Assembly: GCF_946892675.1 (NCBI RefSeq)
Contig: NZ_CAMPOV010000001.1
Location: 780,033 to 844,032, forward strand
DNA: 64,000 bases
Direction of reading: 5' to 3'
Source: Arthrobacter sp. Marseille-P9274
GTDB taxonomy: Bacteria > Actinomycetota > Actinomycetes > Actinomycetales > Micrococcaceae
The notes below the pieces were generated by a model, which was not told the origin of the DNA, did not search any database, and saw only the letters and a list, made by a program, of their open reading frames with translations. Positions 1 to 64,000 of this stretch are shown here, one piece after another (position 1 is the stretch's first letter; the number at the start of each line of letters is the position of its first letter). The position numbers and the translations under genes were made by a program.

Positions 1-2067
1 GGCCTAAACGAAGCCGTCGAGTACCACGTTGTCAATTCGCTCGGATGGCCGGCGCTGAGGCCTCTCCAACAGGCTGCCGTCGAGCCGATACGCTCAGGCG
101 ATGACTGCTTGCTCCTGGCTCCTACCGCCGGCGGCAAGACCGAGGCCGCGTTCTTTCCGTTGTTGTCCCAAGTGGTCGAGGAAAGCTGGCGCGGGCTTTG
201 CATTCTTTACATCACGCCGTTGCGTGCACTGCTAAACAATCTTCATCCGCGGCTTGAGGCCTACGCTGCCTGGACCGGGCACCGCGTCGGCTTGTGGCAC
301 GGCGACGTCGGGCCTACCCTACGCCGCCGGATGCTCAATGACCCGCCTGAGGTCCTTCTGACTACTCCTGAGTCGCTCGAAGCCATGCTGGTGTCGCGGA
401 GGGTGGATCACCGAGCCCTGTTCTCGAACTTACGGGCCGTCGTCATCGACGAAGTCCATGCGTTCGCCGGAGATGACCGTGGTTGGCATCTGCTCGCCGT
501 CCTGGAGCGTATTCAGCGCCTCGCTGACAAACCACTTCAGCGTATTGGCCTTTCCGCAACGCTCGGCAATCCGGACAGCATCCTTCGCTGGCTGCAAGGA
601 TCCGGCGTTGACAACGGCCGGCCGTCGAGAGTTATCGTCGAGGATCCAATCGCGAGTGCCCTGATGCCGGAAATAGTCCTTGACTATGTCGGTACGCTCG
701 ACAATGCAGCTGAAGTAATCTCCAGACTGCACCGGGGTGAAAAGCGTCTTGCGTTCTGCTCCTCGCGTTCAGATGCAGAAGAACTCGCTTATGCACTCCG
801 GCAGCGGAACGTCACAACATTCGTATCTCATGCATCCCTATCGGCGGATGAACGCAGGATCAGTGAAAGCGCCTTTGCCGAGTCGAGGGATTGTGTCATC
901 GTGTCTACTTCAACGATGGAACTGGGAATCGATGTGGGTGATCTGGACCGGGTCATTCAGATCGATTCGACGTGGACAGTATCTTCGTTCCTGCAACGTT
1001 TGGGACGGACAGGCCGTAGAACGGGCACCACACGCAACACGCTGTTCCTGACAACCACCCATGAGTCACTGTTGCGTGCTGCTGCCATTCTGCATCTGTG
1101 GTCGCAAGGCTTTGTTGAACCGGTTCTCCCCCCGCCGTCGCCCAACCATATAGCTGCTCAGCAACTGCTGGCCTTAGCCCTTCAGGAAAGCCAGGTTGGC
1201 GCTAATCGCTGGGCCCAGTGGTGGGGATCCTTACCGGTCATGGAGCAAGCCACAGAGATCCTGGAGTACCTCCGAAGTGCGGGATACCTGGAAACCGACG
1301 GGGGGATGTTGTTCATAGGTCCTGAAGCGGAGAAGAAATTCGGCCGGCGGCACTTTATGGACGTCCTCAGCGCGTTCACTGCCGCTCCTGAGCTCCGAGT
1401 CATCGCCGGTCAACGGGAGATTGGGTCTGTCTCTCCCCTGACGCTGGCACAGCGCAATACCAACGGCGAAGGCCTAAAGCTCCTCCTGTCAGGCCGGTCG
1501 TGGTGTGTGGAGGCCGTCGAGTGGGATAAGCACATCGTCCGTGTCAGTGAATTGAAGGAGAAAGGCCGCTCGAAGTGGGAAAGCGACCCGGTCCCTCAGT
1601 CGTTCGAACTGATGCAAGCTATGCGTAAGGTCCTGTTGGGCGCCACGCCGGATATCCAGCTCTCGAAGCGGGCCGTTCAACACCTGGCAGAAATCAGGGA
1701 CGAAGGCAGCAATTCCGTTGATGAGGCCGGGATAGTTGTTGAAAGAGGCGATAAGGAGCAGCGCGTCTGGACTTGGGCAGGTCTAAAGGCAAATCTCACA
1801 ATTCTCGCCGCACTAAACATCGAAGACTGCAAAGCCGATAACAGCAAGATCCGCCTGCCCTCCTGGGTACCACTGGATCAGGTGCGCGCGGCATCAAGTC
1901 GCGTGCACGACGCCTTCCCTGCGATAGCGCCTGACGCCGTTGAAGGTCTCAAGTTCTCTGCAGCGTTGCCTCTAGATCTTGCTGTCAGAACCTTGTCGAT
2001 CCGGACGAAAGACTCCGCCGCGGCAGCCGCAACGCTTGCACAGCCCAACGTCATGAGGCACCTCTGA
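1..2067 (+). CDS. Lhr-like superfamily 2 DEAD/DEAH helicase (5' partial)
   Basis: The reading frame is open from base 1, so the gene starts before the window; 688 residues are visible. A glutamine-rich Q-motif-like stretch precedes the Walker A motif APTAGGKT (about 119-142). The DEVH box lies near 447-458, SATLG near 555 and the arginine-finger motif QRLGRTGR near 993-1016. After the two RecA domains come a winged-helix segment and a small beta-barrel with the EIGSVSPL and LLLSGRSW signatures, which is the Lhr core layout. Lhr relatives are ATP-driven 3'-5' DNA or RNA:DNA helicases; many stand-alone ones sit in defence islands (BREX and others). The partner gene is probably outside the window on the left. 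It converges on the Nudix regulator with only 9 bp between stop codons. The helicase family is clear; the role is not. Confidence 0.85.
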   Translation, partial: GLNEAVEYHVVNSLGWPALRPLQQAAVEPIRSGDDCLLLAPTAGGKTEAAFFPLLSQVVEESWRGLCILYITPLRALLNNLHPRLEAYAAWTGHRVGLWHGDVGPTLRRRMLNDPPEVLLTTPESLEAMLVSRRVDHRALFSNLRAVVIDEVHAFAGDDRGWHLLAVLERIQRLADKPLQRIGLSATLGNPDSILRWLQGSGVDNGRPSRVIVEDPIASALMPEIVLDYVGTLDNAAEVISRLHRGEKRLAFCSSRSDAEELAYALRQRNVTTFVSHASLSADERRISESAFAESRDCVIVSTSTMELGIDVGDLDRVIQIDSTWTVSSFLQRLGRTGRRTGTTRNTLFLTTTHESLLRAAAILHLWSQGFVEPVLPPPSPNHIAAQQLLALALQESQVGANRWAQWWGSLPVMEQATEILEYLRSAGYLETDGGMLFIGPEAEKKFGRRHFMDVLSAFTAAPELRVIAGQREIGSVSPLTLAQRNTNGEGLKLLLSGRSWCVEAVEWDKHIVRVSELKEKGRSKWESDPVPQSFELMQAMRKVLLGATPDIQLSKRAVQHLAEIRDEGSNSVDEAGIVVERGDKEQRVWTWAGLKANLTILAALNIEDCKADNSKIRLPSWVPLDQVRAASSRVHDAFPAIAPDAVEGLKFSAALPLDLAVRTLSIRTKDSAAAAATLAQPNVMRHL

Positions 2068-2076
2068 CTTTGGGCC

Positions 2077-2769
2077 TTAGGGAAGCCTTATACGAAACAA
2101 CCTCGAGGGGCGGCCGCGGGCGCCGTCTGTCATTTCGCCCGTGGGGACGAGCTTGGGTTCCATGGCGCGGCGGAAGGTGTCGCGCTGCAGCTCCTCGCCT
2201 ATAACGGCCTGATGGATCATGCGCAGGTCGCGGAGAGTGAAAGCTCCTGTGAGCAGGCCCCCCGGGTCCGGCTCTGCAGCATAGGCGGCGCGGGCACGTT
2301 CGACAGCCTTGGTGACGATGGCGGGGTGGTCATACGGCAGGTCGGGAATCCGGTTGGCCACGGGCAGGAGTTTGACGCCCTCGGTGGCGAGGGCCGGCTC
2401 GAGTTCCTCCAGCGGCACGACATCCACGTGGGCGACGGAGAGGACCCAGCCGCGGGGATCGCGCTGCGGGTCATCGAAGACATGCAGCTGCTTTGGCTGG
2501 CGCCCGGAGACGTGGGCCTTCTCCCGCAGGGAGCGGAGGACGGCGTCGGCCAGCCGCTCCCCCTCGTGTAGGAACGTCCCTGGCAGGGCCCAGTCGTGCC
2601 CGGGCGCCTTGTCGTGCGAGACGGCCAGGACGCACAGTCCTTCGTTGGAAACTGTCAGTACCGCCGCGTCTACTGCTACCGAAGGGCGGGGATAGGCACT
2701 CAGGCTCTTGCCGGCGTCGTTAGTTGCTTCCACAGAATCAATTAGCTCACAGTTGCGCAAACTCTCCAA
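2077..2769 (-). CDS. nrtR: NrtR-type Nudix-domain transcriptional regulator
   Basis: It has an N-terminal Nudix fold starting at YPRPSVAVDAAVLTV, followed by a C-terminal winged-helix region (about residues 150-230), which is the NrtR architecture. NrtR proteins repress NAD-metabolism genes and release DNA on binding ADP-ribose or related nucleotides. The Nudix box is degenerate: where hydrolases have REUxEE this protein has RSLREK (about 79-84), and the first box glycine is replaced by T. It is therefore probably a sensor and not an enzyme. It is divergent from the ARPP-1 gene, with a palindrome in the 100-bp gap that is a likely operator for both directions. The start is uncertain: a TTG at 2769 is the longest option, and GTG codons lie downstream in frame. 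Confidence 0.8.
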   Translation of the reverse strand: MESLRNCELIDSVEATNDAGKSLSAYPRPSVAVDAAVLTVSNEGLCVLAVSHDKAPGHDWALPGTFLHEGERLADAVLRSLREKAHVSGRQPKQLHVFDDPQRDPRGWVLSVAHVDVVPLEELEPALATEGVKLLPVANRIPDLPYDHPAIVTKAVERARAAYAAEPDPGGLLTGAFTLRDLRMIHQAVIGEELQRDTFRRAMEPKLVPTGEMTDGARGRPSRLFRIRLP

Positions 2770-2774
2770 GCGCC

Positions 2775-2794
2775 CTACTCTCGAATAAGAGCAG
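2775..2794. promoter_or_regulatory. Candidate NrtR operator palindrome
   Basis: The sequence CTACTCTCGAATAAGAGCAG is an inverted repeat with 7-bp arms, a 6-bp spacer and one mismatch. It lies directly upstream of the regulator start and about 75 bp before the ARPP-1 start, where a divergent operator would be expected. Assignment to NrtR is inferred from position and symmetry only. Confidence 0.45.
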
Positions 2795-2869
2795 AAACGC
2801 TCAAAAGATTCGCCGCGGGGGATAGAACCTCAAAGCTGAGGAGAAAACCGGCGGCAGATTGGGGGAATC

Positions 2870-3754
2870 ATGAAGATCAACACTTTGCACATAGGGGCCG
2901 GAACCCGGCTCGGCCCGCTCACTCTCTTTCCGGTCTGGGCAGAAGGACGAGGCACCATCGGACTGGCAACCGGCGCGGCTGCGAACCTGGAGGTCACGGA
3001 GCTTGCCTCCGGCCCGCAGGTTTCCAAACTGACCGTCACCAACCGCGACACCCAGCCGGTCCTGCTGCTCGAAGGTGAGCTGCTGGAAGGCGGCCACCAG
3101 CACCGGGTCTGCGCCCGGGACATGATCCTGGCTCCGGGCGAAAGCCGCGACGTGGACACCTACTGCGTGGAGCAGGGCCGGTGGGGCGGCGCTTCGGCGC
3201 ACGGCCGGTCCGGACGGCGAGCCCCGCTGAACGTGCGGGCGGAACTGAATCGATCCGTCCGTGACCATGGGACGCAGGGCCGCGTCTGGGAACGGGTGGC
3301 CCGGTTCCAGGGCATGCACACCATGTCGGCCTCGGGCTCGCTGGTGGAGCACCTCGACGCCGGCACCCGTCACGCAGCCCTGAACCTGACGAAGCTGCCG
3401 GCACCGGTCGACGGCCAGCGCGGCGTCGTCGTTGGCTTTGGCGGCAAGGCCCTGATGCTGGAGCTCTTCGGCAGCCACAGGCTGTTTGCGCAGCACTACC
3501 GTTCCATGGTCGAGGCGGCGTGGCTGGACATCCAGGTCTCGGCCGGCCACGTGCCCAGCGTCGGGACGCCGGCGCAGTCGGCACGGGACCTGGCCGTCCG
3601 GGTGATGGAGCTCAGCCTCCCGCCACTCCCCCACGGCTTCGCCCAGAACGTCGGGCCGGTCGCGGTCAGCGGAATCTCGGCACCGGCCAAGACCGGTCCC
3701 GCCCTCGCACACTTGAGCGGCTGGGACACCCGCCACCCGATGATGGCGATCTAA
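2870..3754 (+). CDS. ARPP-1 domain protein (ADP-ribosylglycohydrolase/phosphatase-associated)
   Basis: This 294-residue soluble protein matches the ARPP-1 domain (ARG and Rhodanese-Phosphatase-superfamily-associated Protein). That domain was defined by comparative genomics as a companion of ADP-ribosylglycohydrolases and NrtR in NAD-utilising gene clusters. The N-terminal half reads as a beta-rich domain containing the family-like VLLLEGELLEGGHQHRV segment (about 63-80). The C-terminal half is mixed alpha/beta with no catalytic motif that I recognise. The ATG follows GGGGGAATC, a good ribosome site. It is the first gene of the + operon: the glycohydrolase-phosphatase gene starts 59 bp after its stop. 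No biochemical function is established that I know of; a role in ADP-ribose sensing or processing is inferred from context. Confidence 0.8.
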   Translation: MKINTLHIGAGTRLGPLTLFPVWAEGRGTIGLATGAAANLEVTELASGPQVSKLTVTNRDTQPVLLLEGELLEGGHQHRVCARDMILAPGESRDVDTYCVEQGRWGGASAHGRSGRRAPLNVRAELNRSVRDHGTQGRVWERVARFQGMHTMSASGSLVEHLDAGTRHAALNLTKLPAPVDGQRGVVVGFGGKALMLELFGSHRLFAQHYRSMVEAAWLDIQVSAGHVPSVGTPAQSARDLAVRVMELSLPPLPHGFAQNVGPVAVSGISAPAKTGPALAHLSGWDTRHPMMAI

Positions 3755-3813
3755 CCGCCGCCGCTCACCTCATCTCCTCAAACCCGCAGTACCCCCTAGC
3801 CTTTGGAGGCCCT

Positions 3814-5304
3814 ATGAACCTAAACTCCCTGCAGAACGACCGCGCCGCCGGCGTCCTGGTCACCCTCGCCGCCGGCGACGCCTTGGGCGCCGGCTACGAA
3901 TTCGGGCCGGCCCTGCCGGACAGCGCGCCGGTCAGCATGAAGGGCGGCGGACCGTTCGGCTTCGCCCCCGCCGAGTGGACGGACGATACGTCCATGGCGA
4001 TCGTCATCGCCGAGTCCCTGCTCGAGGCGGCCGGTGACGGGCGCGGCTTGGACGAGCCGACCAAGGGCGCGATGGCGCAGTCCTGGTCCGAGTGGGCGCG
4101 TGCCGCGAAGGACGTTGGCGTGCAGACCAGCTCGGTGCTGGGCCGCGCACGGCAGGCTGCCGCCACCGGCGGCCGCTCCAGCATCACGGCCGCCGACGCC
4201 TACGCCGCGTCCGAGCAGGTCCACCTTTCCTCCGGCCGGTCCGGCGGCAACGGCTCTCTCATGCGCACCGCTCCCCTGGCTCTGGCCTTCCTCGGCGCCG
4301 AACCGGCAGCGCTGCGGGACGCGGCGGTCGAGGTCAGTGCCCTGACCCACTTCGACCCCGAAGCCGGCGAAGCCTGCGCGCTCTGGTGCCTGGTCATCCG
4401 TCACGCGGTCCTCACCGGCGAACTCGATATTCGCGTCGGGCTGGAGTTGTTACCCGAAGACCGCGCCGTCCTCTGGGCGGGACGGATCGAGGCAGCCGAA
4501 GTTAAGTTCCCGCGGGACTTCACCCGCAACGGCTGGGTCGTCGAGGCGTTCCAGGCCGCATGGTCCGCAATAACGACGACGGCGGGCGCGGCTTCCGGTC
4601 CGGCCCACCTGCGTGCCGCCCTGGAGGCAGCGGTCCGCGGCGGCAACGACACCGACACGGTGGCCGCGATCGCCGGCGGACTGCTCGGCGCGGCCTACGG
4701 CTACACCGCAGTGCCGTTCGAATGGCGCCGAAAGCTGCACGGCTGGCCCGGATACACGGCGCGCGACCTGCAGCGGCTGGCCCTCCAGCTGGCCCGCGGC
4801 AAGGGGCGTACCGAGGGAAGCTGGCCCGACCTGCCGGTCTTCGACAACTCCGCCTACATCAGCCCGACGCGGACCGAGGTCGCCGAGCACCCGCTGGACT
4901 CGGGCGTGCTCCTCGGCGGCGCCCCGGCCCTGTCCCGGACCGACTACGACGCCGTCGTCTCCCTCTCCCGCGTCGGCACCGCCGAAACGCACGTGGACCC
5001 TGCCGACCACGCCTCTTTCTGGCTGCTGGACGAAGCAGGCGCTGACTCCAATGCGCATCTGGAATACGTGCTCCAGGAAGCCGCTGCCGCCGTCGCACTC
5101 TTCCGATCCGAAGGAAAGCGCGTGCTCCTGCACTGCGTCCGGATGGAAAGCCGTACTCCTACCGTTGCCGCCATCTACGGTGCCCTCATGACCGGCATGA
5201 CCCCCGAGGAAGCCCTCGATAAGGTCCGCGAGGTCTTGCCCAACGCCCGCCCGAACCACGGCTTCCGCCAAGCGCTCCGCCGGCTCTCACTGGAAGATCA
5301 GTGA
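3814..5304 (+). CDS. ADP-ribosylglycohydrolase fused to a dual-specificity-type Cys phosphatase
   Basis: This 496-residue two-domain protein starts at the ATG at 3814, which follows GGAGG with good spacing. Residues 1-320 form a DraG-type ADP-ribosylglycohydrolase: GDALGAGYEFG near 20, the metal-binding WTDDTSMA near 54, GGNGSLMR near 143 and GGNDTDTVAAI near 276 are all present. This domain should cleave ADP-ribose from a macromolecule or small molecule with two Mg ions. Residues about 365-496 form a rhodanese/phosphatase-superfamily domain with the P-loop HCVRMESRT (near 438-446) holding the nucleophilic Cys and the Arg. Linking both activities suggests a product such as ADP-ribose-1''-phosphate, or removal of ADP-ribose and phosphate in sequence. 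The next gene overlaps its stop codon (GTGA). A decayed copy of the last 130 codons lies at 14.7 kb. Confidence 0.88.
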   Translation: MNLNSLQNDRAAGVLVTLAAGDALGAGYEFGPALPDSAPVSMKGGGPFGFAPAEWTDDTSMAIVIAESLLEAAGDGRGLDEPTKGAMAQSWSEWARAAKDVGVQTSSVLGRARQAAATGGRSSITAADAYAASEQVHLSSGRSGGNGSLMRTAPLALAFLGAEPAALRDAAVEVSALTHFDPEAGEACALWCLVIRHAVLTGELDIRVGLELLPEDRAVLWAGRIEAAEVKFPRDFTRNGWVVEAFQAAWSAITTTAGAASGPAHLRAALEAAVRGGNDTDTVAAIAGGLLGAAYGYTAVPFEWRRKLHGWPGYTARDLQRLALQLARGKGRTEGSWPDLPVFDNSAYISPTRTEVAEHPLDSGVLLGGAPALSRTDYDAVVSLSRVGTAETHVDPADHASFWLLDEAGADSNAHLEYVLQEAAAAVALFRSEGKRVLLHCVRMESRTPTVAAIYGALMTGMTPEEALDKVREVLPNARPNHGFRQALRRLSLEDQ

Positions 5305-5666
5305 GAGCAAACCGGGAACGTGCCTGCCCGCACTGCGGGGGCCAGCGGCAGGACCGCTTGGTCCCGCGGAACTATCTGTGCGCGGCGTGCCAGGGCCCGG
5401 CGACGGATGTGCTGGGGCGCAAGGTGCGGCTGTTCAACGGGTTGGACAACGTTTCCGGCGTCCTCAGCGCGTCCGGCCTGGGCGCCGACCACGAGGACGG
5501 GACCGCCTGCGCGGAAGTGGTCGCCCGCAGTATCGCTTACGTGAATGGCACCGCCTACCGCCCCTGCGAAGGCCGGTTCGGCCGCGCGTTCCTGTCGCCG
5601 CTGCCCGAACCCGCGCCGCAGGCCTCAGTGACGGAGCTGCACCCGGAGAAGATGGACCTGTACTGA
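5301..5666 (+). CDS. Zinc-ribbon protein of the ADP-ribose operon
   Basis: This 121-residue protein begins with a GTG overlapping the stop of the glycohydrolase-phosphatase gene by 4 bp, so translation is coupled. It opens with a four-cysteine zinc ribbon (CPHC at residues 9-12, then CAAC about 15 residues later). A compact domain with LFNGLDNVSG and ARSIAYVNG follows, and the family is not known to me. Zinc ribbons of this kind commonly bind nucleic acid or serve as structural tags. Coupling suggests a stoichiometric partner or target of the upstream enzyme. I do not recognise the C-terminal domain. Confidence 0.65.
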   Translation: MRANRERACPHCGGQRQDRLVPRNYLCAACQGPATDVLGRKVRLFNGLDNVSGVLSASGLGADHEDGTACAEVVARSIAYVNGTAYRPCEGRFGRAFLSPLPEPAPQASVTELHPEKMDLY

Positions 5667-5708
5667 GGGACCGCGACGGCCCTCCCCGTACCTTGTGGAA
5701 GGAATCAT

Positions 5709-5978
5709 ATGACCGATGATCTAAGCCGTCCGGGCGATGCATTCATGTCCCGGGAGGAAGAGACCGACATCGAAACCCGCGCCGTACTAGGGCATGCGGA
5801 GACGACGACGGGCCAGCTGCTCGAAAAGTACGAGCAACTGCTGGAGCTCCAGAAAACCCGCCCCCAAGACGTTCCTCCGGGCGCGCTCGAGGCGCTCGAC
5901 GAGAAGCTCCAAGAGCACCTCGAGTGGATGAAGCCGTACGGGCTGGTCGCCGACGAGGATGCTCCCCGCCCGGACTGA
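5709..5978 (+). CDS. Small acidic helical protein of unknown function
   Basis: This 89-residue, strongly acidic protein is predicted to be mostly helical (ETTTGQLLEKYEQLLELQKT, then ALDEKLQEHLEWMK). An ATG follows GAAGGAATCAT. It lies 42 bp after the zinc-ribbon gene and 113 bp before the NERD-helicase gene, so it probably belongs to the same transcript. There is no signal peptide or membrane segment. The sequence is too short and biased for a family assignment. Being small and acidic, it could be an inhibitor or adaptor, but nothing in the sequence shows that directly. Confidence 0.55.
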   Translation: MTDDLSRPGDAFMSREEETDIETRAVLGHAETTTGQLLEKYEQLLELQKTRPQDVPPGALEALDEKLQEHLEWMKPYGLVADEDAPRPD

Positions 5979-6091
5979 TGGCGCCACCGCCTCGGACTGC
6001 TTGGCCTGCTGGGAGCAGGGAACGGGCCACGGTACGGTGGAGGCACACGTGCCGGGCCAGACTTCCGGCCGTCAGGATCGGGGGGTCGAAA

Positions 6092-7795
6092 ATGCGGTGC
6101 ATTCCGGAGGAGCCGGAGTTCAGCGAGGGGCAGTCGGCGGAGAAGGCCGTCTGGGAGAAGCTGCGCAGTTGTCTGCCCGACGACGTCGTCCTGGCCCACT
6201 CGGTGCAGGTCCGGCACGGGCGGGCCGAGCACGAGATCGACCTGCTGGTGCTGTGGCCCGGCATAGGGCTGGCCGCGATCGAGGTTAAGGGCGGGCTCGT
6301 CAGCATAGAAAACGGGCAGTGGTACCAGTCCGGCGGCAAGGACGGAAGGCGCTGCATCCAGAGTCCGGTCGCGCAGTCGCAGAGTTCGGCCCACGCCTTC
6401 AAGGCGTGGATCGGCGACCAGCTCGGCACTCCCCTGACCAGCCGCTTCGCCTACATGGTGTGCCTGCCCTACACGCACGTGCCCGCGGACTGGACCATGG
6501 CTGGGTGCCTGCGCTCCCTGGTTCTGGACGAAGGAGACCTGAATAACCCTGCCGAACAAATACGGCGCGCCATCGAGCAGGAAGGCAGCGGCGCCAGCCA
6601 GCTGGCGTCGTCGTACGCCGACCGCGTGGCCGCCAAGCTCGCCGGCACGCTGCAGCCCGACGAGGGGCCGCGCCTGAGCAGCCAAGAGCAGGAAGACGAT
6701 CAGGAGCGTTTGACTGCACAGCAGGCAGTTCTGCTATCGGCTACGCGGGATATTTCTCGCATCCGGTTCTCCGGCGGAGCAGGCAGTGGCAAGACCTGGT
6801 TGGCGGTGGAGAAGGCCCGCCGGTTGTGCCGCCAAGGCAAGCGCGTAGGCCTCTTTTGCTACAACAAGGGCCTCGGCCAGTACCTCCAGCACCAGGTGTC
6901 CGGTTGGCGGCATGCCAAGCCGGTGTTCGTGGGCGAATTCCACGAATATGTCCGCTCTCTAGGAGTGCCGGACGGCGACGGCCAAGCCTACTTCGACGTG
7001 GAGATGCCGCGCCTGCTCAGGGAAACCGCCGCCCTGCTGCCGGAACGGGACAAGCTCGACGCCGTCGTCGTCGATGAAGCGCAGGATTTCGCTCCTCTGT
7101 GGTGGGAAGCGTTGCTGGCCTGCCTGAAGGATCCTGCGTCGGGCGAGGTCTACGCCTTCATGGACGACCAGCAGGATGTCTACCGGCGCTGGGATGAGGC
7201 CGCCGTCGGCGCCGCCTTGGGCGCGGTGGATCTGGTGCCGATCCGGATCGACGACAATCTGCGCAACACCCGGCGCATTGCGGAAACCTTCGGCGTGTTC
7301 GTCGGCGAGCCCTTCAAGCCAAAGGGAAGTACCGGACTGCCCGTGCGGTTCGTCAGCTGTGCTACCGCGGACGCGCTGGATGCGGCCGGGGACTGCGTGG
7401 ACGCACTCATCGGCGAGGGCTGGGCCAGCAACCAGATCGCACTGCTGACCACCCGGAGCCGGCATCCCGAGCACCAGAGGCATTTCGAAGAGGGGACCGT
7501 CCCCGAATACTGGCGGGAGTTCCACGCCAACGAGGCCGAGTTCTACGGGCACGTGCTGGGCTTCAAGGGTTTGGAGCGCTCGGTCGTTGTCCTGTGCGTC
7601 AACGGGTTCAAGGAAGCCGCCCGCGCGCCGGAGCAGCTGTATGTGGGGCTGTCCCGGGCCCGCAGCCTGCTGGTCGTCGTCGGCGACCCGGCCCTGCTTG
7701 AGAAGGCCGGCGGAGCGCGGCTGGCCGCCGAACTAAAGCGCGCCGAGGCCTGGGACCCATATATGGAACCCGCTGTGGACATGGTGGCCGGATAG
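6092..7795 (+). CDS. NERD-domain UvrD/Rep-like helicase
   Basis: This 567-residue protein starts at the ATG at 6092. Residues about 15-125 are a nuclease-related (NERD) domain: HEIDLLVL followed by GLAAIEVKGG gives the D...ExK pattern of the PD-(D/E)XK fold. Residues 215-560 are a superfamily 1 helicase core: Walker A FSGGAGSGKT near 224-233, Walker B VVVDEAQDF near 325-333, FKGLERSVVVL near 490 and YVGLSRARSLLVVVG near 517 (motif VI). NERD-helicases are thought to process damaged or foreign DNA and recur in defence islands. It sits between the ADP-ribose module and the AddAB-like pair. The ATG is favoured over upstream in-frame starts because similarity begins just after it and GGGGGTC precedes it. 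Confidence 0.85.
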   Translation: MRCIPEEPEFSEGQSAEKAVWEKLRSCLPDDVVLAHSVQVRHGRAEHEIDLLVLWPGIGLAAIEVKGGLVSIENGQWYQSGGKDGRRCIQSPVAQSQSSAHAFKAWIGDQLGTPLTSRFAYMVCLPYTHVPADWTMAGCLRSLVLDEGDLNNPAEQIRRAIEQEGSGASQLASSYADRVAAKLAGTLQPDEGPRLSSQEQEDDQERLTAQQAVLLSATRDISRIRFSGGAGSGKTWLAVEKARRLCRQGKRVGLFCYNKGLGQYLQHQVSGWRHAKPVFVGEFHEYVRSLGVPDGDGQAYFDVEMPRLLRETAALLPERDKLDAVVVDEAQDFAPLWWEALLACLKDPASGEVYAFMDDQQDVYRRWDEAAVGAALGAVDLVPIRIDDNLRNTRRIAETFGVFVGEPFKPKGSTGLPVRFVSCATADALDAAGDCVDALIGEGWASNQIALLTTRSRHPEHQRHFEEGTVPEYWREFHANEAEFYGHVLGFKGLERSVVVLCVNGFKEAARAPEQLYVGLSRARSLLVVVGDPALLEKAGGARLAAELKRAEAWDPYMEPAVDMVAG

Positions 7796-8100
7796 GAGCG
7801 AGGGGACCCTCAGCCGGTTATCCGGTAGGTGGACTCCGAGCGTGACGAGCTGGTGCCAGAGCCCGTAATAGTTGGTGCGGCCGTCCATTTCCGCGACGGG
7901 TCCACCGTCGGCGGGGCTCAGTCCAAACGCACGAGGGCAGCGGCCAAAAGTGTCCGAAGCAGGTGTCACAGTGATAGCACCAAGAGCCGGCGCCGCGGTT
8001 GGGGGAACCGCCGGTCCAGGCACCGACCGTGGTAGAACGATTCAGGAACTGACCCCCGCTCCGCCATGGCGGCGCCGGGGGCTCGTTAGCAGGGGGAATG
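7796..8100. other. Intergenic leader before the AddB-like gene
   Basis: This 305-bp gap holds no convincing gene. Short open frames on both strands lack ribosome sites and family-like sequence. The downstream end contains the hairpin listed separately. A promoter for the AddB/AddA-like pair is expected here, but no consensus -35/-10 pair stands out. Confidence 0.5.
8053..8081 (+). promoter_or_regulatory. Strong nested stem-loop in the leader of the AddB-like gene
   Basis: An outer CCCCCG/CGGGGG pairing surrounds the perfect 12-bp palindrome CCGCCATGGCGG. The structure ends about 20 bp before the start codon. In RNA it would form a very stable hairpin close to the ribosome site, so it could be an attenuator, a processing site or a protein-binding site. 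No T-run follows. Confidence 0.45.
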
Positions 8101-10749
8101 ATGAGAGTTGAATTCGGCTGGTTTCTAGACCGCGCGCCTTGGGCCTTCAGGGCGCCGGGACTCAATGCGGTGCGCGTAGGCCGGCTGGGCCTGACAGCCC
8201 TGCTCCAAACGAGGCTCGGCACCACCCGACCGGAAACGACCCATACCCTCCGGGTCAACCAGTACGCAGCCAGGCTGCGCGCACTCGATGCTCCCGGCGC
8301 CTGGTTCCACCGGTCCTTCGCGGTGGACCCGTGGGGCACAGCCCAAGACCTCCTGTACGCCCGCGACGAACTCGTCGCCAACGGCTGGGACGGCTCGCTG
8401 CCGGATGACGAAGTCTCCGACCTGGTGCACAGCCTGGCCGGGCTCGAGCAGGTCGGGTTGCCCCTCGCGCCCTCCCTGGCCGACGACGTCTCCGGACTGG
8501 TATCCGCGCTGGACTCGCCGCTTCCGCTCGGCATCTCCGTCATCGAACTTCAGCACCCAAGCGCCGCCCTGCCAGCCATTTGGCGGACGATTCTCGGCAA
8601 GTTGGCCGCCCGCGGCGTGCGGGTCCAAGAGCCTCATCCCCAGGCCGAGGAGGCGCCCATTATCACCGTCCTGGAGACGGAGACCGAATGGGAGGCCGCC
8701 GAGCACGCCGCGCGTTGGCTCGCCGCCGGGGAACGCAAGGAGACCACCGCCGTCGTCGCCTCCCGGTCGACAGCCGTCCTGGACCAGCATCTGTCCAGCC
8801 ACGCGCTCCCCCGGCTCGGCATCAGCGAGAAGTCCGCCTGGCGGGCGCAGGACCAGATCGTCCCGCTGTTCATGGAAGTGATCTGGGGCCCGGTGAACGT
8901 GCAGCTTCTGGGCGAGTTCCTGTCCCTCCCGCTCTCCCCCGGGCCGGTCCGAGCCAAGGCCGCTCGGGCACTGCTGAAGGCCCTGGCCGAGGAGCCCGGA
9001 ACCGGAGGCGCGGCCTGGGAGGACGCCCTGCGGTCCATCGCCGACGACGAAGAACTCGGGCCGGGCATGGCCACCGAGCTGGACGCACTGTTCTCTGGCC
9101 AGCTTCTCGTCGAGGATAACGGCGTCAGCGGTGCCGACATCGTGGAAAAAAGCAGGTGGCTGGCCGGACGGCTGGGCAGCCTGGCCGCGCGCGACGAATC
9201 ATCGAAGACAACGTCCGCGCAGCTGCAGAGTCTGCTGACACTACTCGACGGCATGCCGCGTGTCTCCCGGCCCGACCTGCGGCGGATGATCTCCTCCGTT
9301 GTCACCGAGACCTCGAGCCCGTTTGCCGCCGCCGAGGCATCACCCTGGTTGCGGCTGAACCACCTGAACGAGCTGATGGACGACGTCGACGACGTCCTAT
9401 GGTGGGGCTTCCAGTCGAGCTCACCGGCGCCGGGCCGGCGCTGGGAGGAACGGGACGTCGCCGCGCTCGCCCGGCTCGGCGTCGAACTTCCCTCGCCAGA
9501 AAGCCTCGCGGCGCTGCAAGTGGCCCAAACGGTCACCGCCGCCAGCCGCTGTAAGAACCTGCTCATCATCCAGACCACGCATCAGGACGGCGAACGCGTC
9601 GAGGGCAATCCGCTGCTCGAGGCCCTTGTCGCGGCGCAGCCGGTCCTGCCCGGGCCAGACGGCCGGCAGCCGGGCATCGCCGAGCTCGTCAAGCGTCGGA
9701 AGGTCACTCCCGGGGACGTGAACAACGGCGCCGACTGGGCTTTGGCGGGCCGTTCGGCCCGGTTGGTACCGGTACCGGCGCGCGAAGCCGCGGCCCCGCC
9801 GTTGTCCTTCGACATCGGACAGCGCCCGGACCTCAGGCCGGATTCACTGTCCTTCTCACAGCTAGGCAACCTGATCGGATGCACGCTCGCCTGGGTGCTG
9901 GACAGGAAAGTGAGGCTGCACGTTGCGGACGCGGGCAGCGTGCCCGGCGGCAACAAGATGATAGGCACCTTCATGCACAAGGTGGTCGAGGAGCTCCACC
10001 GGGACCTCCAAGCCGCGAACCAGTCGGTGCCCACTCCAGATCAGGTGGCCGCGAAGATCGACCAGCTGCTGCCCCAGCTGGCGTCAGAACTTCTGTTGCC
10101 TGGCCGGCGCAGCGGGCTAAAGCACCTGCACAGGGTCGTCGGTGCCTCGGTGCTGAAATTCTTTACAACGCTCAGCAAGGCCGGCATCGTCATCCAGTCC
10201 ATGGAGCAGAAATTCGAGAAGGACTTGGCACTCATTGTGGACGGCGCCGAGGTGAGCATCCCCGTCACCGGGTCCGCCGACGTCGTCGGGATCGACGCCG
10301 ACGGTCAGCGGGCGGTCATCGACCTCAAATGGCACAACCGGGACAAGTACCGGCTGGCCGAAGTGCGCGAGGGCAAGTCCCTCCAGCTGACCCTTTACCA
10401 GTGGGCGCTGAACGACGACGGCGACGAGGTGCCGGACTCACCGACGGCGTACTATCTGCTGAAACAGGGCACGTTCGCATCGACGGCCGCGGCCTTCGGC
10501 AACCCAATCCAGGCCCAGCAGAAGCCGGCGGAGCTGTGGGGCAAGGCCATCGCGGCGGCCGAATTCTCCATCAACGAGGTGGTCAACGGCCGCGTGGCCG
10601 CCGGACCGCTGCTGGACGCCGCCCTGGCTGCCGCCGGCGAACCTTCGGGCGAAGAACTGGCGGAGGGGGATGGCCGGCTGTACGGGAAGCCGCCCTGCAA
10701 ATTTTGTGACTTCAGCAGGCTTTGCGGACTCAAGGGGGACTTTTCGTGA
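8101..10749 (+). CDS. AddB-like PD-(D/E)XK nuclease with probable Fe-S cluster
   Basis: This 882-residue protein resembles the nuclease subunit of AddAB-type helicase-nucleases. The first 550 residues are a helicase-like scaffold without a clear Walker A motif. The C-terminal third carries a RecB-family nuclease: GTFMHKVVEEL near 622 and VIDLKWHNRDKYR near 740 (catalytic D and K), followed by LQLTLYQWAL. One Cys near 594 (LIGCTLAW) and the terminal CKFCDFSRLCG form the four-Cys Fe-S staple of AddB-type nucleases. ATG at 8101 is preferred to the adjacent ATG at 8098 because of spacing to AGGGGGA. The stop overlaps the GTG of the AddA-like gene by 4 bp. The pair should degrade or resect double-strand DNA ends. 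Family placement is good; the specific role (repair or defence) is open. Confidence 0.82.
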   Translation: MRVEFGWFLDRAPWAFRAPGLNAVRVGRLGLTALLQTRLGTTRPETTHTLRVNQYAARLRALDAPGAWFHRSFAVDPWGTAQDLLYARDELVANGWDGSLPDDEVSDLVHSLAGLEQVGLPLAPSLADDVSGLVSALDSPLPLGISVIELQHPSAALPAIWRTILGKLAARGVRVQEPHPQAEEAPIITVLETETEWEAAEHAARWLAAGERKETTAVVASRSTAVLDQHLSSHALPRLGISEKSAWRAQDQIVPLFMEVIWGPVNVQLLGEFLSLPLSPGPVRAKAARALLKALAEEPGTGGAAWEDALRSIADDEELGPGMATELDALFSGQLLVEDNGVSGADIVEKSRWLAGRLGSLAARDESSKTTSAQLQSLLTLLDGMPRVSRPDLRRMISSVVTETSSPFAAAEASPWLRLNHLNELMDDVDDVLWWGFQSSSPAPGRRWEERDVAALARLGVELPSPESLAALQVAQTVTAASRCKNLLIIQTTHQDGERVEGNPLLEALVAAQPVLPGPDGRQPGIAELVKRRKVTPGDVNNGADWALAGRSARLVPVPAREAAAPPLSFDIGQRPDLRPDSLSFSQLGNLIGCTLAWVLDRKVRLHVADAGSVPGGNKMIGTFMHKVVEELHRDLQAANQSVPTPDQVAAKIDQLLPQLASELLLPGRRSGLKHLHRVVGASVLKFFTTLSKAGIVIQSMEQKFEKDLALIVDGAEVSIPVTGSADVVGIDADGQRAVIDLKWHNRDKYRLAEVREGKSLQLTLYQWALNDDGDEVPDSPTAYYLLKQGTFASTAAAFGNPIQAQQKPAELWGKAIAAAEFSINEVVNGRVAAGPLLDAALAAAGEPSGEELAEGDGRLYGKPPCKFCDFSRLCGLKGDFS

Positions 10750-13700
10750 ACGCGTTGGACAACATCACCATGGTTTCCGCCAGTGCGGGGACCGGTAAGA
10801 CCTACTACCTGACCAACGCGATCGCTTCGAAGATCGCCCAAGGTGTTCCCGCCTCGGCCATCATGGCCACCACCTTCACGAAGAAGGCCGCGGGCGAGCT
10901 CAGGGAGCGGATCGCCGCGAAGCTGCTGGACCACCCCGGCGACGGCCAGGACCCGGCACGGCTTCGGGACGCAGCCCAGCAGTTGTCCGTCAGCCTGATC
11001 GGCACGGTCAACGGCGTCTGCGGTCGGCTGCTGCAGGAATACGCGATCGACGCCGGCCTATCCCCTGCCCTAGAGGTGATCGCGGAGGAGGAGCAGGCGG
11101 GCATGTTCCGGCTCGCCACTGACGCCGTTCTGGCGGACTATGCCGGGCAGATCCTGCCTCTGGCGCAGCGGCTCAGCCAACTGGAGGACGACGGCGCGTG
11201 GGACAAGACGGTGCGCAGCATCTGCGACGCCGCCCGGAACAACCTGCTCGGACCGGAGGCTCTCGCGGAGTGCGCCGAGCGTTCTTGGGCCGGTTTCAGA
11301 GAGTTGCTGGATGAGCCTGCGACGGACGACCGGTCCAGCTGGCTGCATCAGTTCCGGCAGGCGCTGCCAGAGCTGGTGTCGGTCGCCCGGACCGGCGTGG
11401 ACGCTGCTGGGAAGCCGGTCAAGACTTCGGGCGGCAATTTCGCCGGCAAGTGGCCAGTGATCAACGACAGGATCTCGGCCATGGACACTGTCGAGAACAT
11501 TTCTTGGGAGCAGTGGCGCGGAGCTGTTCCGAGTGATTCCGCGGCTTGGATCAAGAGCCACTTCGAGGGGCCCCGCACCGCCGTCCGGGACGGCCTGCTC
11601 TCGAATCCGGCCTTCCACGACGACGTCGAGCAGTACATCCGTCTGGTCTTCGCCTGCGCCGCCGACTGCCTCAAGGCGTTCGCCGATTTCAAGCGCCTGC
11701 ATGGCCTGATGGACTTCGTGGACCAGGAGACCCTGGTGGTGGAACTGCTCCGCAACAACGAGGCCTTCCGCGCCTCCTTCGGCCAGCGGGTGAAGTTCCT
11801 GGTGGTCGACGAATTCCAGGACACCAGCCCGCTGCAGCTGGAGCTGTTCCTGCAACTGAGCCGCCTGGTGGATGAGGTTGTCTGGGTGGGCGACCCCAAG
11901 CAGGCCATCTACCAGTTCCGCGGGACCGACCCGGAGTTGATGGGCGCCGTCGTGGCAGGCGTAAGGCACGTCAAACGGCTTTCTTACTCATGGCGGTCCC
12001 AGCGGGCGGTCATTGACCTCTCCAACGCCGTGTTCGTGCCGGTGTTCGATCTCATTGGCATGAAGCCGGAGTCCGTCCTGCTGGATCAACCCGAGGATCA
12101 TGCCGACTGGCCCGAGGGGTCGTTGGAGGCTTGGACACGCGGGCAGTCCAAGGACGAGGACCGGCTGGCCGCCACCGCCGCCGGAGTCGCCGACCTGCTC
12201 CGCCGCCGCCCGGAGCTAAAGCCCTCCGACGTGGCCGTCCTGTGCCGCTCCAATGCCGATGTTTCCGCCATCGCAGCTGCGCTGGCCGATCTGGGGATCC
12301 GCGCGAGTGTTAATGAGCAGTCCCTCTTTGAGCCCCGCGAAATCCAGCTGGTCCGCGCCGCGCTCGCTTTCGTCGCAGACAGGGGGGACACCGTCGCGCT
12401 GACCGAAATCGTCGCCCTGCATCCGGATCACGCCGCACACGGGAACTGGCAGCAGGAGCTGCTCGGCGCCGTCGTGCCCGCCGACGCGCTGGCCGCATGG
12501 GCGGCGGACCCGCTCATCGCCTCGCTGTCAGCGTTGCGCGAACGAGCGGGCCGTGCCACGCCCACGGAGGTCTTCGAAGAGGTCGTTGGACTGCTGGGTT
12601 TGCCCGGGATGATCAAGTCCTGGTCCTTGCCGGCCACCCGGCTGCGCAACCTGGATGCCTTCCGAGCCAGCCTCAACAGCTACTACGAGTCCTGCAAGGC
12701 GCTCAGGACCCCTGGCACGCTGCGCGGCTGTCTCCGGTTCCTCGCAGAAGAGGAGCAGAAGGGCGCGGAGAACTCGGGCGACGACGTCGTCAACGTCTTG
12801 ACATACCACAAAGCCAAGGGACTCGAGTGGCCGGTGGTCATCATGGAGAGCCTGGACAAGAAAAGCGGCGCCAGTCCTTTCGGCACCGCCGTGGAGCAGG
12901 ACGGAGCCTTCGACTTGGCCGCGCCGCTCGGCGGACGCTGGATCCGTTTTTGGCCCTCACCGTTCCCGTATGGTGGGTCGCCGCTGGACGAGGCGGCTCG
13001 GAACACCGCGGTGGCCACCCGCAGCGAGGACCGCGAGCGCAAGAACCTGGCCCGCCTGATGTACGTGGGCATGACACGGTCGGTGGAGACGACGGTGCTG
13101 ACCTCGAAGACGGCGGAGCCCGCGGGCTTGAACCTGCTCGGTATCCCGGAGCTCATTTCCTGGTCCGGATCCGACGGCGCAGGGAGCATCCGCGTGGCCG
13201 GCACCGCAGCGCCGCTTCCGGGCACGGCATTCTCCTACGCTCCTGGGGAAGCGGAGCAGCGCGACAGAGCGGCCGCCGTAGAACAGTACACGGACGTGTT
13301 GCCGCAGACCGGCGACGAAGAGGTGCATCTGCCCGCGCGCATCCAAGCCAGCAAGCAGGCATCCACGGACGGCACCGCCGAAGTCGCCGAGAAGTCGGAT
13401 CTAGGCTCACGACTGGTTGCCCACGGCGATCAAAGCTGGGACGCCGTCGGCTCCGCAATCCACACCTACCTCGGGACGGCTTACGAGGCACTGTCCCGGG
13501 ACGAGCAACTGGGCTTGGCCGAGCAGATCGTCGACAGATGGAACGTTCGCCATCTAGTCGGCGCCAACATGCTGGTGAGGGCGGGTGAGCGCCTAGCCGA
13601 TTTCCTGGCCGACAACTACCCGGGGGCCGAGAGACAGCGGGAGATTCCGATCGGTTGGCGCAACGGTGCTGATCAGGTGATGGAAGGCTGGATTGACTTG

Positions 13701-13907
13701 CTCTTGGAGACGTCGGAGGGCTACGTCCTGGTCGATCACAAGAGCTATCCCGGCAAGGAACCCGCCGAGCACATCCGGGATAACTACCTCGGCCAAATGG
13801 ACGCATACCGCGAGGCTGTCTTCGCGGCCACGGGCAGGCCGGTGGTCGAGACGCTGATTCACTTGCCCGCGTTGGGGAAGGTTTACGAAGTCGTCACAGC
13901 AAGCTAA
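10746..13907 (+). CDS. AddA-like UvrD helicase-nuclease
   Basis: This 1053-residue protein is translationally coupled to the AddB-like gene (GTGA overlap). Superfamily 1A motifs are intact: Walker A SASAGTGKT near residues 11-19, TTFTKKAAGELRER (motif Ia), VVDEFQDTSPLQ near 353 (Walker B), VGDPKQAIYQFRG (motif III), YHKAKGLEWPVV near 686 and MYVGMTRS near 770 (motif VI). The C-terminus is a second RecB-type nuclease with EGWIDLLLE and VLVDHKSYPGKE near 994. With nuclease domains in both subunits, the pair matches AddAB and not RecBCD. These enzymes load on DNA ends, unwind and cut both strands. Carriage in an accessory island beside a NERD-helicase suggests a dedicated anti-foreign-DNA or repair module, which is inference. 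Confidence 0.85.
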   Translation: MNALDNITMVSASAGTGKTYYLTNAIASKIAQGVPASAIMATTFTKKAAGELRERIAAKLLDHPGDGQDPARLRDAAQQLSVSLIGTVNGVCGRLLQEYAIDAGLSPALEVIAEEEQAGMFRLATDAVLADYAGQILPLAQRLSQLEDDGAWDKTVRSICDAARNNLLGPEALAECAERSWAGFRELLDEPATDDRSSWLHQFRQALPELVSVARTGVDAAGKPVKTSGGNFAGKWPVINDRISAMDTVENISWEQWRGAVPSDSAAWIKSHFEGPRTAVRDGLLSNPAFHDDVEQYIRLVFACAADCLKAFADFKRLHGLMDFVDQETLVVELLRNNEAFRASFGQRVKFLVVDEFQDTSPLQLELFLQLSRLVDEVVWVGDPKQAIYQFRGTDPELMGAVVAGVRHVKRLSYSWRSQRAVIDLSNAVFVPVFDLIGMKPESVLLDQPEDHADWPEGSLEAWTRGQSKDEDRLAATAAGVADLLRRRPELKPSDVAVLCRSNADVSAIAAALADLGIRASVNEQSLFEPREIQLVRAALAFVADRGDTVALTEIVALHPDHAAHGNWQQELLGAVVPADALAAWAADPLIASLSALRERAGRATPTEVFEEVVGLLGLPGMIKSWSLPATRLRNLDAFRASLNSYYESCKALRTPGTLRGCLRFLAEEEQKGAENSGDDVVNVLTYHKAKGLEWPVVIMESLDKKSGASPFGTAVEQDGAFDLAAPLGGRWIRFWPSPFPYGGSPLDEAARNTAVATRSEDRERKNLARLMYVGMTRSVETTVLTSKTAEPAGLNLLGIPELISWSGSDGAGSIRVAGTAAPLPGTAFSYAPGEAEQRDRAAAVEQYTDVLPQTGDEEVHLPARIQASKQASTDGTAEVAEKSDLGSRLVAHGDQSWDAVGSAIHTYLGTAYEALSRDEQLGLAEQIVDRWNVRHLVGANMLVRAGERLADFLADNYPGAERQREIPIGWRNGADQVMEGWIDLLLETSEGYVLVDHKSYPGKEPAEHIRDNYLGQMDAYREAVFAATGRPVVETLIHLPALGKVYEVVTAS

Positions 13908-13938
13908 TTCCGCCAATCTCCATGTAGACAGGCGAATC

Positions 13939-14571
13939 ATGGTACGAACTGGCAGACGTGGCGTAGCGCTCGAGCAGCTCTTGTCTCGCTCCGGCTACGA
14001 GTCTGTGGCTACCCCGGGAGCACCTCGCATTTCTGATCTCTCCCCGGGACTTGCGACCGATGTACTGGACCTCTATAGGCAACTCGGCGGAGTAGAAGAA
14101 GCTCCTAACTTGCGTCCGGGCTCTTGGGACCTTGCATTCAAGGGCGGGCTCGTCGTCGAGCTCGACGAGGAACTCCACTTCAACCGCTACCGCACGCTGA
14201 CTCTCGAGCCCAACTGGTCGAAACGACTTCCTTGGCACGCCGATTATTGCCGGTTCTCAATGGCTCACGAGCCCCTCTGTCTGAGCGCTGGACGATGGGG
14301 CAAACGGTGGACGAATCCGTCCTGCGAGTCGATGTTCGGACTACCAGCTACGCCGGGTGTACTCAGTGCAGGCGGAGCTCCTAGATGGAAGCAGCGTGCC
14401 CTCTACGACGCCATGAAAGACGCGGCGTCCTTGTCAGATCCACGCATTCGGCTAGCGAGGATCTCCGTTTTCGATCGCATAGCAGGGGTTAAAGTTTCCT
14501 CTCTGCTCGACGGTTCGGCGACCGTCGGCCCCCAAGCCATGGCCCGTTTCGTAGAAGGAAGATCGAATTGA
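13939..14571 (+). CDS. Unrecognised protein, possible nuclease-like fold
   Basis: This 210-residue protein lies 31 bp after the AddA-like gene on the same strand. The central segment GSWDLAFKGGLVVELDEELHFNRYR (about residues 57-81; only key residues are meant) carries an acidic D...ELDEE pattern on predicted beta strands, reminiscent of Vsr/PD-(D/E)XK endonuclease-like enzymes. The rest is rich in Trp and Arg (SKRLPWHADYCRF, GRWGKRWTNP). I cannot place it in a named family with certainty. Its position makes it a candidate accessory nuclease of the AddAB-like pair. Base composition is slightly lower in G+C than its neighbours. Confidence 0.55.
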   Translation: MVRTGRRGVALEQLLSRSGYESVATPGAPRISDLSPGLATDVLDLYRQLGGVEEAPNLRPGSWDLAFKGGLVVELDEELHFNRYRTLTLEPNWSKRLPWHADYCRFSMAHEPLCLSAGRWGKRWTNPSCESMFGLPATPGVLSAGGAPRWKQRALYDAMKDAASLSDPRIRLARISVFDRIAGVKVSSLLDGSATVGPQAMARFVEGRSN

Positions 14572-14710
14572 CCGCACGCATCCCAGCCGAGAAAGGTAGG
14601 GCAAAGGTTTCGCGCCCGCTTGGAGCATTTTCTCCCAGACGTGTTCTGAATTCTGGGCTCCCGAAGCTACATATCAAGCTTGGCTGCCCACTATTTCATT
14701 AGCCAGTTTC

Positions 14711-15097
14711 CTCGGCGGTTGCCCGGCGCTGTCCCGGACCGACTACGACGGCGTCGTTTCCCTCTCCCGCATCTGCACTTCCGAAACTCACGTGGACCCT
14801 GCCGACCATGCCTCGTTCTGCCTACTGGACGAAGCCGGCGCCGACTTCAACGCGCACCTGGACTACGTGCTCCGGGAAGCCGCTGCCGCCGTCGCACTCT
14901 CCCGTTTCGAAGGAAAGCGCGTCCTGCTGAACTGCGTCCGCATGGAAAGCCGCACCCTCACCGTCGCCGCCCTCTACGGCGCGATGGTCACCGGCATGAC
15001 CCCCGAAAAAGCCCTCGTTAAGGTCCGCGCCGCCCAACGCCAGCCCAAACCCCGCTTCCGCCTCGCGCTGCACCGCCTCTCACACGAGCCCCGATGA
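14711..15097 (+). pseudogene. Remnant copy of the glycohydrolase-fused phosphatase domain
   Basis: About 129 codons are a near copy of the C-terminal phosphatase domain encoded at 4918-5304, beginning at LGGCPALSRTDYDGVVSLSR and running to the stop codon. There is no start codon with a ribosome site and no glycohydrolase domain. The P-loop reads NCVRMESRT where the parent has HCVRMESRT; the nucleophilic Cys is kept but the invariant His is lost. Another substitution is V/G to I/C in the segment after SLSR. It is on the same strand as the parent, so it forms an imperfect direct repeat around the 5.3-14.6 kb cassette. Confidence 0.85.
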
Positions 15098-15185
15098 AGA
15101 TGGCGGGGCGGCTGGTCCTCACGGCAGCGTAAGGCTGCCTCGGTCTTCGTTCCCCGGCCCTGTGACTGCCACGCACGCAACCGGC

Positions 15186-15225
15186 CTGTCCTCAATGGCA
15201 CCAGCCCCGATGGCATTGAGGACAG
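15186..15225. terminator. Perfect 12-bp inverted repeat, likely bidirectional hairpin terminator
   Basis: CTGTCCTCAATG and CATTGAGGACAG flank a 16-base loop. It lies between the phosphatase remnant (+) and the 3' end of the opposing membrane-protein gene (-). The T-run is weak, as is usual in high-GC actinobacteria. Confidence 0.55.
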
Positions 15226-15289
15226 ATTTCCTTCATCGAATTGCCGACGCGCGAGGTCGCAACGGTCGATTAGCTTGCGCGGCGTCCTG

Positions 15290-16603
15290 TCAGGCAGCGA
15301 CTGCGGGGAACACTACGAGTGATCCGTCATTGTTTCGTTCGATCTCAATTGCAACGTCTGTCTGGTGGGTTCCCCCATTGAGCCCATCGCCCATCGCACG
15401 GAGGCGGTATGCAGCTTCGAGTAGTTCGTCGACCTCGCCTGGAGTAAACGCGGGGATCCGGAAACCGCCATTTCGCTTCAACTCGAGAGTGGAGAGTCGA
15501 AGGAGTATTGAACTGATGTCTGCCTCCAACTCGTCGACTCGACGTTCGTCGTCGCGAAGTGTTCCCATAAAGCGCTTGAACGGATTGCCCGTTCCCTCCA
15601 GCTGAGCGTGTTCGACTGCTTGCAGCACCAGTACTCGGCGCTTGAGAGCGATAGCGAGTCGCGCAAGCTCCAAATGTGCGCGGAATGTTCCGCCTTCCTC
15701 GTTGATGCCCGGGAATGTTTTGGTCAGGGCACCGACTTCAACCGGACCATCAGGCAGAGCATCTAGCCCATTCTGCCATTTCATAAGTCGACGCTTCGCT
15801 CGTTCTATCGCCGTGCTGATCGCGTACGACGAGGAATCTAGTCCCAGCGACAGGCCTATTCTGCCCTGATCCAAAACAATCGACGTCGCCTTGTCGATTG
15901 CGTCGCGACAACCGTCCAGCTCACCGCGTTCCTTCTCGAGGTTGTCTTCGTGTAACTGCTCCAAGAGGTCGGTGATGCGCTCGATCGCTTGCTGGCGCTG
16001 GTGATCGGCGTATGCGCTGGCGCCCACTGCTACGGCCATCAGCACAAGTGGCGCAGCCACTGTCAACACTCCAGCACTGGCTACCGCCACACCAGCTGTT
16101 GTGGCCGAACCGGTTGCGGCACCTGTAGCCGCCGCCTTACCAGCAACGGGAACAAACGTCGCTTTGGCTACGATGCCGGTAGGGCCGCGCAATGCGCTGT
16201 ACACGCCTCCGGCAACCGCCTTCGAAGCCATTGGTTTTACTAGTCCCTTACCGACCTGCGCGGCTACTTTTGCCGGTACCACCATTCGATAAAGCACCTC
16301 GCCGCTATCGGCAACATTCAGCTTCGCGGGTGTCGACTTCGCGGTCTGCGCCACGAGGCGCGATAACTGCTGCGCGAGCGGACTGGCTGCATGAAGCCGA
16401 ATCCCACCGTTCCGACCACGTTCGGCCGGCATCGGATGCGCTTCCAGAGTTGCGATTGGGGAATCTGCAAGCGTTGCCAGAGCTGTTCTCAATTCTGCAA
16501 GTCGAGCCGGATTCATACTGTGATTGCCTAGCACGTTCGGCACGCTCACAGCCTCCGTCGCGAGCGTCCATACTGGAACAGGCACCTTGTTTTCGGTGGT
16601 CAT
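15290..16603 (-). CDS. Unrecognised protein with a central membrane hairpin
   Basis: This 437-residue protein starts at an ATG behind GGGGAGGGGACAAG. Residues 1-120 are hydrophilic. Residues about 125-205 are Ala/Gly/Val-rich (TGAATGSATTAGVAVASAG, then VLTVAAPLVLMAVAVGASAYA), enough for one or two membrane or pore-forming helices. From DHQRQQAIERITDLLEQL onward it is long-helical, consistent with coiled coil. This layout (soluble sensor, hydrophobic hairpin, helical tail) resembles pore-forming effectors or dynamin-like membrane proteins, but no GTPase motif is visible. It is monocistronic and transcribed toward the AddAB-like cassette. Function unknown. Confidence 0.7.
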   Translation of the reverse strand: MTTENKVPVPVWTLATEAVSVPNVLGNHSMNPARLAELRTALATLADSPIATLEAHPMPAERGRNGGIRLHAASPLAQQLSRLVAQTAKSTPAKLNVADSGEVLYRMVVPAKVAAQVGKGLVKPMASKAVAGGVYSALRGPTGIVAKATFVPVAGKAAATGAATGSATTAGVAVASAGVLTVAAPLVLMAVAVGASAYADHQRQQAIERITDLLEQLHEDNLEKERGELDGCRDAIDKATSIVLDQGRIGLSLGLDSSSYAISTAIERAKRRLMKWQNGLDALPDGPVEVGALTKTFPGINEEGGTFRAHLELARLAIALKRRVLVLQAVEHAQLEGTGNPFKRFMGTLRDDERRVDELEADISSILLRLSTLELKRNGGFRIPAFTPGEVDELLEAAYRLRAMGDGLNGGTHQTDVAIEIERNNDGSLVVFPAVAA

Positions 16604-16966
16604 GTCTTGTCCCCTCCCCCAAACTCACATCCACCACAGACGGTGGCAGCGACACCAATTCAACCACAGGCCGCAGACGTAACCCTCGCCTAGGTTCTCA
16701 TTCGTTTTTCGTTTTCGCTCGCTGACGTGGAGACCTAACGAATTTGGCGACAACCATTCGTTCGCCATGACCATGAGGACCGCCGTATTGACAAGCTGGA
16801 TGATGCCGAGCGGCAGATGCCAACACGCGCCCCCCCTAACTCCTCTCGATGAGCGCGTTGCTCCCTGAAAGGTGAGGCTCGAAAACTGTCAGAGGCAACC
16901 TTTACCGTGAAAAGTGGGGCAGGCATCCGCTGCCACAACTAAATCGCGGACGTTCTTGGGGGAATC
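16604..16966. other. Divergent intergenic region
   Basis: This 363-bp AT-richer gap lies between the divergent genes at 16603 and 16967. It must hold both promoters. A TTGACA at about 16786 is the clearest -35-like element on the + strand, though no strong -10 follows at 17 bp. No gene or RNA structure was recognised. Confidence 0.4.
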
Positions 16967-17218
16967 ATGAGCGACGGTTATGCAATTTTCGACACTGGCA
17001 ATGACCAGCGAGATCCGGTTCGGCTTCTGCTCGGACAGACCAATCGGCTCAAAATCATCGACGGTCTTCGTGCTGCCGGGCTTCGTTCGAAGGACGAAGC
17101 CCTGGCCTTCCTCATGAAGACCACCGGCCGGCCGATCACGAGCCTCACGCAGGTTTACGACATCGAGGCTGCCAAAATCATGACCGAACTTCGCCGGCTC
17201 GGCCGCCGGACAACTTAG
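16967..17218 (+). CDS. Small protein of unknown function
   Basis: This 83-residue soluble, mostly helical protein has an ATG preceded by TTGGGGGAATC, the same leader found before the ARPP-1 gene. The LRSKDEALAFLMKTTGRPITSLTQVYDIEAAKIM segment suggests a helical bundle with two short helices resembling a degenerate DNA-binding unit. It is the first of a run of same-strand genes to 19.8 kb. No family recognised. Confidence 0.6.
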   Translation: MSDGYAIFDTGNDQRDPVRLLLGQTNRLKIIDGLRAAGLRSKDEALAFLMKTTGRPITSLTQVYDIEAAKIMTELRRLGRRTT

Positions 17219-17274
17219 TCCATACAGCAAAGGAACGCCAGCACCCACACCAACTACAGGCCGAGGAGGTCGCC

Positions 17275-18201
17275 ATGCAGTTTCCAGTACCCGTTCCACC
17301 CGTCCGCCGCTTCATCAGCGCCGCCGACGAAGTCACCAGCCGCAGCGGAATCTCCGTCAACACAGAGTACCGCCGAGGCCATTTCCTCTGGGCAGCCGTT
17401 CGAACAGTGGGCGAGCATGTCGTAGGGACCCGCTCCGGGTCGGTGGTTACCGAATCGGTCAACGGCAGTCAACATGGGCTGCTGAAGGCAATTTACGATG
17501 CCGTTCGGCAGCTTCAGAGCGGCACCTCCTTGGATGTTTTCTGCCAAAGTGAGGACAGGGCGGAATCACTGCGCCTATTCGGTCTAGAAGTTTCGGCTCT
17601 ATATCCTCCTGCGCCTGCGGTCCTGGGGTTGCAGGAAGTGATCACTTCGCAGGTCGAGGAGCTCTTCGCCACCGTGGAGATTGCGACCGATGCCTCACGC
17701 AGCCGACGTTCCCGTTGGGTGGGGCATGGTTGGGTCCTGGTGTTTCCAGGTGGGACAAAGCCCGCACTCGGACACAAGGCCATGGACGGCGGCAGTGTGT
17801 TGGAGGGCGAGCTCCGGGCTTTCAGACTGGGCCTGTTGGCAGCCCGAGAGATTTACGTAGGCGCGTTGGATGGCCATAGCGCCGTGACAGTGAGCTCGGA
17901 CAGCCGGCTTGCGCTCCGCATGATCAATGAGCCCGGCTTCGAACCGCCGTCGGCCGATGCCCGCTGCGTCAGCGAAGTCCTGCGTATTCGAGGGATCGTC
18001 CGGTGCACCAACGTGGATTTCCGCTGGGTCAAGGGCCATGCGGACAATCTGCCCAACATCTTCGCGGACCGTCTGGCCGTGCTCTCGCGGCGCTGCCAGG
18101 AAGCGGGCCTCTCGGACGAGGAGACATATCAGTTGACCGCCGGTGTGAGGGAAGAAGCACGCAACCAGCTGGTCGGCTCACCGCTGGCCTTGGCCGCTTA
18201 G
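17275..18201 (+). CDS. RNase H-fold protein with two RNase H-like domains
   Basis: This 308-residue protein starts at an ATG behind GAGGAGG. The C-terminal domain (about 132-275) is an RNase HI-like domain with D139 (ATDAS), E179 (GELRAFRLGL), D209 (SSDSRLAL) and D265 (FADRLA) in the canonical order, plus the KGHADN loop with H255. It should cleave RNA in RNA:DNA hybrids or a related substrate. The N-terminal domain (about 25-115) repeats the same pattern (VNTEYRRGHFLWAAVR, then LLKAIYDAVRQL, then LDVFCQSEDRAESLRLFG) without the catalytic acids, so it looks like an inactive duplicate. The next gene encodes an HTH/zinc-ribbon protein. Confidence 0.75.
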   Translation: MQFPVPVPPVRRFISAADEVTSRSGISVNTEYRRGHFLWAAVRTVGEHVVGTRSGSVVTESVNGSQHGLLKAIYDAVRQLQSGTSLDVFCQSEDRAESLRLFGLEVSALYPPAPAVLGLQEVITSQVEELFATVEIATDASRSRRSRWVGHGWVLVFPGGTKPALGHKAMDGGSVLEGELRAFRLGLLAAREIYVGALDGHSAVTVSSDSRLALRMINEPGFEPPSADARCVSEVLRIRGIVRCTNVDFRWVKGHADNLPNIFADRLAVLSRRCQEAGLSDEETYQLTAGVREEARNQLVGSPLALAA

Positions 18202-18248
18202 GACAAGCCTGCAGGCTTCGAACAATCTGAACCTGGAAAGGAAAACTG

Positions 18249-18731
18249 ATGGACGGGGATTTGAGGAACAGCCAGCTTTGGCCGCGTGTCGTCGAATTGC
18301 ATCGTCAGGGCATTTCCCTACGTCGAGTCTCAAGGGCTCTACGGATCCCTGCGGAAGAAATAGTGCGGGCCATGGGCGGGTGGACGGGAGTCGAGAGGAA
18401 ACGTCCCAAGGTAGCGAAGGATGGCACGACCATCTGCCCCCGGTGCGCGAACGAAGCTTGGCCCGTCCGCTTCGGGATGTGGATTCCAGAGCGGGATAAG
18501 CCAGCGCCGAAGGCCGTAATGGCAGGATGTGTCATCGGCCCCGACGCCCCTGAGTGGGCCTGCCAAAACGATGAGTGCGGCTACAACTGGCGCGTCGACA
18601 CGCACAGCGCGACGGGACTTCCCGATCGTCTCGTACTCATGGAACTGCTCCACGGCGGCTTGTCGCTCAACGACATCGCCGAGCTCTATGACGTGGAGCC
18701 TTTGGTGGTGCGGGGTGCCCTGTACGACTGA
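18249..18731 (+). CDS. HTH-flanked zinc-ribbon protein
   Basis: This 160-residue protein has helix-turn-helix-like segments at both ends (LHRQGISLRRVSRALRIPAEEI near 17-38 and LLHGGLSLNDIAELYDVEP near 134-152). Between them is a zinc-binding module with CPRC, a lone Cys in AGCVIGPDAPEWAC, and CQNDEC. The GCVIGPDAPEWAC...C..W pattern recurs in many small actinobacterial proteins of unknown role. The ATG follows AAAGGAAAACTG. It probably binds DNA or RNA together with the preceding RNase H-like protein. Confidence 0.65.
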   Translation: MDGDLRNSQLWPRVVELHRQGISLRRVSRALRIPAEEIVRAMGGWTGVERKRPKVAKDGTTICPRCANEAWPVRFGMWIPERDKPAPKAVMAGCVIGPDAPEWACQNDECGYNWRVDTHSATGLPDRLVLMELLHGGLSLNDIAELYDVEPLVVRGALYD

Positions 18732-18779
18732 TGAGGACCGGAACAGGACCGATAGAAGTTTGTAGTTGGGGGAACAAAA

Positions 18780-19301
18780 ATGCCAGGTCATCGACCGGAC
18801 GTTAACAATTACGCAGAAACGCGAGAGCGGCTGGATTCCGCCATAGAGTCCATCGAGCATGCAGCGGACGGTCTCAGGCCAGCGCTCGAAATCGCACTGA
18901 AGACATCGCAGCACTACCGGGAGATCGTCGCCGGCTACCAAGACACCCTTCACAAGCTGCTCGCTGCCGATATCTCCGATCCCCGCGTCACCGGCCTCAT
19001 CGAGACCGGCAAGACGATGCTGGCTACAGCTGAAAGAAATCGCGATCATTGGAAAGCCCAACTCCGCCACGAGCAGGGACGCCAGAACAAACTCAACGCC
19101 GTACGCGGTGAGCTCGTCCAAGCCCGTAACCGGCTCGATGTAGCTCAGAAACTCATCGAGGGACAAGCCCATCTAGCTTCGCTGGCCGCACTCGGGGAAC
19201 CGCTGCCCACGGTGCCCGCCCAGGCACTCCCCGAGTTCCGCGAAGCCCTGCAGCTGGCCCGCGAAGCTGAGGCACTGGCCGAATTGAAGGAGTGGCGATG
19301 A
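18780..19301 (+). CDS. Coiled-coil protein of unknown function
   Basis: This 173-residue protein is almost entirely helical, with heptad-like spacing (ETRERLDSAIESIEHAADGL; ARNRLDVAQKLIEGQAHLAS). There is no catalytic motif, signal peptide or membrane segment. A leader TTGGGGGAACAAAA precedes the ATG. The stop codon overlaps the start of the next, membrane-protein gene (ATGA), so the two are probably partners. Confidence 0.6.
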   Translation: MPGHRPDVNNYAETRERLDSAIESIEHAADGLRPALEIALKTSQHYREIVAGYQDTLHKLLAADISDPRVTGLIETGKTMLATAERNRDHWKAQLRHEQGRQNKLNAVRGELVQARNRLDVAQKLIEGQAHLASLAALGEPLPTVPAQALPEFREALQLAREAEALAELKEWR

Positions 19302-19813
19302 AGAAACGCCCCGATAATGCCAGTGCGCAATCCTGCACCACTTGCGTCGACGTCGAAGTGACGAAACGGACGACGGGTGGCTGTCTCTTGGGATTCGCCG
19401 TGCTGGCTTCCCTGTTGTGGCTGATCATCGCCTCTGTGAGCGGCGGCAACGCCGGCATTGCCCTTGCGGTGTTCCTGCTCGTCCTGCTGTCCTCGATACC
19501 GATCCGCCTCGCCCTACGCCGAAAATCCATCGACCGAATCCAAGTCGCCATCAACGATGCCTTAGCCCGCGAATTGCACACCCACGTGCGCGTCAGTCGG
19601 AAGCAGGCGGACAGATTGCACGACTGTCTCGTCACGAAGATCGAAGACGGCAACCAGAACTACAAGTTCGTAGCAAAAGACCCAAAGCCTGGAAGCGCCG
19701 AGAGAACCGCGATCGGCACAGACTTCGTCGTGACCATCATGGCGAGGCACGGCGATCTGGGTCTTGCTGCCTACCAAGACATGGTCCGAGCCGTGCTGGA
19801 ATCCCAACGATGA
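19298..19813 (+). CDS. Membrane protein with cytosolic tail
   Basis: This 171-residue protein is translationally coupled to the coiled-coil gene. Two hydrophobic segments at about 30-70 (LLGFAVLASLLWLIIASV and IALAVFLLVLLSSIPIRLAL) form a membrane hairpin. A basic linker (RRKSIDRIQV) and a soluble C-terminal domain of about 90 residues follow. No family recognised. The coiled-coil plus membrane-anchor pair could form a membrane-tethered complex. Confidence 0.6.
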   Translation: MKKRPDNASAQSCTTCVDVEVTKRTTGGCLLGFAVLASLLWLIIASVSGGNAGIALAVFLLVLLSSIPIRLALRRKSIDRIQVAINDALARELHTHVRVSRKQADRLHDCLVTKIEDGNQNYKFVAKDPKPGSAERTAIGTDFVVTIMARHGDLGLAAYQDMVRAVLESQR

Positions 19814-20021
19814 CCCAACTTCGCCGAAGATCACCTGCCCTTGCTCGTCAGAAGCGTGATGCGATCAGATGGCGGATGCGCCAAAGGCAGGCTCCGCATG
19901 GGCATGGCGGCCGAGTTAACTCGGAACGCTACACGGAGGTAGATCAGCCCAGCCGGACTCCATCGGTCAGGCATACTGATAGGTACTGCCCTGGGGGCAT
20001 TTCAAGGGTAGAAGGGTGCCG

Positions 20022-20651
20022 ATGATGGCCAAGCTTTTCAAACACGTCGCCTCCGTGGTGGTTGGCGCGCTCTTAGCGCTGGGCCTGCTCGGTGCAGCAA
20101 ACAATCTGGGGTTCAGCCCGTTCCAGTCGAGCCAGGTCGACCGGAGCCAGCCCGCGCTGCTGACCTCAATTCAGGACATCAGCCAGTACCACTCCGTGGT
20201 CGGTAATTTCGAGGTGGTGGTCGACCGCGAGGACGACGACATAGCGTGGATGCCCGACATTATCGCTGGACGGCGGACGCTGTTTGTAGCGGCGGGCACC
20301 GTCAACGCCTATGTCGACTTGTCCGGTCTCGCTGATAAGGACCTGAAGCTGTCCGAGGACGGCAAGTCGGTGACGGTGCGGCTGCCTGAACCGCAGCTGG
20401 ACAAGCCCAACCTTGATCAAGACCGGTCCTACATGTTCGATCAGAAGCGCGGCGTTGTCGACCGGATCGCCGATGCGATCGAGACTCCCCAACAGCAGCA
20501 GTTCTACAAACTCGCCGAAACGAAGATGAGCGCCGCCGCGGAGGAGTCGGAGCTTCGAAAGCAGGCTGCCGAGAACACCAAGACCATGCTGACCGGCATG
20601 TTCGGCTCGCTCGGACTGCGCGTCACCTTCCTCGACGCTGCGTCCAGCTAG
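20022..20651 (+). CDS. DUF4230 family membrane-anchored protein
   Basis: This protein of about 209 residues has an N-terminal signal anchor (HVASVVVGALLALGLLGAAN) and an extracytoplasmic domain with the DUF4230 pattern: ALLTSIQDISQYHSVVGNFEVVVD, GTVNAYVDLSGL, then VTVRLPEPQLDKPNLD and a C-terminal helix rich in Gln/Glu. DUF4230 proteins occur on the cell surface of many bacteria without known activity. ATG codons at 20022 and 20025 both sit at workable distance from GAAGGG. It is probably its own transcription unit, with about 200 bp free upstream. Confidence 0.75.
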   Translation: MMAKLFKHVASVVVGALLALGLLGAANNLGFSPFQSSQVDRSQPALLTSIQDISQYHSVVGNFEVVVDREDDDIAWMPDIIAGRRTLFVAAGTVNAYVDLSGLADKDLKLSEDGKSVTVRLPEPQLDKPNLDQDRSYMFDQKRGVVDRIADAIETPQQQQFYKLAETKMSAAAEESELRKQAAENTKTMLTGMFGSLGLRVTFLDAASS

Positions 20652-20795
20652 CTCCCTGTCGATCAAGTCGGTTTTGATCCAGCCCCTCACAGAGACTAAC
20701 TGATGTCCACATGACCACTGACTCAATCACGATCAGGACTACCGGAACTTCTTGGGCGTGGCAGGGCTGATATAGATGGATGCGAGGATTCAGTT

Positions 20796-21452
20796 ATGAC
20801 AGACTTCCTGCGAGTTGGCGGCGCCGCCATCAGCTTCACAGAGGCACGCGAGATCGCCGGCAGATACCTGCGCAACGAAAGCGGCACTTACGCGTACCCG
20901 GCCTACGATACCTACCCGGGAACCCCGGGCGGGGAGCTCGGCAGGCAGGACCTACTAGCCATCACCCTGCTGAACGCCGGGCACAACGCGATTGAGACGT
21001 ACTACGGACTGGAGAAACTGCTACCCGAGCTCAACCGACGTCTCGCGCATCCCGCCCTAGCCGGGACCTTCGAGGATGCCAGACCGAATACTCTGGGCGC
21101 CATCGCAGAACTGCTAGGCATCACCAGCGACTTTCCGACGCGGTTTGTGCCCGGGCCCACGAAGGTCGCCAAGATCGTGCACCTAAAAAAGCCGGAGCTG
21201 CTCCCGCTATTCGATAAGAACATCGTCCGCTGCTACAGCGAGCTGGGAGATCCGCCGGTGCCGAAAGACCCCGAGCGCAGCTGGAAGGGCTACCTGAAAG
21301 CTTGGCTACCGGCGGTGAAGGATGACCTCATTAGCCAGCTAGCCTCCTGGCAGGAGCTAGCTGCTCTCGCACCCGGTCCCAAGATCAGTCCGCTGCGCGC
21401 CTTGGACATCGTTGGCTGGGAACTCGGCCGTCGAGGAAATGGGCCAGAGTAA
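20796..21452 (+). CDS. DUF6308 family protein
   Basis: This 218-residue soluble protein contains YYGLEKLLPELNRRLAHPAL, VAKIVHLKKPELLPLFDKNIVRCY and PLRALDIVGW, the conserved features of the DUF6308 family found in actinobacteria. Some related proteins lie near restriction or toxin genes, but no activity is known to me. It is followed by a strong hairpin and converges on a GMC oxidoreductase remnant. Confidence 0.65.
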   Translation: MTDFLRVGGAAISFTEAREIAGRYLRNESGTYAYPAYDTYPGTPGGELGRQDLLAITLLNAGHNAIETYYGLEKLLPELNRRLAHPALAGTFEDARPNTLGAIAELLGITSDFPTRFVPGPTKVAKIVHLKKPELLPLFDKNIVRCYSELGDPPVPKDPERSWKGYLKAWLPAVKDDLISQLASWQELAALAPGPKISPLRALDIVGWELGRRGNGPE

Positions 21453-21531
21453 CAGCAGCTGTCACACCGCAAAGGATCGGGGTCTGCCGTCTAAGACCGC
21501 ATGAACTGTGGCCTCCAGCGCTAAGCCGATA

Positions 21532-21570
21532 CGGGAGGTCGCCGCGGATGAACTTTGCGAAGACCTCCCG
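21532..21570. terminator. Hairpin terminator between convergent units
   Basis: CGGGAGGTC and GACCTCCCG form a perfect 9-bp stem around a 21-base loop, between the DUF6308 gene (+) and the GMC remnant (-). No long T-run. Confidence 0.55.
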
Positions 21571-21577
21571 CTCCTGA

Positions 21578-22072
21578 CTAGGCGCTGGTGCCGGCGGGGA
21601 TGCCGGTGATGAATTCTGCGGCCTTTTGGCTGATCAGCACCGGGGGCGCGTTGGTGTTGCCGGTGGGGACGAGCGGCATGATGGAGGCGTCGGCGATGCT
21701 GACGCCGTCCAGGCCGCGGACCTTGAGGCTGCGAGAGTCGACGACAACGAGTTCGTCCAGGCCCACCTTGCAGGTGCCGACCTGGTGGTGGTAGGTCACG
21801 GCGGTTTCGCGGACGTAGCGCTCGAGGTCTTTGTCGCTGTCGGAGTACTCCGGTCCGGAGTAGACCTCTTCGGGTCCCCACTCGGCCAGCGCCACTGTGC
21901 GGCCCATCTCGCGGTACTGCCGGACCGACGCGACCAAGGTGCGGACGTCCTCTTCGGCGGTCAGCGCGCCTAGGTCGATCCAGATCGGGTCCTCCGCTGG
22001 GGGTCGGAGAGCGTGTCGTGTAGATGACCGGCAAGAGCAACTGGTCGTGCGGGTTCTTGCCGACCCACGCTG
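21578..22072 (-). pseudogene. Decayed copy of the GMC oxidoreductase 3' end
   Basis: The reverse strand encodes about 150 C-terminal codons nearly identical to the complete GMC gene at 26568-28109, ending ...KAAEFITGIPAGTSA. Further upstream the copy skips about 200 bp: the sequence jumps from the equivalent of 27007 (GGAGAGCGTG) straight to the equivalent of about 27207 (TCGTGTAGATGACCGG), which breaks the frame. Similarity fades near 22072. The catalytic His region (YHHQVGTCK) is still readable, but the FAD-binding half is absent. Confidence 0.85.
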
Positions 22073-22132
22073 ACCAGCAGCGCTGTTGCTTCGCGGCGAG
22101 GCCAGAAGGAAAGGACTGGCTAGGGTGGAACC

Positions 22133-22762
22133 ATGCGAAGCGACTTCAGCCCTGAGGAACTATCGTCCCGGGATTTCTATCGGCTGCTGACAGCAGTGGT
22201 GGTTCCTCGGCCGATCGCTTGGGTTTCGAGCACGTCTGCGGACGGCGTGGACAATCTGGCACCGCACTCATTCTTCACGGTGGCATCGGTGAAACCGCCG
22301 ATTGTCCAGTTCACGTCGGTGGGTGAGAAGGACTCGCTGCGGAATATCAGGGCGACCGGGGAATTTGTCGTAAACCTTGCCACGGCGGGCCTGATGGCTG
22401 AGGTCAATGCCACCGGCACGAATTTCGATCCTGAGGTGAGCGAGTTTGACGCAGCCGAGGTGACGAGGGAACCGAGCCGGATAGTAAAGCCGCCGCGAGT
22501 GCAGGAGTCCCCTGTGGCGCTGGAGTGCAAACTGCACCAACTACTGCCGATGGGCGACTGTACGTTGGTATTCGGAGAGGTAGTGCATGCTGCCGTCTCG
22601 TCCGATGTCTTGGAGGGGACGCATCCGCGGGTCGACCAGCTGGATCCGTTGTCGCGACTCGGCCTGGATGAATGGGGAACGATGGGCGAGGTGCGCGAAA
22701 TCAAGCGGATCAGGAAAGCAGAATGGCCGGGCCATTTCCGTCCGGGCCCAGTGGAGGAATAA
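22133..22762 (+). CDS. Flavin reductase-like domain protein (DIM6/NTAB type)
   Basis: This 209-residue protein of the flavin reductase-like split-barrel family has the start VVPRPIAWVSSTSADGVDNLAPHSFF, then PPIVQFTS and DSLRNIRATGEFVVNLAT. These proteins bind FMN; the VPRPIAWVST subgroup is mostly uncharacterised, with roles as flavin reductases or oxygenases in aromatic breakdown. It sits alone on the + strand between the GMC remnant and the convergent carrier gene, from which a strong hairpin separates it. Confidence 0.8.
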   Translation: MRSDFSPEELSSRDFYRLLTAVVVPRPIAWVSSTSADGVDNLAPHSFFTVASVKPPIVQFTSVGEKDSLRNIRATGEFVVNLATAGLMAEVNATGTNFDPEVSEFDAAEVTREPSRIVKPPRVQESPVALECKLHQLLPMGDCTLVFGEVVHAAVSSDVLEGTHPRVDQLDPLSRLGLDEWGTMGEVREIKRIRKAEWPGHFRPGPVEE

Positions 22763-22791
22763 CGGAAAACCTTCACACAGATGCGACGGCA

Positions 22792-22834
22792 GCCCGCCCC
22801 TCGACTCCGGAACCGAAGTCATAAAGGGGCGGGC
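22792..22834. terminator. Bidirectional hairpin terminator
   Basis: GCCCGCCCCT and AGGGGCGGGC form a perfect 10-bp stem with a further GACT/AGTC pairing inside the loop. It lies between convergent genes and is followed on the + strand by GTCGTACTTT. This is the best terminator-like structure in the region. Confidence 0.7.
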
Positions 22835-22879
22835 CGCCGTCGTACTTTCCTTCACCGAACCCGGCGGGCGCAGCCAGAA

Positions 22880-24238
22880 TCAGCCGATGCCGAGCTGCAC
22901 GAAGACAAACCACACGAGCAGGGGCACGACCGCAATCATGGCCACGGCCCACAGCAGCAGGGCCCGGAAGAACATGCGCTCGTCCTTGGGCTGCGCACTG
23001 GCCATCAGCAGAGCGCCGCTGGTGGACATCGGGCTGACGTCGACGACGGACGAGCTGATCGCAATGGCAGTGACGACGCCAATCGGAGTCAGCAACGGAT
23101 CCATGGCGATCGGGGTCACGATGGGGCTGATGACGCCTAGGGTGCCGGTAGTCGAGGCGAAGGCCGACACGATGCCGACGACGTAGCTGGTGATCAGGGC
23201 GGCGACGGAGCTGTTGCCCAGCCCGGCGATGCCGGCCTGGAGTTCCTCGAGGGCGCCCATCTCCTCCAGCATGCCCACGTAGGTGACGATGCCGGTCACC
23301 AGCACGATAGCGGACCAAGGCATGCTCTCTACGGCGGGCTTCTGGACACCGGGGTTCAGGATGATCAGTGCCAGCGCGACCACCAACGAGGCCACGCCGA
23401 CATCCAGCCCGAACGTAGTGGTCATGACCAGCAGGGCGCCGATCCCGAGCAAGGTAGCGATACGGATCGGGGTCGCGGCCACCTTGACCGGCGTCCTTTC
23501 GGGGGCGTCGACGGTGGCGGGTGCGGTCAGGAGGGCCGTTGCGCCTCCGCCTACGACCGGCGCGGGCGATCCGGGACGCTCGCCCCCGGACTGCGGGGCG
23601 CCGCTGCTTTCGATAGCCGCGGCGCGGGCGGCCCGCTTCTTCATGATGCTTTCGATGAGCAGGTAGGCGAGCACTGCGAGCACAGCGTTGAAAGCGAAGC
23701 AGTAAAGGTATAGCTTCAGCGAGTCCTGGGAGGCGCCGGCATCGCTGAGCATAACGTTACCCAGCACGCCGAAGGGGTTCACGGGAGAGAAAGCGCCTGC
23801 GTTGGCGCCCTGGACAATCACCAGGCCCATGGCGAGCGTGCTGATCCCGAACCTTGTACCGAGGGCCAAGCCGACGGGAGCAACGATCGCGATAGCGGCA
23901 GGCGTGAACGCTCCGGCCGAGGCCAAGGCTGCGGTCAGCAGGAACATCAGGACCGGCACCAGGAAGCGCCGGTTTCCGGCCAGCACTTCGGCCCAGTACG
24001 CCAGCAGGTCGATCGTGCCGTTGATCCGCACGATGGCGAAGAGCAAGGTGGCGCCGACGAGGATGAAGAACAGCCCTGCCGGGAACTGGCCGATCACGTC
24101 CTTGATGGACAGTCCGGCCACGAAGGTACCGACGCCGAAGGCAGCGACGGTGGCGATCAGGCCGGCGTTGATCCGGGTGAACGAGCCGATCGCGAAGGCC
24201 ACGACCAGTACGGCGAAGGCGATGAGGGACACTGACAT
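22880..24238 (-). CDS. MatC/SLC13-like dicarboxylate carrier
   Basis: This 452-residue permease has about 11 hydrophobic segments. The N-terminus (MSVSLIAFAVLVVAFAIGSF, then VDLSIKDVIGQFPAGLFFILVG-like helices) matches the MatC N-terminal domain of dicarboxylate (malonate) carriers of the SLC13/CitM superfamily. A cytosolic Pro/Gly-rich loop of about 60 residues separates the two halves. The substrate is probably a C3-C4 dicarboxylate. It starts 12 bp after the stop of the isomerase gene, behind GGGAAG, so the two form an operon; maleate or a maleate-like diacid is the natural guess. Confidence 0.8.
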   Translation of the reverse strand: MSVSLIAFAVLVVAFAIGSFTRINAGLIATVAAFGVGTFVAGLSIKDVIGQFPAGLFFILVGATLLFAIVRINGTIDLLAYWAEVLAGNRRFLVPVLMFLLTAALASAGAFTPAAIAIVAPVGLALGTRFGISTLAMGLVIVQGANAGAFSPVNPFGVLGNVMLSDAGASQDSLKLYLYCFAFNAVLAVLAYLLIESIMKKRAARAAAIESSGAPQSGGERPGSPAPVVGGGATALLTAPATVDAPERTPVKVAATPIRIATLLGIGALLVMTTTFGLDVGVASLVVALALIILNPGVQKPAVESMPWSAIVLVTGIVTYVGMLEEMGALEELQAGIAGLGNSSVAALITSYVVGIVSAFASTTGTLGVISPIVTPIAMDPLLTPIGVVTAIAISSSVVDVSPMSTSGALLMASAQPKDERMFFRALLLWAVAMIAVVPLLVWFVFVQLGIG

Positions 24239-24250
24239 GGCTGCTTCCCC

Positions 24251-25069
24251 TTAGATGCCGGCAGGCAGCTTGGCCGGCGCACCGGACAGCAGGCTGCCGG
24301 CGCCGCTGATCGAGGGCTTGTGGTCCAGGGCCTTGAGGATCTCGTACGTGGTTGCCGTGGCTGCCGTAATGACCGGCAGGCCCAGCTCGTCCTCGACCAT
24401 CTGGACGGCAGGCAGCGACGGCATCTGCACACAGGCGGACAGGACAATTGCATCGGCGCCTTCGCGCGCGAGGTTGCGCGCAATCTCCGGCAGGTTCTGC
24501 GGGTCCAGGCAGCCGACGGCGAGGTTGTCCGCAACTTCAAGGCTGACGGCCTCGAGAACCTCGATGCCCGCACCTTCGATGTACTCGCGCACCATCTGGG
24601 TCAGCGGCTTCATGTACGGAGTCACCATGGCGATCTTCCGGACGCCCATCTCCTGGAGGGTGCGGACCAGCGCGCCGGCGCTGCTGGTAACCGCGGCCGG
24701 GTGGCCGTTGTCTGCGGCAGCTTGCGCGATGCTCTCCTCCGATCCGATGTGGGCATTCGGCCCCTGTGCCATCACAGCCACCAAGCACGCATACGCGATG
24801 GCGTCGACGTTGGCATCGGAGACCGCCGCAGCGCAGTCTGCGGCCTTGCCCACCATGGCCAGCAGCTCTTCGCGGTTCACGTTCTTCATGCCAGCGCGCG
24901 CCGAATGGAAGGTGTACCTGTGACCGGTGGCCTCAGACTGGCGGCGGAAGAGCTCCGGCAGTTCGGTCTCCATGGTCGTGTTCGAGCTGGGAACGATCAG
25001 TCCGATGCGGGACAGTCCGGCCTGCTTCGGGGCAGAAACGGTCTCGCATGCAATGTCAGGGGTGCTCAC
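24251..25069 (-). CDS. Maleate cis-trans isomerase/arylmalonate decarboxylase-like enzyme
   Basis: This 272-residue member of the Asp/Glu racemase superfamily has two catalytic Cys sites: C95 in AYACLVAVM and C213 in SACVQMPSL. The substrate loop VPSSNTTME lies near residues 26-34. Two Cys are kept as in maleate isomerase, whereas arylmalonate decarboxylase keeps one, so isomerisation of maleate to fumarate is the favoured reaction. GTG at 25069 is chosen because similarity begins just after it and the long upstream extension reads as non-coding. It is co-transcribed with the carrier and divergent from an IclR regulator. Confidence 0.8.
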   Translation of the reverse strand: MSTPDIACETVSAPKQAGLSRIGLIVPSSNTTMETELPELFRRQSEATGHRYTFHSARAGMKNVNREELLAMVGKAADCAAAVSDANVDAIAYACLVAVMAQGPNAHIGSEESIAQAAADNGHPAAVTSSAGALVRTLQEMGVRKIAMVTPYMKPLTQMVREYIEGAGIEVLEAVSLEVADNLAVGCLDPQNLPEIARNLAREGADAIVLSACVQMPSLPAVQMVEDELGLPVITAATATTYEILKALDHKPSISGAGSLLSGAPAKLPAGI

Positions 25070-25103
25070 GTATTTTCTCCACGGTCTTCGGTAATGTCCT
25101 AAA

Positions 25104-25116
25104 CCCACTTGGTGGG
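25104..25116. promoter_or_regulatory. Candidate operator in the isomerase/IclR divergent gap
   Basis: CCCACTTGGTGGG is a perfect 5-3-5 palindrome 35 bp upstream of the isomerase start. A second symmetric pair, CGGAAA at 25119 and TTTCCG at 25140, follows. Either could bind the IclR protein; the assignment is by position only. Confidence 0.35.
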
Positions 25117-25271
25117 ATCGGAAACCATGATGCGGGTTATTTCCGCCCAATGTCAACTGGATCACATCGAGCCAAGCCCTCCGACTGCTTCCTGGCGCCC
25201 GGGGACCGCGGGAAGGAGCGGTAGGATTACCGGGCATCCGACAGGAAAAATCACGGGCAAGGAAACGTAGT

Positions 25272-26045
25272 TTGGCAGCGGAGAATAGCGGCGCATCGTC
25301 CCCGATCCTGGTCCTCCACAAGGTGACACAGATCCTCGACTGCTTCTCCATCGAAGCACCGGACCCCACACTGCAGGAGATCACCCGAAGGACCGGCCTG
25401 CCGTCCAGCACCTGTCAGCGGTTGGTGCAAAACATGGTGCGGGAAGGTTTCCTGGACCGCGACGGCGACCGGTACCGGATCGGGATTGGCCTCGTGCGGT
25501 GGGCGACCCCCGGAACGCTTGGACTCGACGTCGTACGTTTGGTCAGGCCAGTCCTGCAGCAACTGCGTGACGATACCGGCGAAAGCGCGTGCTTCTACGT
25601 CCGCGACGGCGCATACCGGACGATTGTGGCGGTCGCCGAAACCCGCCACGTGGTGATGCGGCCCTTCATGGTTGGACAGGTCATGCCCATGCATGCCGGC
25701 GCGGCCGGAAAGGTCTTCCTCGCGTTTGATCCGGAAGCACGGGGGGCCATCGTCGAGTCACCTCTGACGAAGTTCACACCCACAACCCCCGAAAACCTTG
25801 CCGATCTCGACCGCCAGGCTGAAGAAACACGCAAGCACGGTTTCGCCTCGGCTTTCGGCGAGCGCCACAGCGATGTAGGCTCCATCAGCGCCCCAGTCTT
25901 CGACCACGCCGGCCAACTCGCGGGCGCGCTCGGACTGGGTTTTCCGACGCAGCGCGTGGGACCGGCGGATGTGGGGACGTTGGGGCCGATTGTCGCGAAA
26001 GCGGCCCGTTCGGCGAGCGAGGCCCTCGGCTACACCGGCCCATAA
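25272..26045 (+). CDS. IclR family transcriptional regulator
   Basis: This 257-residue protein has an N-terminal winged helix (DCFSIEAPDPTLQEITRRTGLPSSTCQRLVQNM, residues about 18-52) and a C-terminal IclR effector domain (GESACFYVRDG, MPMHAGAAGKVFLAF, GFASAFGERHSDVGSISAPVFD). The start is a TTG behind AAGGAAACG. It is divergent from the isomerase-carrier operon, which it probably controls in response to the diacid substrate or a product. It is followed without a gap by a LacI-type remnant. Confidence 0.85.
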   Translation: MAAENSGASSPILVLHKVTQILDCFSIEAPDPTLQEITRRTGLPSSTCQRLVQNMVREGFLDRDGDRYRIGIGLVRWATPGTLGLDVVRLVRPVLQQLRDDTGESACFYVRDGAYRTIVAVAETRHVVMRPFMVGQVMPMHAGAAGKVFLAFDPEARGAIVESPLTKFTPTTPENLADLDRQAEETRKHGFASAFGERHSDVGSISAPVFDHAGQLAGALGLGFPTQRVGPADVGTLGPIVAKAARSASEALGYTGP

Positions 26046-26360
26046 ATGCTCAGGCTGCCGGATCCCCCGACCGCCCTGCTATGCGCCGAGAGCGATGCCA
26101 TGACAGGCGCCCTGCGCGCCGTCCGCACCGCAGGGCTGAAGTATCCGGGCGATATCTCGCTCATCGGTTTCGATGACAGTTCCTGGGCAGCGGTGATGGA
26201 TCCCCCGCTGACCATGATCGAACAGCCGATGCTGCGGCCCGGCGCCCTCACCGCCGAACGGCTCCTTGCCCGGATCAAGGGGGAGGATCCCGAGCCCGAA
26301 GTGCACACACTCAAGTCGCGCTTCATCGAGCGCGGATCGGCGGCGCCGCCCCGGCACTGA
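26046..26360 (+). pseudogene. C-terminal fragment of a LacI-family regulator
   Basis: 104 codons match the end of LacI/PurR sensor domains: TALLCAESDAMTGALRAVRTAGL, then DISLIGFDDSSWAAVMDPPLTMIEQP and AAERLL-type ending. The helix-turn-helix and the first two thirds of the sensor domain are missing. An ATG follows the IclR stop directly, so the fragment might still be translated, but it could not bind DNA. Read as a remnant. Confidence 0.75.
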
Positions 26361-26380
26361 CCACACAGGGCAGGCGCGAA

Positions 26381-26421
26381 GGACGGGACGGACCACGGTG
26401 AAATGCGGTTCCGTCCCGTCC
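26381..26421. terminator. Perfect 12-bp hairpin after the IclR/LacI remnant
   Basis: GGACGGGACGGA and TCCGTCCCGTCC enclose a 17-base loop. The structure lies just past the LacI remnant and before the convergent oxidase remnant, and is followed by CTCCTT on the + strand. Confidence 0.65.
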
Positions 26422-26436
26422 TCCTTCAACCCGCGG

Positions 26437-26560
26437 CTACTTGGCGAAGCGCTCCGGCCGGAAGGTCGCCAGCATCGGATGCATCTCCCCGTCAGGATCT
26501 CGCCGGCCAGCAGTTCGCCGGCGACAAGGCCCAGCGTGGCGCCGGAGTGGGTAATGGATC
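26437..26560 (-). pseudogene. C-terminal fragment of a DAO-family FAD oxidase
   Basis: On the reverse strand THSGATLGLVAGELLAGEI is followed, after a 1-base frame change in the ACGGGGAG run, by EMHPMLATFRPERFAK and a stop. This is the usual end of glycine/D-amino-acid/sarcosine oxidase-type flavoproteins. Only about 40 codons remain, directly after the end of the GMC gene. Confidence 0.65.
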
Positions 26561-26567
26561 TGCTTTT

Positions 26568-28109
26568 CTAGGCCTCGGTGCCGGCGGGGGTGCCGGTGAT
26601 GAATTCGGCGGCCTTTTCGCCGATCAGCACTGAGGGGGCGTTGGTGTTGCCGGTGGGGACGAGCGGCATGATGGAGGCGTCGGCGATGCGGATGCCGTTG
26701 AGGCCGCGGACCTTGAGGCTGCGCGGGTCGACGACGGCGAGCTCGTCCAGGCCCATCTTGCAGGTGCCGACCTGGTGGTGGTAGGTGACGGCGGTTTCGC
26801 GGACGTAGCGCTCGAGGTCTTCGTCGCTGTCCGAGTACTCCGGGCCGGGGTAGACCTCTTCGGGCCCCCACTCGGCGAGGGCTGCGGTGCGGCCCATCTC
26901 GCGGCACTGGCGGACCGAGGCGGCCAGGGCCCGGACGTCCTCCTCGGCGCTGAGCGCGCCGAGGTCGATCCGGATCGGATCCTCCGGATTGGGGCCGGAG
27001 AGCGTGATCTCGCCGCGGCTGAGCGGGCGGACGATGCCGCCGATCAGCGAGAAGCCGTTCTCCGGGCCGGTCATCTCGTCGAGGAAGTACATCGGGATGG
27101 AGAAGTGGATCGGCTGCGTGTCCGGCACGGCCAGGTCCGGGCTGCTCTTCCAGAAGTGGTGCACTTCCGCGGCGGCAACCTCCGACGGCGGGACCTCCTT
27201 CTTCGTCGTCGTGTAAATGACCGGCGAGAGCAGGTGGTCATGCAGGTTCTTGCCGACTCCGGGCAGGTCCAGCACGGGTTCGATGCCGGCCTCGCGCAGC
27301 TCCTCGGCCGGGCCGATGCCGGAGCGCAGCAGCAGCTCAGGCGAGTTGATCGCGCCGGCGGCGAGCACGGTCTCCCCCGCGGTCAGCGTGTGCAGCCGGC
27401 CGTCCTTTTCGTATTCGACGCCGGTGACGGTTCCGTCCTCGAGCAGCAGGCGGCGGACGTGCGCGCCGGTGATGAGCGTGAGGTTTTCGTGTCCGACGAC
27501 GGGCTTCAGGTAGGCGTGCCAGGTGTTGAAGCGCTTGCCGTTGCGGACGTTGAGCTGCATCTTGGAGACGCCCTCGACATCGCCGGAGTTGTAGTCCTCG
27601 TTGAGCTTTACGCCGACTTCCTGCGCGGCCTCGAGGATGTCGTTCTGGACCGGGTTGCGCGGGAAGTCCTTAACGACGTCGAGCAGGCCGGAACCGCCGC
27701 GCGTCTCGGAGGCACCGCCGTCGTACTTTTCAATGGCCTTGAAGACCGGCAGGACGTCCTCCCAGTTCCAGCCCGGGCAGCCCAGGTAGGCCCAGGTGTC
27801 GTAGTCCTGTTTGGCGCCGCGGACCCAGATGGTCGCATTCAGCGCGTGCGAGCCGCCGGTGACCTTGCCGCGAGGCAGGTGCAGGCGCCGGCCCCCGCAG
27901 GCTTCCTGCTCGGTGGTGAAGTAGTTCCAGTCCTCGGGGCCGTGCCAGAGCGCGCCTGCCGCGAAGACATCGGCAATCACCGGGTTGGTATCCTCGCCGC
28001 CAGCCTCCAGTACCGCTACCGTCTTGCCCGCGTCGATCAGCCTGCGGGCCAGGACCGAACCGGCGGAACCGGCGCCGACCACAATGAAATCCAACTCGTT
28101 GACCGCCAT
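26568..28109 (-). CDS. GMC family oxidoreductase (choline dehydrogenase type)
   Basis: This 513-residue protein starts at an ATG behind GGGAGGCCAAAG. The N-terminal FAD-binding Rossmann motif VVGAGSAGSVLARRL (about 10-24) with LEAGG follows the family rule. GMC signature 1 is seen at PRGKVTGGSHALNATIWVRG, signature 2 at GAINSPELLLRSGIGP, and the catalytic His is in YHHQVGTCKMG with an Asn in TGNTNAPSVLIGEKAAE. Choline dehydrogenase or a similar alcohol oxidation is likely. A broken copy of the 3' end lies at 21.6 kb in the same orientation. Remnants of amine oxidases and a betaine-type binding protein elsewhere in the window suggest a former methylated-amine pathway, which is inference. Confidence 0.85.
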   Translation of the reverse strand: MAVNELDFIVVGAGSAGSVLARRLIDAGKTVAVLEAGGEDTNPVIADVFAAGALWHGPEDWNYFTTEQEACGGRRLHLPRGKVTGGSHALNATIWVRGAKQDYDTWAYLGCPGWNWEDVLPVFKAIEKYDGGASETRGGSGLLDVVKDFPRNPVQNDILEAAQEVGVKLNEDYNSGDVEGVSKMQLNVRNGKRFNTWHAYLKPVVGHENLTLITGAHVRRLLLEDGTVTGVEYEKDGRLHTLTAGETVLAAGAINSPELLLRSGIGPAEELREAGIEPVLDLPGVGKNLHDHLLSPVIYTTTKKEVPPSEVAAAEVHHFWKSSPDLAVPDTQPIHFSIPMYFLDEMTGPENGFSLIGGIVRPLSRGEITLSGPNPEDPIRIDLGALSAEEDVRALAASVRQCREMGRTAALAEWGPEEVYPGPEYSDSDEDLERYVRETAVTYHHQVGTCKMGLDELAVVDPRSLKVRGLNGIRIADASIMPLVPTGNTNAPSVLIGEKAAEFITGTPAGTEA

Positions 28110-28205
28110 CTTTGGCCTCCCAAACTCTGCGGTGATGCAGCTCACCTAACTGATGCTCCAGTCTTGTCCGGGAGCGAGGCCGTCGACTTGGATCTGGGTG
28201 CAGGG

Positions 28206-28227
28206 TTCGTGGAAACGGGTGCACGAA
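28206..28227. promoter_or_regulatory. Inverted repeat between divergent GMC and nuclease-like genes
   Basis: TTCGTG and CACGAA are separated by 10 bp within the 216-bp divergent gap. This size suits a dimeric repressor site. No regulator can be assigned. Confidence 0.3.
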
Positions 28228-28325
28228 ACTGCGGTCAGATCTCCGGTCGGACTGCAGGACGTTGGCCCGTGGTGCCTTTGCCGTCCGAGCACTATAGTGA
28301 TGCAACCGGGGAAGGGAACAGGAGC

Positions 28326-29405
28326 ATGACTGAGATTTTGCTCAGGCAGGAAAATGGCTGGACTGCTCCTAAAGTCGCCGGGTATGCGCTGGAAAGCGAG
28401 GTGCAGGCGCTCCTTGCCGAACATCCTGCGCTGGTCCCCGGGGTTGGACCTGGCGCCCGCTCCTGCCGTGAATTCCTGACGGAGCCGGGGCCGATAGACC
28501 TCGTCATCGTGGATGAGCATGGGGAGCTCACGCTGGTCGAATGCAAGCTCGCTGCGAACCCTCAGGTCCGGCGGGAAATCATTGGACAGCTTTTCGACTA
28601 CGCGTCCTGTTTCTGGAAGATGGACGTCAACGACTTCCTGGCCAAGTGGCGTCGTCGAGGTCCCGATCTGCTGGAGGCCTTGGACGATGAGAAGGCCGAG
28701 GTGCTGCGCGAAGCGATCGCCCGGAACCTGTCCGGCGGGCGGTTCCGGCTTGTCCTGGCCGCGGACGACCTCAACAAGCCGCTGAAGCGCATGGTCGAGT
28801 ACCTGAACGCCATGAGCGGACCGGAAACGTCGGTGATCGCCGTCGCGTACACGCGGATGAGCCACGGGGAGGTTGAACTCCTGGTTCCGGAGGTCTACGG
28901 GCAGGAGTCGGCGGAGGCCAAGGCCAACCGGTCCGGGACAGACCGAGTGGTATGGGACCTGCCCACGTACCGTTCGTGGATACAGCAGAACGATTCGCAG
29001 GCCATCGCCGGGTTCGATGTGCTCGTGTCCGCCGCGGAGTTGGCAGGGCTGATGCTCACCGGCTCGCTGGCGGCCAAACCCGCCGCGGGGTTTCCGATCC
29101 TGGACGGCTCCGGGCAGCAACTCGGCACCCTCTCCGTGCTCGCCTACAGCGGCATGGGCACTTCCGTCGAGTTGAACTTCAATCGCCTGGCGTCCAAGCC
29201 GGAGGACGAGCGGCCTCCCACCGAAATATTGCAGGTGTTCCTGAACGATCTCGCTAATATCCCGGAGTTTAGGCCCGTCGCAGAGAAATTCAGGGCGACC
29301 GACTTCAAGAGCCGCGCACCCAACGTGCCGCTGCGTGTCCTCTCGCCGGGCGCGATCGACAAGCTTGTCGCGGCCCTCAAAGGACTCATGACCCGTCCGC
29401 GGTAG
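28326..29405 (+). CDS. PD-(D/E)XK nuclease-like protein (DUF91/NucS-like N-terminus)
   Basis: This 359-residue soluble protein starts at an ATG behind GGGAACAGGAGC. Residues about 45-100 carry a restriction-endonuclease fold signature: GPIDLVIVDEHGELTLVECKLAANPQ with D, E and K correctly spaced, then a helix REIIGQLFDYAS. The remainder (about 120-359) is an unrecognised domain; there is no helicase or methylase partner. Possible roles are a DNA-repair or restriction nuclease. It stands alone, divergent from the GMC gene. Confidence 0.7.
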   Translation: MTEILLRQENGWTAPKVAGYALESEVQALLAEHPALVPGVGPGARSCREFLTEPGPIDLVIVDEHGELTLVECKLAANPQVRREIIGQLFDYASCFWKMDVNDFLAKWRRRGPDLLEALDDEKAEVLREAIARNLSGGRFRLVLAADDLNKPLKRMVEYLNAMSGPETSVIAVAYTRMSHGEVELLVPEVYGQESAEAKANRSGTDRVVWDLPTYRSWIQQNDSQAIAGFDVLVSAAELAGLMLTGSLAAKPAAGFPILDGSGQQLGTLSVLAYSGMGTSVELNFNRLASKPEDERPPTEILQVFLNDLANIPEFRPVAEKFRATDFKSRAPNVPLRVLSPGAIDKLVAALKGLMTRPR

Positions 29406-29432
29406 TGCCGCGAACGCGGTGTTGGTCCGCAC

Positions 29433-29464
29433 TTGACCTTGCCCTTAGGGGCAAGGTCTACGGT
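29433..29464 (+). promoter_or_regulatory. MerR-type promoter with palindromic operator
   Basis: A -35 TTGACC at 29433 and a -10-like TACGGT at 29459 are 20 bp apart, the over-long spacer typical of MerR-activated promoters. The spacer and -35 overlap a perfect 10-bp dyad, GACCTTGCCC and GGGCAAGGTC around TTAG (29435-29458). The MerR-peroxiredoxin start lies 20 bp after the -10, so autoregulation is expected. Confidence 0.85.
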
Positions 29465-29484
29465 GGGGGCGTGAGGAGGGCAAG

Positions 29485-30432
29485 ATGCGGATCGGAGAAC
29501 TGGCGGAACGGGCCGGGGTCACGGCGAAGGCCGTGCGGTACTACGAGTCGCTCGGGCTGATCGTCCCGGAACGGCGGGCGAATGGGTACCGCGAGTACGG
29601 CGAGTTCCACGTGCGCGCGGTCAGAGAGGTCCGACAGCTGGCCGAGTGCGGGATCGCGCCGAGCCGTGCGGCGCCCTTCATCGAGTGCCTCGACGCCGGA
29701 CACGTCCACGGCGACGAATGTCCGGCGTCGCTGGCCGCCTACCGGGACAGCATCAGCGAGCTGGACCGCGCCATTGCCCTGCTCACCGCCCGCCGCGCGC
29801 TGCTCGCCAAACGCATGCAGGACGGCGCGGAGCGTTCCTTCAACAGTCTGGAGACTTCCGCCATGACCGACTACAGCGTTTTGCCCGAGGGTTTGCCTAT
29901 TCCAACGGACGACGGCGGTGCGGCGCACCTTCCCGGCCTGGCGGTACCTGCGCTTACGCTTCCGTCGACGGACGGGCAGCAGGTCAACCTGGCCGAATTG
30001 GGATCGGGCCGCTCCATCATCTACCTCTACCCGCTGACCGGCCGGCCCGGGGTGGACCTGCCGGCGGGCTGGGACGAGATCCCCGGCGCCCGCGGCTGCT
30101 CGACCGAGGCCTGCGATTTCCGCGACCACTTCAAGGAGCTGGCCGCGGCCGGAGTCTCGCGCGTGTTTGGACTCTCCAGCCAGGACACCGGCTATCAGCG
30201 GGAAGTGGTCGAGCGGCTGTCACTGCCGTTCCCGATGCTCTCGGACCAGGAGTTTATGCTCCAGGAGGCCCTGGACCTGCCGGTGTTCTCCGCCCCGGGG
30301 CACGAGAAGCTGTACTCGCGGCTGACACTAGTGATTCTCGATGGCATCATCGAACACGTCTTCTACCCCATCTTCCCGCCGAACAAGCACGCGCAGCAGG
30401 TCCTGGAGTGGCTGACGGCGAACCCGCACTGA
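29485..30432 (+). CDS. MerR regulator fused to a PrxQ/BCP-type peroxiredoxin
   Basis: This 315-residue fusion has a MerR winged helix at residues 1-70 (MRIGELAERAGVTAKAVRYYESLGL), a dimerisation helix to about 115 with C68 and C79 (CLDAGHVHGDEC), and from about 150 a thioredoxin-fold peroxiredoxin. The peroxidatic site GARGCSTEACDFRDHF has C205 and a resolving-type C210, as in PrxQ. A MerR sensor would twist its long-spacer promoter open, and the attached peroxidase could detoxify or report the oxidant. An internal ATG at 29863, behind TGGAGA with 9-base spacing, could also yield the free peroxiredoxin. The fusion order and single-gene context are clear; the signal (organic hydroperoxide or similar) is inferred. 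Confidence 0.87.
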   Translation: MRIGELAERAGVTAKAVRYYESLGLIVPERRANGYREYGEFHVRAVREVRQLAECGIAPSRAAPFIECLDAGHVHGDECPASLAAYRDSISELDRAIALLTARRALLAKRMQDGAERSFNSLETSAMTDYSVLPEGLPIPTDDGGAAHLPGLAVPALTLPSTDGQQVNLAELGSGRSIIYLYPLTGRPGVDLPAGWDEIPGARGCSTEACDFRDHFKELAAAGVSRVFGLSSQDTGYQREVVERLSLPFPMLSDQEFMLQEALDLPVFSAPGHEKLYSRLTLVILDGIIEHVFYPIFPPNKHAQQVLEWLTANPH

Positions 30433-30680
30433 TGGATATCGGCTCGCTTTCCATCCATCCATCGGGATAAGAGCTGGGCTTGTTCGCCGGTATAACACGC
30501 GGACCTCGAACTGCTCTTCTTGGCCCGGATCTCCTAACCGCTAGCCGCGACCGAGCCCGATTCACATGCGGGGAGTCTACTTACACGGACACCATAAGTG
30601 GCCGTCCAAAGGAGCCCTGACTCGTCCTACACAGCGCAGATTTATCGTGCTATCAGAACGCATTTTCGATAGAATTAGGC

Positions 30681-32342
30681 ATGGCGATCGCACCCCTCGA
30701 AGCGACTCAGGAAGCCACCGGCTTCCTCGCTTCGATGCGCGACGAGCTACAGGAATTCGCCACGATTTTCCGTCAGAATGCCGGCCTTCAGGACCCGCGG
30801 GTCGTGGCCGATTGCGTGGGGCTGTTCGAGGATCTTTCGAGGACCGTCGAGCAGCTGCAGGTCACCGGGGCGCATACGGTGGAGCGGCAAGGCGTAGCAA
30901 GCGCGGTGGGCCGGGACCCGGGCAACCCGGAGTCAAAGTCGGAGTTCCGGGACGCCGCGGACTACCTCCGCGCCCGGCTACGGATCAGCCGGACCGAAGC
31001 CAGACGCCGCATCCGCGTCGGCGCCGGCACCATGCCGCAAACCCTCATCTCCGGCGGCGAGGCGCCGCCGAAGTACGAACACCTGGCAGCAGGACTGGCC
31101 GAGTCCGAGATCGGCGGCACGGCCGCCACGCTCATCCACGACACCCTCGAACGCATCCGTCCGGTTGCCGCCCCGGACCACCTGGCCGCCATGGAACAGC
31201 AGCTGACCCGGCAGGCGGCGGAATCCGATCTGGACACGCTGCGCATCATCGCGCGTAGCTGGGAAGCCGCCATTGATCCAGACGGACGCGAACCCAGCAC
31301 GGAACAGCTCGCCGCCCAGCAAGGCGTCTTCATCAAACGGAAGCGCTGGGGCCTGCACCGGCTCGAAGTATGTGCCACGGATGAACAGTACGAGCACCTC
31401 ATCACCGCCATGAACACGGCCACCAATCCGCGCCTGCAAACCACCTTCGGCCCCGAAGCCGGCGACCCTCAGGCTACCCATAGCAGCCTCGGCCACCTCA
31501 CGGACGGCGCCGCCGGGGAGGCAAGCGAAGCGGCAGCCGGCCCGGCGGGAGAAGCAGGACCGCCCCCGGGCTGGCCGAACCCCACCCGGCCCCAGCTACT
31601 GCTGCAGGGTCTGGTCGGGGCCTGCCAGATCGCGCTGTCCACGGATAAGCTTCCCAGCGCCGGAGGCCACCGCCCGCAGGTCATGGTCACCATCGACTAC
31701 CAGGACCTGATGAGTGCAACCGAAGCCGGCACCACCGGCCAGGCCGTCTTCACCGGACTCATCACACCCCGCACGGTCCGCAAGATGGCCTGCGACGCGG
31801 ACCTCATCCCCCTCGTGTTCGGCGGCAAAGGCGAAGTCCTCGACATCGGACGCGCACAGCGGCTCTTCACCCCCGCCCAGCGCCGCGGCCTCGTCGCCCG
31901 GGACAAGGGCTGCGCCTTCCCCGGCTGCACCATGCCGGCCCACTGGACCGAAGCCCACCACATCCGCTACTGGAAAAAACACAAAGGCAGCACCTCCGTC
32001 GCCAACGGCGTGCTCCTCTGCTCCTTCCACCACCACCTGGTCCACGCCGGAGACTGGATCATCGAATCGATCGACGGCATACCGTGGTTCATCCCGCCCG
32101 CCTACATAGACCCCTCACAAGTCCCACGACGAAACAGATTCCGGCACCCGCCGGTCCTCAAACACACAGGCCAATTGACGGCTCCGGCCCGACAGACAGA
32201 CGGCTGCAACGAGCCATCAGGAGGATCTCCAGTGCTCACCGCCACGGCCAGTCCTCCGGCCCCGGCCCCTGTCGAATCAACCGACAACTGGAGTCGCCCA
32301 TTCGGCGACGGACCGCTGCAACCGAACGAACCGCCCTGGTAG
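30681..32342 (+). CDS. DUF222/HNH endonuclease, 13E12 repeat family (copy 1)
   Basis: This 553-residue protein has an N-terminal DUF222 region (residues about 1-300) and a C-terminal HNH nuclease: CAFPGCTMPAHWTEAHHIRYW, then NGVLLCSFHHHLVHAGDW, with zinc Cys and catalytic His in place. This is the REP13E12 family of actinobacteria; in M. tuberculosis such repeats serve as the integration site of phage phiRv1. A second copy at 39.6 kb has the same orientation and very high identity outside the linker. It is probably a selfish homing-type or phage-associated element. Its C-terminal tail of about 70 residues is low complexity and differs from copy 2. Confidence 0.88.
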   Translation: MAIAPLEATQEATGFLASMRDELQEFATIFRQNAGLQDPRVVADCVGLFEDLSRTVEQLQVTGAHTVERQGVASAVGRDPGNPESKSEFRDAADYLRARLRISRTEARRRIRVGAGTMPQTLISGGEAPPKYEHLAAGLAESEIGGTAATLIHDTLERIRPVAAPDHLAAMEQQLTRQAAESDLDTLRIIARSWEAAIDPDGREPSTEQLAAQQGVFIKRKRWGLHRLEVCATDEQYEHLITAMNTATNPRLQTTFGPEAGDPQATHSSLGHLTDGAAGEASEAAAGPAGEAGPPPGWPNPTRPQLLLQGLVGACQIALSTDKLPSAGGHRPQVMVTIDYQDLMSATEAGTTGQAVFTGLITPRTVRKMACDADLIPLVFGGKGEVLDIGRAQRLFTPAQRRGLVARDKGCAFPGCTMPAHWTEAHHIRYWKKHKGSTSVANGVLLCSFHHHLVHAGDWIIESIDGIPWFIPPAYIDPSQVPRRNRFRHPPVLKHTGQLTAPARQTDGCNEPSGGSPVLTATASPPAPAPVESTDNWSRPFGDGPLQPNEPPW

Positions 32343-32412
32343 AAACTCGCGCTCCTTCAAGCGTTTTTCAGTTGCGGGATGGTGCAGGAGAGGCCTCGGA
32401 GGGTCCAAACGT

Positions 32413-32556
32413 TCAGTCCGTCTCCGGTCCGGCGCAGTAGGCGCACTCCGGCTCGGAGCACGGGGCGTCGTACGGGCCGAGGTTCTCCGCCGAAAACAGG
32501 CCGGTCCTGCCGGGCGCTGCTGGAGTGGTCAGAGTACTCGTCCTTGAGTGGCTCAT
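32413..32556 (-). CDS. Small Cys-rich 47-residue protein
   Basis: An ATG behind GAAAGG opens a 47-codon frame ending CSEPECAYCAGPETD. The N-terminal half is Ser/Thr-rich and the end has three closely spaced Cys (C..., EC.YC), suggesting metal binding. It lies next to amine-oxidase and TetR remnants. I do not recognise a family, and it may be a genuine small gene or a leftover. Coding status is uncertain. Confidence 0.4.
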   Translation of the reverse strand: MSHSRTSTLTTPAAPGRTGLFSAENLGPYDAPCSEPECAYCAGPETD

Positions 32557-32724
32557 GCGAAGTGCCTTTCATTAGCCGTTGATGTGATTCCGCCAATCCA
32601 GCATGCAGGCTGCCCATGCATAGGGTAAAGCGGGCTTTTCCCATGCATACCGGTTAGAAAAACCGAACAGTGGAGCGCGCTCCCACGGGCTCCACTCTCC
32701 GGCTCCGCTATCACCAATGCTTCA

Positions 32725-32856
32725 CAGCTCCACCGCTCCACGGCTCCACCGCTCCACGGCTCCACGGCTCCACGGCTCCACGGCTCCACGGCTCCACGGC
32801 TCCACGGCTCCACGGCTCCACGGCTCCACGGCTCCACGGCTCCACGGCTCCACGGC
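32725..32856 (+). repeat. 8-bp tandem repeat (GGCTCCAC), about 16 units
   Basis: The first units vary (AGCTCCAC, CGCTCCAC) and are followed by about 12 perfect GGCTCCAC units. The unit is not a multiple of three, yet three units make an in-frame 24-bp period, so both strands stay open and give spurious repeat proteins. There is no ribosome site or family sequence; taken as a non-coding satellite prone to slippage. Confidence 0.9.
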
Positions 32857-32911
32857 GATGGTGCGCCCGGAGACATCCCGGGCGCACCGGCGTCGTTGTT
32901 AGCTTGGTTAT

Positions 32912-33240
32912 CTACCGGCCGATGGGCCTAACGAGGGGCCTGTCGGCGGCGAAACGCGCGGGGTCCAGGAAGTCCAGGTCGATGAAAGGGGTCTCGCCGA
33001 GGGCTATCTGGGCGGCGAGTTCGCCGATGGCGGGGGCGTGCTTGAAGCCGTGGCCGGTGTCGCCGCTGGCGACGATGATGCGCGAGCCCGGGTGCAGGCG
33101 GCCGAGGAGGAACTGGCCGTCGGGGGAATCCGTGACCATGCACATCTTGGCTGCAACGCGGTCGGGTTCCAGGCCGGGAAAGCCTGAGTGACGAGGCCGG
33201 AGAGCTGCTGCCAGTCCCGCTCGCGGGTGACGGTGCGGTC
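32912..33240 (-). pseudogene. C-terminal fragment of a sarcosine/N-methyltryptophan oxidase-like flavoprotein
   Basis: The reverse strand encodes DRVAAKMCMVTDSPDGQFLLG, HPGSRIIVASGDTGHGFKHAPAIG and FLDPARFAADRP, the C-terminal signature of monomeric sarcosine oxidase/MTOX proteins. Upstream, ERDWQQLSGLVTQAFP continues in another frame, joined by loss of one C near 33175. The FAD-binding N-terminus is missing and is replaced by the TetR fragment. Confidence 0.8.
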
Positions 33241-33555
33241 GATGGGGTGTCCATCGGCACTGTGCAGCACTACTTCGGCTGGAAGGAGAACCTAGTCGAC
33301 GAGGCGATCTAAAGCATCGCCGCCGACACGGTGAACGCGATTCTGATCAGACGAGGGACCCAGGACGGCGAATTCCACCCGGTCGCACCAATCGACCACA
33401 TCGTCGATATCCTCTTGCGTCTGACCGACGGCTACACCACGGGCCAGGCCGCGGGTTTCCTCGACGCAGCCGCCCCGACCGGGAAGGACATCACCGCCAG
33501 GTTCGAGACGGTAGCGGCTGCCCTGCTGGGCGTACCCCCGTCGGCTCAGGGGTAG
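33237..33555 (+). pseudogene. TetR-family regulator remnant with in-frame stop
   Basis: GVSIGTVQHYFGWKENLVDEAI is the recognition-helix end of a TetR DNA-binding domain. A TAA at 33310-33312 then interrupts the frame, which continues as the ligand domain (ADTVNAILIRRGTQDGEFHPV to the end). The first helix of the DNA-binding domain is missing at the junction with the oxidase fragment. The last 10 bp overlap the convergent carboxypeptidase gene. Confidence 0.75.
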
Positions 33556-34217
33556 TCAGGCGCTGCGTCCAGCCGGAAGAAATCCTCCAAGGTGAGGAAA
33601 TCGCCGTCGTTCATGTCCGCCACGAGGGACGTGCCGACGTACCGCAGGTGCCATGGCTCGTACGTGTAGCCGGTGGTGGCCTCGGCTCCCTTCGGGTAGC
33701 GGATGATGAAGCCGTAGTCGTCGGCGTGCTCGGCGGCCCATTTGCCGGCCGGAGTGTTCGCGAAGCACGGATCGAGGGCACAGGTTCCGCCGGGGTTGCC
33801 GATGTCCATGGCCAGGCCGGTCTGGTGCTCGCTGTAGCCGGGGCGGGCAGCGAGGGTGTCGGCCGTTTCCTGGCCGTACTGCAGCACGTAGTTGTTGTAG
33901 AGGCTGGCCTGCTGGTTGTAGGAGCGGTATCCGCTCACGGGCACGATGCTGACGCCCGCCTTCTTGGCAGCGCTGGCGAACTTCTTGTAAGCATCGGCGG
34001 CTTCCGCCCGCAGCGATTGGCCTTGGATCCTCACCATGCGGGACGGGACATAGCTCTGCGGGTTCAGCTTCCGGTGCTTGTTCACCACCACCTGCAGGCT
34101 GGAAACCTCGTCGATCTCATAGCCGTTGACCGTCGCCGCCGTCGCGGCGGGAGCGACCAGGCCGAGGCACACGAACACGGCCAGCAGCACTGCGAACATT
34201 CTGTTGATGACACCCAC
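33546..34217 (-). CDS. VanY-type D-alanyl-D-alanine carboxypeptidase, secreted
   Basis: This protein of about 223 residues has a signal peptide (MFAVLLAVFVCLGLVAPAATAA) and a peptidase M15B domain. Zinc and catalytic residues are seen in SEHQTGLAMDIG (H, D) and EPWHLRYVG (E, H). It should trim the terminal D-Ala of peptidoglycan stem peptides outside the membrane. GTG at 34217 behind GGGGGC gives the best signal peptide; a GTG at 34253 would add 12 residues. A degraded copy of its 3' part lies after the second HNH gene, at 41.2 kb. Confidence 0.85.
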   Translation of the reverse strand: MGVINRMFAVLLAVFVCLGLVAPAATAATVNGYEIDEVSSLQVVVNKHRKLNPQSYVPSRMVRIQGQSLRAEAADAYKKFASAAKKAGVSIVPVSGYRSYNQQASLYNNYVLQYGQETADTLAARPGYSEHQTGLAMDIGNPGGTCALDPCFANTPAGKWAAEHADDYGFIIRYPKGAEATTGYTYEPWHLRYVGTSLVADMNDGDFLTLEDFFRLDAAPDYP

Positions 34218-34378
34218 GAGGCCCCCAAGACGTTGAAGAATGCGTTCGGCCACTTTATGCGAAGGGCGGGAGCGCGTCGAGATTGTTTCACCTGCGAGCG
34301 TGCGCCGCTAAGTATCTCCGCAGTCCGCCACCAGTCCAGCACCGAACGGTTGGTCCGATGTCGGGCGGGGCAGGCGAC

Positions 34379-34408
34379 AGCGGCGGCGGGAATGTCCCCG
34401 CCGCCGCT
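34379..34408. terminator. 12-bp hairpin at the end of the sulfur operon
   Basis: AGCGGCGGCGGG and CCCGCCGCCGCT pair perfectly around a 6-base loop, 36 bp after the stop of the SfnB/DszC-like gene on the - strand. No T-run. Confidence 0.6.
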
Positions 34409-34443
34409 TCAGGTGCCGCCGGTGCTGCTTCTTGGCCCCGTTC

Positions 34444-35694
34444 CTACTTCTTGGCGCCGGGGCCGGCGCCGATGGCCCAGACGCGCGGCGGGACGGTGCC
34501 GTTGACCGAGTAGTCGCCGATGATGCGCGCCTTGAAGACCCACGGGTTGTGGTTCGCGGCCGTGCGGGCGTTGCGCCAGTGCCGGTCGAAGTTCTTCTTC
34601 GTGCTGGTGCCCGAGGCGGAGAGCGCGTCGAAGATGTCCGAGGTGGCGCGGGTGGCGAGGTCGGTCAGGACCACCTGGGCCTGGGCGCTTTCGAGCTCGG
34701 CGAGGTCGTTGAGGTGCTCTTCGCGCTCGAGGTCGCCGAGGAACGCGGCTTCGTACGCGCGCTGCAGTGCCTGGGCGGCGCGCTCGACGGTGGCTTCGGC
34801 TGCGTAGCCGCGGGCCGAGACCTCGCCGATGACCTGCAGGATCTGCGGATCCTCGCGGAAGGAGTCGGCGTTGCCGTGCGAGAAGATGCGCGTGCGGTTG
34901 CGGACTTCGGTGGCGATGTCGCGCTCGGCGGCCTTGATGCTGCCGGCGAGGACGGCGAGCAGGACGACCTGGTAGAACGCGGTCTGGTACTTGAAGCGGG
35001 TGTCGAAGTCGATGACGTTCTCGGCCTCGACCACGGCGTCCTTGAAGGTGCTGGTGCCGGAGCCGGTGGTCTGCTGGCCGAAGCCGTCCCAGTCGTCGGA
35101 ATGCGTGACGCCCGGCTGGTGCGCATTGACGACGGCGATGACCTTGACGTCGTTGTCCGTGCGCTGGGCGAAGGTGTCGATCCAGTCGGCGAAGATGCTG
35201 CCGGTCGAGTAGTACTTGGTGCCGTTGACGCGGAAGCCGCCGGTGGCCGAGTCCGGGTCCGGGCTGACCTTGGTGATGACGTCGCCGATCTTCACGCTGC
35301 CGACCTCGGTCCACGAGTTGCCCGCGATCTCGCCGTTCACGAAGCGCTCCAGCCAGACCGCGCGCTGCGGACCGGAGGAGACCAGCCGGTCCTCGACGAA
35401 GGCGAAGTGGCCGCGCAGCGCCTGCGGGATGTTCGAGTCCGCGGCGGCGAGCTCGGTCAGCAGGCGGAACAGCTGCGGCAGGGTGGCGCCGGCACCGCCG
35501 TCGGCCACCGGAACGCGCACGGCGCCGAAGCCCGCCTTGGTCAGCTCCTTGATTTGGTCGAACGGCAGCTGGTGGTCCTGCTCGCGGGCGCTGGCACCCT
35601 CGGCGATGCGCGCGAAGATCGGGCGGAAGCGGTTGGCAAGAGTCTCGTAGTCGGTCTCGGCGGCGTGCGTGGTGTGCGTGGTTACGGAGGTCAT
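34444..35694 (-). CDS. SfnB/DszC-like flavin-dependent monooxygenase (acyl-CoA dehydrogenase fold)
   Basis: This 416-residue protein has the acyl-CoA dehydrogenase fold: N-terminal helices to about 120 (FDQIKELTKAGFGAVRVPVADGGAGA), a central beta domain (GNSWTEVGS, GFRVNGTKYYSTGS) and a C-terminal four-helix bundle. The sequence resembles the sulfur-acquisition oxidoreductase SfnB and the dibenzothiophene monooxygenase DszC more than true dehydrogenases; there is no catalytic Glu pattern for CoA esters. It should use FMNH2 and O2 on an organosulfur compound. It is the second gene after a SAM-IV riboswitch, which supports a role in sulfur supply when methionine/SAM is low. Confidence 0.8.
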   Translation of the reverse strand: MTSVTTHTTHAAETDYETLANRFRPIFARIAEGASAREQDHQLPFDQIKELTKAGFGAVRVPVADGGAGATLPQLFRLLTELAAADSNIPQALRGHFAFVEDRLVSSGPQRAVWLERFVNGEIAGNSWTEVGSVKIGDVITKVSPDPDSATGGFRVNGTKYYSTGSIFADWIDTFAQRTDNDVKVIAVVNAHQPGVTHSDDWDGFGQQTTGSGTSTFKDAVVEAENVIDFDTRFKYQTAFYQVVLLAVLAGSIKAAERDIATEVRNRTRIFSHGNADSFREDPQILQVIGEVSARGYAAEATVERAAQALQRAYEAAFLGDLEREEHLNDLAELESAQAQVVLTDLATRATSDIFDALSASGTSTKKNFDRHWRNARTAANHNPWVFKARIIGDYSVNGTVPPRVWAIGAGPGAKK

Positions 35695-35736
35695 GACGGG
35701 CCTTTCGTTGTTGCGGGAATTTGGAAGTCTGGCGGG

Positions 35737-36432
35737 TCAGACGGCGGCGGGCGCCGGCTTCTGGACGGGCTTCGGAAGTTCAGCGTCGGCGGACGCGCGG
35801 ACCTTGTCTGCCCGAGCGGGTTCGGGGTTGGGAAGTACGACGGCGGCGCGGCCGGTGCGCAGGGCCAGGAACCTTGCGGCCGTGAACAGGAGGGCGATCA
35901 CGACGGCGGCTGCCGCGGCACTCCCCCAGCCCGAAGGCCAGGCACCGTTCAGCCCCAAAAGGGCGGGCAGCGTCGTCGTTAGTTGGCTGGTGAGCAGGGT
36001 GGCCCAGCCGGTGTAGGCGGTGAGCGCGGACTTGCCGAGGGCGAGGAGCAGGAAGAACAGCGTCCACAGCACGGCCCAGCTGGCCCACAGCACCGCGGAG
36101 AACGGGTCGGCGGCCAGGTTGGAGACCGCGTAGACCACCGCGAGCGCGGCGACGAGGACGCAGAACCAGCCGACGCCGGCCGAGCCGAGGTCGAACAGCG
36201 AGTTCAGGCCGACGTACGTGTAGGTCAGGCCGAAGAGGACGACACCGGCGGCGCTGAGCAGCTCGGCCGGATCGCCCGCGGCGGTCACGGCAATCAGGGT
36301 GGCCAGGATCAGCTGGAGGCCGCCGATGAGCAGGTTCAGGGTGCCGCTGTCGCGCGGCGGTATGCGTCCGAGCAGGGCCAGACCGTTGGTCAGCAGTGCC
36401 ACGCCGGAGAGGATGAGGCAGATGAAGGACAT
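35737..36432 (-). CDS. AmiS/UreI family channel
   Basis: This 231-residue protein has six hydrophobic helices. It matches AmiS/UreI proton-gated urea/amide channels: VALLTNGLALLGRI near the start, LNLLIGGLQLILATLIA and FGLTYTYVGLNSLFDL. It carries an unusual Lys/Pro-rich C-terminal tail. Family members pass small neutral solutes. Because it is the first gene behind the SAM-IV riboswitch and followed 42 bp later by the SfnB/DszC-like gene, the solute may be a small sulfur compound (sulfone, sulfoxide or sulfonamide). That substrate is inferred. Confidence 0.82.
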   Translation of the reverse strand: MSFICLILSGVALLTNGLALLGRIPPRDSGTLNLLIGGLQLILATLIAVTAAGDPAELLSAAGVVLFGLTYTYVGLNSLFDLGSAGVGWFCVLVAALAVVYAVSNLAADPFSAVLWASWAVLWTLFFLLLALGKSALTAYTGWATLLTSQLTTTLPALLGLNGAWPSGWGSAAAAAVVIALLFTAARFLALRTGRAAVVLPNPEPARADKVRASADAELPKPVQKPAPAAV

Positions 36433-36499
36433 GGGGAGGTTCCGTCTGTGCGGGAGGGCTCACGTTTGAGCCGGCTCGATGCTTGCCGGAACACGGTTG

Positions 36500-36595
36500 T
36501 GCCCGGCCGGATCTTCACCTGGGGCACCCCACCACGAAGAGGGTTGCCGTCCAACCAGCCAGGGCTTCGCGTTGGAACTCGTGATCTGTTGCAAA
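36500..36595 (-). ncRNA. SAM-IV riboswitch
   Basis: Read on the reverse strand, the core at 36586-36510 gives GATCACGAGTTCC, then AAGCCCTGGCT, GGACGGCAACCCTC, GGTGGGGTGCCCC and AGGTGAAGATC. These are the conserved blocks of the actinobacterial SAM-IV class, with GATC/GATC closing the first helix. A GGCTCA-AACG-TGAGCC hairpin follows 30-45 bases later, before the start of the AmiS/UreI gene, and is the likely expression platform. Binding of S-adenosylmethionine should switch the operon off. Confidence 0.9.
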
Positions 36596-36790
36596 GGTAT
36601 GCCGCGCCGGCGGCTGGCGGCAACGGTTTCCGGCGAACATGACGGAAGGTCACGTCCTGTTACCCGCCGCGCGGGTGAAGGTTGCAGGGGCTTGCCAGGT
36701 AGGCCCGCGGTCCGCTAGTGCAGCTGAGCGCCGGCCGGTCTCGCCGGGACTTCATTCACTGCAGCGGCCCTGCCGGCCGGCGGCGTCCAA

Positions 36791-37723
36791 TCAGGCGAGT
36801 CCCTTGTCCTTGAGCCAGGCGGCTGCGGCGTCACGGGGGTTCTGCTTCGCGTCCCCGGAGACCTGCTCGTTGAGCTGCATGAGGTCCTCAGTGGTCAGTA
36901 CCTGCGAGACCTTGTTCAGGATGTCCCTGGCCTCGCTGCCGACGGTGTCGGTGCGGATCAGGGGAAGCACCTGCTGGGCCGCGAAGAGGTCCTTGGTGTC
37001 CTTCAGCGCGACCAGCCTGTTCGCCGCGATCGACGGGGAAGTGGTGAAGATGTTGGCGGCCTGGACCCGGTCGTCCAGCAGCGCCTGGAGCGTCAGCGCC
37101 CCGCCGCCGTCGCTAAACGGGACAAACTCCTTCGGGACACATCCATAAACTGCCTCAAGCCCCGACAGTCCCTGCGGACGCTCCTGGGCCTCGGGCGGCA
37201 TTCCGAGGGCAATACGGTCACAGATTTTGCCCAGGTCCTCGAGGGATTCCAGTCCGTGCTTGTCCGCAGTCTGTTGCGTGACGACGAGCGCGTCTTTGTC
37301 CTCCGCGGCAGCCGGTTCCAGTACCGCAAGCCCCTTCGGCAGCTTTCCGGGCAGTTCCTTCATCACTTCTTCGGCGCTCCGCGCTGAGGTGCCCTCGTCC
37401 AGATAGCGCAGAAGATTGCCGCTGTAATCGGGCACCAGGTCGATGGAGCCGTCCTGCACTGCCCGGGCGTAGACCTCGCGGGAGCCAATCCGCGGTTTGG
37501 TTGCCGCGGGAAGGCCTCCGGCGTTCAAAGCCCCTGCATAGATCTCGGCGAGGGTCTCGCTCTCCGGGAAATTCGCCGATCCCACGAGCAAGGGCGCCTG
37601 GGACCCGGCCGCCCCGGCGCTGGCTTGTCCGTCCTCGAACGGACTGGCGCTGCAGCCGACCATGCCCAGGACGAGCAGGAGCCCGGTGATCAGAACCGCT
37701 GGAAGCCTGACGGTGTTCCGCAT
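36791..37723 (-). CDS. OpuC/ProX-type glycine betaine/choline-binding lipoprotein
   Basis: This 310-residue protein starts at an ATG behind AAGGAA. The signal peptide ends in the lipobox VLGMVGCSAS, so the mature protein is anchored to the membrane by a lipid on Cys. The substrate-binding domain has VGSANFPESETLAEIYAGAL, DGSIDLVPDYSGNLLRYL and AANIFTTSPSIAAN, as in quaternary-ammonium binding proteins of ABC importers. No permease or ATPase gene is next to it, so it is an orphan or works with a distant transporter. A GTG at 37759 is a longer alternative start. Confidence 0.83.
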   Translation of the reverse strand: MRNTVRLPAVLITGLLLVLGMVGCSASPFEDGQASAGAAGSQAPLLVGSANFPESETLAEIYAGALNAGGLPAATKPRIGSREVYARAVQDGSIDLVPDYSGNLLRYLDEGTSARSAEEVMKELPGKLPKGLAVLEPAAAEDKDALVVTQQTADKHGLESLEDLGKICDRIALGMPPEAQERPQGLSGLEAVYGCVPKEFVPFSDGGGALTLQALLDDRVQAANIFTTSPSIAANRLVALKDTKDLFAAQQVLPLIRTDTVGSEARDILNKVSQVLTTEDLMQLNEQVSGDAKQNPRDAAAAWLKDKGLA

Positions 37724-38246
37724 GGAAGTGTTCCTTAGAGGTAGGTCCGCTGTGCTCACAGGCTAGACGACTGAAAGCGGCGCAACCAGAATCCGCAGGT
37801 TTCTTGCGCGGGTTGTTGGCAGATTAACCGGCAGAGGTTCAGCACCCCGGAAACGACATCGCCCCGGGCGCCTAGGCTTCCCGGGGCAATGCCGCCGCCC
37901 CTTCGCGGGAGGGGCACAAAGGAACGGGTCTGGGGGTCGGCCCCGCTCCGCGGCCGGGCCGTCCCAAGGAGGACGGGCGATCCGGCACACTCTGAGTCTG
38001 CCTTCCGCGGCGCCGGCGAACCAGATTCCAGTTCTGGGGATGGGAGGAACCCCCAAATGAGTGGCTGCGGGCGTTCATATGCTTTGCTATGCCAGCGGAC
38101 CGGTAGATTCCGGACGGTGACCCGAACGCGTGTCCGGAGCGCCGCCGTCGTAATTTTCACTATCCTGAAGGCTGGTTTCCCGCTCCCCCCACGGACGCAC
38201 CGGGTCCTCCGCGGGCGGCCTGCGACGACAAGGAAATGCTGACTAG
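37724..38246. other. Hairpin-rich divergent intergenic region
   Basis: This 523-bp gap has no convincing gene. Beside the hairpin at 37861, GCCCCT/AGGGGC (37894-37912), CGTCC/GGACG (about 37968-37985) and GGGG/CCCC (about 38037-38055) could form a row of stem-loops. It may be a long structured leader of the MFS gene or of the lipoprotein. I could not match it to a known riboswitch class on either strand. Confidence 0.4.
37861..37887. terminator. 8-bp G+C hairpin
   Basis: GCCCCGGG and CCCGGGGC surround an 11-base loop in the divergent gap between the lipoprotein and the MFS gene. It begins a chain of GC hairpins. Confidence 0.4.
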
Positions 38247-39431
38247 ATGATGGCGAGTGCAGCCGGTTCCGGCGGAGAGCCCGACAAGCCGCGGAACCGT
38301 GTATCCGATGCCGTCCTGCGGTCGGTGGGTTTCCTATCCTTCTTCGACCGCTTCGGCACGCCGCCGATGCTCGTGGTGCTGGCTGACCGGACGGGCCTGT
38401 CGCTCGGCCAGGCCGTCCAGCTGGTGGCGGCGTATGCGCTGCTTTACGCCATCGGGCAGCCGGTGTGGGGGCTGCTGAGCGACAGGTTCGGCCGCCTGGC
38501 GATCCTGCGTACGGCGTTGGCAGGGGTCCTGGTCGGGTCGGTGGCCAGCGCGCTGTCCGGCAGCTACGTCCCGCTGCTCCTGGCGCGGGCGTTCACGGGG
38601 CTGATGGCCGGCGCGCTGTATCCGACCCTGATGACGATCCTCGGCGATACGCGGACCGGGATCGAGCGGGCCCGCGGGCTGTCCGACCTGCAGATCTATT
38701 CGTCGCTCGGGACGACCATCGCGGCCCTCGCCACCGGCACGCTGGCCGCGCTGGTGGACTGGCGGCTGGTGTTTGTGCTGCCGGCCGTAGGCTGCCTGGT
38801 CCTGCTGATCCTGCTGCGCGGGTTGGAAATCGACGGGCACTCCGGGCGCGGCGGCGTCCGGCTGGGGCACGCGTTCTCGCCCTCCGCCCTGGGCATCTAC
38901 GGGCTGGCGGTCCTGGAGGGCGCCGTGCTCATGGGAATCCTGACGTACATCGTCCCGGCCCTGCAGCACGCCGGGGTTGGGGTCAGTCTGGCCGGCATGC
39001 TCGCCGCAGGATTCGGCGTCGGAGTAATCCTCGGGGCCCGCATCATGCGCCGGCTGGTCCAGGGGTTCACCCGCACCCAGCTCATCGCCATCGGAGGAGC
39101 CGTGCTAGTCACTGCGTTCCTGGTTTCGTCGCTGTGGCACGTCCCCGCAGCGTTAACAACGACGGCGGTGCTTGTCGGCGTTTCCAATGCCGTCCTTCAC
39201 TCCTCCATGCAGGGATGGGCCACCGACATCGCCCCGCAGGCCCGTGCCACGAGCGTCGCACTGTTTGCCGGCTCGCTGTTCCTCGGCAGCTCGCTGCAGA
39301 ACTTCGTCACCGCCGGGCTCGCCGACGACCGGCAGTACGGCACGATCTTCCTCCTCGGCCTGGTGGCGAGCATCTTCCTGACGGTTATCGCCGCCCTGGG
39401 CCACGCCTCCTGGAAGCAGAAGCAGACCTGA
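38247..39431 (+). CDS. MFS transporter
   Basis: This 394-residue protein has 12 hydrophobic helices. The MFS A-motif is present between helices 2 and 3 (GLLSDRFGRLAIL), with LLARAFTGLMAGALYPTLMT in helix 4. It resembles drug/sugar efflux members of the family. Substrate unknown. No regulator is adjacent. Confidence 0.82.
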   Translation: MMASAAGSGGEPDKPRNRVSDAVLRSVGFLSFFDRFGTPPMLVVLADRTGLSLGQAVQLVAAYALLYAIGQPVWGLLSDRFGRLAILRTALAGVLVGSVASALSGSYVPLLLARAFTGLMAGALYPTLMTILGDTRTGIERARGLSDLQIYSSLGTTIAALATGTLAALVDWRLVFVLPAVGCLVLLILLRGLEIDGHSGRGGVRLGHAFSPSALGIYGLAVLEGAVLMGILTYIVPALQHAGVGVSLAGMLAAGFGVGVILGARIMRRLVQGFTRTQLIAIGGAVLVTAFLVSSLWHVPAALTTTAVLVGVSNAVLHSSMQGWATDIAPQARATSVALFAGSLFLGSSLQNFVTAGLADDRQYGTIFLLGLVASIFLTVIAALGHASWKQKQT

Positions 39432-39609
39432 GCCAGCCGTTAGTTGATGGCACGTGTCGGGAAATTCGCGCTAAGTACGACGGCGATCTCCCGCGCCTGG
39501 GCGAGGTCCTCACCGGGCCCTGACCCTTCTATGCCGCGGCTTCCTCTCCTGTCCTACACACGACCCATTTTCGAGTGCGCTGAGAAGATGCGCTCGATAG
39601 CGTTGATTT

Positions 39610-41103
39610 ATGGCAGTCAGGACGTTCGAAGCGACTCGGGAAGCCGCGGGCTTCCTCGCTTCGATGCGCGACGAACTCCAGGAATTCGCGTCCGTCTTCC
39701 GTCAGGAGGCCGTCCTGCAGAGCCCCGGAGTCCTGGCGGAGTGTGTGGGGCTGTTCGAGGATCTTTCGAGGACCGTCGAGCAACTGCAGTTGACCGGCGC
39801 GCATGCCATCGAGCAATTGGGCGTGTCCACCATGACGGGCCGGGACCCGGGCAACCCGGAGTCGAAGTCCGAATTCCGGGACACCGCCGACTACCTCCGG
39901 GCCCGGCTGCGGATCAGCCGGAGCGAAGCCCGGCGCCGGATCCGAGTGGGTGCCGGCACGATGCCGGAGACCCTCATCAGCGGCGGCGAGGCACCGCCGA
40001 AGTATGAACACCTGGCAGCCGGACTGGCAGAGTCTGAAATCGGCGGCACGGCTGCCACGCTCATCCACGACACCCTGGAACGCATCCGCCCGGTCGCCGC
40101 TCCGGACCACCTGGCCGCCATGGAGCAGCAGCTGACCCGGCAGGCGGCGGAGGCGGATTTGGATACGCTCCGCATCGTGGCCAGGAGCTGGGAAGCGGCC
40201 ATTGATCCGGACGGACGCGAACCCAGTATGGAACAGCTCGCCGCCCAGCAAGGCGTCTTCATCAAACGGAAGCGCTGGGGCCTGCACCGGCTCGAAGTGT
40301 GTGCGACGGATGAACAGTACGAACACCTGATCACCGCCATGAACACGGCAACCAATCCGCGACTACAAGCGACCTTCGAACCCGAAAGCGGCCAGTCTGG
40401 AACGAACGCGGGCCGTGATTTAGCTGTCACGGCCGAAGGCGGCGAAGCTGCCGGGGCCGAAGCCGCGCTCACGGACGACGATGCGCCAAACCCGGACTGG
40501 CCGATGCCCACCCGGCCCCAGCTACTGCTTCAGGGTCTGGTCGGAGCCTGCAAGATCGCGCTGTCCACGGACAAGCTTCCCGCCAGCGGAGGCCACCGGC
40601 CCCAGGTCATGGTCACCATCGACTACCAGGACCTGATGAGTGCAACCGAAGCCGGCACCTCGGGCCAGGCCGTCTTCACCGGACTCATCACACCCCGCAC
40701 GGTCCGCAAAATGGCCTGCGACGCCGACCTCATCCCCATCGTGTTCGGCGGCAAAGGCGAAGTCCTCGACATCGGACGCGCACAGCGGCTCTTCACCCCG
40801 GCCCAGCGCCGCGCCCTCGTCGCCCGCGACAAAGGCTGCGCCTTCCCCGGCTGCACCATGCCAGCCCACTGGACCGAAGCCCACCACATCCGCTACTGGA
40901 AGAAACACAAAGGCCGCACCTCCGTCGCCAACGGCGTGCTCCTCTGCTCCTTCCACCACCACCTCATCCACGCCGGAGACTGGATCATCGAATCGATAGA
41001 CGGGATACCGTGGTTCATCCCGCCCGCCTACACCGACCCATCCCAAGTCCCACGACGCAACAGATACCGGCACCCCCTGTCCTTAAACGCACAGGCCAAT
41101 TGA
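39610..41103 (+). CDS. DUF222/HNH endonuclease, 13E12 repeat family (copy 2)
   Basis: This 497-residue paralog of the gene at 30.7 kb has the same strand and architecture, with the HNH motif CAFPGCTMPAHWTEAHHIRYW and SFHHHLIHAGDW intact. The upstream 50 bp (TCCTACACA and CGATAG shortly before the ATG) also match copy 1, so the duplication includes the promoter area. It differs mainly in the first 60 codons, the linker near residue 260-290 and a shorter C-terminus. Homologous recombination between the two would delete about 8.9 kb. Confidence 0.88.
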   Translation: MAVRTFEATREAAGFLASMRDELQEFASVFRQEAVLQSPGVLAECVGLFEDLSRTVEQLQLTGAHAIEQLGVSTMTGRDPGNPESKSEFRDTADYLRARLRISRSEARRRIRVGAGTMPETLISGGEAPPKYEHLAAGLAESEIGGTAATLIHDTLERIRPVAAPDHLAAMEQQLTRQAAEADLDTLRIVARSWEAAIDPDGREPSMEQLAAQQGVFIKRKRWGLHRLEVCATDEQYEHLITAMNTATNPRLQATFEPESGQSGTNAGRDLAVTAEGGEAAGAEAALTDDDAPNPDWPMPTRPQLLLQGLVGACKIALSTDKLPASGGHRPQVMVTIDYQDLMSATEAGTSGQAVFTGLITPRTVRKMACDADLIPIVFGGKGEVLDIGRAQRLFTPAQRRALVARDKGCAFPGCTMPAHWTEAHHIRYWKKHKGRTSVANGVLLCSFHHHLIHAGDWIIESIDGIPWFIPPAYTDPSQVPRRNRYRHPLSLNAQAN

Positions 41104-41159
41104 CAGCTCCGTCACGAAGCGACGGCCGCAGCCCAGGTCTCACAGGGTCACCTCCGCGG

Positions 41160-41312
41160 ACGACCGCCGGAAGAACCCGCCCAAGGCTGCCACCAGCTTG
41201 CGGGCACTCGGGGTTGGACCGATGCCATGGCCCGTAGGAAATGGCCGGTGTCCCGGGCGCCCCGGGTAGCGGATGACGAACGTAAACCCTCGGCGTGCTC
41301 GATGGCCAGTTA
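41160..41312 (-). pseudogene. Remnant of the VanY-type carboxypeptidase gene
   Basis: Blocks GCCGGAAGAA, TGCCATGG, GGGTAGCGGATGA and TCGGCGTGCTC occur in the same order and spacing as in the intact gene at 33560-33742, with small deletions and no open frame. It follows HNH copy 2 as the intact gene follows copy 1 at a distance, so both probably belonged to the same duplicated segment. A 17-bp stretch (GACTAATCGGCG) is repeated at 41335 and 41386. Confidence 0.7.
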
Positions 41313-41386
41313 GCGTGGCGGTGTCAACGCAGGAGGACTAATCGGCGGGAGTGCCGACACGGGAGGGGAGTAAACGCCTTGAGGGA

Positions 41387-43075
41387 CTAATCGGCGAGCG
41401 CGATGACTTCCAGTCTGTTACCGGGCCCGGCGATCACCAGGACGCGTTCGGCCAGGATATCCACCAGCGCCCGCTCCAGGCGCACGGCTTCCGATTCCTC
41501 CTGTCCAGGCCCTTCCCGACCTGCGACCGGCAGTTGCTGCGAACCGGCTCGTGTCCAGACCGTGACCGGGGCGCCGGTCACTTCCTCTGCCGCCCGGCGC
41601 CAGGGTTCGGGGTCTCCCGCGGCCACCAGGACAATGTGGCCGATGGGCCGCGACCGGCCGGGCGCGCGGGAGGGGACGGCCGGCCGCTCATGCCGCCACA
41701 CGCTGAAGTGGTATCCGGCGACCAATCCGGTGGCTGCCAGCAGGCCGAACGGCGCGCGGATCCGGTCAACCAGGCTGCCCGGCGTGGTGCCGTCGAGCAG
41801 GAGTTCGAACACCCGATATCCGATCACTAGCAGGGTCACCAGTGCCACCACCGCGCTGACACCGAACACCGTGATCAGGTAGACCCTCCGGCCTGCCGGT
41901 TCCGCTGGAGCCGCCGCTGCCCGTCCGGGTTTGCCCGGCTGCCAGCTGCGCCACCACAGGGGTCCGCCGACGACGAGGGCGCTGATCCCGCCGAGCAGTA
42001 GCGTGCGCGGGTCCGTTCCTGCCAGCGTGGTGCCGGCGAGTGCGAGGAGGGAATTCACGACGACGCCGATTCCCGTCGCTGCGGCTGCCAGGGCCACCCC
42101 GCACACCACGAGTCTCGCTCCCTCCCGGGTAGCTTCCGCCCGGCCGGTCGCCACCGAGGAGTGGTAAAGCCAGACCACCGTGCCAACCGCTGCCGCCGCG
42201 ACCGCAAATCCCAGCGGCTCCAGCAAGTCCCCCACCGGCTCGGACCGGTCAAAAGCAAGCCGCAGAATAATGAACAGCAGTGTTCCCCAGCCCGTCACGG
42301 CCAGCACGCTGGCTCCGAGGACGCCGGCCACCACGAGCGCCACGTCCGCGAGCCGGGAGCGCAGGCGCTTGCCTCCTTCGTGGATCCAGTGCCACTGCCA
42401 GAGGAGGATGCCGGCAACGGCCCACGCAAGGGCCTGCAGTGCGAACACCCACCACGGCTTGCCCACCGCCGTCGTACCCGTCAACGAATCAACCGCTGAG
42501 TCGAACAGCGCGGCCAGCGCGGTGACGCTGCCGCCGGCGCCAATGACCAGGCCGTAGACGGTTCCGGCGACAGTGGGAACCTGGGCGAGCCGGAGGGGGC
42601 CCTTTCCGGCATGCCGCCACATCCACCGGTGCCCGAACCAGACGGTGCCCCAGACCAGCGCGCCGCCGATGGTCATTCCCCATCCGGCTGTCCGGCCGGC
42701 GATCAGTTCGGACAGCGTGGCCAGCAGCGAGGTCGTGGAGATGATCATTGAGACGATGTACATCGCGGCAACGTAGAGGCCCCAGGCCAGTGAGGAACGC
42801 TCGGCCGGTTCTGCCAACCGCCGCCACACCGACCACCAGAGAACTGCGGCCAGCGGACCACCGATGAGGAAGAAGGCGAATCCCTGCGCGAGGCCGGCGA
42901 CGTCGCCGGCCACGAATTCGGACCCGATCCCGAACAGCCGTCCCAGCAGGGCCGCGGCGCCGCTGGCGGCGATGCACACCAGGACGAAGAGCAGCGTGTA
43001 GACGACCAGATGGCGCACGGTCCGCTGCACGGTCCCCGCGCCGGGGCCCGGGGCCGGTGCCAGCGCCGCCGTCAC
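41387..43075 (-). CDS. DUF5671 multi-pass membrane protein
   Basis: This 562-residue protein has about 12 hydrophobic helices, arranged in repeated blocks typical of DUF5671 (LVVYTLLFVLVCIAASG, then GLAQGFAFFLIGGPLAAVLWW; SLAWGLYVAAMYIVSMIISTTSLL). The C-terminal 80 residues are soluble (IVLVAAGDPEPWRRAAEEV). The GTG start overlaps the stop of the preceding gene (GTGA). Function unknown; translation coupling suggests it works with that small anchored protein. Confidence 0.72.
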   Translation of the reverse strand: MTAALAPAPGPGAGTVQRTVRHLVVYTLLFVLVCIAASGAAALLGRLFGIGSEFVAGDVAGLAQGFAFFLIGGPLAAVLWWSVWRRLAEPAERSSLAWGLYVAAMYIVSMIISTTSLLATLSELIAGRTAGWGMTIGGALVWGTVWFGHRWMWRHAGKGPLRLAQVPTVAGTVYGLVIGAGGSVTALAALFDSAVDSLTGTTAVGKPWWVFALQALAWAVAGILLWQWHWIHEGGKRLRSRLADVALVVAGVLGASVLAVTGWGTLLFIILRLAFDRSEPVGDLLEPLGFAVAAAAVGTVVWLYHSSVATGRAEATREGARLVVCGVALAAAATGIGVVVNSLLALAGTTLAGTDPRTLLLGGISALVVGGPLWWRSWQPGKPGRAAAAPAEPAGRRVYLITVFGVSAVVALVTLLVIGYRVFELLLDGTTPGSLVDRIRAPFGLLAATGLVAGYHFSVWRHERPAVPSRAPGRSRPIGHIVLVAAGDPEPWRRAAEEVTGAPVTVWTRAGSQQLPVAGREGPGQEESEAVRLERALVDILAERVLVIAGPGNRLEVIALAD

Positions 43076-43536
43076 AGGGACGCCGCCTTGCTCGTGCACA
43101 GGGCGAACTGCCAGGGCGTCGACTCGACGAGCCACCGGCCGTCCTCCTTGACGAGGTCGAAGACCTCCTCGGTCTCGTATTCGGACATGCCGAAGGGTCC
43201 GCCGTCGCTGGAGGTCACGATGAGCACCTTCACGTCGGCTGAGCTCTCCCGTTCGACCGTGGAGATCAGCGAGACCCGGAGATTGTCCGTGTAGGGCTGC
43301 TCCGGCTCGCTGCAGCGTTCCCGCGCGTGAGCAGTCAGATACTGCGCCGCCGCGTCCTCATCGCCGTCGATGATTGCGGCCGTGTAGCGCTGGACCACCC
43401 CGGCGGGGGTGGCGGCGTCAAGGGGTTTCGGCGCGCCCCGGGTGAGAACCAGGGCCAGCGCCGCGACCACGAGGACTCCGACCAGGACCAGAATCCCGAG
43501 CAGCAGGCGCCGCGGCCGGGTCGCAGAGTCATTCAT
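43072..43536 (-). CDS. Membrane-anchored protein with extracytoplasmic SnoaL/NTF2-like domain
   Basis: This 154-residue protein has one N-terminal membrane anchor (LLLGILVLVGVLVVAALALVL) and an outside domain with AAIIDGDEDAAAQYLTAHARERC near 50-72 and EDGRWLVEST near the end. The pattern is that of NTF2-like ligand-binding folds found on actinobacterial surfaces. No catalytic residues recognised. It is coupled to the DUF5671 gene. Confidence 0.6.
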   Translation of the reverse strand: MNDSATRPRRLLLGILVLVGVLVVAALALVLTRGAPKPLDAATPAGVVQRYTAAIIDGDEDAAAQYLTAHARERCSEPEQPYTDNLRVSLISTVERESSADVKVLIVTSSDGGPFGMSEYETEEVFDLVKEDGRWLVESTPWQFALCTSKAASL

Positions 43537-43568
43537 GGCATCAGTATGACCGAGCGTGCAAGGCCCGG

Positions 43569-44420
43569 CTATGTCCGGCGCGGACGTGTTTCCGCGGCCT
43601 GGGCGGCGGCGCCGAGGCCCAGGTTCCGGCGGGCGAAGTCGAGCGTTTCGCCCAGCCATTCCTCGCGTTCGCCCGCGCCTCGGGCCTTGCGCGTGCTGAC
43701 CTCCGCGACGACGATCCCGGGCCAGCCGCTGCTGCCGAGATGCTGCAGGCTCTCCGCGCACGGCTGGTCGCCATGTCCGGGAACCAGATGGTCATCCCAG
43801 CTGGTGTAGAAGCCGTCCGCCAGGTGCACATGGCTGAGCCGGTCCCCCAGCAGCTTGATCTCCGCCAGGGAATCCACTCCGGCGGAGGCGGCGTGCGAGA
43901 AGTCCCAGGTGATGTGCTGGTAGTCTAGCGGACGCGGGTCCCAGTGCGGCAAGTAGGCCTTGGTTTCGCGCCCGCGGACCTTCCACGGGTACATGTTCTC
44001 CACCGCGATGGTGACCCCGAAGTCCTCCATGATGTTGCGGATGCCTTCGGGGAAGTTCTCGGCGTAGCCGGATTGCCAGCGGAACGGCGGATGCACGACG
44101 ACGGTGGAGGCGCCGACCTCGGCCGCCATGGCCGCGGACATGACGACCTTGTTCCAGGCCTTGCCCCAGACCTGTTGGGTCAGCAGCAGGGTCGGCGCGT
44201 GGATCGCGACGATCGGCTGCTGGTAGCGCTCGCGCAGGTTCCGGAGCGCGTCCGGGTCCTGCGAGTCCTGGTTGTTGGTCACCATGACTTCCACGCCGTC
44301 GTAGCCGAGGTCCGCCGCGACGGCGAACGCGTCGTGGACCGCCAGCGGATAGACGGAAGCGCTGGACAGTGCCACTGGTATCCCGGCGCCGTTGCCTGGG
44401 GCAGCGGCCGCCGCCGTCAC
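43569..44420 (-). CDS. Sugar phosphate isomerase/epimerase-like TIM-barrel protein
   Basis: This 283-residue protein of the AP-endonuclease family 2/xylose-isomerase-like barrel has ALSSASVYPLAVHDAF near the start, GYDGVEVMV, VVHPPFRWQSG, IAVENMYPW, ITWDFSHAASAG and VHLADGF...PGHGDQP. Metal-binding Glu, Asp and His are in place on successive strands. GTG at 44420 overlaps the stop of ppx. Substrate unknown; the gene is conserved next to ppx in many actinobacteria. Confidence 0.8.
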   Translation of the reverse strand: MTAAAAAPGNGAGIPVALSSASVYPLAVHDAFAVAADLGYDGVEVMVTNNQDSQDPDALRNLRERYQQPIVAIHAPTLLLTQQVWGKAWNKVVMSAAMAAEVGASTVVVHPPFRWQSGYAENFPEGIRNIMEDFGVTIAVENMYPWKVRGRETKAYLPHWDPRPLDYQHITWDFSHAASAGVDSLAEIKLLGDRLSHVHLADGFYTSWDDHLVPGHGDQPCAESLQHLGSSGWPGIVVAEVSTRKARGAGEREEWLGETLDFARRNLGLGAAAQAAETRPRRT

Positions 44421-45433
44421 GGCCGCACGTTGCCGTTTGCCGACGCGGGCTGGAGCGCCTTCTGGACCAGCGCGGTCCCAACCGGACGGACCGGGGCGTC
44501 GCTGTCGTAGAGCAGGTGGTCGAAGCGTTTGAGGATCAGTCCCTCCCGCAGGGCCCACGGGCAGATCAGCAGGGTGTCGACGTCGAACATTTCCATCGCG
44601 GCCTCCGCAACCATCGCGCCGGCCAGCAGCTGTGGCGCCCGCACCCGGGAGACGCCGGGCAGGTGGACGCGGTCCTCGACCGGCATGGCCACCAGGCGCT
44701 GGGTCCAGAGCGAGAGGTCGTTCCGGCGCAGTTCCCGGCGGACGTAGGGTCCGGCGGCCGACGGCGCCGCGCCGGTAATGCGCGCCAGTGACCTGAACGT
44801 CTTGGACGTTCCCGCGACCAGGTCCGGCACGCCGAGCCCGTCGAACTGCTTGATGGCCGGTTCGAGGGTATTGCGGATGTGGTTCCGCAGGTCCTTCACG
44901 CTCCCCGCGCTGGGCGGGTCCTGCGGCAGCCATTCCCGGGTCAGGCGGCCTGCGCCGAGCGGCACCGACACCGCCACCTCAGGTTGCTCGTCGCGGGCCA
45001 TGGCCATCTCGAAGGAACCGCCGCCGATGTCCAGGTCCAGCACGGTACCGGCGCCCCAGCCGTACCAGCGGCGAACGGCCACCAGGGTCATCGTCGCTTC
45101 CTCTGGCCCGCTCAGCTCCTGCAGCTCGACGCCGGCCTCCCGCTTGACCCGGGCGAGCACCGCGTCGCCGTTGGTCGATTCCCGGATGGCGGAGGTGCAG
45201 AACGCCAGCATGTCTTCGGCGCTGTGCTGGACGGCGAAGCGCCAGGCCTCGCGGACAAACGAGACCAGCTCCCGCTGGCCGGACTCCGTGATGTTGCCGG
45301 CACGGTCCAGGTAGGCCACCAGCGACAACGGACGCTTGTGCGAGGCGAACGGGACCGGCCGCGCGCCGGGGTGGGCATCCACGAGCAGCAGGTGGACCGT
45401 GTTGGAACCGATATCGAGGACGCCTAGACGCAT
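44417..45433 (-). CDS. ppx: Ppx/GppA family exopolyphosphatase
   Basis: This 338-residue protein has the ASKHA fold: phosphate 1 motif LDIGSNTVHLLLVDA at residues 5-19 and phosphate 2 motif LDLDIGGGSFEMAM near 140, with E in SGPEEA near 118. It should hydrolyse inorganic polyphosphate or pppGpp. The C-terminal HD domain of the long form is absent, as in actinobacterial Ppx1-type proteins. It is the first gene of a coupled group reaching to 41.4 kb. Confidence 0.85.
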   Translation of the reverse strand: MRLGVLDIGSNTVHLLLVDAHPGARPVPFASHKRPLSLVAYLDRAGNITESGQRELVSFVREAWRFAVQHSAEDMLAFCTSAIRESTNGDAVLARVKREAGVELQELSGPEEATMTLVAVRRWYGWGAGTVLDLDIGGGSFEMAMARDEQPEVAVSVPLGAGRLTREWLPQDPPSAGSVKDLRNHIRNTLEPAIKQFDGLGVPDLVAGTSKTFRSLARITGAAPSAAGPYVRRELRRNDLSLWTQRLVAMPVEDRVHLPGVSRVRAPQLLAGAMVAEAAMEMFDVDTLLICPWALREGLILKRFDHLLYDSDAPVRPVGTALVQKALQPASANGNVRP

Positions 45434-45520
45434 GGTCCCATTATGTGGCCTGAGGTCCGGGCCAGCTGAACGCAGACCGGATCGCCCGGAGCATAGCGGC
45501 GGACCGGCGGCATCCGGGCC

Positions 45521-48232
45521 TTACTTCTTGGCGGCGGCTTTGCGCCGCGTCGCCGGCTTTTTGGCCGGGCCTTTCGCCCGCTTTTCCTTCAGCAGTTCGA
45601 TCGCCTGCTCCCGGGTCAGCTGCTCGATGGTGGTCGATCGGGGCACCGTAATGTTCGTGACGCCGTCGGTAATATACGGGCCGAAGCGGCCCTCCTTGAC
45701 CACGATGTTCTTCTCCGACACGGGATCGACGCCGAACTCGGCCAGCGGCGGGACCGCGGCCTGCCGCCCGCGCTGCTTGGGCTGCGCATAGATTTCCAGC
45801 GCCTGCTCGAGGGTGATCGTGAAGATCTCCTCCTCGGAGCCGATCGAGCGCGAGTCCGTGCCCTTCTTCAGGTACGGCCCGAAGCGTCCGTTCTGCACGG
45901 TGATCTCGTTGCCTTCGGCGTCCGCGCCCAGCACCCGCGGCAGGCTGAGCAGCTTCAGCGCGTCCTCCAGCGTGACGGTGTCCACGGTCATCGACTTGAA
46001 CAGCGAACCGGTCCGGGGCTTGATCTTGGCAGGCTTCTTCGGCGGCTTCGGCTTGCCGTTCTTGTAGTACTCCACCGGCTGGTTGGCGAGTTCCTCCGCC
46101 GTCGGCTCCGGGATCACCTCGGTGACGTACGCGCCGTACCGGCCCTCCCGGGCCACGATGGTTCGCCCGGTCTCCGGGTCCTGGCCCAGCTCCCGCTCGC
46201 CGGGGCCCTGGGTCTCCATCAGCTCCAAAGCCTTTTCCGCGGTCAGCTCGTCCGGCGCCAGGTCCTCCGGCACGTTCGCCCGCTGCGGTTCCTCCGCGCC
46301 TTCCTGGCCGGCCCGCTCCAGGTACGGCCCGAACTTGCCCACGCGCAGGGTGATGCCGTCGGCGATGTCGATGGAGTTCACGACGCGGGGATCGATCTCG
46401 CCCAGGTCGTTGACCACGGTGCTGAGCCCGGTCTCGTGCCGGTCACCGTAGTAGAACCCGTTGAGCCAGTCCGTCCGCTTGGCCTCGCCCGCCGCAATCC
46501 GGTCCAGCCCCTGCTCCAGCTCTGCGGTGAAGTCGTAGTCCACGTAGTCGCGGAAGTGGTCCTCCAGCAGCTTGACCACGGAGAACGCGATCCAGCTCGG
46601 CACCAGTGCGGAGCCGCGCTTGCGGACGTAGCCGCGGTCCATGATCGTCGAGATGGTCGCCGCGTAGGTCGACGGGCGGCCGATTCCGCGGTTTTCCAGC
46701 TCGGCCACCAGGGAGGCTTCGGTGTAGCGCGGCGGAGGCGAGGTTTCGTGGCCGACGGCGGTCACTTCCTGCGGCGTCAGCCCGTCACCTTCGGCGAGGT
46801 TCGGCAGGCGCCCGCCCTCGGTGTCGTCCTGTTCGTTGCGGCTGGCGTCCTTGCCCTCTTCGTAGGCGGCCAGGAAGCCGGGGAAGGTGATGACCGTGCC
46901 CGAGGCGGTGAACACGGCGTCGCGCCCGTCCGAAGCCGTGGCCCCGAGCCGGACGGTCGACGTCGATCCGCGGGCATCCTCCATCTGGGAGGCGACGGTA
47001 CGCTTCCAGACCAGTTCGTACAGCCGGTACTCGTCGTTGCCGAGCTGGCTGCGGACCTGCCCCGGGGTGCGGAACGAGTCGCCGGCGGGACGGATGGCCT
47101 CGTGTGCTTCCTGCGCGTTCTTGGACTTGCCCTTGTAGACGCGGCGCGACTGCGGCACGTATTCGGGGCCGTACAGTTCGGAGGCCTGCCGACGGGCGGC
47201 GTTGACGGCCTGGTCGCTCAGCGCCGGCGAGTCCGTACGCATATAGGTGATGTAGCCGTTTTCGTACAGCCGCTGGGCCAGGGACATCGTGGTCCGGGCG
47301 GAGAACCCGAGCTTGCGCGCGGCTTCCTGCTGAAGCGTGGAGGTGGTGAACGGGGCCGCGGGGCGGCGGGTGTAGGGCTTGTTCTCGACCGAGCGGACCG
47401 CGAACTCGGCGCCCTGCAGCGCCTCGGCCAGCGCGGTGGCGGCGGCCTCGTCCAGATGCACGGCGCCGCGGGTCTTGAGCGCGCCGCGGTCGTCGAAGTC
47501 GCGGCCGGTGGCCACGCGGTCGCCGTCGACCTGCGCCAGCTTCGCCTTGAAGCTGCCGCCCTTGGCCGTCTCCAGCGGTTCGACGGTGGCCAGCAGGTCC
47601 CAGTAGGAGGCCGAGCGGAACGCCATCCGCTCACGCTCGCGCTCCACCACCAGCCTGGTGGCGACGGACTGGACACGGCCGGCCGACAGCCCGGCCTTGA
47701 TCTTGCGCCAGAGCACCGGCGAGAGCTCGTAGCCGAACAGCCGGTCCACGATGCGCCGGGTTTCCTGCGCGTCCACCAGGTCCGTGTCGATGTCCCGCAG
47801 TTCGTTCAGTGCGCGCTGCAGCGACTCGGGCGTGATTTCGGAGAACGTCATCCGGTGCACGGGAATCTTCGGCTTCAGCACTTCGAGCAGATGCCACGCG
47901 ATGGCCTCGCCCTCGCGGTCACCGTCAGTGGCCAGATAGAGTTCGTCGGCGTCCTTGAGCAGCGACTTCAGCTCGGCGACCGTCTTCTTCTTGCCGGGCG
48001 AGACCACGTAGTAGGGCTCGAACCCGTTCTCGACGTCGACGGCGAACTTGCCCACCGAGGTCTTCTTCAGCTCGGCCGGCAGGTCCGATGGCTGCGGCAG
48101 GTCACGGATGTGGCCCACCGATGCTGTGACCTCGAAGCCCTCGCCGAGGTACCCGGCAATGGTCTTGCTCTTGGCAGGAGACTCGACGATGACGAGTTTC
48201 TTGCCGGTCTTCTCGCGGGCCTTCGCTGGCAC
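45521..48232 (-). CDS. topA: DNA topoisomerase I
   Basis: This 903-residue type IA topoisomerase starts at a GTG behind TAGGAGCAAC. The Toprim domain (KLVIVESPAKSKTIAGYLG near 12-30, DREGEAIAWHLLE near 110) is followed by the core with active-site Tyr in GYITYMRTDSP near 330. The C-terminus holds repeated topo C domains (GRYGAYVTE, GRFGPYLKKG, GRFGPYITDG) and a Lys/Ala tail (AKKPATRRKAAAKK). It has no zinc fingers, as in actinobacterial TopA. It relaxes negative supercoils by single-strand passage. The position relative to the Tad locus matches M. tuberculosis Rv3646c. Confidence 0.96.
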   Translation of the reverse strand: MPAKAREKTGKKLVIVESPAKSKTIAGYLGEGFEVTASVGHIRDLPQPSDLPAELKKTSVGKFAVDVENGFEPYYVVSPGKKKTVAELKSLLKDADELYLATDGDREGEAIAWHLLEVLKPKIPVHRMTFSEITPESLQRALNELRDIDTDLVDAQETRRIVDRLFGYELSPVLWRKIKAGLSAGRVQSVATRLVVERERERMAFRSASYWDLLATVEPLETAKGGSFKAKLAQVDGDRVATGRDFDDRGALKTRGAVHLDEAAATALAEALQGAEFAVRSVENKPYTRRPAAPFTTSTLQQEAARKLGFSARTTMSLAQRLYENGYITYMRTDSPALSDQAVNAARRQASELYGPEYVPQSRRVYKGKSKNAQEAHEAIRPAGDSFRTPGQVRSQLGNDEYRLYELVWKRTVASQMEDARGSTSTVRLGATASDGRDAVFTASGTVITFPGFLAAYEEGKDASRNEQDDTEGGRLPNLAEGDGLTPQEVTAVGHETSPPPRYTEASLVAELENRGIGRPSTYAATISTIMDRGYVRKRGSALVPSWIAFSVVKLLEDHFRDYVDYDFTAELEQGLDRIAAGEAKRTDWLNGFYYGDRHETGLSTVVNDLGEIDPRVVNSIDIADGITLRVGKFGPYLERAGQEGAEEPQRANVPEDLAPDELTAEKALELMETQGPGERELGQDPETGRTIVAREGRYGAYVTEVIPEPTAEELANQPVEYYKNGKPKPPKKPAKIKPRTGSLFKSMTVDTVTLEDALKLLSLPRVLGADAEGNEITVQNGRFGPYLKKGTDSRSIGSEEEIFTITLEQALEIYAQPKQRGRQAAVPPLAEFGVDPVSEKNIVVKEGRFGPYITDGVTNITVPRSTTIEQLTREQAIELLKEKRAKGPAKKPATRRKAAAKK

Positions 48233-48372
48233 GTTGCTCCTACTGACGAATTGCTGTGGTTCTGCGGGTGCGTCGCCGCCGCTGGGGCTCGACGGTGCTT
48301 ACCTGCACTAGGGTAGCCGCAACATTAGCGCAAAACGGAAGCGGGGCCGCCCACGGAAGTCTTCCGGAGGAC

Positions 48373-49011
48373 TCAGGCGTCGTCGATATCGCCCGGCAGG
48401 AACGAGAAGACGTAGTAGAGCTTTTCGGCGCCCTCTCCCCGTTTGTCGGGGTTGGTCGTCGGGCTGTATTCGAGCAGGATTTCGCCGATCCGGCGGCCCA
48501 GATCCGCGCGCTGTTCGGGCGTCAGATAGAACCGGCCGGTGCTCAGCGCCGCCAGGTGCCCTTCCTGCCGCCAGGTATCCGGGTTGGGGGTTTCCTTGTC
48601 CCGCTTCACATATTTACTGAGGCGTTCTCGCAGGTCGTTGAGTTCGACGTCGACGACGCCCAGCGTTGCGGCGCGGCTGTCCGCCACCGACGTCACGTCC
48701 AGCCGTCCGGCGGCCGCCTGCCAGTGCCGCTCGCGGCCGTCGCCCTGGTTGGCGCTGCGCTTGACGAAGCCCCACTTCTCCAGCGCACGCAGGTGGTAAC
48801 TCATGGCGCTCGGGGTCAGGCCATGCCGCTGGGCCAGTTCGGTCGCGGTAGCCGGCTGCTGGGTATCGAACAGCTCCTCGATGACTTTCAGGCGCACCGC
48901 ATGCGCCAGCGCCCTGATCGCCCTGGCATCGGAAATATTGACCCGGTCCGCCGGGCCGTTCGAAGCCTCCCCCGCGACAGGGTCGAGGGAGGGCGATGCA
49001 CCTTTTGTCAT
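48373..49011 (-). CDS. ArsR-type helix-turn-helix regulator
   Basis: This 212-residue protein has an ArsR-like winged helix at about 25-100 (ALAHAVRLKVIEELF, then TATELAQRHGLTPSAMSYHLRALEKWGFV). The metal-binding CxC of classical ArsR is not present, so the signal is something else. The C-terminal half is helical with EQRADLGRRIGEILLEYS. It lies upstream of topA on the same strand. Target genes cannot be inferred. Confidence 0.8.
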   Translation of the reverse strand: MTKGASPSLDPVAGEASNGPADRVNISDARAIRALAHAVRLKVIEELFDTQQPATATELAQRHGLTPSAMSYHLRALEKWGFVKRSANQGDGRERHWQAAAGRLDVTSVADSRAATLGVVDVELNDLRERLSKYVKRDKETPNPDTWRQEGHLAALSTGRFYLTPEQRADLGRRIGEILLEYSPTTNPDKRGEGAEKLYYVFSFLPGDIDDA

Positions 49012-49161
49012 GAACAGTAAGTCTATCCCGCCGCGCGGGCCAGGTGACCAGCTTCATCCGCCGCGGGTGGCAGGGGTGCCGGCACCTGCATTACCGGGCC
49101 TCCGGCATGCCGCGGCCGGGTCATCACGGCGCCGCCGGATCCTCACGGCGCCGCCGGCTCG

Positions 49162-50895
49162 TCACGGCGCCGCCGGAAGCAGGAAGCCGTCCAGGACCAG
49201 GTTCCGGGTTTCCTCCAGCAGCCGCGCTGCGAATTCCTCCCCGGGCTGCTCCAGCAGGGCCGCCAGCGCGGTCACCAGCTGGCCCACGGTCAATTCGCCG
49301 TCGCTGGCGGAGACGAGGCCGGCCAGTTCCGAACTCATCAGGTTGGTCCGCCGCAGGCCCCCGCCCTGGCGCAGCAGGATGACGCCCGGGTGCTCGGCCC
49401 CCGGGCGCTGGTGCCGTTCCTCGGTGATGTCCTCCGCCACGGTCAGCCGCTGATCTGCGAAGTCCCTGCGGTGCGCGGCCAGCCAATCGTGCCGCTCCAC
49501 GGCCGCCGCCAGGTGCGGCCCGATCGGCTGCTCCAGCGGATACGTCAGCTCCTCGAACCGCCGCAGCATCCCGCCGCTGCCATCGTGGGTCTGGACGTCG
49601 CCGGCCCCGGAAACCGACGTGCCGCCGTCGCGCCCCAAGACCTGCCCGCCGCCGTCGTGCCTCAAGACCTGCCCGCCGCCGTCGCGCCCCAAGACCCGCC
49701 CGCCGCCGTCGCGCCTCAGAGCCGCGCCGGAACGGCGCAGCCACACCATGCCGAACCCGACGGCCTCGACGTTCCGCGTCCCGAAGTCCTCCAAGTAGGC
49801 CCGGTAGACCCTCTCGTACAGCCGCGGATCCCGGTTCTCCGACGCGTCCCGCAGCCAGGTCTCGGCGTAGGCGGCGGGGCTGAGCTGCTCGCGCTGGATG
49901 ACCCAGGCCTCGGTGTCCGGGTCCAGCCAGGACTCCAGGCGGCTGTGCCAGGACGGCGCGTCCGCGGGGATCTCCCAGTTTCCGAGCATCTGCGCCACGC
50001 CGCCCGGCGCCAGCACCGACGGCAGCCGGCGCACCAGCGTGGCCACGATGTCGTCCCCCGGCAGGCCGCCGTCGCGGTAGGTGAACAGCTCATCAGCCGC
50101 CGTCTCCGACGTCCGGGGCGTGATGACGAAGGGCGGGTTGGAAACCACCAGGTCGAACCGCTCCCCCGCGACGGGGTCCAGGAGGCTGCCCAGCCGCAGG
50201 CTGACGCGGGCGGCCAGGTCCTCCGGGTCCAGGTCCAGCGTGGGCGCGTTCAGCAGCAGGTTAAAGCGGGTGAACGCCAGCGCCCGCTCGGAGATGTCGG
50301 TGGCGGTCACGTGCCGCGCGTGGCTGAGCAGGTGGAACAGCTGGATGCCGCAGCCGGTGCCCAGATCCAGCGCGCGGTCCAGGTCGCGGCGGATGGTCAG
50401 CTGCGCCAGCGTCAGCGACGCCTGGCCGATGCCGAGCACATGGTCGTGCCGCAGCACTCCCGCCTGCTGGTGCGCGCCTAGGTCGCTGGCCACCCAGAGA
50501 TTCGTGACATCGAACGCATACGGCCGCAGGTCCACGCTGGCGCGGACCCGCCCGCCGTCGTTAGTGGCCAGCCCCAGCGCGGCCAGCCCGTCCAGACCCA
50601 GCTCCGGCAGGGCGGCAGCCAGGTGCGCCTCCTCGACGTCCTCGCCCAGCAGCCATAAACGCACGACGGCGGCCAGCGGGTCCGGCGCATCGGCTTCGGG
50701 TTTCCGTTCGGTCGCCAGCTTGGCAGGGACCAGCTGGTCGCGGCCGAGCGCCTCATAGGCCGCCGGCCCCAGCAGCCGCTCGACGCCGTCGACGGTGTAA
50801 TCGAGGGCTCGAAGGTCCCTGGCGAGGGCCGCGATCAGCCGCTGATCAGTACTCTGCGGGGCATGCGGAACGTTGCCGGTATTGAACTCAGTCAC
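49162..50895 (-). CDS. N5-glutamine-type SAM-dependent methyltransferase with repeat insert
   Basis: This 577-residue protein has an N-terminal helical domain (about 1-150) followed by a Rossmann methyltransferase: SAM site LDLGTGCGIQLFHLL near 192-206 and catalytic NPPF in VVSNPPFVI near 252-260. The NPPF motif indicates methylation of a planar amide or amine nitrogen, as in PrmC/HemK and RlmG-type enzymes. Between about 390 and 430 there is an insert of nine-residue repeats (RDGGGQVLG and variants), listed separately. The start is a GTG. The target may be a ribosomal protein, release factor or rRNA. Confidence 0.78.
   Translation of the reverse strand: MTEFNTGNVPHAPQSTDQRLIAALARDLRALDYTVDGVERLLGPAAYEALGRDQLVPAKLATERKPEADAPDPLAAVVRLWLLGEDVEEAHLAAALPELGLDGLAALGLATNDGGRVRASVDLRPYAFDVTNLWVASDLGAHQQAGVLRHDHVLGIGQASLTLAQLTIRRDLDRALDLGTGCGIQLFHLLSHARHVTATDISERALAFTRFNLLLNAPTLDLDPEDLAARVSLRLGSLLDPVAGERFDLVVSNPPFVITPRTSETAADELFTYRDGGLPGDDIVATLVRRLPSVLAPGGVAQMLGNWEIPADAPSWHSRLESWLDPDTEAWVIQREQLSPAAYAETWLRDASENRDPRLYERVYRAYLEDFGTRNVEAVGFGMVWLRRSGAALRRDGGGRVLGRDGGGQVLRHDGGGQVLGRDGGTSVSGAGDVQTHDGSGGMLRRFEELTYPLEQPIGPHLAAAVERHDWLAAHRRDFADQRLTVAEDITEERHQRPGAEHPGVILLRQGGGLRRTNLMSSELAGLVSASDGELTVGQLVTALAALLEQPGEEFAARLLEETRNLVLDGFLLPAAP
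49621..49720 (-). repeat. 27-bp in-frame tandem repeat inside the methyltransferase gene
   Basis: Three full units and a partial fourth unit of 27 bp encode nine residues each (for example GGGQVLGRD). The length is a multiple of three, so copy-number change alters only the insert length. It lies between the catalytic domain and the C-terminal domain. Confidence 0.9.
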
Positions 50896-50960
50896 GGAGG
50901 AAAGTCTAGGCGGGGCGGGTGCGGGGAGGGGCAGGGCGTCCGGCCCGGCGGGCGAAGCGG

Positions 50961-51080
50961 ACGAGCCGACGACCCAGGTTTCCGGCGCGGGTGAGCCGAC
51001 GGCCCAGGTTTCCGGCGCGGACGAGTCGACGGCCCAGGTTTCCGGCGCGGACGAGTCGACGGCCGAGGCGTCCGGCGCGG
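50961..51080 (+). repeat. 30-bp tandem repeat, four units
   Basis: Four near-identical 30-bp units (consensus start ACGAGTCGACGGCCCAGG, ending TCCGGCGCGG) lie between the divergent-side methyltransferase start and the 3' end of the TrhO gene. A + strand frame reads through them, but there is no ribosome site or family sequence. Probably non-coding. Confidence 0.85.
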
Positions 51081-51140
51081 CAGGCGGAACTGATCAGGCC
51101 GCGCTATCCAACTCTCGCGGCTTCGGTCCAGCCGTAGGAG

Positions 51141-52034
51141 TCATGCCGCGCAGCCGTCGGGACAGCGCAAGGTCTCCGGACTCGCGGCGCATTCGGTGCA
51201 GTACAGCGTGAGGTTCCGGCAGCTCTGGTTGGAGCAGTTCTCGAACTTGCTCGTGGGGGCCTGGCAGCGCACGCACTCGCCGATTGTCTTGGCCTCCGGC
51301 GTGAACTCCAGATGCATCCTCTTGTCGAAGACGTAGAGCGAGCCCTCCCAGAGGCCCCCGTCCCCGTACTGTTCGCCGTACCGGACGATCCCGCCGTCGA
51401 GCTGGTACACCTCTTGGAAGCCGCGGTTGACCATCAGCGATGAAAGGACCTCGCAGCGAATGCCGCCGGTGCAATAGGTGACCACCGGCTTGTCTTTCAG
51501 CCCGTCGTACTTGCCGGAGTCGAGTTCGCGGATGAAGTCATGGGTGGTGGCGACGTCGGGCACGACGGCGTCGCGGAACTTGCCGATCTGGGCTTCAAAG
51601 GCGTTTCGGCCGTCGAAGAAAACGACCTCTTCCCCTGCCTGTTCCTTCGCCTCGACGAGCTCGTGCAATTCCTCCGGCCGAAGATGGGTGCCGCCGCCGA
51701 CTACGCCGTTTTCGTCCACCTTCAGCTCGCCCGGCGCGCCGAAGGAAACGATTTCATCGCGGACTTTGACGCTGAGCCGCGGGAAGTCCTCGGCGCCGCC
51801 GTCGGACCACTTCACGTCCAGGCCGCGGAAGGCCTGGTACTCGCGGGTGGTCTTGACATACTGCTTAACCGCGTTGATTTCACCGCCGACCGTTCCATTG
51901 ATGCCGTCTCTGGAAATCAGGATCCGCCCGGTGAGCCCGAGCTTCTCGCACAGAGCCCGCTGCCAGAGGCGCACGGCCTCTGGGTCAGGAATCGGAGCGA
52001 AGGCGTAGTAAAGCACAATTCGGTTAAGAGCCAC
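51141..52034 (-). CDS. trhO: tRNA uridine(34) hydroxylase (rhodanese, UPF0176)
   Basis: This 297-residue protein has an N-terminal ferredoxin-like domain ([36 protein letters not shown]), a rhodanese domain with active Cys in [11 protein letters not shown] near 180-190, and a C-terminal Cys-rich zinc region ([33 protein letters not shown]). TrhO/YceA family members hydroxylate wobble uridine in tRNA using O2. GTG at 52034 is chosen, as the conserved sequence starts at [11 protein letters not shown]. Confidence 0.9.
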
Positions 52035-52131
52035 GTCTTTAAGGTTACGACGCAGCACCAAACCGCAGATTGTGACCGCGCCTGATCACCGGTGCATATC
52101 CAGAGTGCGCGAGGTTAGGTACTGTCATCCT

Positions 52132-52806
52132 ATGGGCCTCGATTTCACTGCAGACGTACCCGATAACTTGCTCCCGGCCTGGGTCGCCGGCTGGTCGGCC
52201 TGCCGCGGCTACACGGCGGCCGAGGAGGCGGGCCATCCGGCCATTGTCCTCTCTGACAAGACGGGTGACTGGGAGTTTTTTGCCTATGAACCGGGCGACG
52301 AGGAATTCGCCGAACTGGCCAGGAACACCATCGCGTCTCCCAAGCGCATCTTCACAGTGCTGACGCGCGAAACCGAGCGTTTCAAGGCTCTGGCCCCGCA
52401 GCACGGTCTTCGGGTGCACCACAGTGACCAGTCCATGATGGTCACGAACATGTCCGACCAGGACGCCGAGGATCCCTGGTACCGCGACCCCGAGTTCAAG
52501 ACGGAGATCGACCGGGACGGCAACGTGCATCGTGCCCGCGTCATGTTCGGCGACGAGGAAGCGGCCCACGGCGTGATGGCCGTTGTGGACGGCTTCGCTA
52601 TCTTCGACCACATTGAAACGAATGAGAACTTCCGCCGCCGCGGCCTGGCGACCCACATCATGCGCGCCCTGGCGGCCTCGGCATTCGAGCACATCGTCGA
52701 GATGGGGCTGCTCATCGCGTCGCACGACGGCCGCATGCTCTACCAGCATTTGGGCTGGGATACCGTGTGCGACGTCATGATCCTCAAACCCACGGACGCT
52801 GCCTGA
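52132..52806 (+). CDS. GNAT family N-acetyltransferase
   Basis: This 224-residue protein has a C-terminal GNAT core with the acetyl-CoA loop ENFRRRGLATHIMRALAASA near 165-184, followed by ASHDGRMLYQHLGW. The N-terminal 120 residues form a second, degenerate acetyltransferase-like half. Substrate unknown. It is divergent from trhO across a 97-bp gap. Confidence 0.8.
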   Translation: MGLDFTADVPDNLLPAWVAGWSACRGYTAAEEAGHPAIVLSDKTGDWEFFAYEPGDEEFAELARNTIASPKRIFTVLTRETERFKALAPQHGLRVHHSDQSMMVTNMSDQDAEDPWYRDPEFKTEIDRDGNVHRARVMFGDEEAAHGVMAVVDGFAIFDHIETNENFRRRGLATHIMRALAASAFEHIVEMGLLIASHDGRMLYQHLGWDTVCDVMILKPTDAA

Positions 52807-52952
52807 GGCGGCCGCCCGCAAACCGCCACGACGCTCGGCAGTTGCGCAGGGGCATCGTTCCCGGCGCTGTTAGCGCGATCCCGCGATTGCCGGTGCCATC
52901 CTGCCGCTGGCGCCGCGATCCAGCGGTTGCCCCAGCGGGATGAAACAATGCT

Positions 52953-55298
52953 GTGGTGGCCTTGCATGATTCGCTGATTCCGTTGCTCGGTTCCGGCGCC
53001 GATCCGGAACAGCTCATGCACGTGCGCGAAGTGCCGGCGCGCGAAGCCGTCCACGATCCCTGGCCGGACTGGGTCCACCCCGACGTCGTTGGTGCCTATG
53101 CATCCTTGGGTGTCGCGCAGCCGTGGCGGCACCAGCTCAAGGCGGCCTCGCAGGTCCATGCCGGGCAGCACACGATCATCGCCACCGGCACTGCGTCGGG
53201 AAAGTCGCTCGCCTACCAACTGCCCGCGCTGGATGCCATCCACCGCACCGCCCTCGAGGACCAGGCCCGTCTGGAGCCCACCGGCGCCACTGTCCTCTAC
53301 CTTGCACCGACCAAGGCGCTGGCGGCCGACCAACTGGCAGCAGTGAAATCCCTGAGGCTGCCGACCGTCCGTGCCGAGACGTACGACGGCGACACCGACC
53401 CCGGTGCGCGGCGCTGGATCCGGGACCACGCCAATTTCGTGCTCGCGAACCCGGACATGCTGCACTTCGGCATCCTGCCCAACCACACGTGGTGGGCGCG
53501 GTTCTTCCGCCGCCTGAAGTTCGTCGTCGTCGACGAGGCCCACAGCTACCGCGGGGTCTTCGGTTCCCATGTGGCGAACCTGATGCGGCGGTTGCGCCGG
53601 GTCTGCGCGAGCTACGGAGCCGACCCGGTGTTCATCGGCGCCTCCGCCACGGCCGGCGAGCCGGCGGCCTCCTTCAGTCGGCTCATCGGAGCGGCGGCCG
53701 GCAGCGTCACAGACGATTGTTCCCCGCACGGCAGCACCACGGTCGCCTTCTGGGAACCGCAGCTGACGGACCTCAAGGGGGAAAACGGCGCCCGCGAGCG
53801 CCGAACCGTGATCGCGGAGACGGCCGACCTGCTGGCCAACCTAGTATCGGCAAGGGTGCGCACGATTGCCTTCATCAAGTCGCGGCGGGGCGCCGAAACC
53901 ATCGCCAGCATTACGAAACGGCTGCTCGAGGAGGTCCATCCTTCCCTGCCCGGCCGGATCGCGGCGTACCGCTCCGGGTACCTGCCCGAGGAGCGGCGCG
54001 AACTGGAAGCCAAGCTGCGCTCCGGCCAGCTCTTGGGCGTCTCCAGCACATCGGCGCTGGAACTGGGGATCGATATTTCCGGACTGGATGCGGTGCTCGT
54101 CGCCGGCTGGCCGGGAACCCGCGCATCGCTGTTCCAGCAGATCGGGCGCGCTGGGCGAGCCGGCCAGGACGCGCTGGCCGCCTTTGTCGCCAGCGACGAC
54201 CCGCTCGACACCTACCTGGTCCACCACCCGGAGGCGGTCTTCGACGTGTCCGTCGAGGCCACGGTCTTCGATCCCTCCAACCCCTATGTCCTGGGCCCGC
54301 ATCTGTGCGCTGCCGCCCAGGAGCTGCCGCTGACGGCAGACGACGTCGAGCTCTTCGGCCCGTCCGCCGGCGGGCTGGTCGACGAACTGACGGCGGACGG
54401 TTTCCTGCGCCGTCGTCCGGCGGGCTGGTTCTGGACGCATGCAGAAAGCGCCGCTGCCATGGTGAATCTCCGGGCCGACGGGGGCGGTCCGATCAGCATC
54501 GTCGAGAGCGAATCCGGCACCCTACTCGGGACCATGGACTCTCCCCAGTCGCACTACCAGGCCCATACCGGGGCGGTCTATGTCCATCAGGGCACGACCT
54601 ATTTGGTCGAGGAGCTCAACGAACAGGACCACTGCGCCATGGTCACGCGGTCCAACCCTGACTACTACACGCAGGCACGGGATGTCACCCAGATCGAGGT
54701 GCTCGGAGAACTGCGGGGCGAAGAATGGGGCTCCGTCCGTGCCTGCTTCGGCGATGTCAAAGTCACGACGAAGGTCATCTCCTTCCAGCGCAAGGCCTTC
54801 ATTTCCAACGAGATTCTCGGCGAAGAACCCTTGGAGCTGCCGTCCCGCGAGCTGTTCACCAAGGCCGTCTGGTTCACCATCGATGAGCCGGACCTGGCCG
54901 CCGCCGGCCTGACCGCGGCGAGGATCCCGGGCGCCCTCCATGCCGCCGAACACGCCGGGATCGGCCTGCTGCCGCTCGTCGCGTCCAGCGACCGCTGGGA
55001 CATCGGCGGGGTTTCGACCGCACTGCATGCCGATACCGGCAAGCCGACCATCTTCGTCTACGACGGCCACCCAGGCGGGGCCGGCTTCGCCGAGCGAGGC
55101 TACGACGCTGCGCGCATCTGGCTCTCGGCCACCCGGGACGCCATCGAATCCTGCGAGTGCGACTCGGGCTGCCCCTCGTGCGTCCAGTCGCCCAAGTGCG
55201 GCAACAAGAACAATCCGCTGGACAAGGCCGGAGCCGTCGTCCTCCTCAACGCCCTCCTGCACGCTGCCAAGACGCCCCTGGAACAGCCCGTCTCGTAG
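52953..55298 (+). CDS. DEAD/DEAH helicase with DUF1998 (YprA/MrfA type)
   Basis: This 781-residue protein is the counterpart of M. tuberculosis Rv3649. Walker A is IATGTASGKSLAYQLP near 77-92, Walker B VVDEAHSYRG near 192, then IGASATAGEP and QQIGRAGRAG. The C-terminal DUF1998 region has four Cys in CECDSGCPSCVQSPKCGN, a probable zinc site. MrfA of Bacillus subtilis is a repair helicase for mitomycin C damage, working with an exonuclease. It starts at one of two adjacent GTG codons. No MrfB-type nuclease lies next to it here. Confidence 0.88.
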   Translation: MVALHDSLIPLLGSGADPEQLMHVREVPAREAVHDPWPDWVHPDVVGAYASLGVAQPWRHQLKAASQVHAGQHTIIATGTASGKSLAYQLPALDAIHRTALEDQARLEPTGATVLYLAPTKALAADQLAAVKSLRLPTVRAETYDGDTDPGARRWIRDHANFVLANPDMLHFGILPNHTWWARFFRRLKFVVVDEAHSYRGVFGSHVANLMRRLRRVCASYGADPVFIGASATAGEPAASFSRLIGAAAGSVTDDCSPHGSTTVAFWEPQLTDLKGENGARERRTVIAETADLLANLVSARVRTIAFIKSRRGAETIASITKRLLEEVHPSLPGRIAAYRSGYLPEERRELEAKLRSGQLLGVSSTSALELGIDISGLDAVLVAGWPGTRASLFQQIGRAGRAGQDALAAFVASDDPLDTYLVHHPEAVFDVSVEATVFDPSNPYVLGPHLCAAAQELPLTADDVELFGPSAGGLVDELTADGFLRRRPAGWFWTHAESAAAMVNLRADGGGPISIVESESGTLLGTMDSPQSHYQAHTGAVYVHQGTTYLVEELNEQDHCAMVTRSNPDYYTQARDVTQIEVLGELRGEEWGSVRACFGDVKVTTKVISFQRKAFISNEILGEEPLELPSRELFTKAVWFTIDEPDLAAAGLTAARIPGALHAAEHAGIGLLPLVASSDRWDIGGVSTALHADTGKPTIFVYDGHPGGAGFAERGYDAARIWLSATRDAIESCECDSGCPSCVQSPKCGNKNNPLDKAGAVVLLNALLHAAKTPLEQPVS

Positions 55299-55339
55299 GC
55301 TCTCACGGCCGCGTAGGCATTGCCGGCCCGCGTAGGCAC

Positions 55340-55753
55340 TCATGGCCCGCGTCCCGGCGGCCGGCCGGCCCTGCTGACGCCCTTGGCTTCCCGCCAGGGT
55401 GAATCGAGCCAGCCGAGCAGCCGCAGCGGAACGGCAACGTCGACGTCCACGATGTGCCCGGACGGCCCTATCCGGCGGCAGTCCTGTAGCGCGGCGCCGT
55501 GTTTGCGGGCGACTTCCGCCGCCCGCAAACACGGTTCGCCGCTGATCAGGCCGCGCGCGGCATCGGCAGCTGCCAGTGCGGCCAAGTCGGCCGTCTTCGC
55601 TGCCCGGGACGACGCCGCGCCTGCCTGCACCGCCATCGCCACGGCTGCCAGCAGCAGGCACAGCAGGATGGCGATCCCGGCCGCCAGGACCGTGCCTGCG
55701 CCGAGTTCCTTGCGGCACCCGGCAGCTCGACAGCCGATCAGCGCGCGGCTCAT
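55340..55753 (-). CDS. Rv3654c-like TadE-related secreted protein
   Basis: This 137-residue protein has an N-terminal GAGTVLAAGIAILLCLLLAAVAMAV helix preceded by a type IV prepilin-like G/E boundary, and a soluble domain with ADLAALAAADAARGLISGEPC and a second Cys. It is last of the Tad operon and overlaps the TadE stop (ATGA). It matches the Rv3654c position and type. It probably acts as a minor pseudopilin or assembly factor outside the membrane. Confidence 0.75.
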   Translation of the reverse strand: MSRALIGCRAAGCRKELGAGTVLAAGIAILLCLLLAAVAMAVQAGAASSRAAKTADLAALAAADAARGLISGEPCLRAAEVARKHGAALQDCRRIGPSGHIVDVDVAVPLRLLGWLDSPWREAKGVSRAGRPPGRGP

Positions 55754-56193
55754 GGGACTGTCCCGTAGCCGGCGTGCGGCTCCGCCGGAGCCGAGGCCTC
55801 GGCGGTCAGCTTCCACCCACCGGCGCCGGCCCAGGGGCCGGGCACGGTTGTGCTGACCTCCACCGTGATCCACCCGCCCGTGTTCCCGGATGCCAGTACC
55901 GCCCGCGACCCGGCAATACGCCTGACGGCCGAGCCAGCATCGGCTCCGGACTCGCCCCGGGCAAGCTGGCGGGCCGCAGTCTGTGCCGCCTTCTCGAGCT
56001 GGAGCTGGGTTGATCCGGCCGTCGCTCCCGCCAGCAGCATGGCCAGCACCGCCACCACCGCCGGAAGTGCGATCGCTGTTTCGGCGGTCACCGAACCGCG
56101 TTCGCTGCAGACCTCCGTCGGCCGCGGCGGCTTCGCTGCCGGGCGGAATGCCCTGTGCATGCGCAGAGCCGAAAGCCGGACCATGGTGCTCAC
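55750..56193 (-). CDS. TadE family pseudopilin
   Basis: This 147-residue protein has the TadE motif ERGSVTAETAIALPAVVAVLAMLLAGA (about 31-57) with a prepilin-type G-S cut site and the +5 Glu. The rest is an extracytoplasmic domain (QLEKAAQTAARQLARGE). It is translated with overlap to both neighbours. Probably a minor pilin of the Flp system. Confidence 0.8.
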   Translation of the reverse strand: MSTMVRLSALRMHRAFRPAAKPPRPTEVCSERGSVTAETAIALPAVVAVLAMLLAGATAGSTQLQLEKAAQTAARQLARGESGADAGSAVRRIAGSRAVLASGNTGGWITVEVSTTVPGPWAGAGGWKLTAEASAPAEPHAGYGTVP

Positions 56194-56480
56194 ACTGCGG
56201 TCAGGGCGAGCTCAACGAGGTTCATCAGCAGCCCCCGCACTTCGCCGCTGCGCAGGATCAGCACCAGCAACCCGGCGAAGGCGACTGCTGCCAGCGTGGC
56301 GATGGCGTACTCGGCAGTGGCCATCCCCGCTTCGGACCCTGTCAGGTCCTGCCACCGGCGCTCCGCTTTTTCGGCGGGGGCGGCCGGAAACTCGATGATG
56401 TCCGCGTCCCGGCCGGCGGCCGGTTCCGGTTCCGCGGCAGTGCCTGCGGGGCGGGGTGCCAGGGATGGTGTTGGTGACAT
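56190..56480 (-). CDS. Flp-type/DUF4244 pilin
   Basis: This 96-residue protein starts at an ATG 4 bases after a perfect AGGAGG. A long Pro/Ala leader is followed by the Flp-like segment GSEAGMATAEYAIATLAAVAFAGLLVLIL (about 62-90), where cleavage before MATAEYA leaves a Glu five residues in. DUF4244 proteins are the actinobacterial Flp pilins. This is the probable major pilin subunit, and its ribosome site is the strongest in the operon. Confidence 0.82.
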   Translation of the reverse strand: MSPTPSLAPRPAGTAAEPEPAAGRDADIIEFPAAPAEKAERRWQDLTGSEAGMATAEYAIATLAAVAFAGLLVLILRSGEVRGLLMNLVELALTAV

Positions 56481-56615
56481 TTTTCCTCCTGTGGTTTGCC
56501 GCGGTGTTGCGGTATTCACGAGCTTTCCGGATGGGGCTCCGGACGATCAGTGGGCTCTTCGCCTAGGTGGATATCCGCCGCATCCGCCTCTGTTGTGGAG
56601 GATGACTCGCGCCGG

Positions 56616-57200
56616 TCAAAGCCGGGGCAGCAGCGAGATCAGGACCGGAACGATGCCGAGTGCGACAAAGGATGGAAGGGCGCACAGGCCCAGCGGCAGC
56701 ACCAGCCGGGTGCCCAGGGCAGCCGCGCGGCGCTCGGCTTCCTGCTTGCGCCGCCGCCGGAGCTGTTCGGCCTGGGCATGGAGGATCTCGGCAGACGGCG
56801 CCCCGGTCGCCGCGCCGAAAGTCAGTGCCTCGCGGATCCGGGCCAGGCCTTCGTCGTCGCCTGCGAGCGCCCACGCGCTGCCCCATTCGGTACCCAGCTG
56901 CAGAGCCGCGGCAACCTTTTCCAGCCGTATTCGGCCGTCTCCTTCGGCCGCCCTAGCGAGCGTCCGTACCGCCGCCGGCAGCGAGGTGCCGGCCCGGAAC
57001 ATGGCGGCCAGTAGGTCCAGCATGAGCGCCGGATCGGGTAGCGGCGTACCGGCCCGGTCGCCTCCACCGAGACGCGATGGCGCCGCTCTGCTGCCTGTTT
57101 CAGGTCCGGACACGGGCCGGGGCGGGCCACCTGATCCCGGCGGGTCGAGCAGCAAGAAGCCGGCCAGGGCCAGCAGTGCCACCGCAAGTGCCGTCAGCAT
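56616..57200 (-). CDS. tadC: TadC-like type II secretion F-domain protein
   Basis: This 194-residue inner-membrane protein has an N-terminal helix (MLTALAVALLALAGFLLL), an F-domain core (MLDLLAAMFRAGTSLPAAVRTLAR) and a C-terminal helix (LPLGLCALPSFVALGIVPVLISLL). ATG at 57200 lies 6 bp after the tadB stop. It forms the platform for pilus assembly with TadB. Confidence 0.82.
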   Translation of the reverse strand: MLTALAVALLALAGFLLLDPPGSGGPPRPVSGPETGSRAAPSRLGGGDRAGTPLPDPALMLDLLAAMFRAGTSLPAAVRTLARAAEGDGRIRLEKVAAALQLGTEWGSAWALAGDDEGLARIREALTFGAATGAPSAEILHAQAEQLRRRRKQEAERRAAALGTRLVLPLGLCALPSFVALGIVPVLISLLPRL

Positions 57201-57205
57201 CCGGA

Positions 57206-57982
57206 CTACTCCCGGGCCGCGGCGTTGACAAGCCGCACGGACCAGTGACGGCCGGCCGCCAGCAAGGCCACCCCGACGGCGAGAATAAGCCATCCCGAGG
57301 GTGACCCCAAGAGGATGCCCAGCGGATCAGCACCCATCGCCATACCCAGGCCAAGCCCGAGCAGCGGGAGCCAGCCCAGCAGCGTGGTCGTCGCCCGAGG
57401 TCCTGCGAGCGCGGTCCTGCGGGCGGCCGCCGCGTCGAGCTGGTGCTGCAGGTGGTGCGCATAGTTTTCCAGCAGCAGTGCCAGCGGCGCCCCCGTCTGT
57501 TCAGCTGCGTCCCAGCACGCGCCGAGATCCCGCCAGAGCCGCACGGTCATGGCGCTGGTCTCCGCTGGCATGCCCGCGGGAAGCTTGACGTGCCGCAGCG
57601 CGGCCGCAACGCTCAGTCCCAGCCCTGCGGCCTGGCTGGCGGCGCGGATTCCAGGCTGCAGCAGGGCGGAAAGCGCGGCCTGCCGCAGGGTCTCCGGGAC
57701 GCCGGGATCCGGCCCGGCTGGACTAGCCGGTCCGTCGGCACCCGTACCGTAGATCCTGTCCGCTTCGGCCCACATCCGGGCGGGTATACTGCCCGAACGC
57801 AGCAATGCGGCCAGTTGCCGGACGAACATCGGCAGTTCGTGCAGGCAGTCCGCATAGGCCTTGCTGCCGGCGGCGCGCGTGCGGTTGCGCCGCCGCTGGT
57901 GCCTCCGGCGGCGGACGGAACCCTGCACGCGGAACAACAGGGCGGCCGCGAGGCACAGCAGGAAAACCGATAGCCCGCTCAT
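57206..57982 (-). CDS. tadB: TadB-like type II secretion F-domain protein
   Basis: This 258-residue protein has an N-terminal helix (GLSVFLLCLAAALLFRV), a cytosolic F-domain (LPMFVRQLAALLRSGSIPARMWAEA; WRDLGACWDAAEQTGAPLALLLENYA) and two C-terminal helices. It overlaps the tadA stop by 4 bp (ATGA). Partner of TadC and of the ATPase. Confidence 0.82.
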   Translation of the reverse strand: MSGLSVFLLCLAAALLFRVQGSVRRRRHQRRRNRTRAAGSKAYADCLHELPMFVRQLAALLRSGSIPARMWAEADRIYGTGADGPASPAGPDPGVPETLRQAALSALLQPGIRAASQAAGLGLSVAAALRHVKLPAGMPAETSAMTVRLWRDLGACWDAAEQTGAPLALLLENYAHHLQHQLDAAAARRTALAGPRATTTLLGWLPLLGLGLGMAMGADPLGILLGSPSGWLILAVGVALLAAGRHWSVRLVNAAARE

Positions 57983-59190
57983 GCCGCCTCAGCCGCCGGA
58001 AAGGAAAAGCCCCACCGGGACAGCCGTTCCCGCAGCGCGGTCCATCCCGGCCCCTGCCGCAGGACACCGCCGTCCATGGCCAGTGCAGGCACCGTCTCCA
58101 ACGATCCCGCCGCCGTGCAGCGGATCAGGGCCAGCTCGGCGACTGCCCGGCCGCCCTCTGTCCGCTCCAGATGGATGACCAAGTCGAGGGCATTGCCGGC
58201 CTGCAAGGCCACTGCCTCCGGCGACAGCCCGGCGAGTGCGCCCATGGCCGCCAGGCGGGCCGGCACCCCGGCCGCGGAATTGGCGTGGACGGTGCCGCCG
58301 GCCCCGGCATGTCCGGTATTCATGGCAGCGAGAAAGTCGCGCACTTCGGCGCCGCGGCATTCTCCGACCACCAGCCGGTCCGGCCGCATCCGCAACGCCT
58401 GCCTAACCAGTTCGCCCAGGTCGACGGTGCCGCTGCCTTCCAGATTGCTGTGCCGGCTCTGCAGGCCGATGACGTGGGGATGATCGGGGTTCAGTTCGGC
58501 GGCATCCTCGACCAGGACCAGCCGCTCGTCGGCGGAGGCCAGCCCGAGCATCGCGGACAGCAGCGTGGTCTTGCCGGATCCGGTGGCGCCGCTGACCAGG
58601 AAACTCAGGCGGCTGCCCACGACGGCTTCCAGGTACGGGATCCAGGCCGGCGCCTGCCCGAGCAGTTCGGCGAGGGTGAAGACCCGCGGACGCCGGATCC
58701 TGATCGAGAGCAGTGTGCCCTGGGTGGAGACCGGCGGGAGGACCGCGTGGACGCGGTAGCCCTCCAGACGCACGTCCACGCAAGGGCTGCTGTCATCGAG
58801 CCGGCGTCCTCCGGCCGTCACCAGCCGGGCGGCCAGGGCCCGGACCTCGGCGTCGCTGGCGAACACCACGTCGCTCCGCCGCAGCCCTGCCGCCCCGTCC
58901 GTCCACACGTCATCCGGCCCGTTGACGAGGATGTCCGTGACCCCGCTTTCCTGTGCCAGACGCTGCAGCAGACCCAGGCCTCGCAGGTCCGCGTTGAGGG
59001 TCTCAACGGCCTCCAGCACGGCCGCCGCGCCAAGAACCTGGCCGCTCGTCTGGACGGCCGCCGCCACCCGGGCTCCGGTAACCGGGGACGGGTCCGCCAG
59101 CACTGCGTCACGGAAGGCGCTCAGGTCCAGCGGAGTTCCCAGTGAGGCCCTGGCGGCCCGGCGTCCATGCGTTCCTGTCCGAAAATCCAC
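57979..59190 (-). CDS. tadA: TadA/CpaF-type secretion ATPase
   Basis: This 403-residue protein has Walker A VSGATGSGKTTLL near 198-210, a Walker B-like LVLVEDAAELNPDH, the His box RPDRLVVGECRGAEVRDFL and MNTGHAGAGGTVHANSA. These are the marks of type II/IV secretion ATPases of the CpaF class. It drives Flp pilus assembly from the cytosol. The GTG start lies 3 bp after the ssd stop. Confidence 0.92.
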   Translation of the reverse strand: MDFRTGTHGRRAARASLGTPLDLSAFRDAVLADPSPVTGARVAAAVQTSGQVLGAAAVLEAVETLNADLRGLGLLQRLAQESGVTDILVNGPDDVWTDGAAGLRRSDVVFASDAEVRALAARLVTAGGRRLDDSSPCVDVRLEGYRVHAVLPPVSTQGTLLSIRIRRPRVFTLAELLGQAPAWIPYLEAVVGSRLSFLVSGATGSGKTTLLSAMLGLASADERLVLVEDAAELNPDHPHVIGLQSRHSNLEGSGTVDLGELVRQALRMRPDRLVVGECRGAEVRDFLAAMNTGHAGAGGTVHANSAAGVPARLAAMGALAGLSPEAVALQAGNALDLVIHLERTEGGRAVAELALIRCTAAGSLETVPALAMDGGVLRQGPGWTALRERLSRWGFSFPAAEAA

Positions 59191-59193
59191 CGC

Positions 59194-60279
59194 TCAGCCC
59201 GCCCTCGTCCGGGCCGGCGAGATGGCAGGGCCTAGGCGCAGCAGCAAGCGGCGGACGCTGCGGTGCGCCCCTTTCTCCAGCAGCCTCCCGCGGTCCTGGG
59301 CGGCCGCCATCCCGTGCAGGCGCGGCAGGTAGCCGGCAAGTTCCACCCCGGCCTGTTCCGCGGCCAGGTCTTCATCCACGCCGGCCGGCAGCGGGCCGCG
59401 GACCACGGCGCTGGTTGGCACAGGACGCAGAAAGTCGGCCGCCGCGGCAGCTGCCGCGATCCCGCGGGTACCCGCCGGCATGAGCAGCACCGCCCGGTCC
59501 GCCACGGCGAGCCAACTGCCCGCTTCGGCGCGGACCCGGCCGGCGTCGACAATGACCAAGTCGAAACCGGCCGCCGCGCCCGTCATGACTTCGGACACGG
59601 CCTGCCTGGGAATGTCCACCGCTTCCCCGCCGCGGCCCCAGCCGAGCAGGGAAAAGCCTTGGGCGGCGGGCAGCGAGGCGCGTAACTGTGCGGGATTGAC
59701 AGTGCCCCGCACCCCGGCCAGATCCGGCCAGCGCAGCCCCTCGGCGTGATCCCATCCCAGGCTGGCTTCCAGCCCTCCGCCCAGCTGATCCGTGTCCACC
59801 AGCAAGCTCGCGTAGCCTCGGGCGGCGGCATCCGCGGCGAGCCAGCAGGCCAGCGTTGAGCAGCCGATACCGCCGTTGGTTCCCAGGATCGCGACCACCG
59901 CGCCACGTGCGTCGCCGTGCCGGCTGCGGCTGAGGTACTCGGCCAGCCAGCCCGCGGCCTCGGGCAGCACAGCCACCCGATGGGCCGCGGCTTCAGCCGC
60001 CTGCTCCCACAAAAGGGTTGATTCGTCCGGGAACCCCGCGACGATCACGTCCGCCGCCAGCCGGGGCAATCTCGCGGCGGCGTCGCTGCCGAGCACCACC
60101 ACGCTGCCTTCGGGAATGTGCCCGGCCTCCTCGACCTCGAGCAGGCGAACGTCCACGCCGGCCGCCGCCGCAACCCGTGCCACTTCGTCGCGCAGGCGCG
60201 CCGACGCCGTCACTAGCAGCACCTCGGCTCCGTCGTGCCGCGGTGTCCAATGCCGTGCCGCCAAACTTTCCGTCTGCAT
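59194..60279 (-). CDS. ssd: Septum site-determining protein Ssd (CpaE/MinD-like)
   Basis: This 361-residue protein has an N-terminal receiver-like domain (EVLLVTASARLRDEVARVAA; GSVVVLGSDAAARLPRLAADVIVAG) and a C-terminal MinD/CpaE-type ATPase fold with VVAILGTNGGIGCSTLACWLA near 140-160. The deviant Walker Lys is replaced (GTNGGIGCST), as in Ssd of M. tuberculosis (Rv3660c). It is a likely localiser for the Tad system or the septum. ATG at 60279; a longer upstream frame overlaps the opposing polymerase gene and has no Ssd-like sequence. Confidence 0.85.
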   Translation of the reverse strand: MQTESLAARHWTPRHDGAEVLLVTASARLRDEVARVAAAAGVDVRLLEVEEAGHIPEGSVVVLGSDAAARLPRLAADVIVAGFPDESTLLWEQAAEAAAHRVAVLPEAAGWLAEYLSRSRHGDARGAVVAILGTNGGIGCSTLACWLAADAAARGYASLLVDTDQLGGGLEASLGWDHAEGLRWPDLAGVRGTVNPAQLRASLPAAQGFSLLGWGRGGEAVDIPRQAVSEVMTGAAAGFDLVIVDAGRVRAEAGSWLAVADRAVLLMPAGTRGIAAAAAAADFLRPVPTSAVVRGPLPAGVDEDLAAEQAGVELAGYLPRLHGMAAAQDRGRLLEKGAHRSVRRLLLRLGPAISPARTRAG

Positions 60280-60398
60280 ACGACCAACCTGCCCCTTCCG
60301 CGGGCGGCGACGAAACCGCCGATACGGCCGCTGTGGACGGCCGCGGCCTGTGGAGGACAAGCCGCAGGCCAACCGTGGGCGAAAATGGCTGGGTGTAC

Positions 60399-62068
60399 AT
60401 GGTTCTAGCGCCGGGATCCCCCGGCGACGTCGGCGCCGCCGGCGATGCCTCCTTCCTGCTGCAACGCGCGGACGCAACCGGCGCGCCCGCGGCGCCGGCC
60501 GCCGTCGTTAGTTCAGCGGACCTTCCCGCCGCCGTGGCGGCGCTGGAAGGGCCGTCCCTGCGCTGGGTCTGGGAGGGAACCCGCAGGACCTACCTGCCTC
60601 TGCTTCGTGCCGGGACCACTGTCGAACGCTGCCATGACCTGTCCCTGACCCGGGAACTGCTGGTCCTGTCGCAGTACGCGGCGGACACTCCCTACGTCCG
60701 GGCCCTGCGCGCCGACAGCGAGCGCCGGCCGGCGGGCCAGCCGCGCCAGGACGACGAACCGGACCAATTCACGCTCTTCGACCGGCAGCCGGCGTCAGCG
60801 ACCATTGAATCGGTGCTGCTGGAACTGCAGGACCAGCTGGCCGCCGTCGCAGGTTCGCCTCGCTGGGAACGGCTCCAGCTCCTCGTGGCGGCCGAATCCG
60901 CGGGGGCACTGGTCGCCGCCGAAATGGAACGGGCCGGCCTGCCCTGGCGCCGCGACGTGCACGAAGAGATCCTCACCCGGCTGCTCGGCCCGCGCCCGCG
61001 GCCGGGCCAACGCCCGTCCCGGCTGGACCTGCTCGCCCGCGAGCTGTACCGGTTGCTCGGGGTTCCCGCGTTCAATCCGGATTCGCCCCAGGAGCTGCTG
61101 CGGGCCCTGCACCGTGCGGGCATCGAAGTCCGGAGCACACGCTCCTGGGGCTGCGGAACACGGCACCGGCGATCGGGCCGCTGCTGGAATACAAAAGCTC
61201 GCCCGGCTGGCCTCCGCCAACGGCTGGGAGTGGCTGGATTCCTGGGCCGGCGAGGACGGTTCCGGACCGAGTACGTGGTCGGCGGGGTCGTCACGGGGCG
61301 GTGGGCTTCGCGGGGCGGCGGGGCCTCAGATCCCGCAGCAGGTCCGGGACGCGGCCGCGCGGACGACGGCCACCGGCTGGTGGTGGCCGATGCTTCCCAG
61401 CTGGAGCCGCGCATCCTCGCCGCGCTGGCCGGGACGATGCGCTGGCGGCGGCCGCGCGTGGCAAAGATCTTTACCAGGGCATCGCCGATGCCGGCTTCGG
61501 CGGGGACCGGGCCAAGGCCAAGGTTGCCATGCTGGGCGCGATGTACGGGGCGACGACGGGCGAATCCGGCCGCCTGGTGCCGCAGCTCGCCCGGACGTAT
61601 CCCCGGGCCCTCGCGACCGTTGAGCGTGCGGCCCGGGCCGGCGAGGCCGGCGAAGTCGTCAGCAGCCATCTGGGCCGGGGCTGCCCGGAGCCCCCGGCAG
61701 CGTGGCGGCGCGCCCAGCTCACCGCCACCGCGGAGGAACAGCGCCGGGCCGATGCGGCCGCGCGTAGCCGGGGCCGTTTCACGCGCAACTTCATCGTCCA
61801 GTCGACGGCGGCGGAGTGGGCCCTGTGCTGGCTGGCGGAAGTACGACGGCGGCTGCGCGCCTCCGCGGCGTCCGGCACCTTCATCGGGGAATTGGTGTTC
61901 TTCCTGCATGACGAAGTGGTCCTGCATGTGCGGCGGGACCAGGCCGACGCCGCCTGCGCCCTCGTGGCGGAGGCTGCCGCTGATGCCACCCGTTTGATGT
62001 TCGGGCGCATACCGGTCGAATTTCCCGTCAGCATCGCGTGCGTCGATTCCTATGCCGATGCCAAGTAG
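60399..62068 (+). pseudogene. Family A DNA polymerase-like gene with clustered frameshifts
   Basis: Residues of a PolA-like protein (3'-5' exonuclease-like N-terminus and polymerase domain, of the stand-alone actinobacterial type) are spread over three frames. The N-terminus to about 61145 reads in one frame (to IEVRSTRSW). Then LRNTAPAIGPLLEY, KLARLASANGWEW, RFRTEYVVGGVVTGRW, QIPQQVRDAA, LVVADASQLEPRILAALAG and DDALAAAARGKDLYQGIADAGF follow, each needing a frame change (near 61148, 61194, 61257, 61322, 61355 and 61432). From there to the stop the frame is intact, including FLHDEVVLHV with the catalytic HDE motif. All changes are consistent with lost bases, so sequencing or assembly error is possible. 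GTG at 60393 or ATG at 60399 are the candidate starts. Confidence 0.8.
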
Positions 62069-62145
62069 CGGCTTTTCCACAGCCCGCGGAGGGGCCGTGG
62101 CCGCCGGGGCCTGAGTCGCATAGCCTCGTCCCGAGCACGGCAGGG

Positions 62146-62187
62146 AAGGCCGGACGGCGGAGGAGGAAGGCCGGGCGGCGGAGGAGG
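62146..62187 (+). repeat. Duplicated 21-bp purine-rich ribosome-site segment
   Basis: Two copies of AAGGCCGG(A/G)CGGCGGAGGAGG sit directly before the start at 62191, duplicating the GGAGGAGG ribosome site. Confidence 0.75.
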
Positions 62188-62190
62188 AAG

Positions 62191-63687
62191 ATGGCTGTTC
62201 TGACGATCGACATCGAGGCGCTGGGCGCGTCGGCCGCGTCGGCGGAGGGCGCCGCCGCGAATCTGGCCGCGTTGCGCCGGGACGCCGTCGGCAGGTCGGC
62301 CGCCGCTGCCGGCATGTCCGGCTGGGAAACCGAGGCCCTGGCATGGGGCGAGGCATACGATACCGCCGCGGCCGGCATCCTGACCGCACTGGACCAGCTG
62401 TCGGCAGCCTACGCCTCGGCCGGGTTCCATACCCGGGTAGCGGCATCGCTTTACGCCTTCACGGAGCAGTTGTCCGGCGGAGCGCCAGTGCCGTACGAAG
62501 TCCCGCCGGAACCGGTCGCCTGGGTGTGCGGGCCGCAGGCCGTTTCCGCGGTAGGGGGCCGGGTCCCGCTGATGCCGGAGTTCGGCCAGGTGGTCGCGGA
62601 CGCCGCAGGCCGCGCCTGGCCGTCGGGCGATGCCTCGGCCATGCGTTCCACGGCCGCGGCCTGGTCCTACGTCGCGGCCGAACTCGAGGCGGAATCGGCC
62701 CGCGCTTTATCCTCGGCCACCTTGCCCCTCGCCGGCCAGCGGGCCGCGGACGTCGCCCTGCTCGAACAGCACCACGGGCAGCTCCACCGCAGTTGCCTGG
62801 ACATCGCCGGGGCATGCCGTGCCCTCGCCGGCGATTGCGCGCACATGGCCGGAATGGTCGAGGACGCCCACGCCCAGCTTGCGACCGAAATCGAGTCCTT
62901 CGTGCGCGACGTCGCCGTGTCCGTCGGGGTCTCGGTCCTCGTGTCCGTGCTCAGCGCGGGAATCGGGGCCTTGCTCGCGAATGCCGCGGCGGCCGGCCGG
63001 CTCCTGACGGCGGTCCGGGTCTTCCAAGCGGTCACCGATCGTTTCGCCGCCGACGCCGGCATCGCGCGGCAGCTGCTGCGCACCTCCGGATCGGCGCTGG
63101 CCGGCAGCCTGCCGAAGAGCCTGCGGACCGCCGTCCTGCCGTTGGCCGACGGGATGCGGCAGCCGGTGATCCGGCTGCACGGCCTCAGCGGCCCCACGCC
63201 CGCAGGCCGCACCCTGGAGACGGCACGCACGGGCGGTGACTACGCCCTCTCCTTCGCCGCTTCGGGACCGGCCGGCATCCTGTCGCACGGACTGGCCAAG
63301 GCGGCCAAGACCGGCCTGGAACGGGCGGCGGGCGGCGCGGCCCACGGAGGCCCCGCAGGCTCGTCCTTCGCCTGGAGGGTCATCCACAACCTGGACTTCG
63401 GGTCGAGGTTTTCGATTGTCGCGGTGGGCGCCAGCCGGCAGCATGGCCGGGTCCAGGATGCCGGAGAAACAGCGTCGCCCAACGGATATCTCCGCGCGGC
63501 TGCTGCGCCCGCGCTCCCCTCGATCACGCCCGGAGCGCTCGTCATGCCGGCGCGGCTGCGGGTGAAGCTCGGCGCTACTCCCCGGCCGGTCGGGCGGGAC
63601 GCAGCGGAGCAGGGATTTCTTGCGACGAATCCCAGGGCATCGTCCACCCCAAGTCGTCAAAAAGATGGCTCAGCAGGATCGCGGTGA
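62191..63687 (+). CDS. WXG-like/ESX-type substrate-like protein
   Basis: This 498-residue protein starts at an ATG behind GGAGGAGGAAG. The N-terminal 90 residues are helical with a WXG-like turn (MSGWETEALAWGEAYD), as in ESX/type VII secreted proteins. A second helical block (GLVLLEQHHGQLHRSC-type) and a membrane-like segment (VSVGVSVLVSVLSAGIGALLANAAAAG, about 245-271) follow. The C-terminus from about 400 is low-complexity and shows no known toxin. The last 113 bp overlap the convergent Nudix gene, so the true end may be correct but is unusual. No immunity gene or ESX locus is visible. Confidence 0.62.
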   Translation: MAVLTIDIEALGASAASAEGAAANLAALRRDAVGRSAAAAGMSGWETEALAWGEAYDTAAAGILTALDQLSAAYASAGFHTRVAASLYAFTEQLSGGAPVPYEVPPEPVAWVCGPQAVSAVGGRVPLMPEFGQVVADAAGRAWPSGDASAMRSTAAAWSYVAAELEAESARALSSATLPLAGQRAADVALLEQHHGQLHRSCLDIAGACRALAGDCAHMAGMVEDAHAQLATEIESFVRDVAVSVGVSVLVSVLSAGIGALLANAAAAGRLLTAVRVFQAVTDRFAADAGIARQLLRTSGSALAGSLPKSLRTAVLPLADGMRQPVIRLHGLSGPTPAGRTLETARTGGDYALSFAASGPAGILSHGLAKAAKTGLERAAGGAAHGGPAGSSFAWRVIHNLDFGSRFSIVAVGASRQHGRVQDAGETASPNGYLRAAAAPALPSITPGALVMPARLRVKLGATPRPVGRDAAEQGFLATNPRASSTPSRQKDGSAGSR

Positions 63688-64000
63688 AGCCCCAGACCGT
63701 CACCCCGTGGACCAGGAAGCAGGGGCTCTTGAAGACGTTGCCGCTACGCTCGACGACCGCCGTGCGCCGGTTCTTCGGGTCGAGCAGGTCGGCGACGGGG
63801 ACCCGGAAGACCTGCGCCGATTCCGCGAAATCCACCACGGAGACGGGAGACGGCGAGGTCCACCACGCAAGGACGGGTGTCACGAGGAAATTGCTGACGG
63901 AGAGCGGGATCTCTGGCAGCGTGCCGAGGACTTCGACACCGCCGGCGTCCAGGCCGGTTTCCTCGACCGCTTCCCGAAGCGCGGCCGCCACCGGTCCGTC
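63575..64000 (-). CDS. Nudix hydrolase, CoA pyrophosphatase-like (5' partial)
   Basis: The reverse strand is open from the window edge to the stop at 63575. The Nudix box continues from outside (GPVAAALREAVEETGLDAGGVEVLG, with REAVEETG matching REUxEExG). The downstream VWGFTAILLSHLFDDLGW ending is that of NudL/CoA pyrophosphatases, which cut coenzyme A into 3',5'-ADP and phosphopantetheine. Only the C-terminal part is visible. Confidence 0.82.
   Translation of the reverse strand, partial: DGPVAAALREAVEETGLDAGGVEVLGTLPEIPLSVSNFLVTPVLAWWTSPSPVSVVDFAESAQVFRVPVADLLDPKNRRTAVVERSGNVFKSPCFLVHGVTVWGFTAILLSHLFDDLGWTMPWDSSQEIPAPLRPARPAGE

Follow-up and report, generated by a model that had tools for sequence, protein, structure and literature searches.

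An actinobacterial copy of the ARG-centred system in Arthrobacter sp. Marseille-P9274, with signs of cassette exchange among its accessory genes

In this study, we analysed 64,000 nucleotides of Arthrobacter sp. Marseille-P9274 (the window) and found a locus that is, on sequence grounds, an actinobacterial copy of the ARG-centred host conflict system described by Iyer et al. (2022; PMC9503650). The assignment is made because the architecture is the same as in section 3.8 of that paper: both have a Nudix-HTH regulator, ARG fused to a phosphatase of the rhodanese-phosphatase superfamily, ARPP and REase/helicase accessories, with TY-Chap chaperones in relatives. Section 3.8, which is the source to cite for ARPP, predicts that such systems protect against viral ADP-ribosylation. 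We give a probability of about 55% to the reading that the locus provides ADP-ribose-inducible removal of ADP-ribosyl marks together with nuclease effectors. A first-pass annotation of this DNA had called the NrtR/ARPP/ARG/phosphatase association known from comparative genomics and lacking biochemistry, and had proposed that ADP-ribose derivatives are sensed and removed. The first and last points agree with PMC9503650, the last as a probable function, and our literature search likewise found no biochemistry on the module, ARPP or the fusion. The genes and sites concerned are as follows.

2077..2733, minus strand: NrtR-type Nudix and winged-helix repressor, 218 aa (Pfam, phmmer, gene call)
2742..2761: candidate operator 1, TTAGCTCA-CAGT-TGCGCAAA, 2/16 mismatches to the conserved dyad
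2786..2805: candidate operator 2, weaker, 5/16 mismatches, at the position of the second site of relatives
2870..3754, plus strand: ARPP (PF20208), 294 aa (Pfam; structure model)
3814..5304, plus strand: ARG (residues ~1-310), joined to a phosphatase of the Cys-dependent dual-specificity type (~341-496) (Pfam, solved relatives, motifs)
5301..5666, plus strand: 121-aa protein with 4 Cys, corresponding to the ribbon half of a zinc-ribbon and TY-Chap3 protein whose TY-Chap3 half is missing
5666..5685: putative recombination junction, at a homology break
5709..5978, plus strand: small acidic protein, 89 aa, with strong matches in one genus only
6092..7795, plus strand: NERD (REase-like) and UvrD-type helicase, a recurrent effector-like partner (Pfam; co-occurrence)

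The window holds the ARG metal-site motifs, the fused phosphatase, the Nudix-HTH regulator, and the Cys and Gln of ARPP. We place the start of the fusion at ATG 3814. Its ARG domain matches ADP_ribosyl_GH (PF03747, E 4.2e-51, Pfam), while the phosphatase domain is DSPc-like (E 1.6e-7; 31.6 bits, slightly below the Pfam cut-off of 33.5), resembles DUSP12 (1.3e-4, phmmer) and has an intact CX5R P-loop, bearing out the earlier description of a glycohydrolase fused to a P-loop Cys phosphatase. Across 13 ARG-DSP proteins, the ARG residues E29, T56-D57-D58-T59, H179, D279, D281 and T282 are invariant; R447 and D406 of the phosphatase are kept in all 13 and C441 in 12, with Trp in the remaining one (L040). 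The best solved relatives of ARG include the ADP-ribosyl-dinitrogen reductase hydrolases 6dre and 3g9d, and among NCBIfam models it scores best against the ADP-ribosylarginine hydrolase Tri1, at 110 bits and thus short of the cut-off of 490. Like the Tri1/DraG/ARH3 ADP-ribosylhydrolases, the domain aligns with solved members and has TDDT and DxDT motifs; unlike them, it is followed by a C-terminal Cys-phosphatase, and an immunity-gene or DraT context was not seen. ARG without the phosphatase part occurs in 26 phage records (the 10 listed each cover 64% of the query), none of which covers at least 80% of the fusion.

The product of the preceding gene was rightly recognized as ARPP-1: it matches PF20208 with an E value of 7.4e-59 (200 bits, Pfam), its C99 and Q77 are invariant in 16/16 aligned sequences including the window one, and its predicted structure has a pLDDT of 85.8 and a pTM of 0.87. 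The ARPP profile gave a best E value of 0.39 against solved structures. No ARPP was found in 50,697 phage records, and two plasmid records, both from Pimelobacter, carry one. A seemingly phage-borne ARPP on viral contig L153 was rejected: from end to end the contig matches, at 99.99% identity, a part of A. bambusae (L076) that is without an ARG match.

Neighbourhoods were compared at 45 named loci, those with an ARG match among the best 80 of 266 ARPP relatives (own genome excluded; flanks up to 10 kb, 5 of the 45 regions being under 20 kb), with distance and coverage limits for the NrtR, DSP, NERD helicase, SIR2 and AddA counts. Within this sample from the best 80 of 266, ARG lies downstream of ARPP, no more than 3 kb away, in 44 loci, a minus-strand NrtR lies at most 1 kb upstream of ARPP in 43, the phosphatase (DSP) is present in 40, and ARG, NrtR and DSP occur together in 39. 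The recurrent partner of ARPP is the NERD helicase, which is found over more than half its length near 28 of these 45 loci, and in 20/24 ARPP genomes (thus missing from 4) versus 43/271 other genomes of the family; Fisher values for ARPP co-occurrence take genomes as independent and ignore kinship. SIR2-like genes are near 15/45 loci (best 80 of 266), so the premise that no NAD-consuming enzyme is coupled to the system fails in places. Pfam scans of 17 proteins, a subset of those encoded in the window, showed neither ART nor SIR2, and neither SseB nor vWA.

The regulator, divergent on the minus strand as the first-pass annotation had it, contains NUDIX (E 2.5e-8) and NrtR_WHD (E 6.5e-12) domains by Pfam and matches PDB 3gz5 (6.4e-21, phmmer); a second NrtR_WHD gene lies elsewhere in the same genome. 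Because it reaches only 80 bits against NCBIfam NF050029 (cut-off 400), and is thus related but below equivalog level, its ligand may differ. The degenerate Nudix box singled out earlier is present; it is no special trait, as characterised NrtR proteins have one too. The NrtR of M. smegmatis, in which the Nudix box is substituted, displayed no hydrolase activity on ADP-ribose, and its DNA binding is disrupted by that compound (PMC6800001). As in the NrtR proteins of NAD metabolism (MsNrtR, PMC6800001; PDB 3gz5), a degenerate-box Nudix domain is joined to a winged helix, the gene is divergent from the adjoining operon and the operator is palindromic. However, the window regulator adjoins ARPP/ARG rather than nadABC, and its predicted operator is TTAGCGCA-N4-TGCGCTAA, compared with GTTTTCGA-N7-TCGAAAAC for the mycobacterial NrtR (PMC6800001).

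This dyad, present in the window at 2742-2761 and more weakly at 2786-2805, is conserved. With a consensus taken by eye from regions later scored, 0-3 of 16 positions are mismatched in 27/27 regions of the Micrococcaceae set; at up to 4/16 mismatches the site is found in these 27 and in 11/20 other regions and was undetected in 9/20, the reversed pattern occurs in no region, and shuffles expect 0.21 (Micrococcaceae set) and 0.15 (others). The set draws on 26 loci from the 29 numbered L073-L101: a divergent NrtR is absent from that position in L075 and L076, and L097, whose ARPP match begins late, was excluded for that reason. One region counted among the others and without the operator, L107 (Zhihengliuella), presumably also belongs to the Micrococcaceae. 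Genome-wide, the pattern at up to 2 mismatches gave 3 matches at 2 places (reversed control, 2), and a looser pattern gave 2 matches in the window alone, both at one place on its two strands, a number reached by 17/100 shuffles and therefore within chance. Because of the conserved operator at 2742-2761, GTG 2733 (218 aa) is more likely the NrtR start than TTG 2769 of the ORF list. The palindrome proposed earlier at 2775-2794 does exist as an imperfect repeat, with 6/8 outer pairs (operator 1 has 6 and operator 2 has 5), and yet is not a conserved site: when 14 positions are scored, 2 are mismatched in L073 and L074, the only two congeners that keep it, and 24 further regions of the 27 show 4-7 mismatches. 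Scans for promoters and terminators found no signal stronger than in shuffles.

In the reading that we favour, the NrtR-type repressor would occupy both dyad operators in the gap that separates its gene from ARPP, holding the operon off. Once ADP-ribose or a derivative accumulates, because an invader carries out ADP-ribosylation or because NAD+ is broken down, this ligand would displace the repressor. The ARG domain would then hydrolyse ADP-ribose off modified macromolecules, the fused Cys-phosphatase would take phosphate off the released product or the acceptor end, and ARPP would handle the ribose product. As a second line, the NERD-UvrD helicase and an AddAB-like helicase-nuclease may attack nucleic acid. 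The ARPP and ARG-phosphatase pair is a predicted bacterial answer to viral ADP-ribosylation, for which we found no test in the literature, and the locus offers a compact testable unit: it has a repressor of its own, an operator that is both defined and conserved, a fusion enzyme whose motifs are intact and a helicase linked to it by statistics.

The ARG-centred system extends past 5978, with helicases/nucleases and a second accessory set at 16967-19813:

8098..10749, plus strand: AddB-like protein with a PD-(D/E)XK nuclease domain (Pfam)
10746..13907, plus strand: AddA-like UvrD helicase and PD-(D/E)XK nuclease (Pfam)
13939..14571, plus strand: DUF7255 protein, with a relative near one ARPP locus
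14645..15088, plus strand: degenerate duplicate of the phosphatase domain without the ARG part, its P-loop carrying Asn-Cys in place of His-Cys
16967..17218, plus strand: small protein of cluster c7, near ARG in relatives
17275..18201, plus strand: 308-aa protein with an RNase HI fold, found repeatedly near ARG (Pfam RNase_H, 7.9e-6)
18249..19813, plus strand: HTH/zinc-finger-like protein c9 (its Pfam matches do not reach the cut-offs), together with the small proteins c14 and c15

The c9, c14 and c15 genes run collinear with those of the ARG operon in A. crystallopoietes. The terms 'RNase H', 'Zn-ribbon', 'zinc ribbon', 'NERD' and 'BREX' are absent from the main text of PMC9503650. Near the 45 loci from the best 80 of 266 ARPP relatives, AddA-like relatives over more than half of the query are found at 6, RNase H-like proteins over half of the query or more at 6, and AddB-like partial matches (under half of the query) at 4. 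Together with the NERD helicase, these recurrent nucleic-acid enzymes suggest another possibility, which we consider rather unlikely, though worth weighing: ARG may strip ADP-ribose from phosphates at the 5' or 3' termini of DNA or RNA, and the module would serve repair or nucleic-acid defence instead of protein de-modification. The phosphatase would then clear ADP-ribose-1''-phosphate or the newly freed terminus, which the NERD helicase, the AddAB-like nuclease and the RNase H-like protein would process. The bacterial ARH-like SCO5809 does reverse phosphate-end RNA ADP-ribosylation, although ARH-type enzymes are inactive on RNA ADP-ribosylated at the guanosine base or 2'-OH (PMC11833690). Against such a role, the matched enzymes 6dre, 3g9d and Tri1 act on protein by name, and Pfam revealed no nucleic-acid-binding domain in the fusion.

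The locus adjoins a BREX locus:

1..2067, plus strand: BrxHI helicase, the gene that ends a BREX type 2 (Pgl) cluster (PADLOC, 872 bits)

The BrxHI frame is open at the window start, and pglW, pglX, brxC/pglY, pglZ and brxD lie just upstream of the window; GC content is ~58-59% in brxHI and 71-73% at 3001-5000. A BREX-linked module was considered and rejected: PglZ is near none of the 45 ARPP and ARG loci (best 80 of 266), PglX is near 1 and BrxHI near 3, both with matches under half of the query, and the adjacency is not repeated in relatives. As far as seen, BREX is an independent system. Its presence next door counts for the reading that we favour, and weakly against an improbable one in which the module is housekeeping, unrelated to phages and in a defence island by chance, disposing of toxic soluble ADP-ribose derivatives such as ADP-ribose-1''-phosphate from tRNA repair. 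NrtR, the phosphatase and ARPP all suggest small ADP-ribose or ribose ligands, as PMC9503650 infers; nevertheless, carriage is patchy (ARPP in 24/295 family genomes), the accessory genes are rearranged and nuclease-helicases are coupled to the module.

The small zinc-ribbon protein had been put forward as an undescribed ARPP partner. That claim is not supported. By alignment, its 121 aa correspond to the N-terminal half of a zinc-ribbon and TY-Chap3 chaperone: homologues are 240-252 aa long and end in a TY-Chap3 domain (3.1e-15 by Pfam in relative G003), and its four-Cys ribbon aligns as CPHC..CAAC. No Pfam zinc ribbon scored above cut-off, the best E value against solved structures was 0.34, and a transposase or FmdB-type ribbon was rejected with no match above cut-off. 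Significant homology to the TY-Chap3 half was not found in the window, nor TY-Chap3 in the own genome by a search in which control genomes were also silent. TY-Chap3 is already listed for the ARG-centred system (PMC9503650), in which a peptide-binding TY-Chap chaperone is often present but optional; unlike the systems described there, the window locus has lost it from the zinc-ribbon fusion. The protein occurs in 2/24 ARPP genomes versus 3/271 others in the family (2/7 genomes, G112 and G241, dropped as weak at E ~4.5e-4) and near 0/45 named loci (best 80 of 266); in G220 and G230 the surrounding 15-kb stretches hold no ARG match. A zinc-ribbon/TY-Chap3 model matched 13/394 genomes across the class and no plasmid, with 11/14 rows in the TY-Chap3 half and the ribbon half hit by the window and two weak rows (G512, G457). 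The correction spares the pursuit of a truncated protein as an undescribed one.

DNA homology to G003 ends at 5665, at the zinc-ribbon stop codon, and homology to Arthrobacter crystallopoietes resumes at 5685, ~5.5 kb further along the operon of that species. Because the acidic-protein/NERD-helicase stretch is 93% identical to A. crystallopoietes and the core 83%, 5666-5685 looks like a recombination junction at which a second cassette was spliced in, indicating cassette exchange within the operon. The zinc ribbon would be a remnant or stand-alone half of the adaptor, which may have lost its chaperone domain when that cassette entered. A bolder version, which we regard as a long shot, is an ADP-ribose-inducible 'unmask and destroy' immunity: the ARG-phosphatase would take invader-made ADP-ribosyl-phosphate caps off DNA or RNA ends and so expose these to the co-regulated NERD, AddAB-like and RNase H-like enzymes, with the zinc-ribbon/TY-Chap3 adaptor an exchangeable cassette replaced in the window strain.

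It is very improbable that the zinc-ribbon and acidic proteins are genuine additional subunits of the ARPP module, as the first-pass annotation had it. Both ORFs look coding and are under purifying selection (dN/dS 0.34 and 0.22 for the acidic one), and the reported overlap of the fusion with the zinc-ribbon gene is real, a 4-bp GTGA also kept in G003; the truncation and distribution of the zinc ribbon speak against the idea. For the acidic protein the proposed co-occurrence holds, with strong matches in 3/295 family genomes (2/5 genomes, G045 and G109, dropped as weak at E 0.004-0.005), all 3 carrying ARPP, but these belong to one genus and tie the protein to the helicase: in 3/3 the gene directly following it is a copy of the NERD helicase, which in G005 is a fragment.

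In the window, Pfam matched all three components proposed in the first-pass annotation: a minus-strand gene with NUDIX and NrtR winged-helix domains, an ARPP-1 (ARPP) gene, and an ADP-ribosylglycohydrolase (ARG) joined in one gene to a dual-specificity-type phosphatase (DSP). A simple gene caller, for which window genes served as the training set, placed the NrtR start at GTG 2733, and the reported coupling of the fusion gene to the zinc-ribbon ORF is present as a 4-bp GTGA overlap. The ARG catalytic motifs are kept in 13/13 aligned ARG domains and the phosphatase catalytic Cys in 12/13 aligned sequences. An ARG-phosphatase in a retrieved locus (L040, 5340-6869) has Trp at the catalytic Cys, with the remaining P-loop intact.

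Features of the locus (window coordinates unless stated)
L002 (stretch just upstream) 3458-20000 plus window 1-2067: BREX type 2/Pgl (pglW, pglX, brxC/pglY, pglZ, brxD, brxHI)
2077-2733 (-): NrtR
2742-2761: candidate operator, first site, 2 mismatches of 16
2786-2805: candidate operator, second site, 5 mismatches of 16
2870-3754 (+): ARPP
3814-5304 (+): ARG-DSP fusion
5301-5666 (+): zinc-ribbon protein
5709-5978 (+): acidic protein
6092-7795 (+): NERD-UvrD helicase
14645-15088: second, degenerate copy (70% identical) of the phosphatase domain linked to ARG; ARG part absent
16967-19813: RNase HI-fold protein plus small proteins beside it, collinear with the A. crystallopoietes ARG operon

The NrtR/ARPP/ARG association had been credited to comparative-genomics work, reportedly by de Souza and Aravind. 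It is indeed already known, but the citable source for ARPP is PMC9503650, whose section 3.8 sets out ARG-centred systems of wide distribution: a Nudix or WYL regulator, a fused or adjacent phosphatase, an ARPP with conserved Cys and Gln, and TY-chaperones and REase/helicase proteins as accessories. The paper suggests that these systems act against ADP-ribosylation by viruses. Literature searches on ARPP, DUF6569 and ARG-phosphatase, with subscription journals mostly outside their coverage, found no later biochemistry, in agreement with the earlier statement that the module has none published.

Among 295 genomes of the family, ARPP is present in 24 and an ARG-DSP relative (E 1e-50) in 44, with the match extending into the phosphatase part in 27 of the 44, as judged from match ranges; 21 genomes carry both ARPP and the fusion. 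An ARG match is present at 45 of the best 80 among 266 named ARPP loci. In 44 of these 45, ARG is downstream of ARPP and within 3 kb of it; a minus-strand NrtR lies at most 1 kb upstream in 43 and DSP is found in 40, all three applying in 39. Their record labels include Arthrobacter and kin, Homoserinimonas, Salinibacterium, Blastococcus, Modestobacter, Geodermatophilus and Bifidobacterium-labelled MAGs. At the other 35 of the best 80, largely distant ARPPs, ARG was not detected with these queries. One A. bambusae stretch with ARPP (L076, 10001-10918) and no ARG match carries, by eye, recombinase-like proteins and also exists as a viral contig (L153, ARPP at 3016-3933).

The degenerate Nudix box noted in the regulator is present but not distinctive, because the box of MsNrtR is also substituted; PMC6800001 reports that ADP-ribose hydrolase activity was not detected for MsNrtR and that ADP-ribose disrupts its DNA binding. 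The space between NrtR and ARPP holds two dyads, TTAGCGCA-N4-TGCGCTAA, with starts spaced by 44-48 bp in the Micrococcaceae set. This motif is distinct from the NrtR box of mycobacteria. At up to 4/16 mismatches this candidate operator was found in 27/27 of the set's regions, the window among them, and in 11/20 others, and a reversed control pattern in no region of either set (shuffle expectation 0.21 and 0.15). The pattern used to scan the whole assembly occurred at 0-1 mismatch only between NrtR and ARPP; at 2 mismatches there was one additional place and the reversed control gave 2 matches, and therefore weight is given to the strong site alone. The palindrome first singled out, at 2775-2794, exists as a repeat, its palindromicity equal to that of the first dyad and greater than that of the second, but it has 4-7 mismatches at 14 positions in 24/27 regions and is kept within 2 in two congeners only.

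Codon-position GC is gene-like for both small ORFs, and dN/dS is 0.26 for the zinc-ribbon protein (against the relative G003) and 0.34 and 0.22 for the acidic protein (against G002 and G005); both look to be under purifying selection. The zinc-ribbon homologues in G003, G210, G220 and G230 are 240-252 aa long, and the second half of the G003 homologue is TY-Chap3 (PF22552, E 3.1e-15), which is among the chaperones of the ARG-centred system in PMC9503650. The full-length G003 model (pLDDT 77, pTM 0.57) has a helix at 115-134, at the beginning of that half. DNA homology between the window and G003 spans the ribbon and ends at 5665, within the window's stop codon, with no significant TY-Chap3 homology remaining; a family search of the window's own genome did not find TY-Chap3, and control genomes gave no signal either. 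Judged from these alignments, the 121-aa protein is one half of a zinc-ribbon plus TY-Chap3 protein. The ORF looks coding but is probably not an undescribed module partner, and the ribbon was found in only 2/24 ARPP genomes. It also occurs in G210, an ARG genome without an ARPP match (NrtR, ARG, DSP, NERD helicase), and in two further genomes with no ARG match within the 15-kb stretches examined. Ribbon-less TY-Chap3 domains lie near 13/45 ARPP+ARG loci. Beside the G005 ARG operon, a 665-aa protein (L035, 4041-6035) ends in TY-Chap2 (PF22553, 3.8e-24).

Strong matches to the acidic protein were found in 3/295 genomes. All three are ARPP carriers, as the proposed co-occurrence would have it, but all belong to the same genus, and each time the protein directly precedes a NERD helicase copy (in G005 a fragment, with a full copy further on). 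From this gene order, the acidic protein appears to travel with the NERD helicase cassette. Over 2.1 kb, the acidic-NERD stretch shares 92.7% identity with A. crystallopoietes, whereas the core shares 83% and the genes at 16882-19805 share 82-83%; synonymous divergence agrees (helicase 0.18, acidic protein 0.26, three core genes 0.50-0.63). Because this stretch is closer to A. crystallopoietes than the core is, the best reading of the 20 bp at 5666-5685 is a recombination junction, where a G003-like arrangement meets one like that of A. crystallopoietes. The degenerate phosphatase copy and, after it, a run of accessory genes collinear with those of the A. crystallopoietes operon point to one or more further rearrangements.

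By its genomic distribution, the NERD-UvrD helicase appears as the strongest partner of the core. A relative (E at most 1e-60) is present in 63/295 genomes, comprising 20/24 with ARPP and 43/271 without (Fisher 1.4e-11, uncorrected for relatedness), and lies at most 15 kb from ARG in 16/28 genomes compared. At least half its length was matched near 28/45 named loci (one at 22% identity), and any part near 29/45. Matches to at least half the query were also found near 15/45 loci each for SIR2-like and for HNH-repeat-like/sigma-HTH proteins, and near 6/45 each for RNase H-like and AddA-like proteins. Other genomes, too, have the RNase H-like protein close to ARG. The adjoining BREX type 2 set, whose GC is lower in the single gene measured, is taken as a defence-island neighbourhood only; its linkage is not repeated at the named ARPP+ARG loci of relatives.

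Alongside the architecture, motif integrity, selection, operator and partner statistics established here, we infer that repression by NrtR would be relieved by ADP-ribose or a derivative, ADP-ribosyl marks would be hydrolysed, phosphate would be removed from the product or acceptor end, and the nucleases would form a second line. The main rival role, nucleic-acid end repair, is favoured by the identity of the neighbouring genes and by a bacterial ARH-like enzyme which, according to PMC11833690, strips ADP-ribose from RNA phosphate ends, although the same paper reports it inactive on RNA ADP-ribosylated at the guanosine base or 2'-OH.

The SIR2-like protein after ARG-DSP may possibly be an NAD-consuming partner, contrary to the published premise of no coupled sirtuin. 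The domain was checked in one ~520-aa protein (L036 3859-5418; PF13289), which has relatives in L039, L043, L045 and L046 and directly follows ARG-DSP in several genomes.
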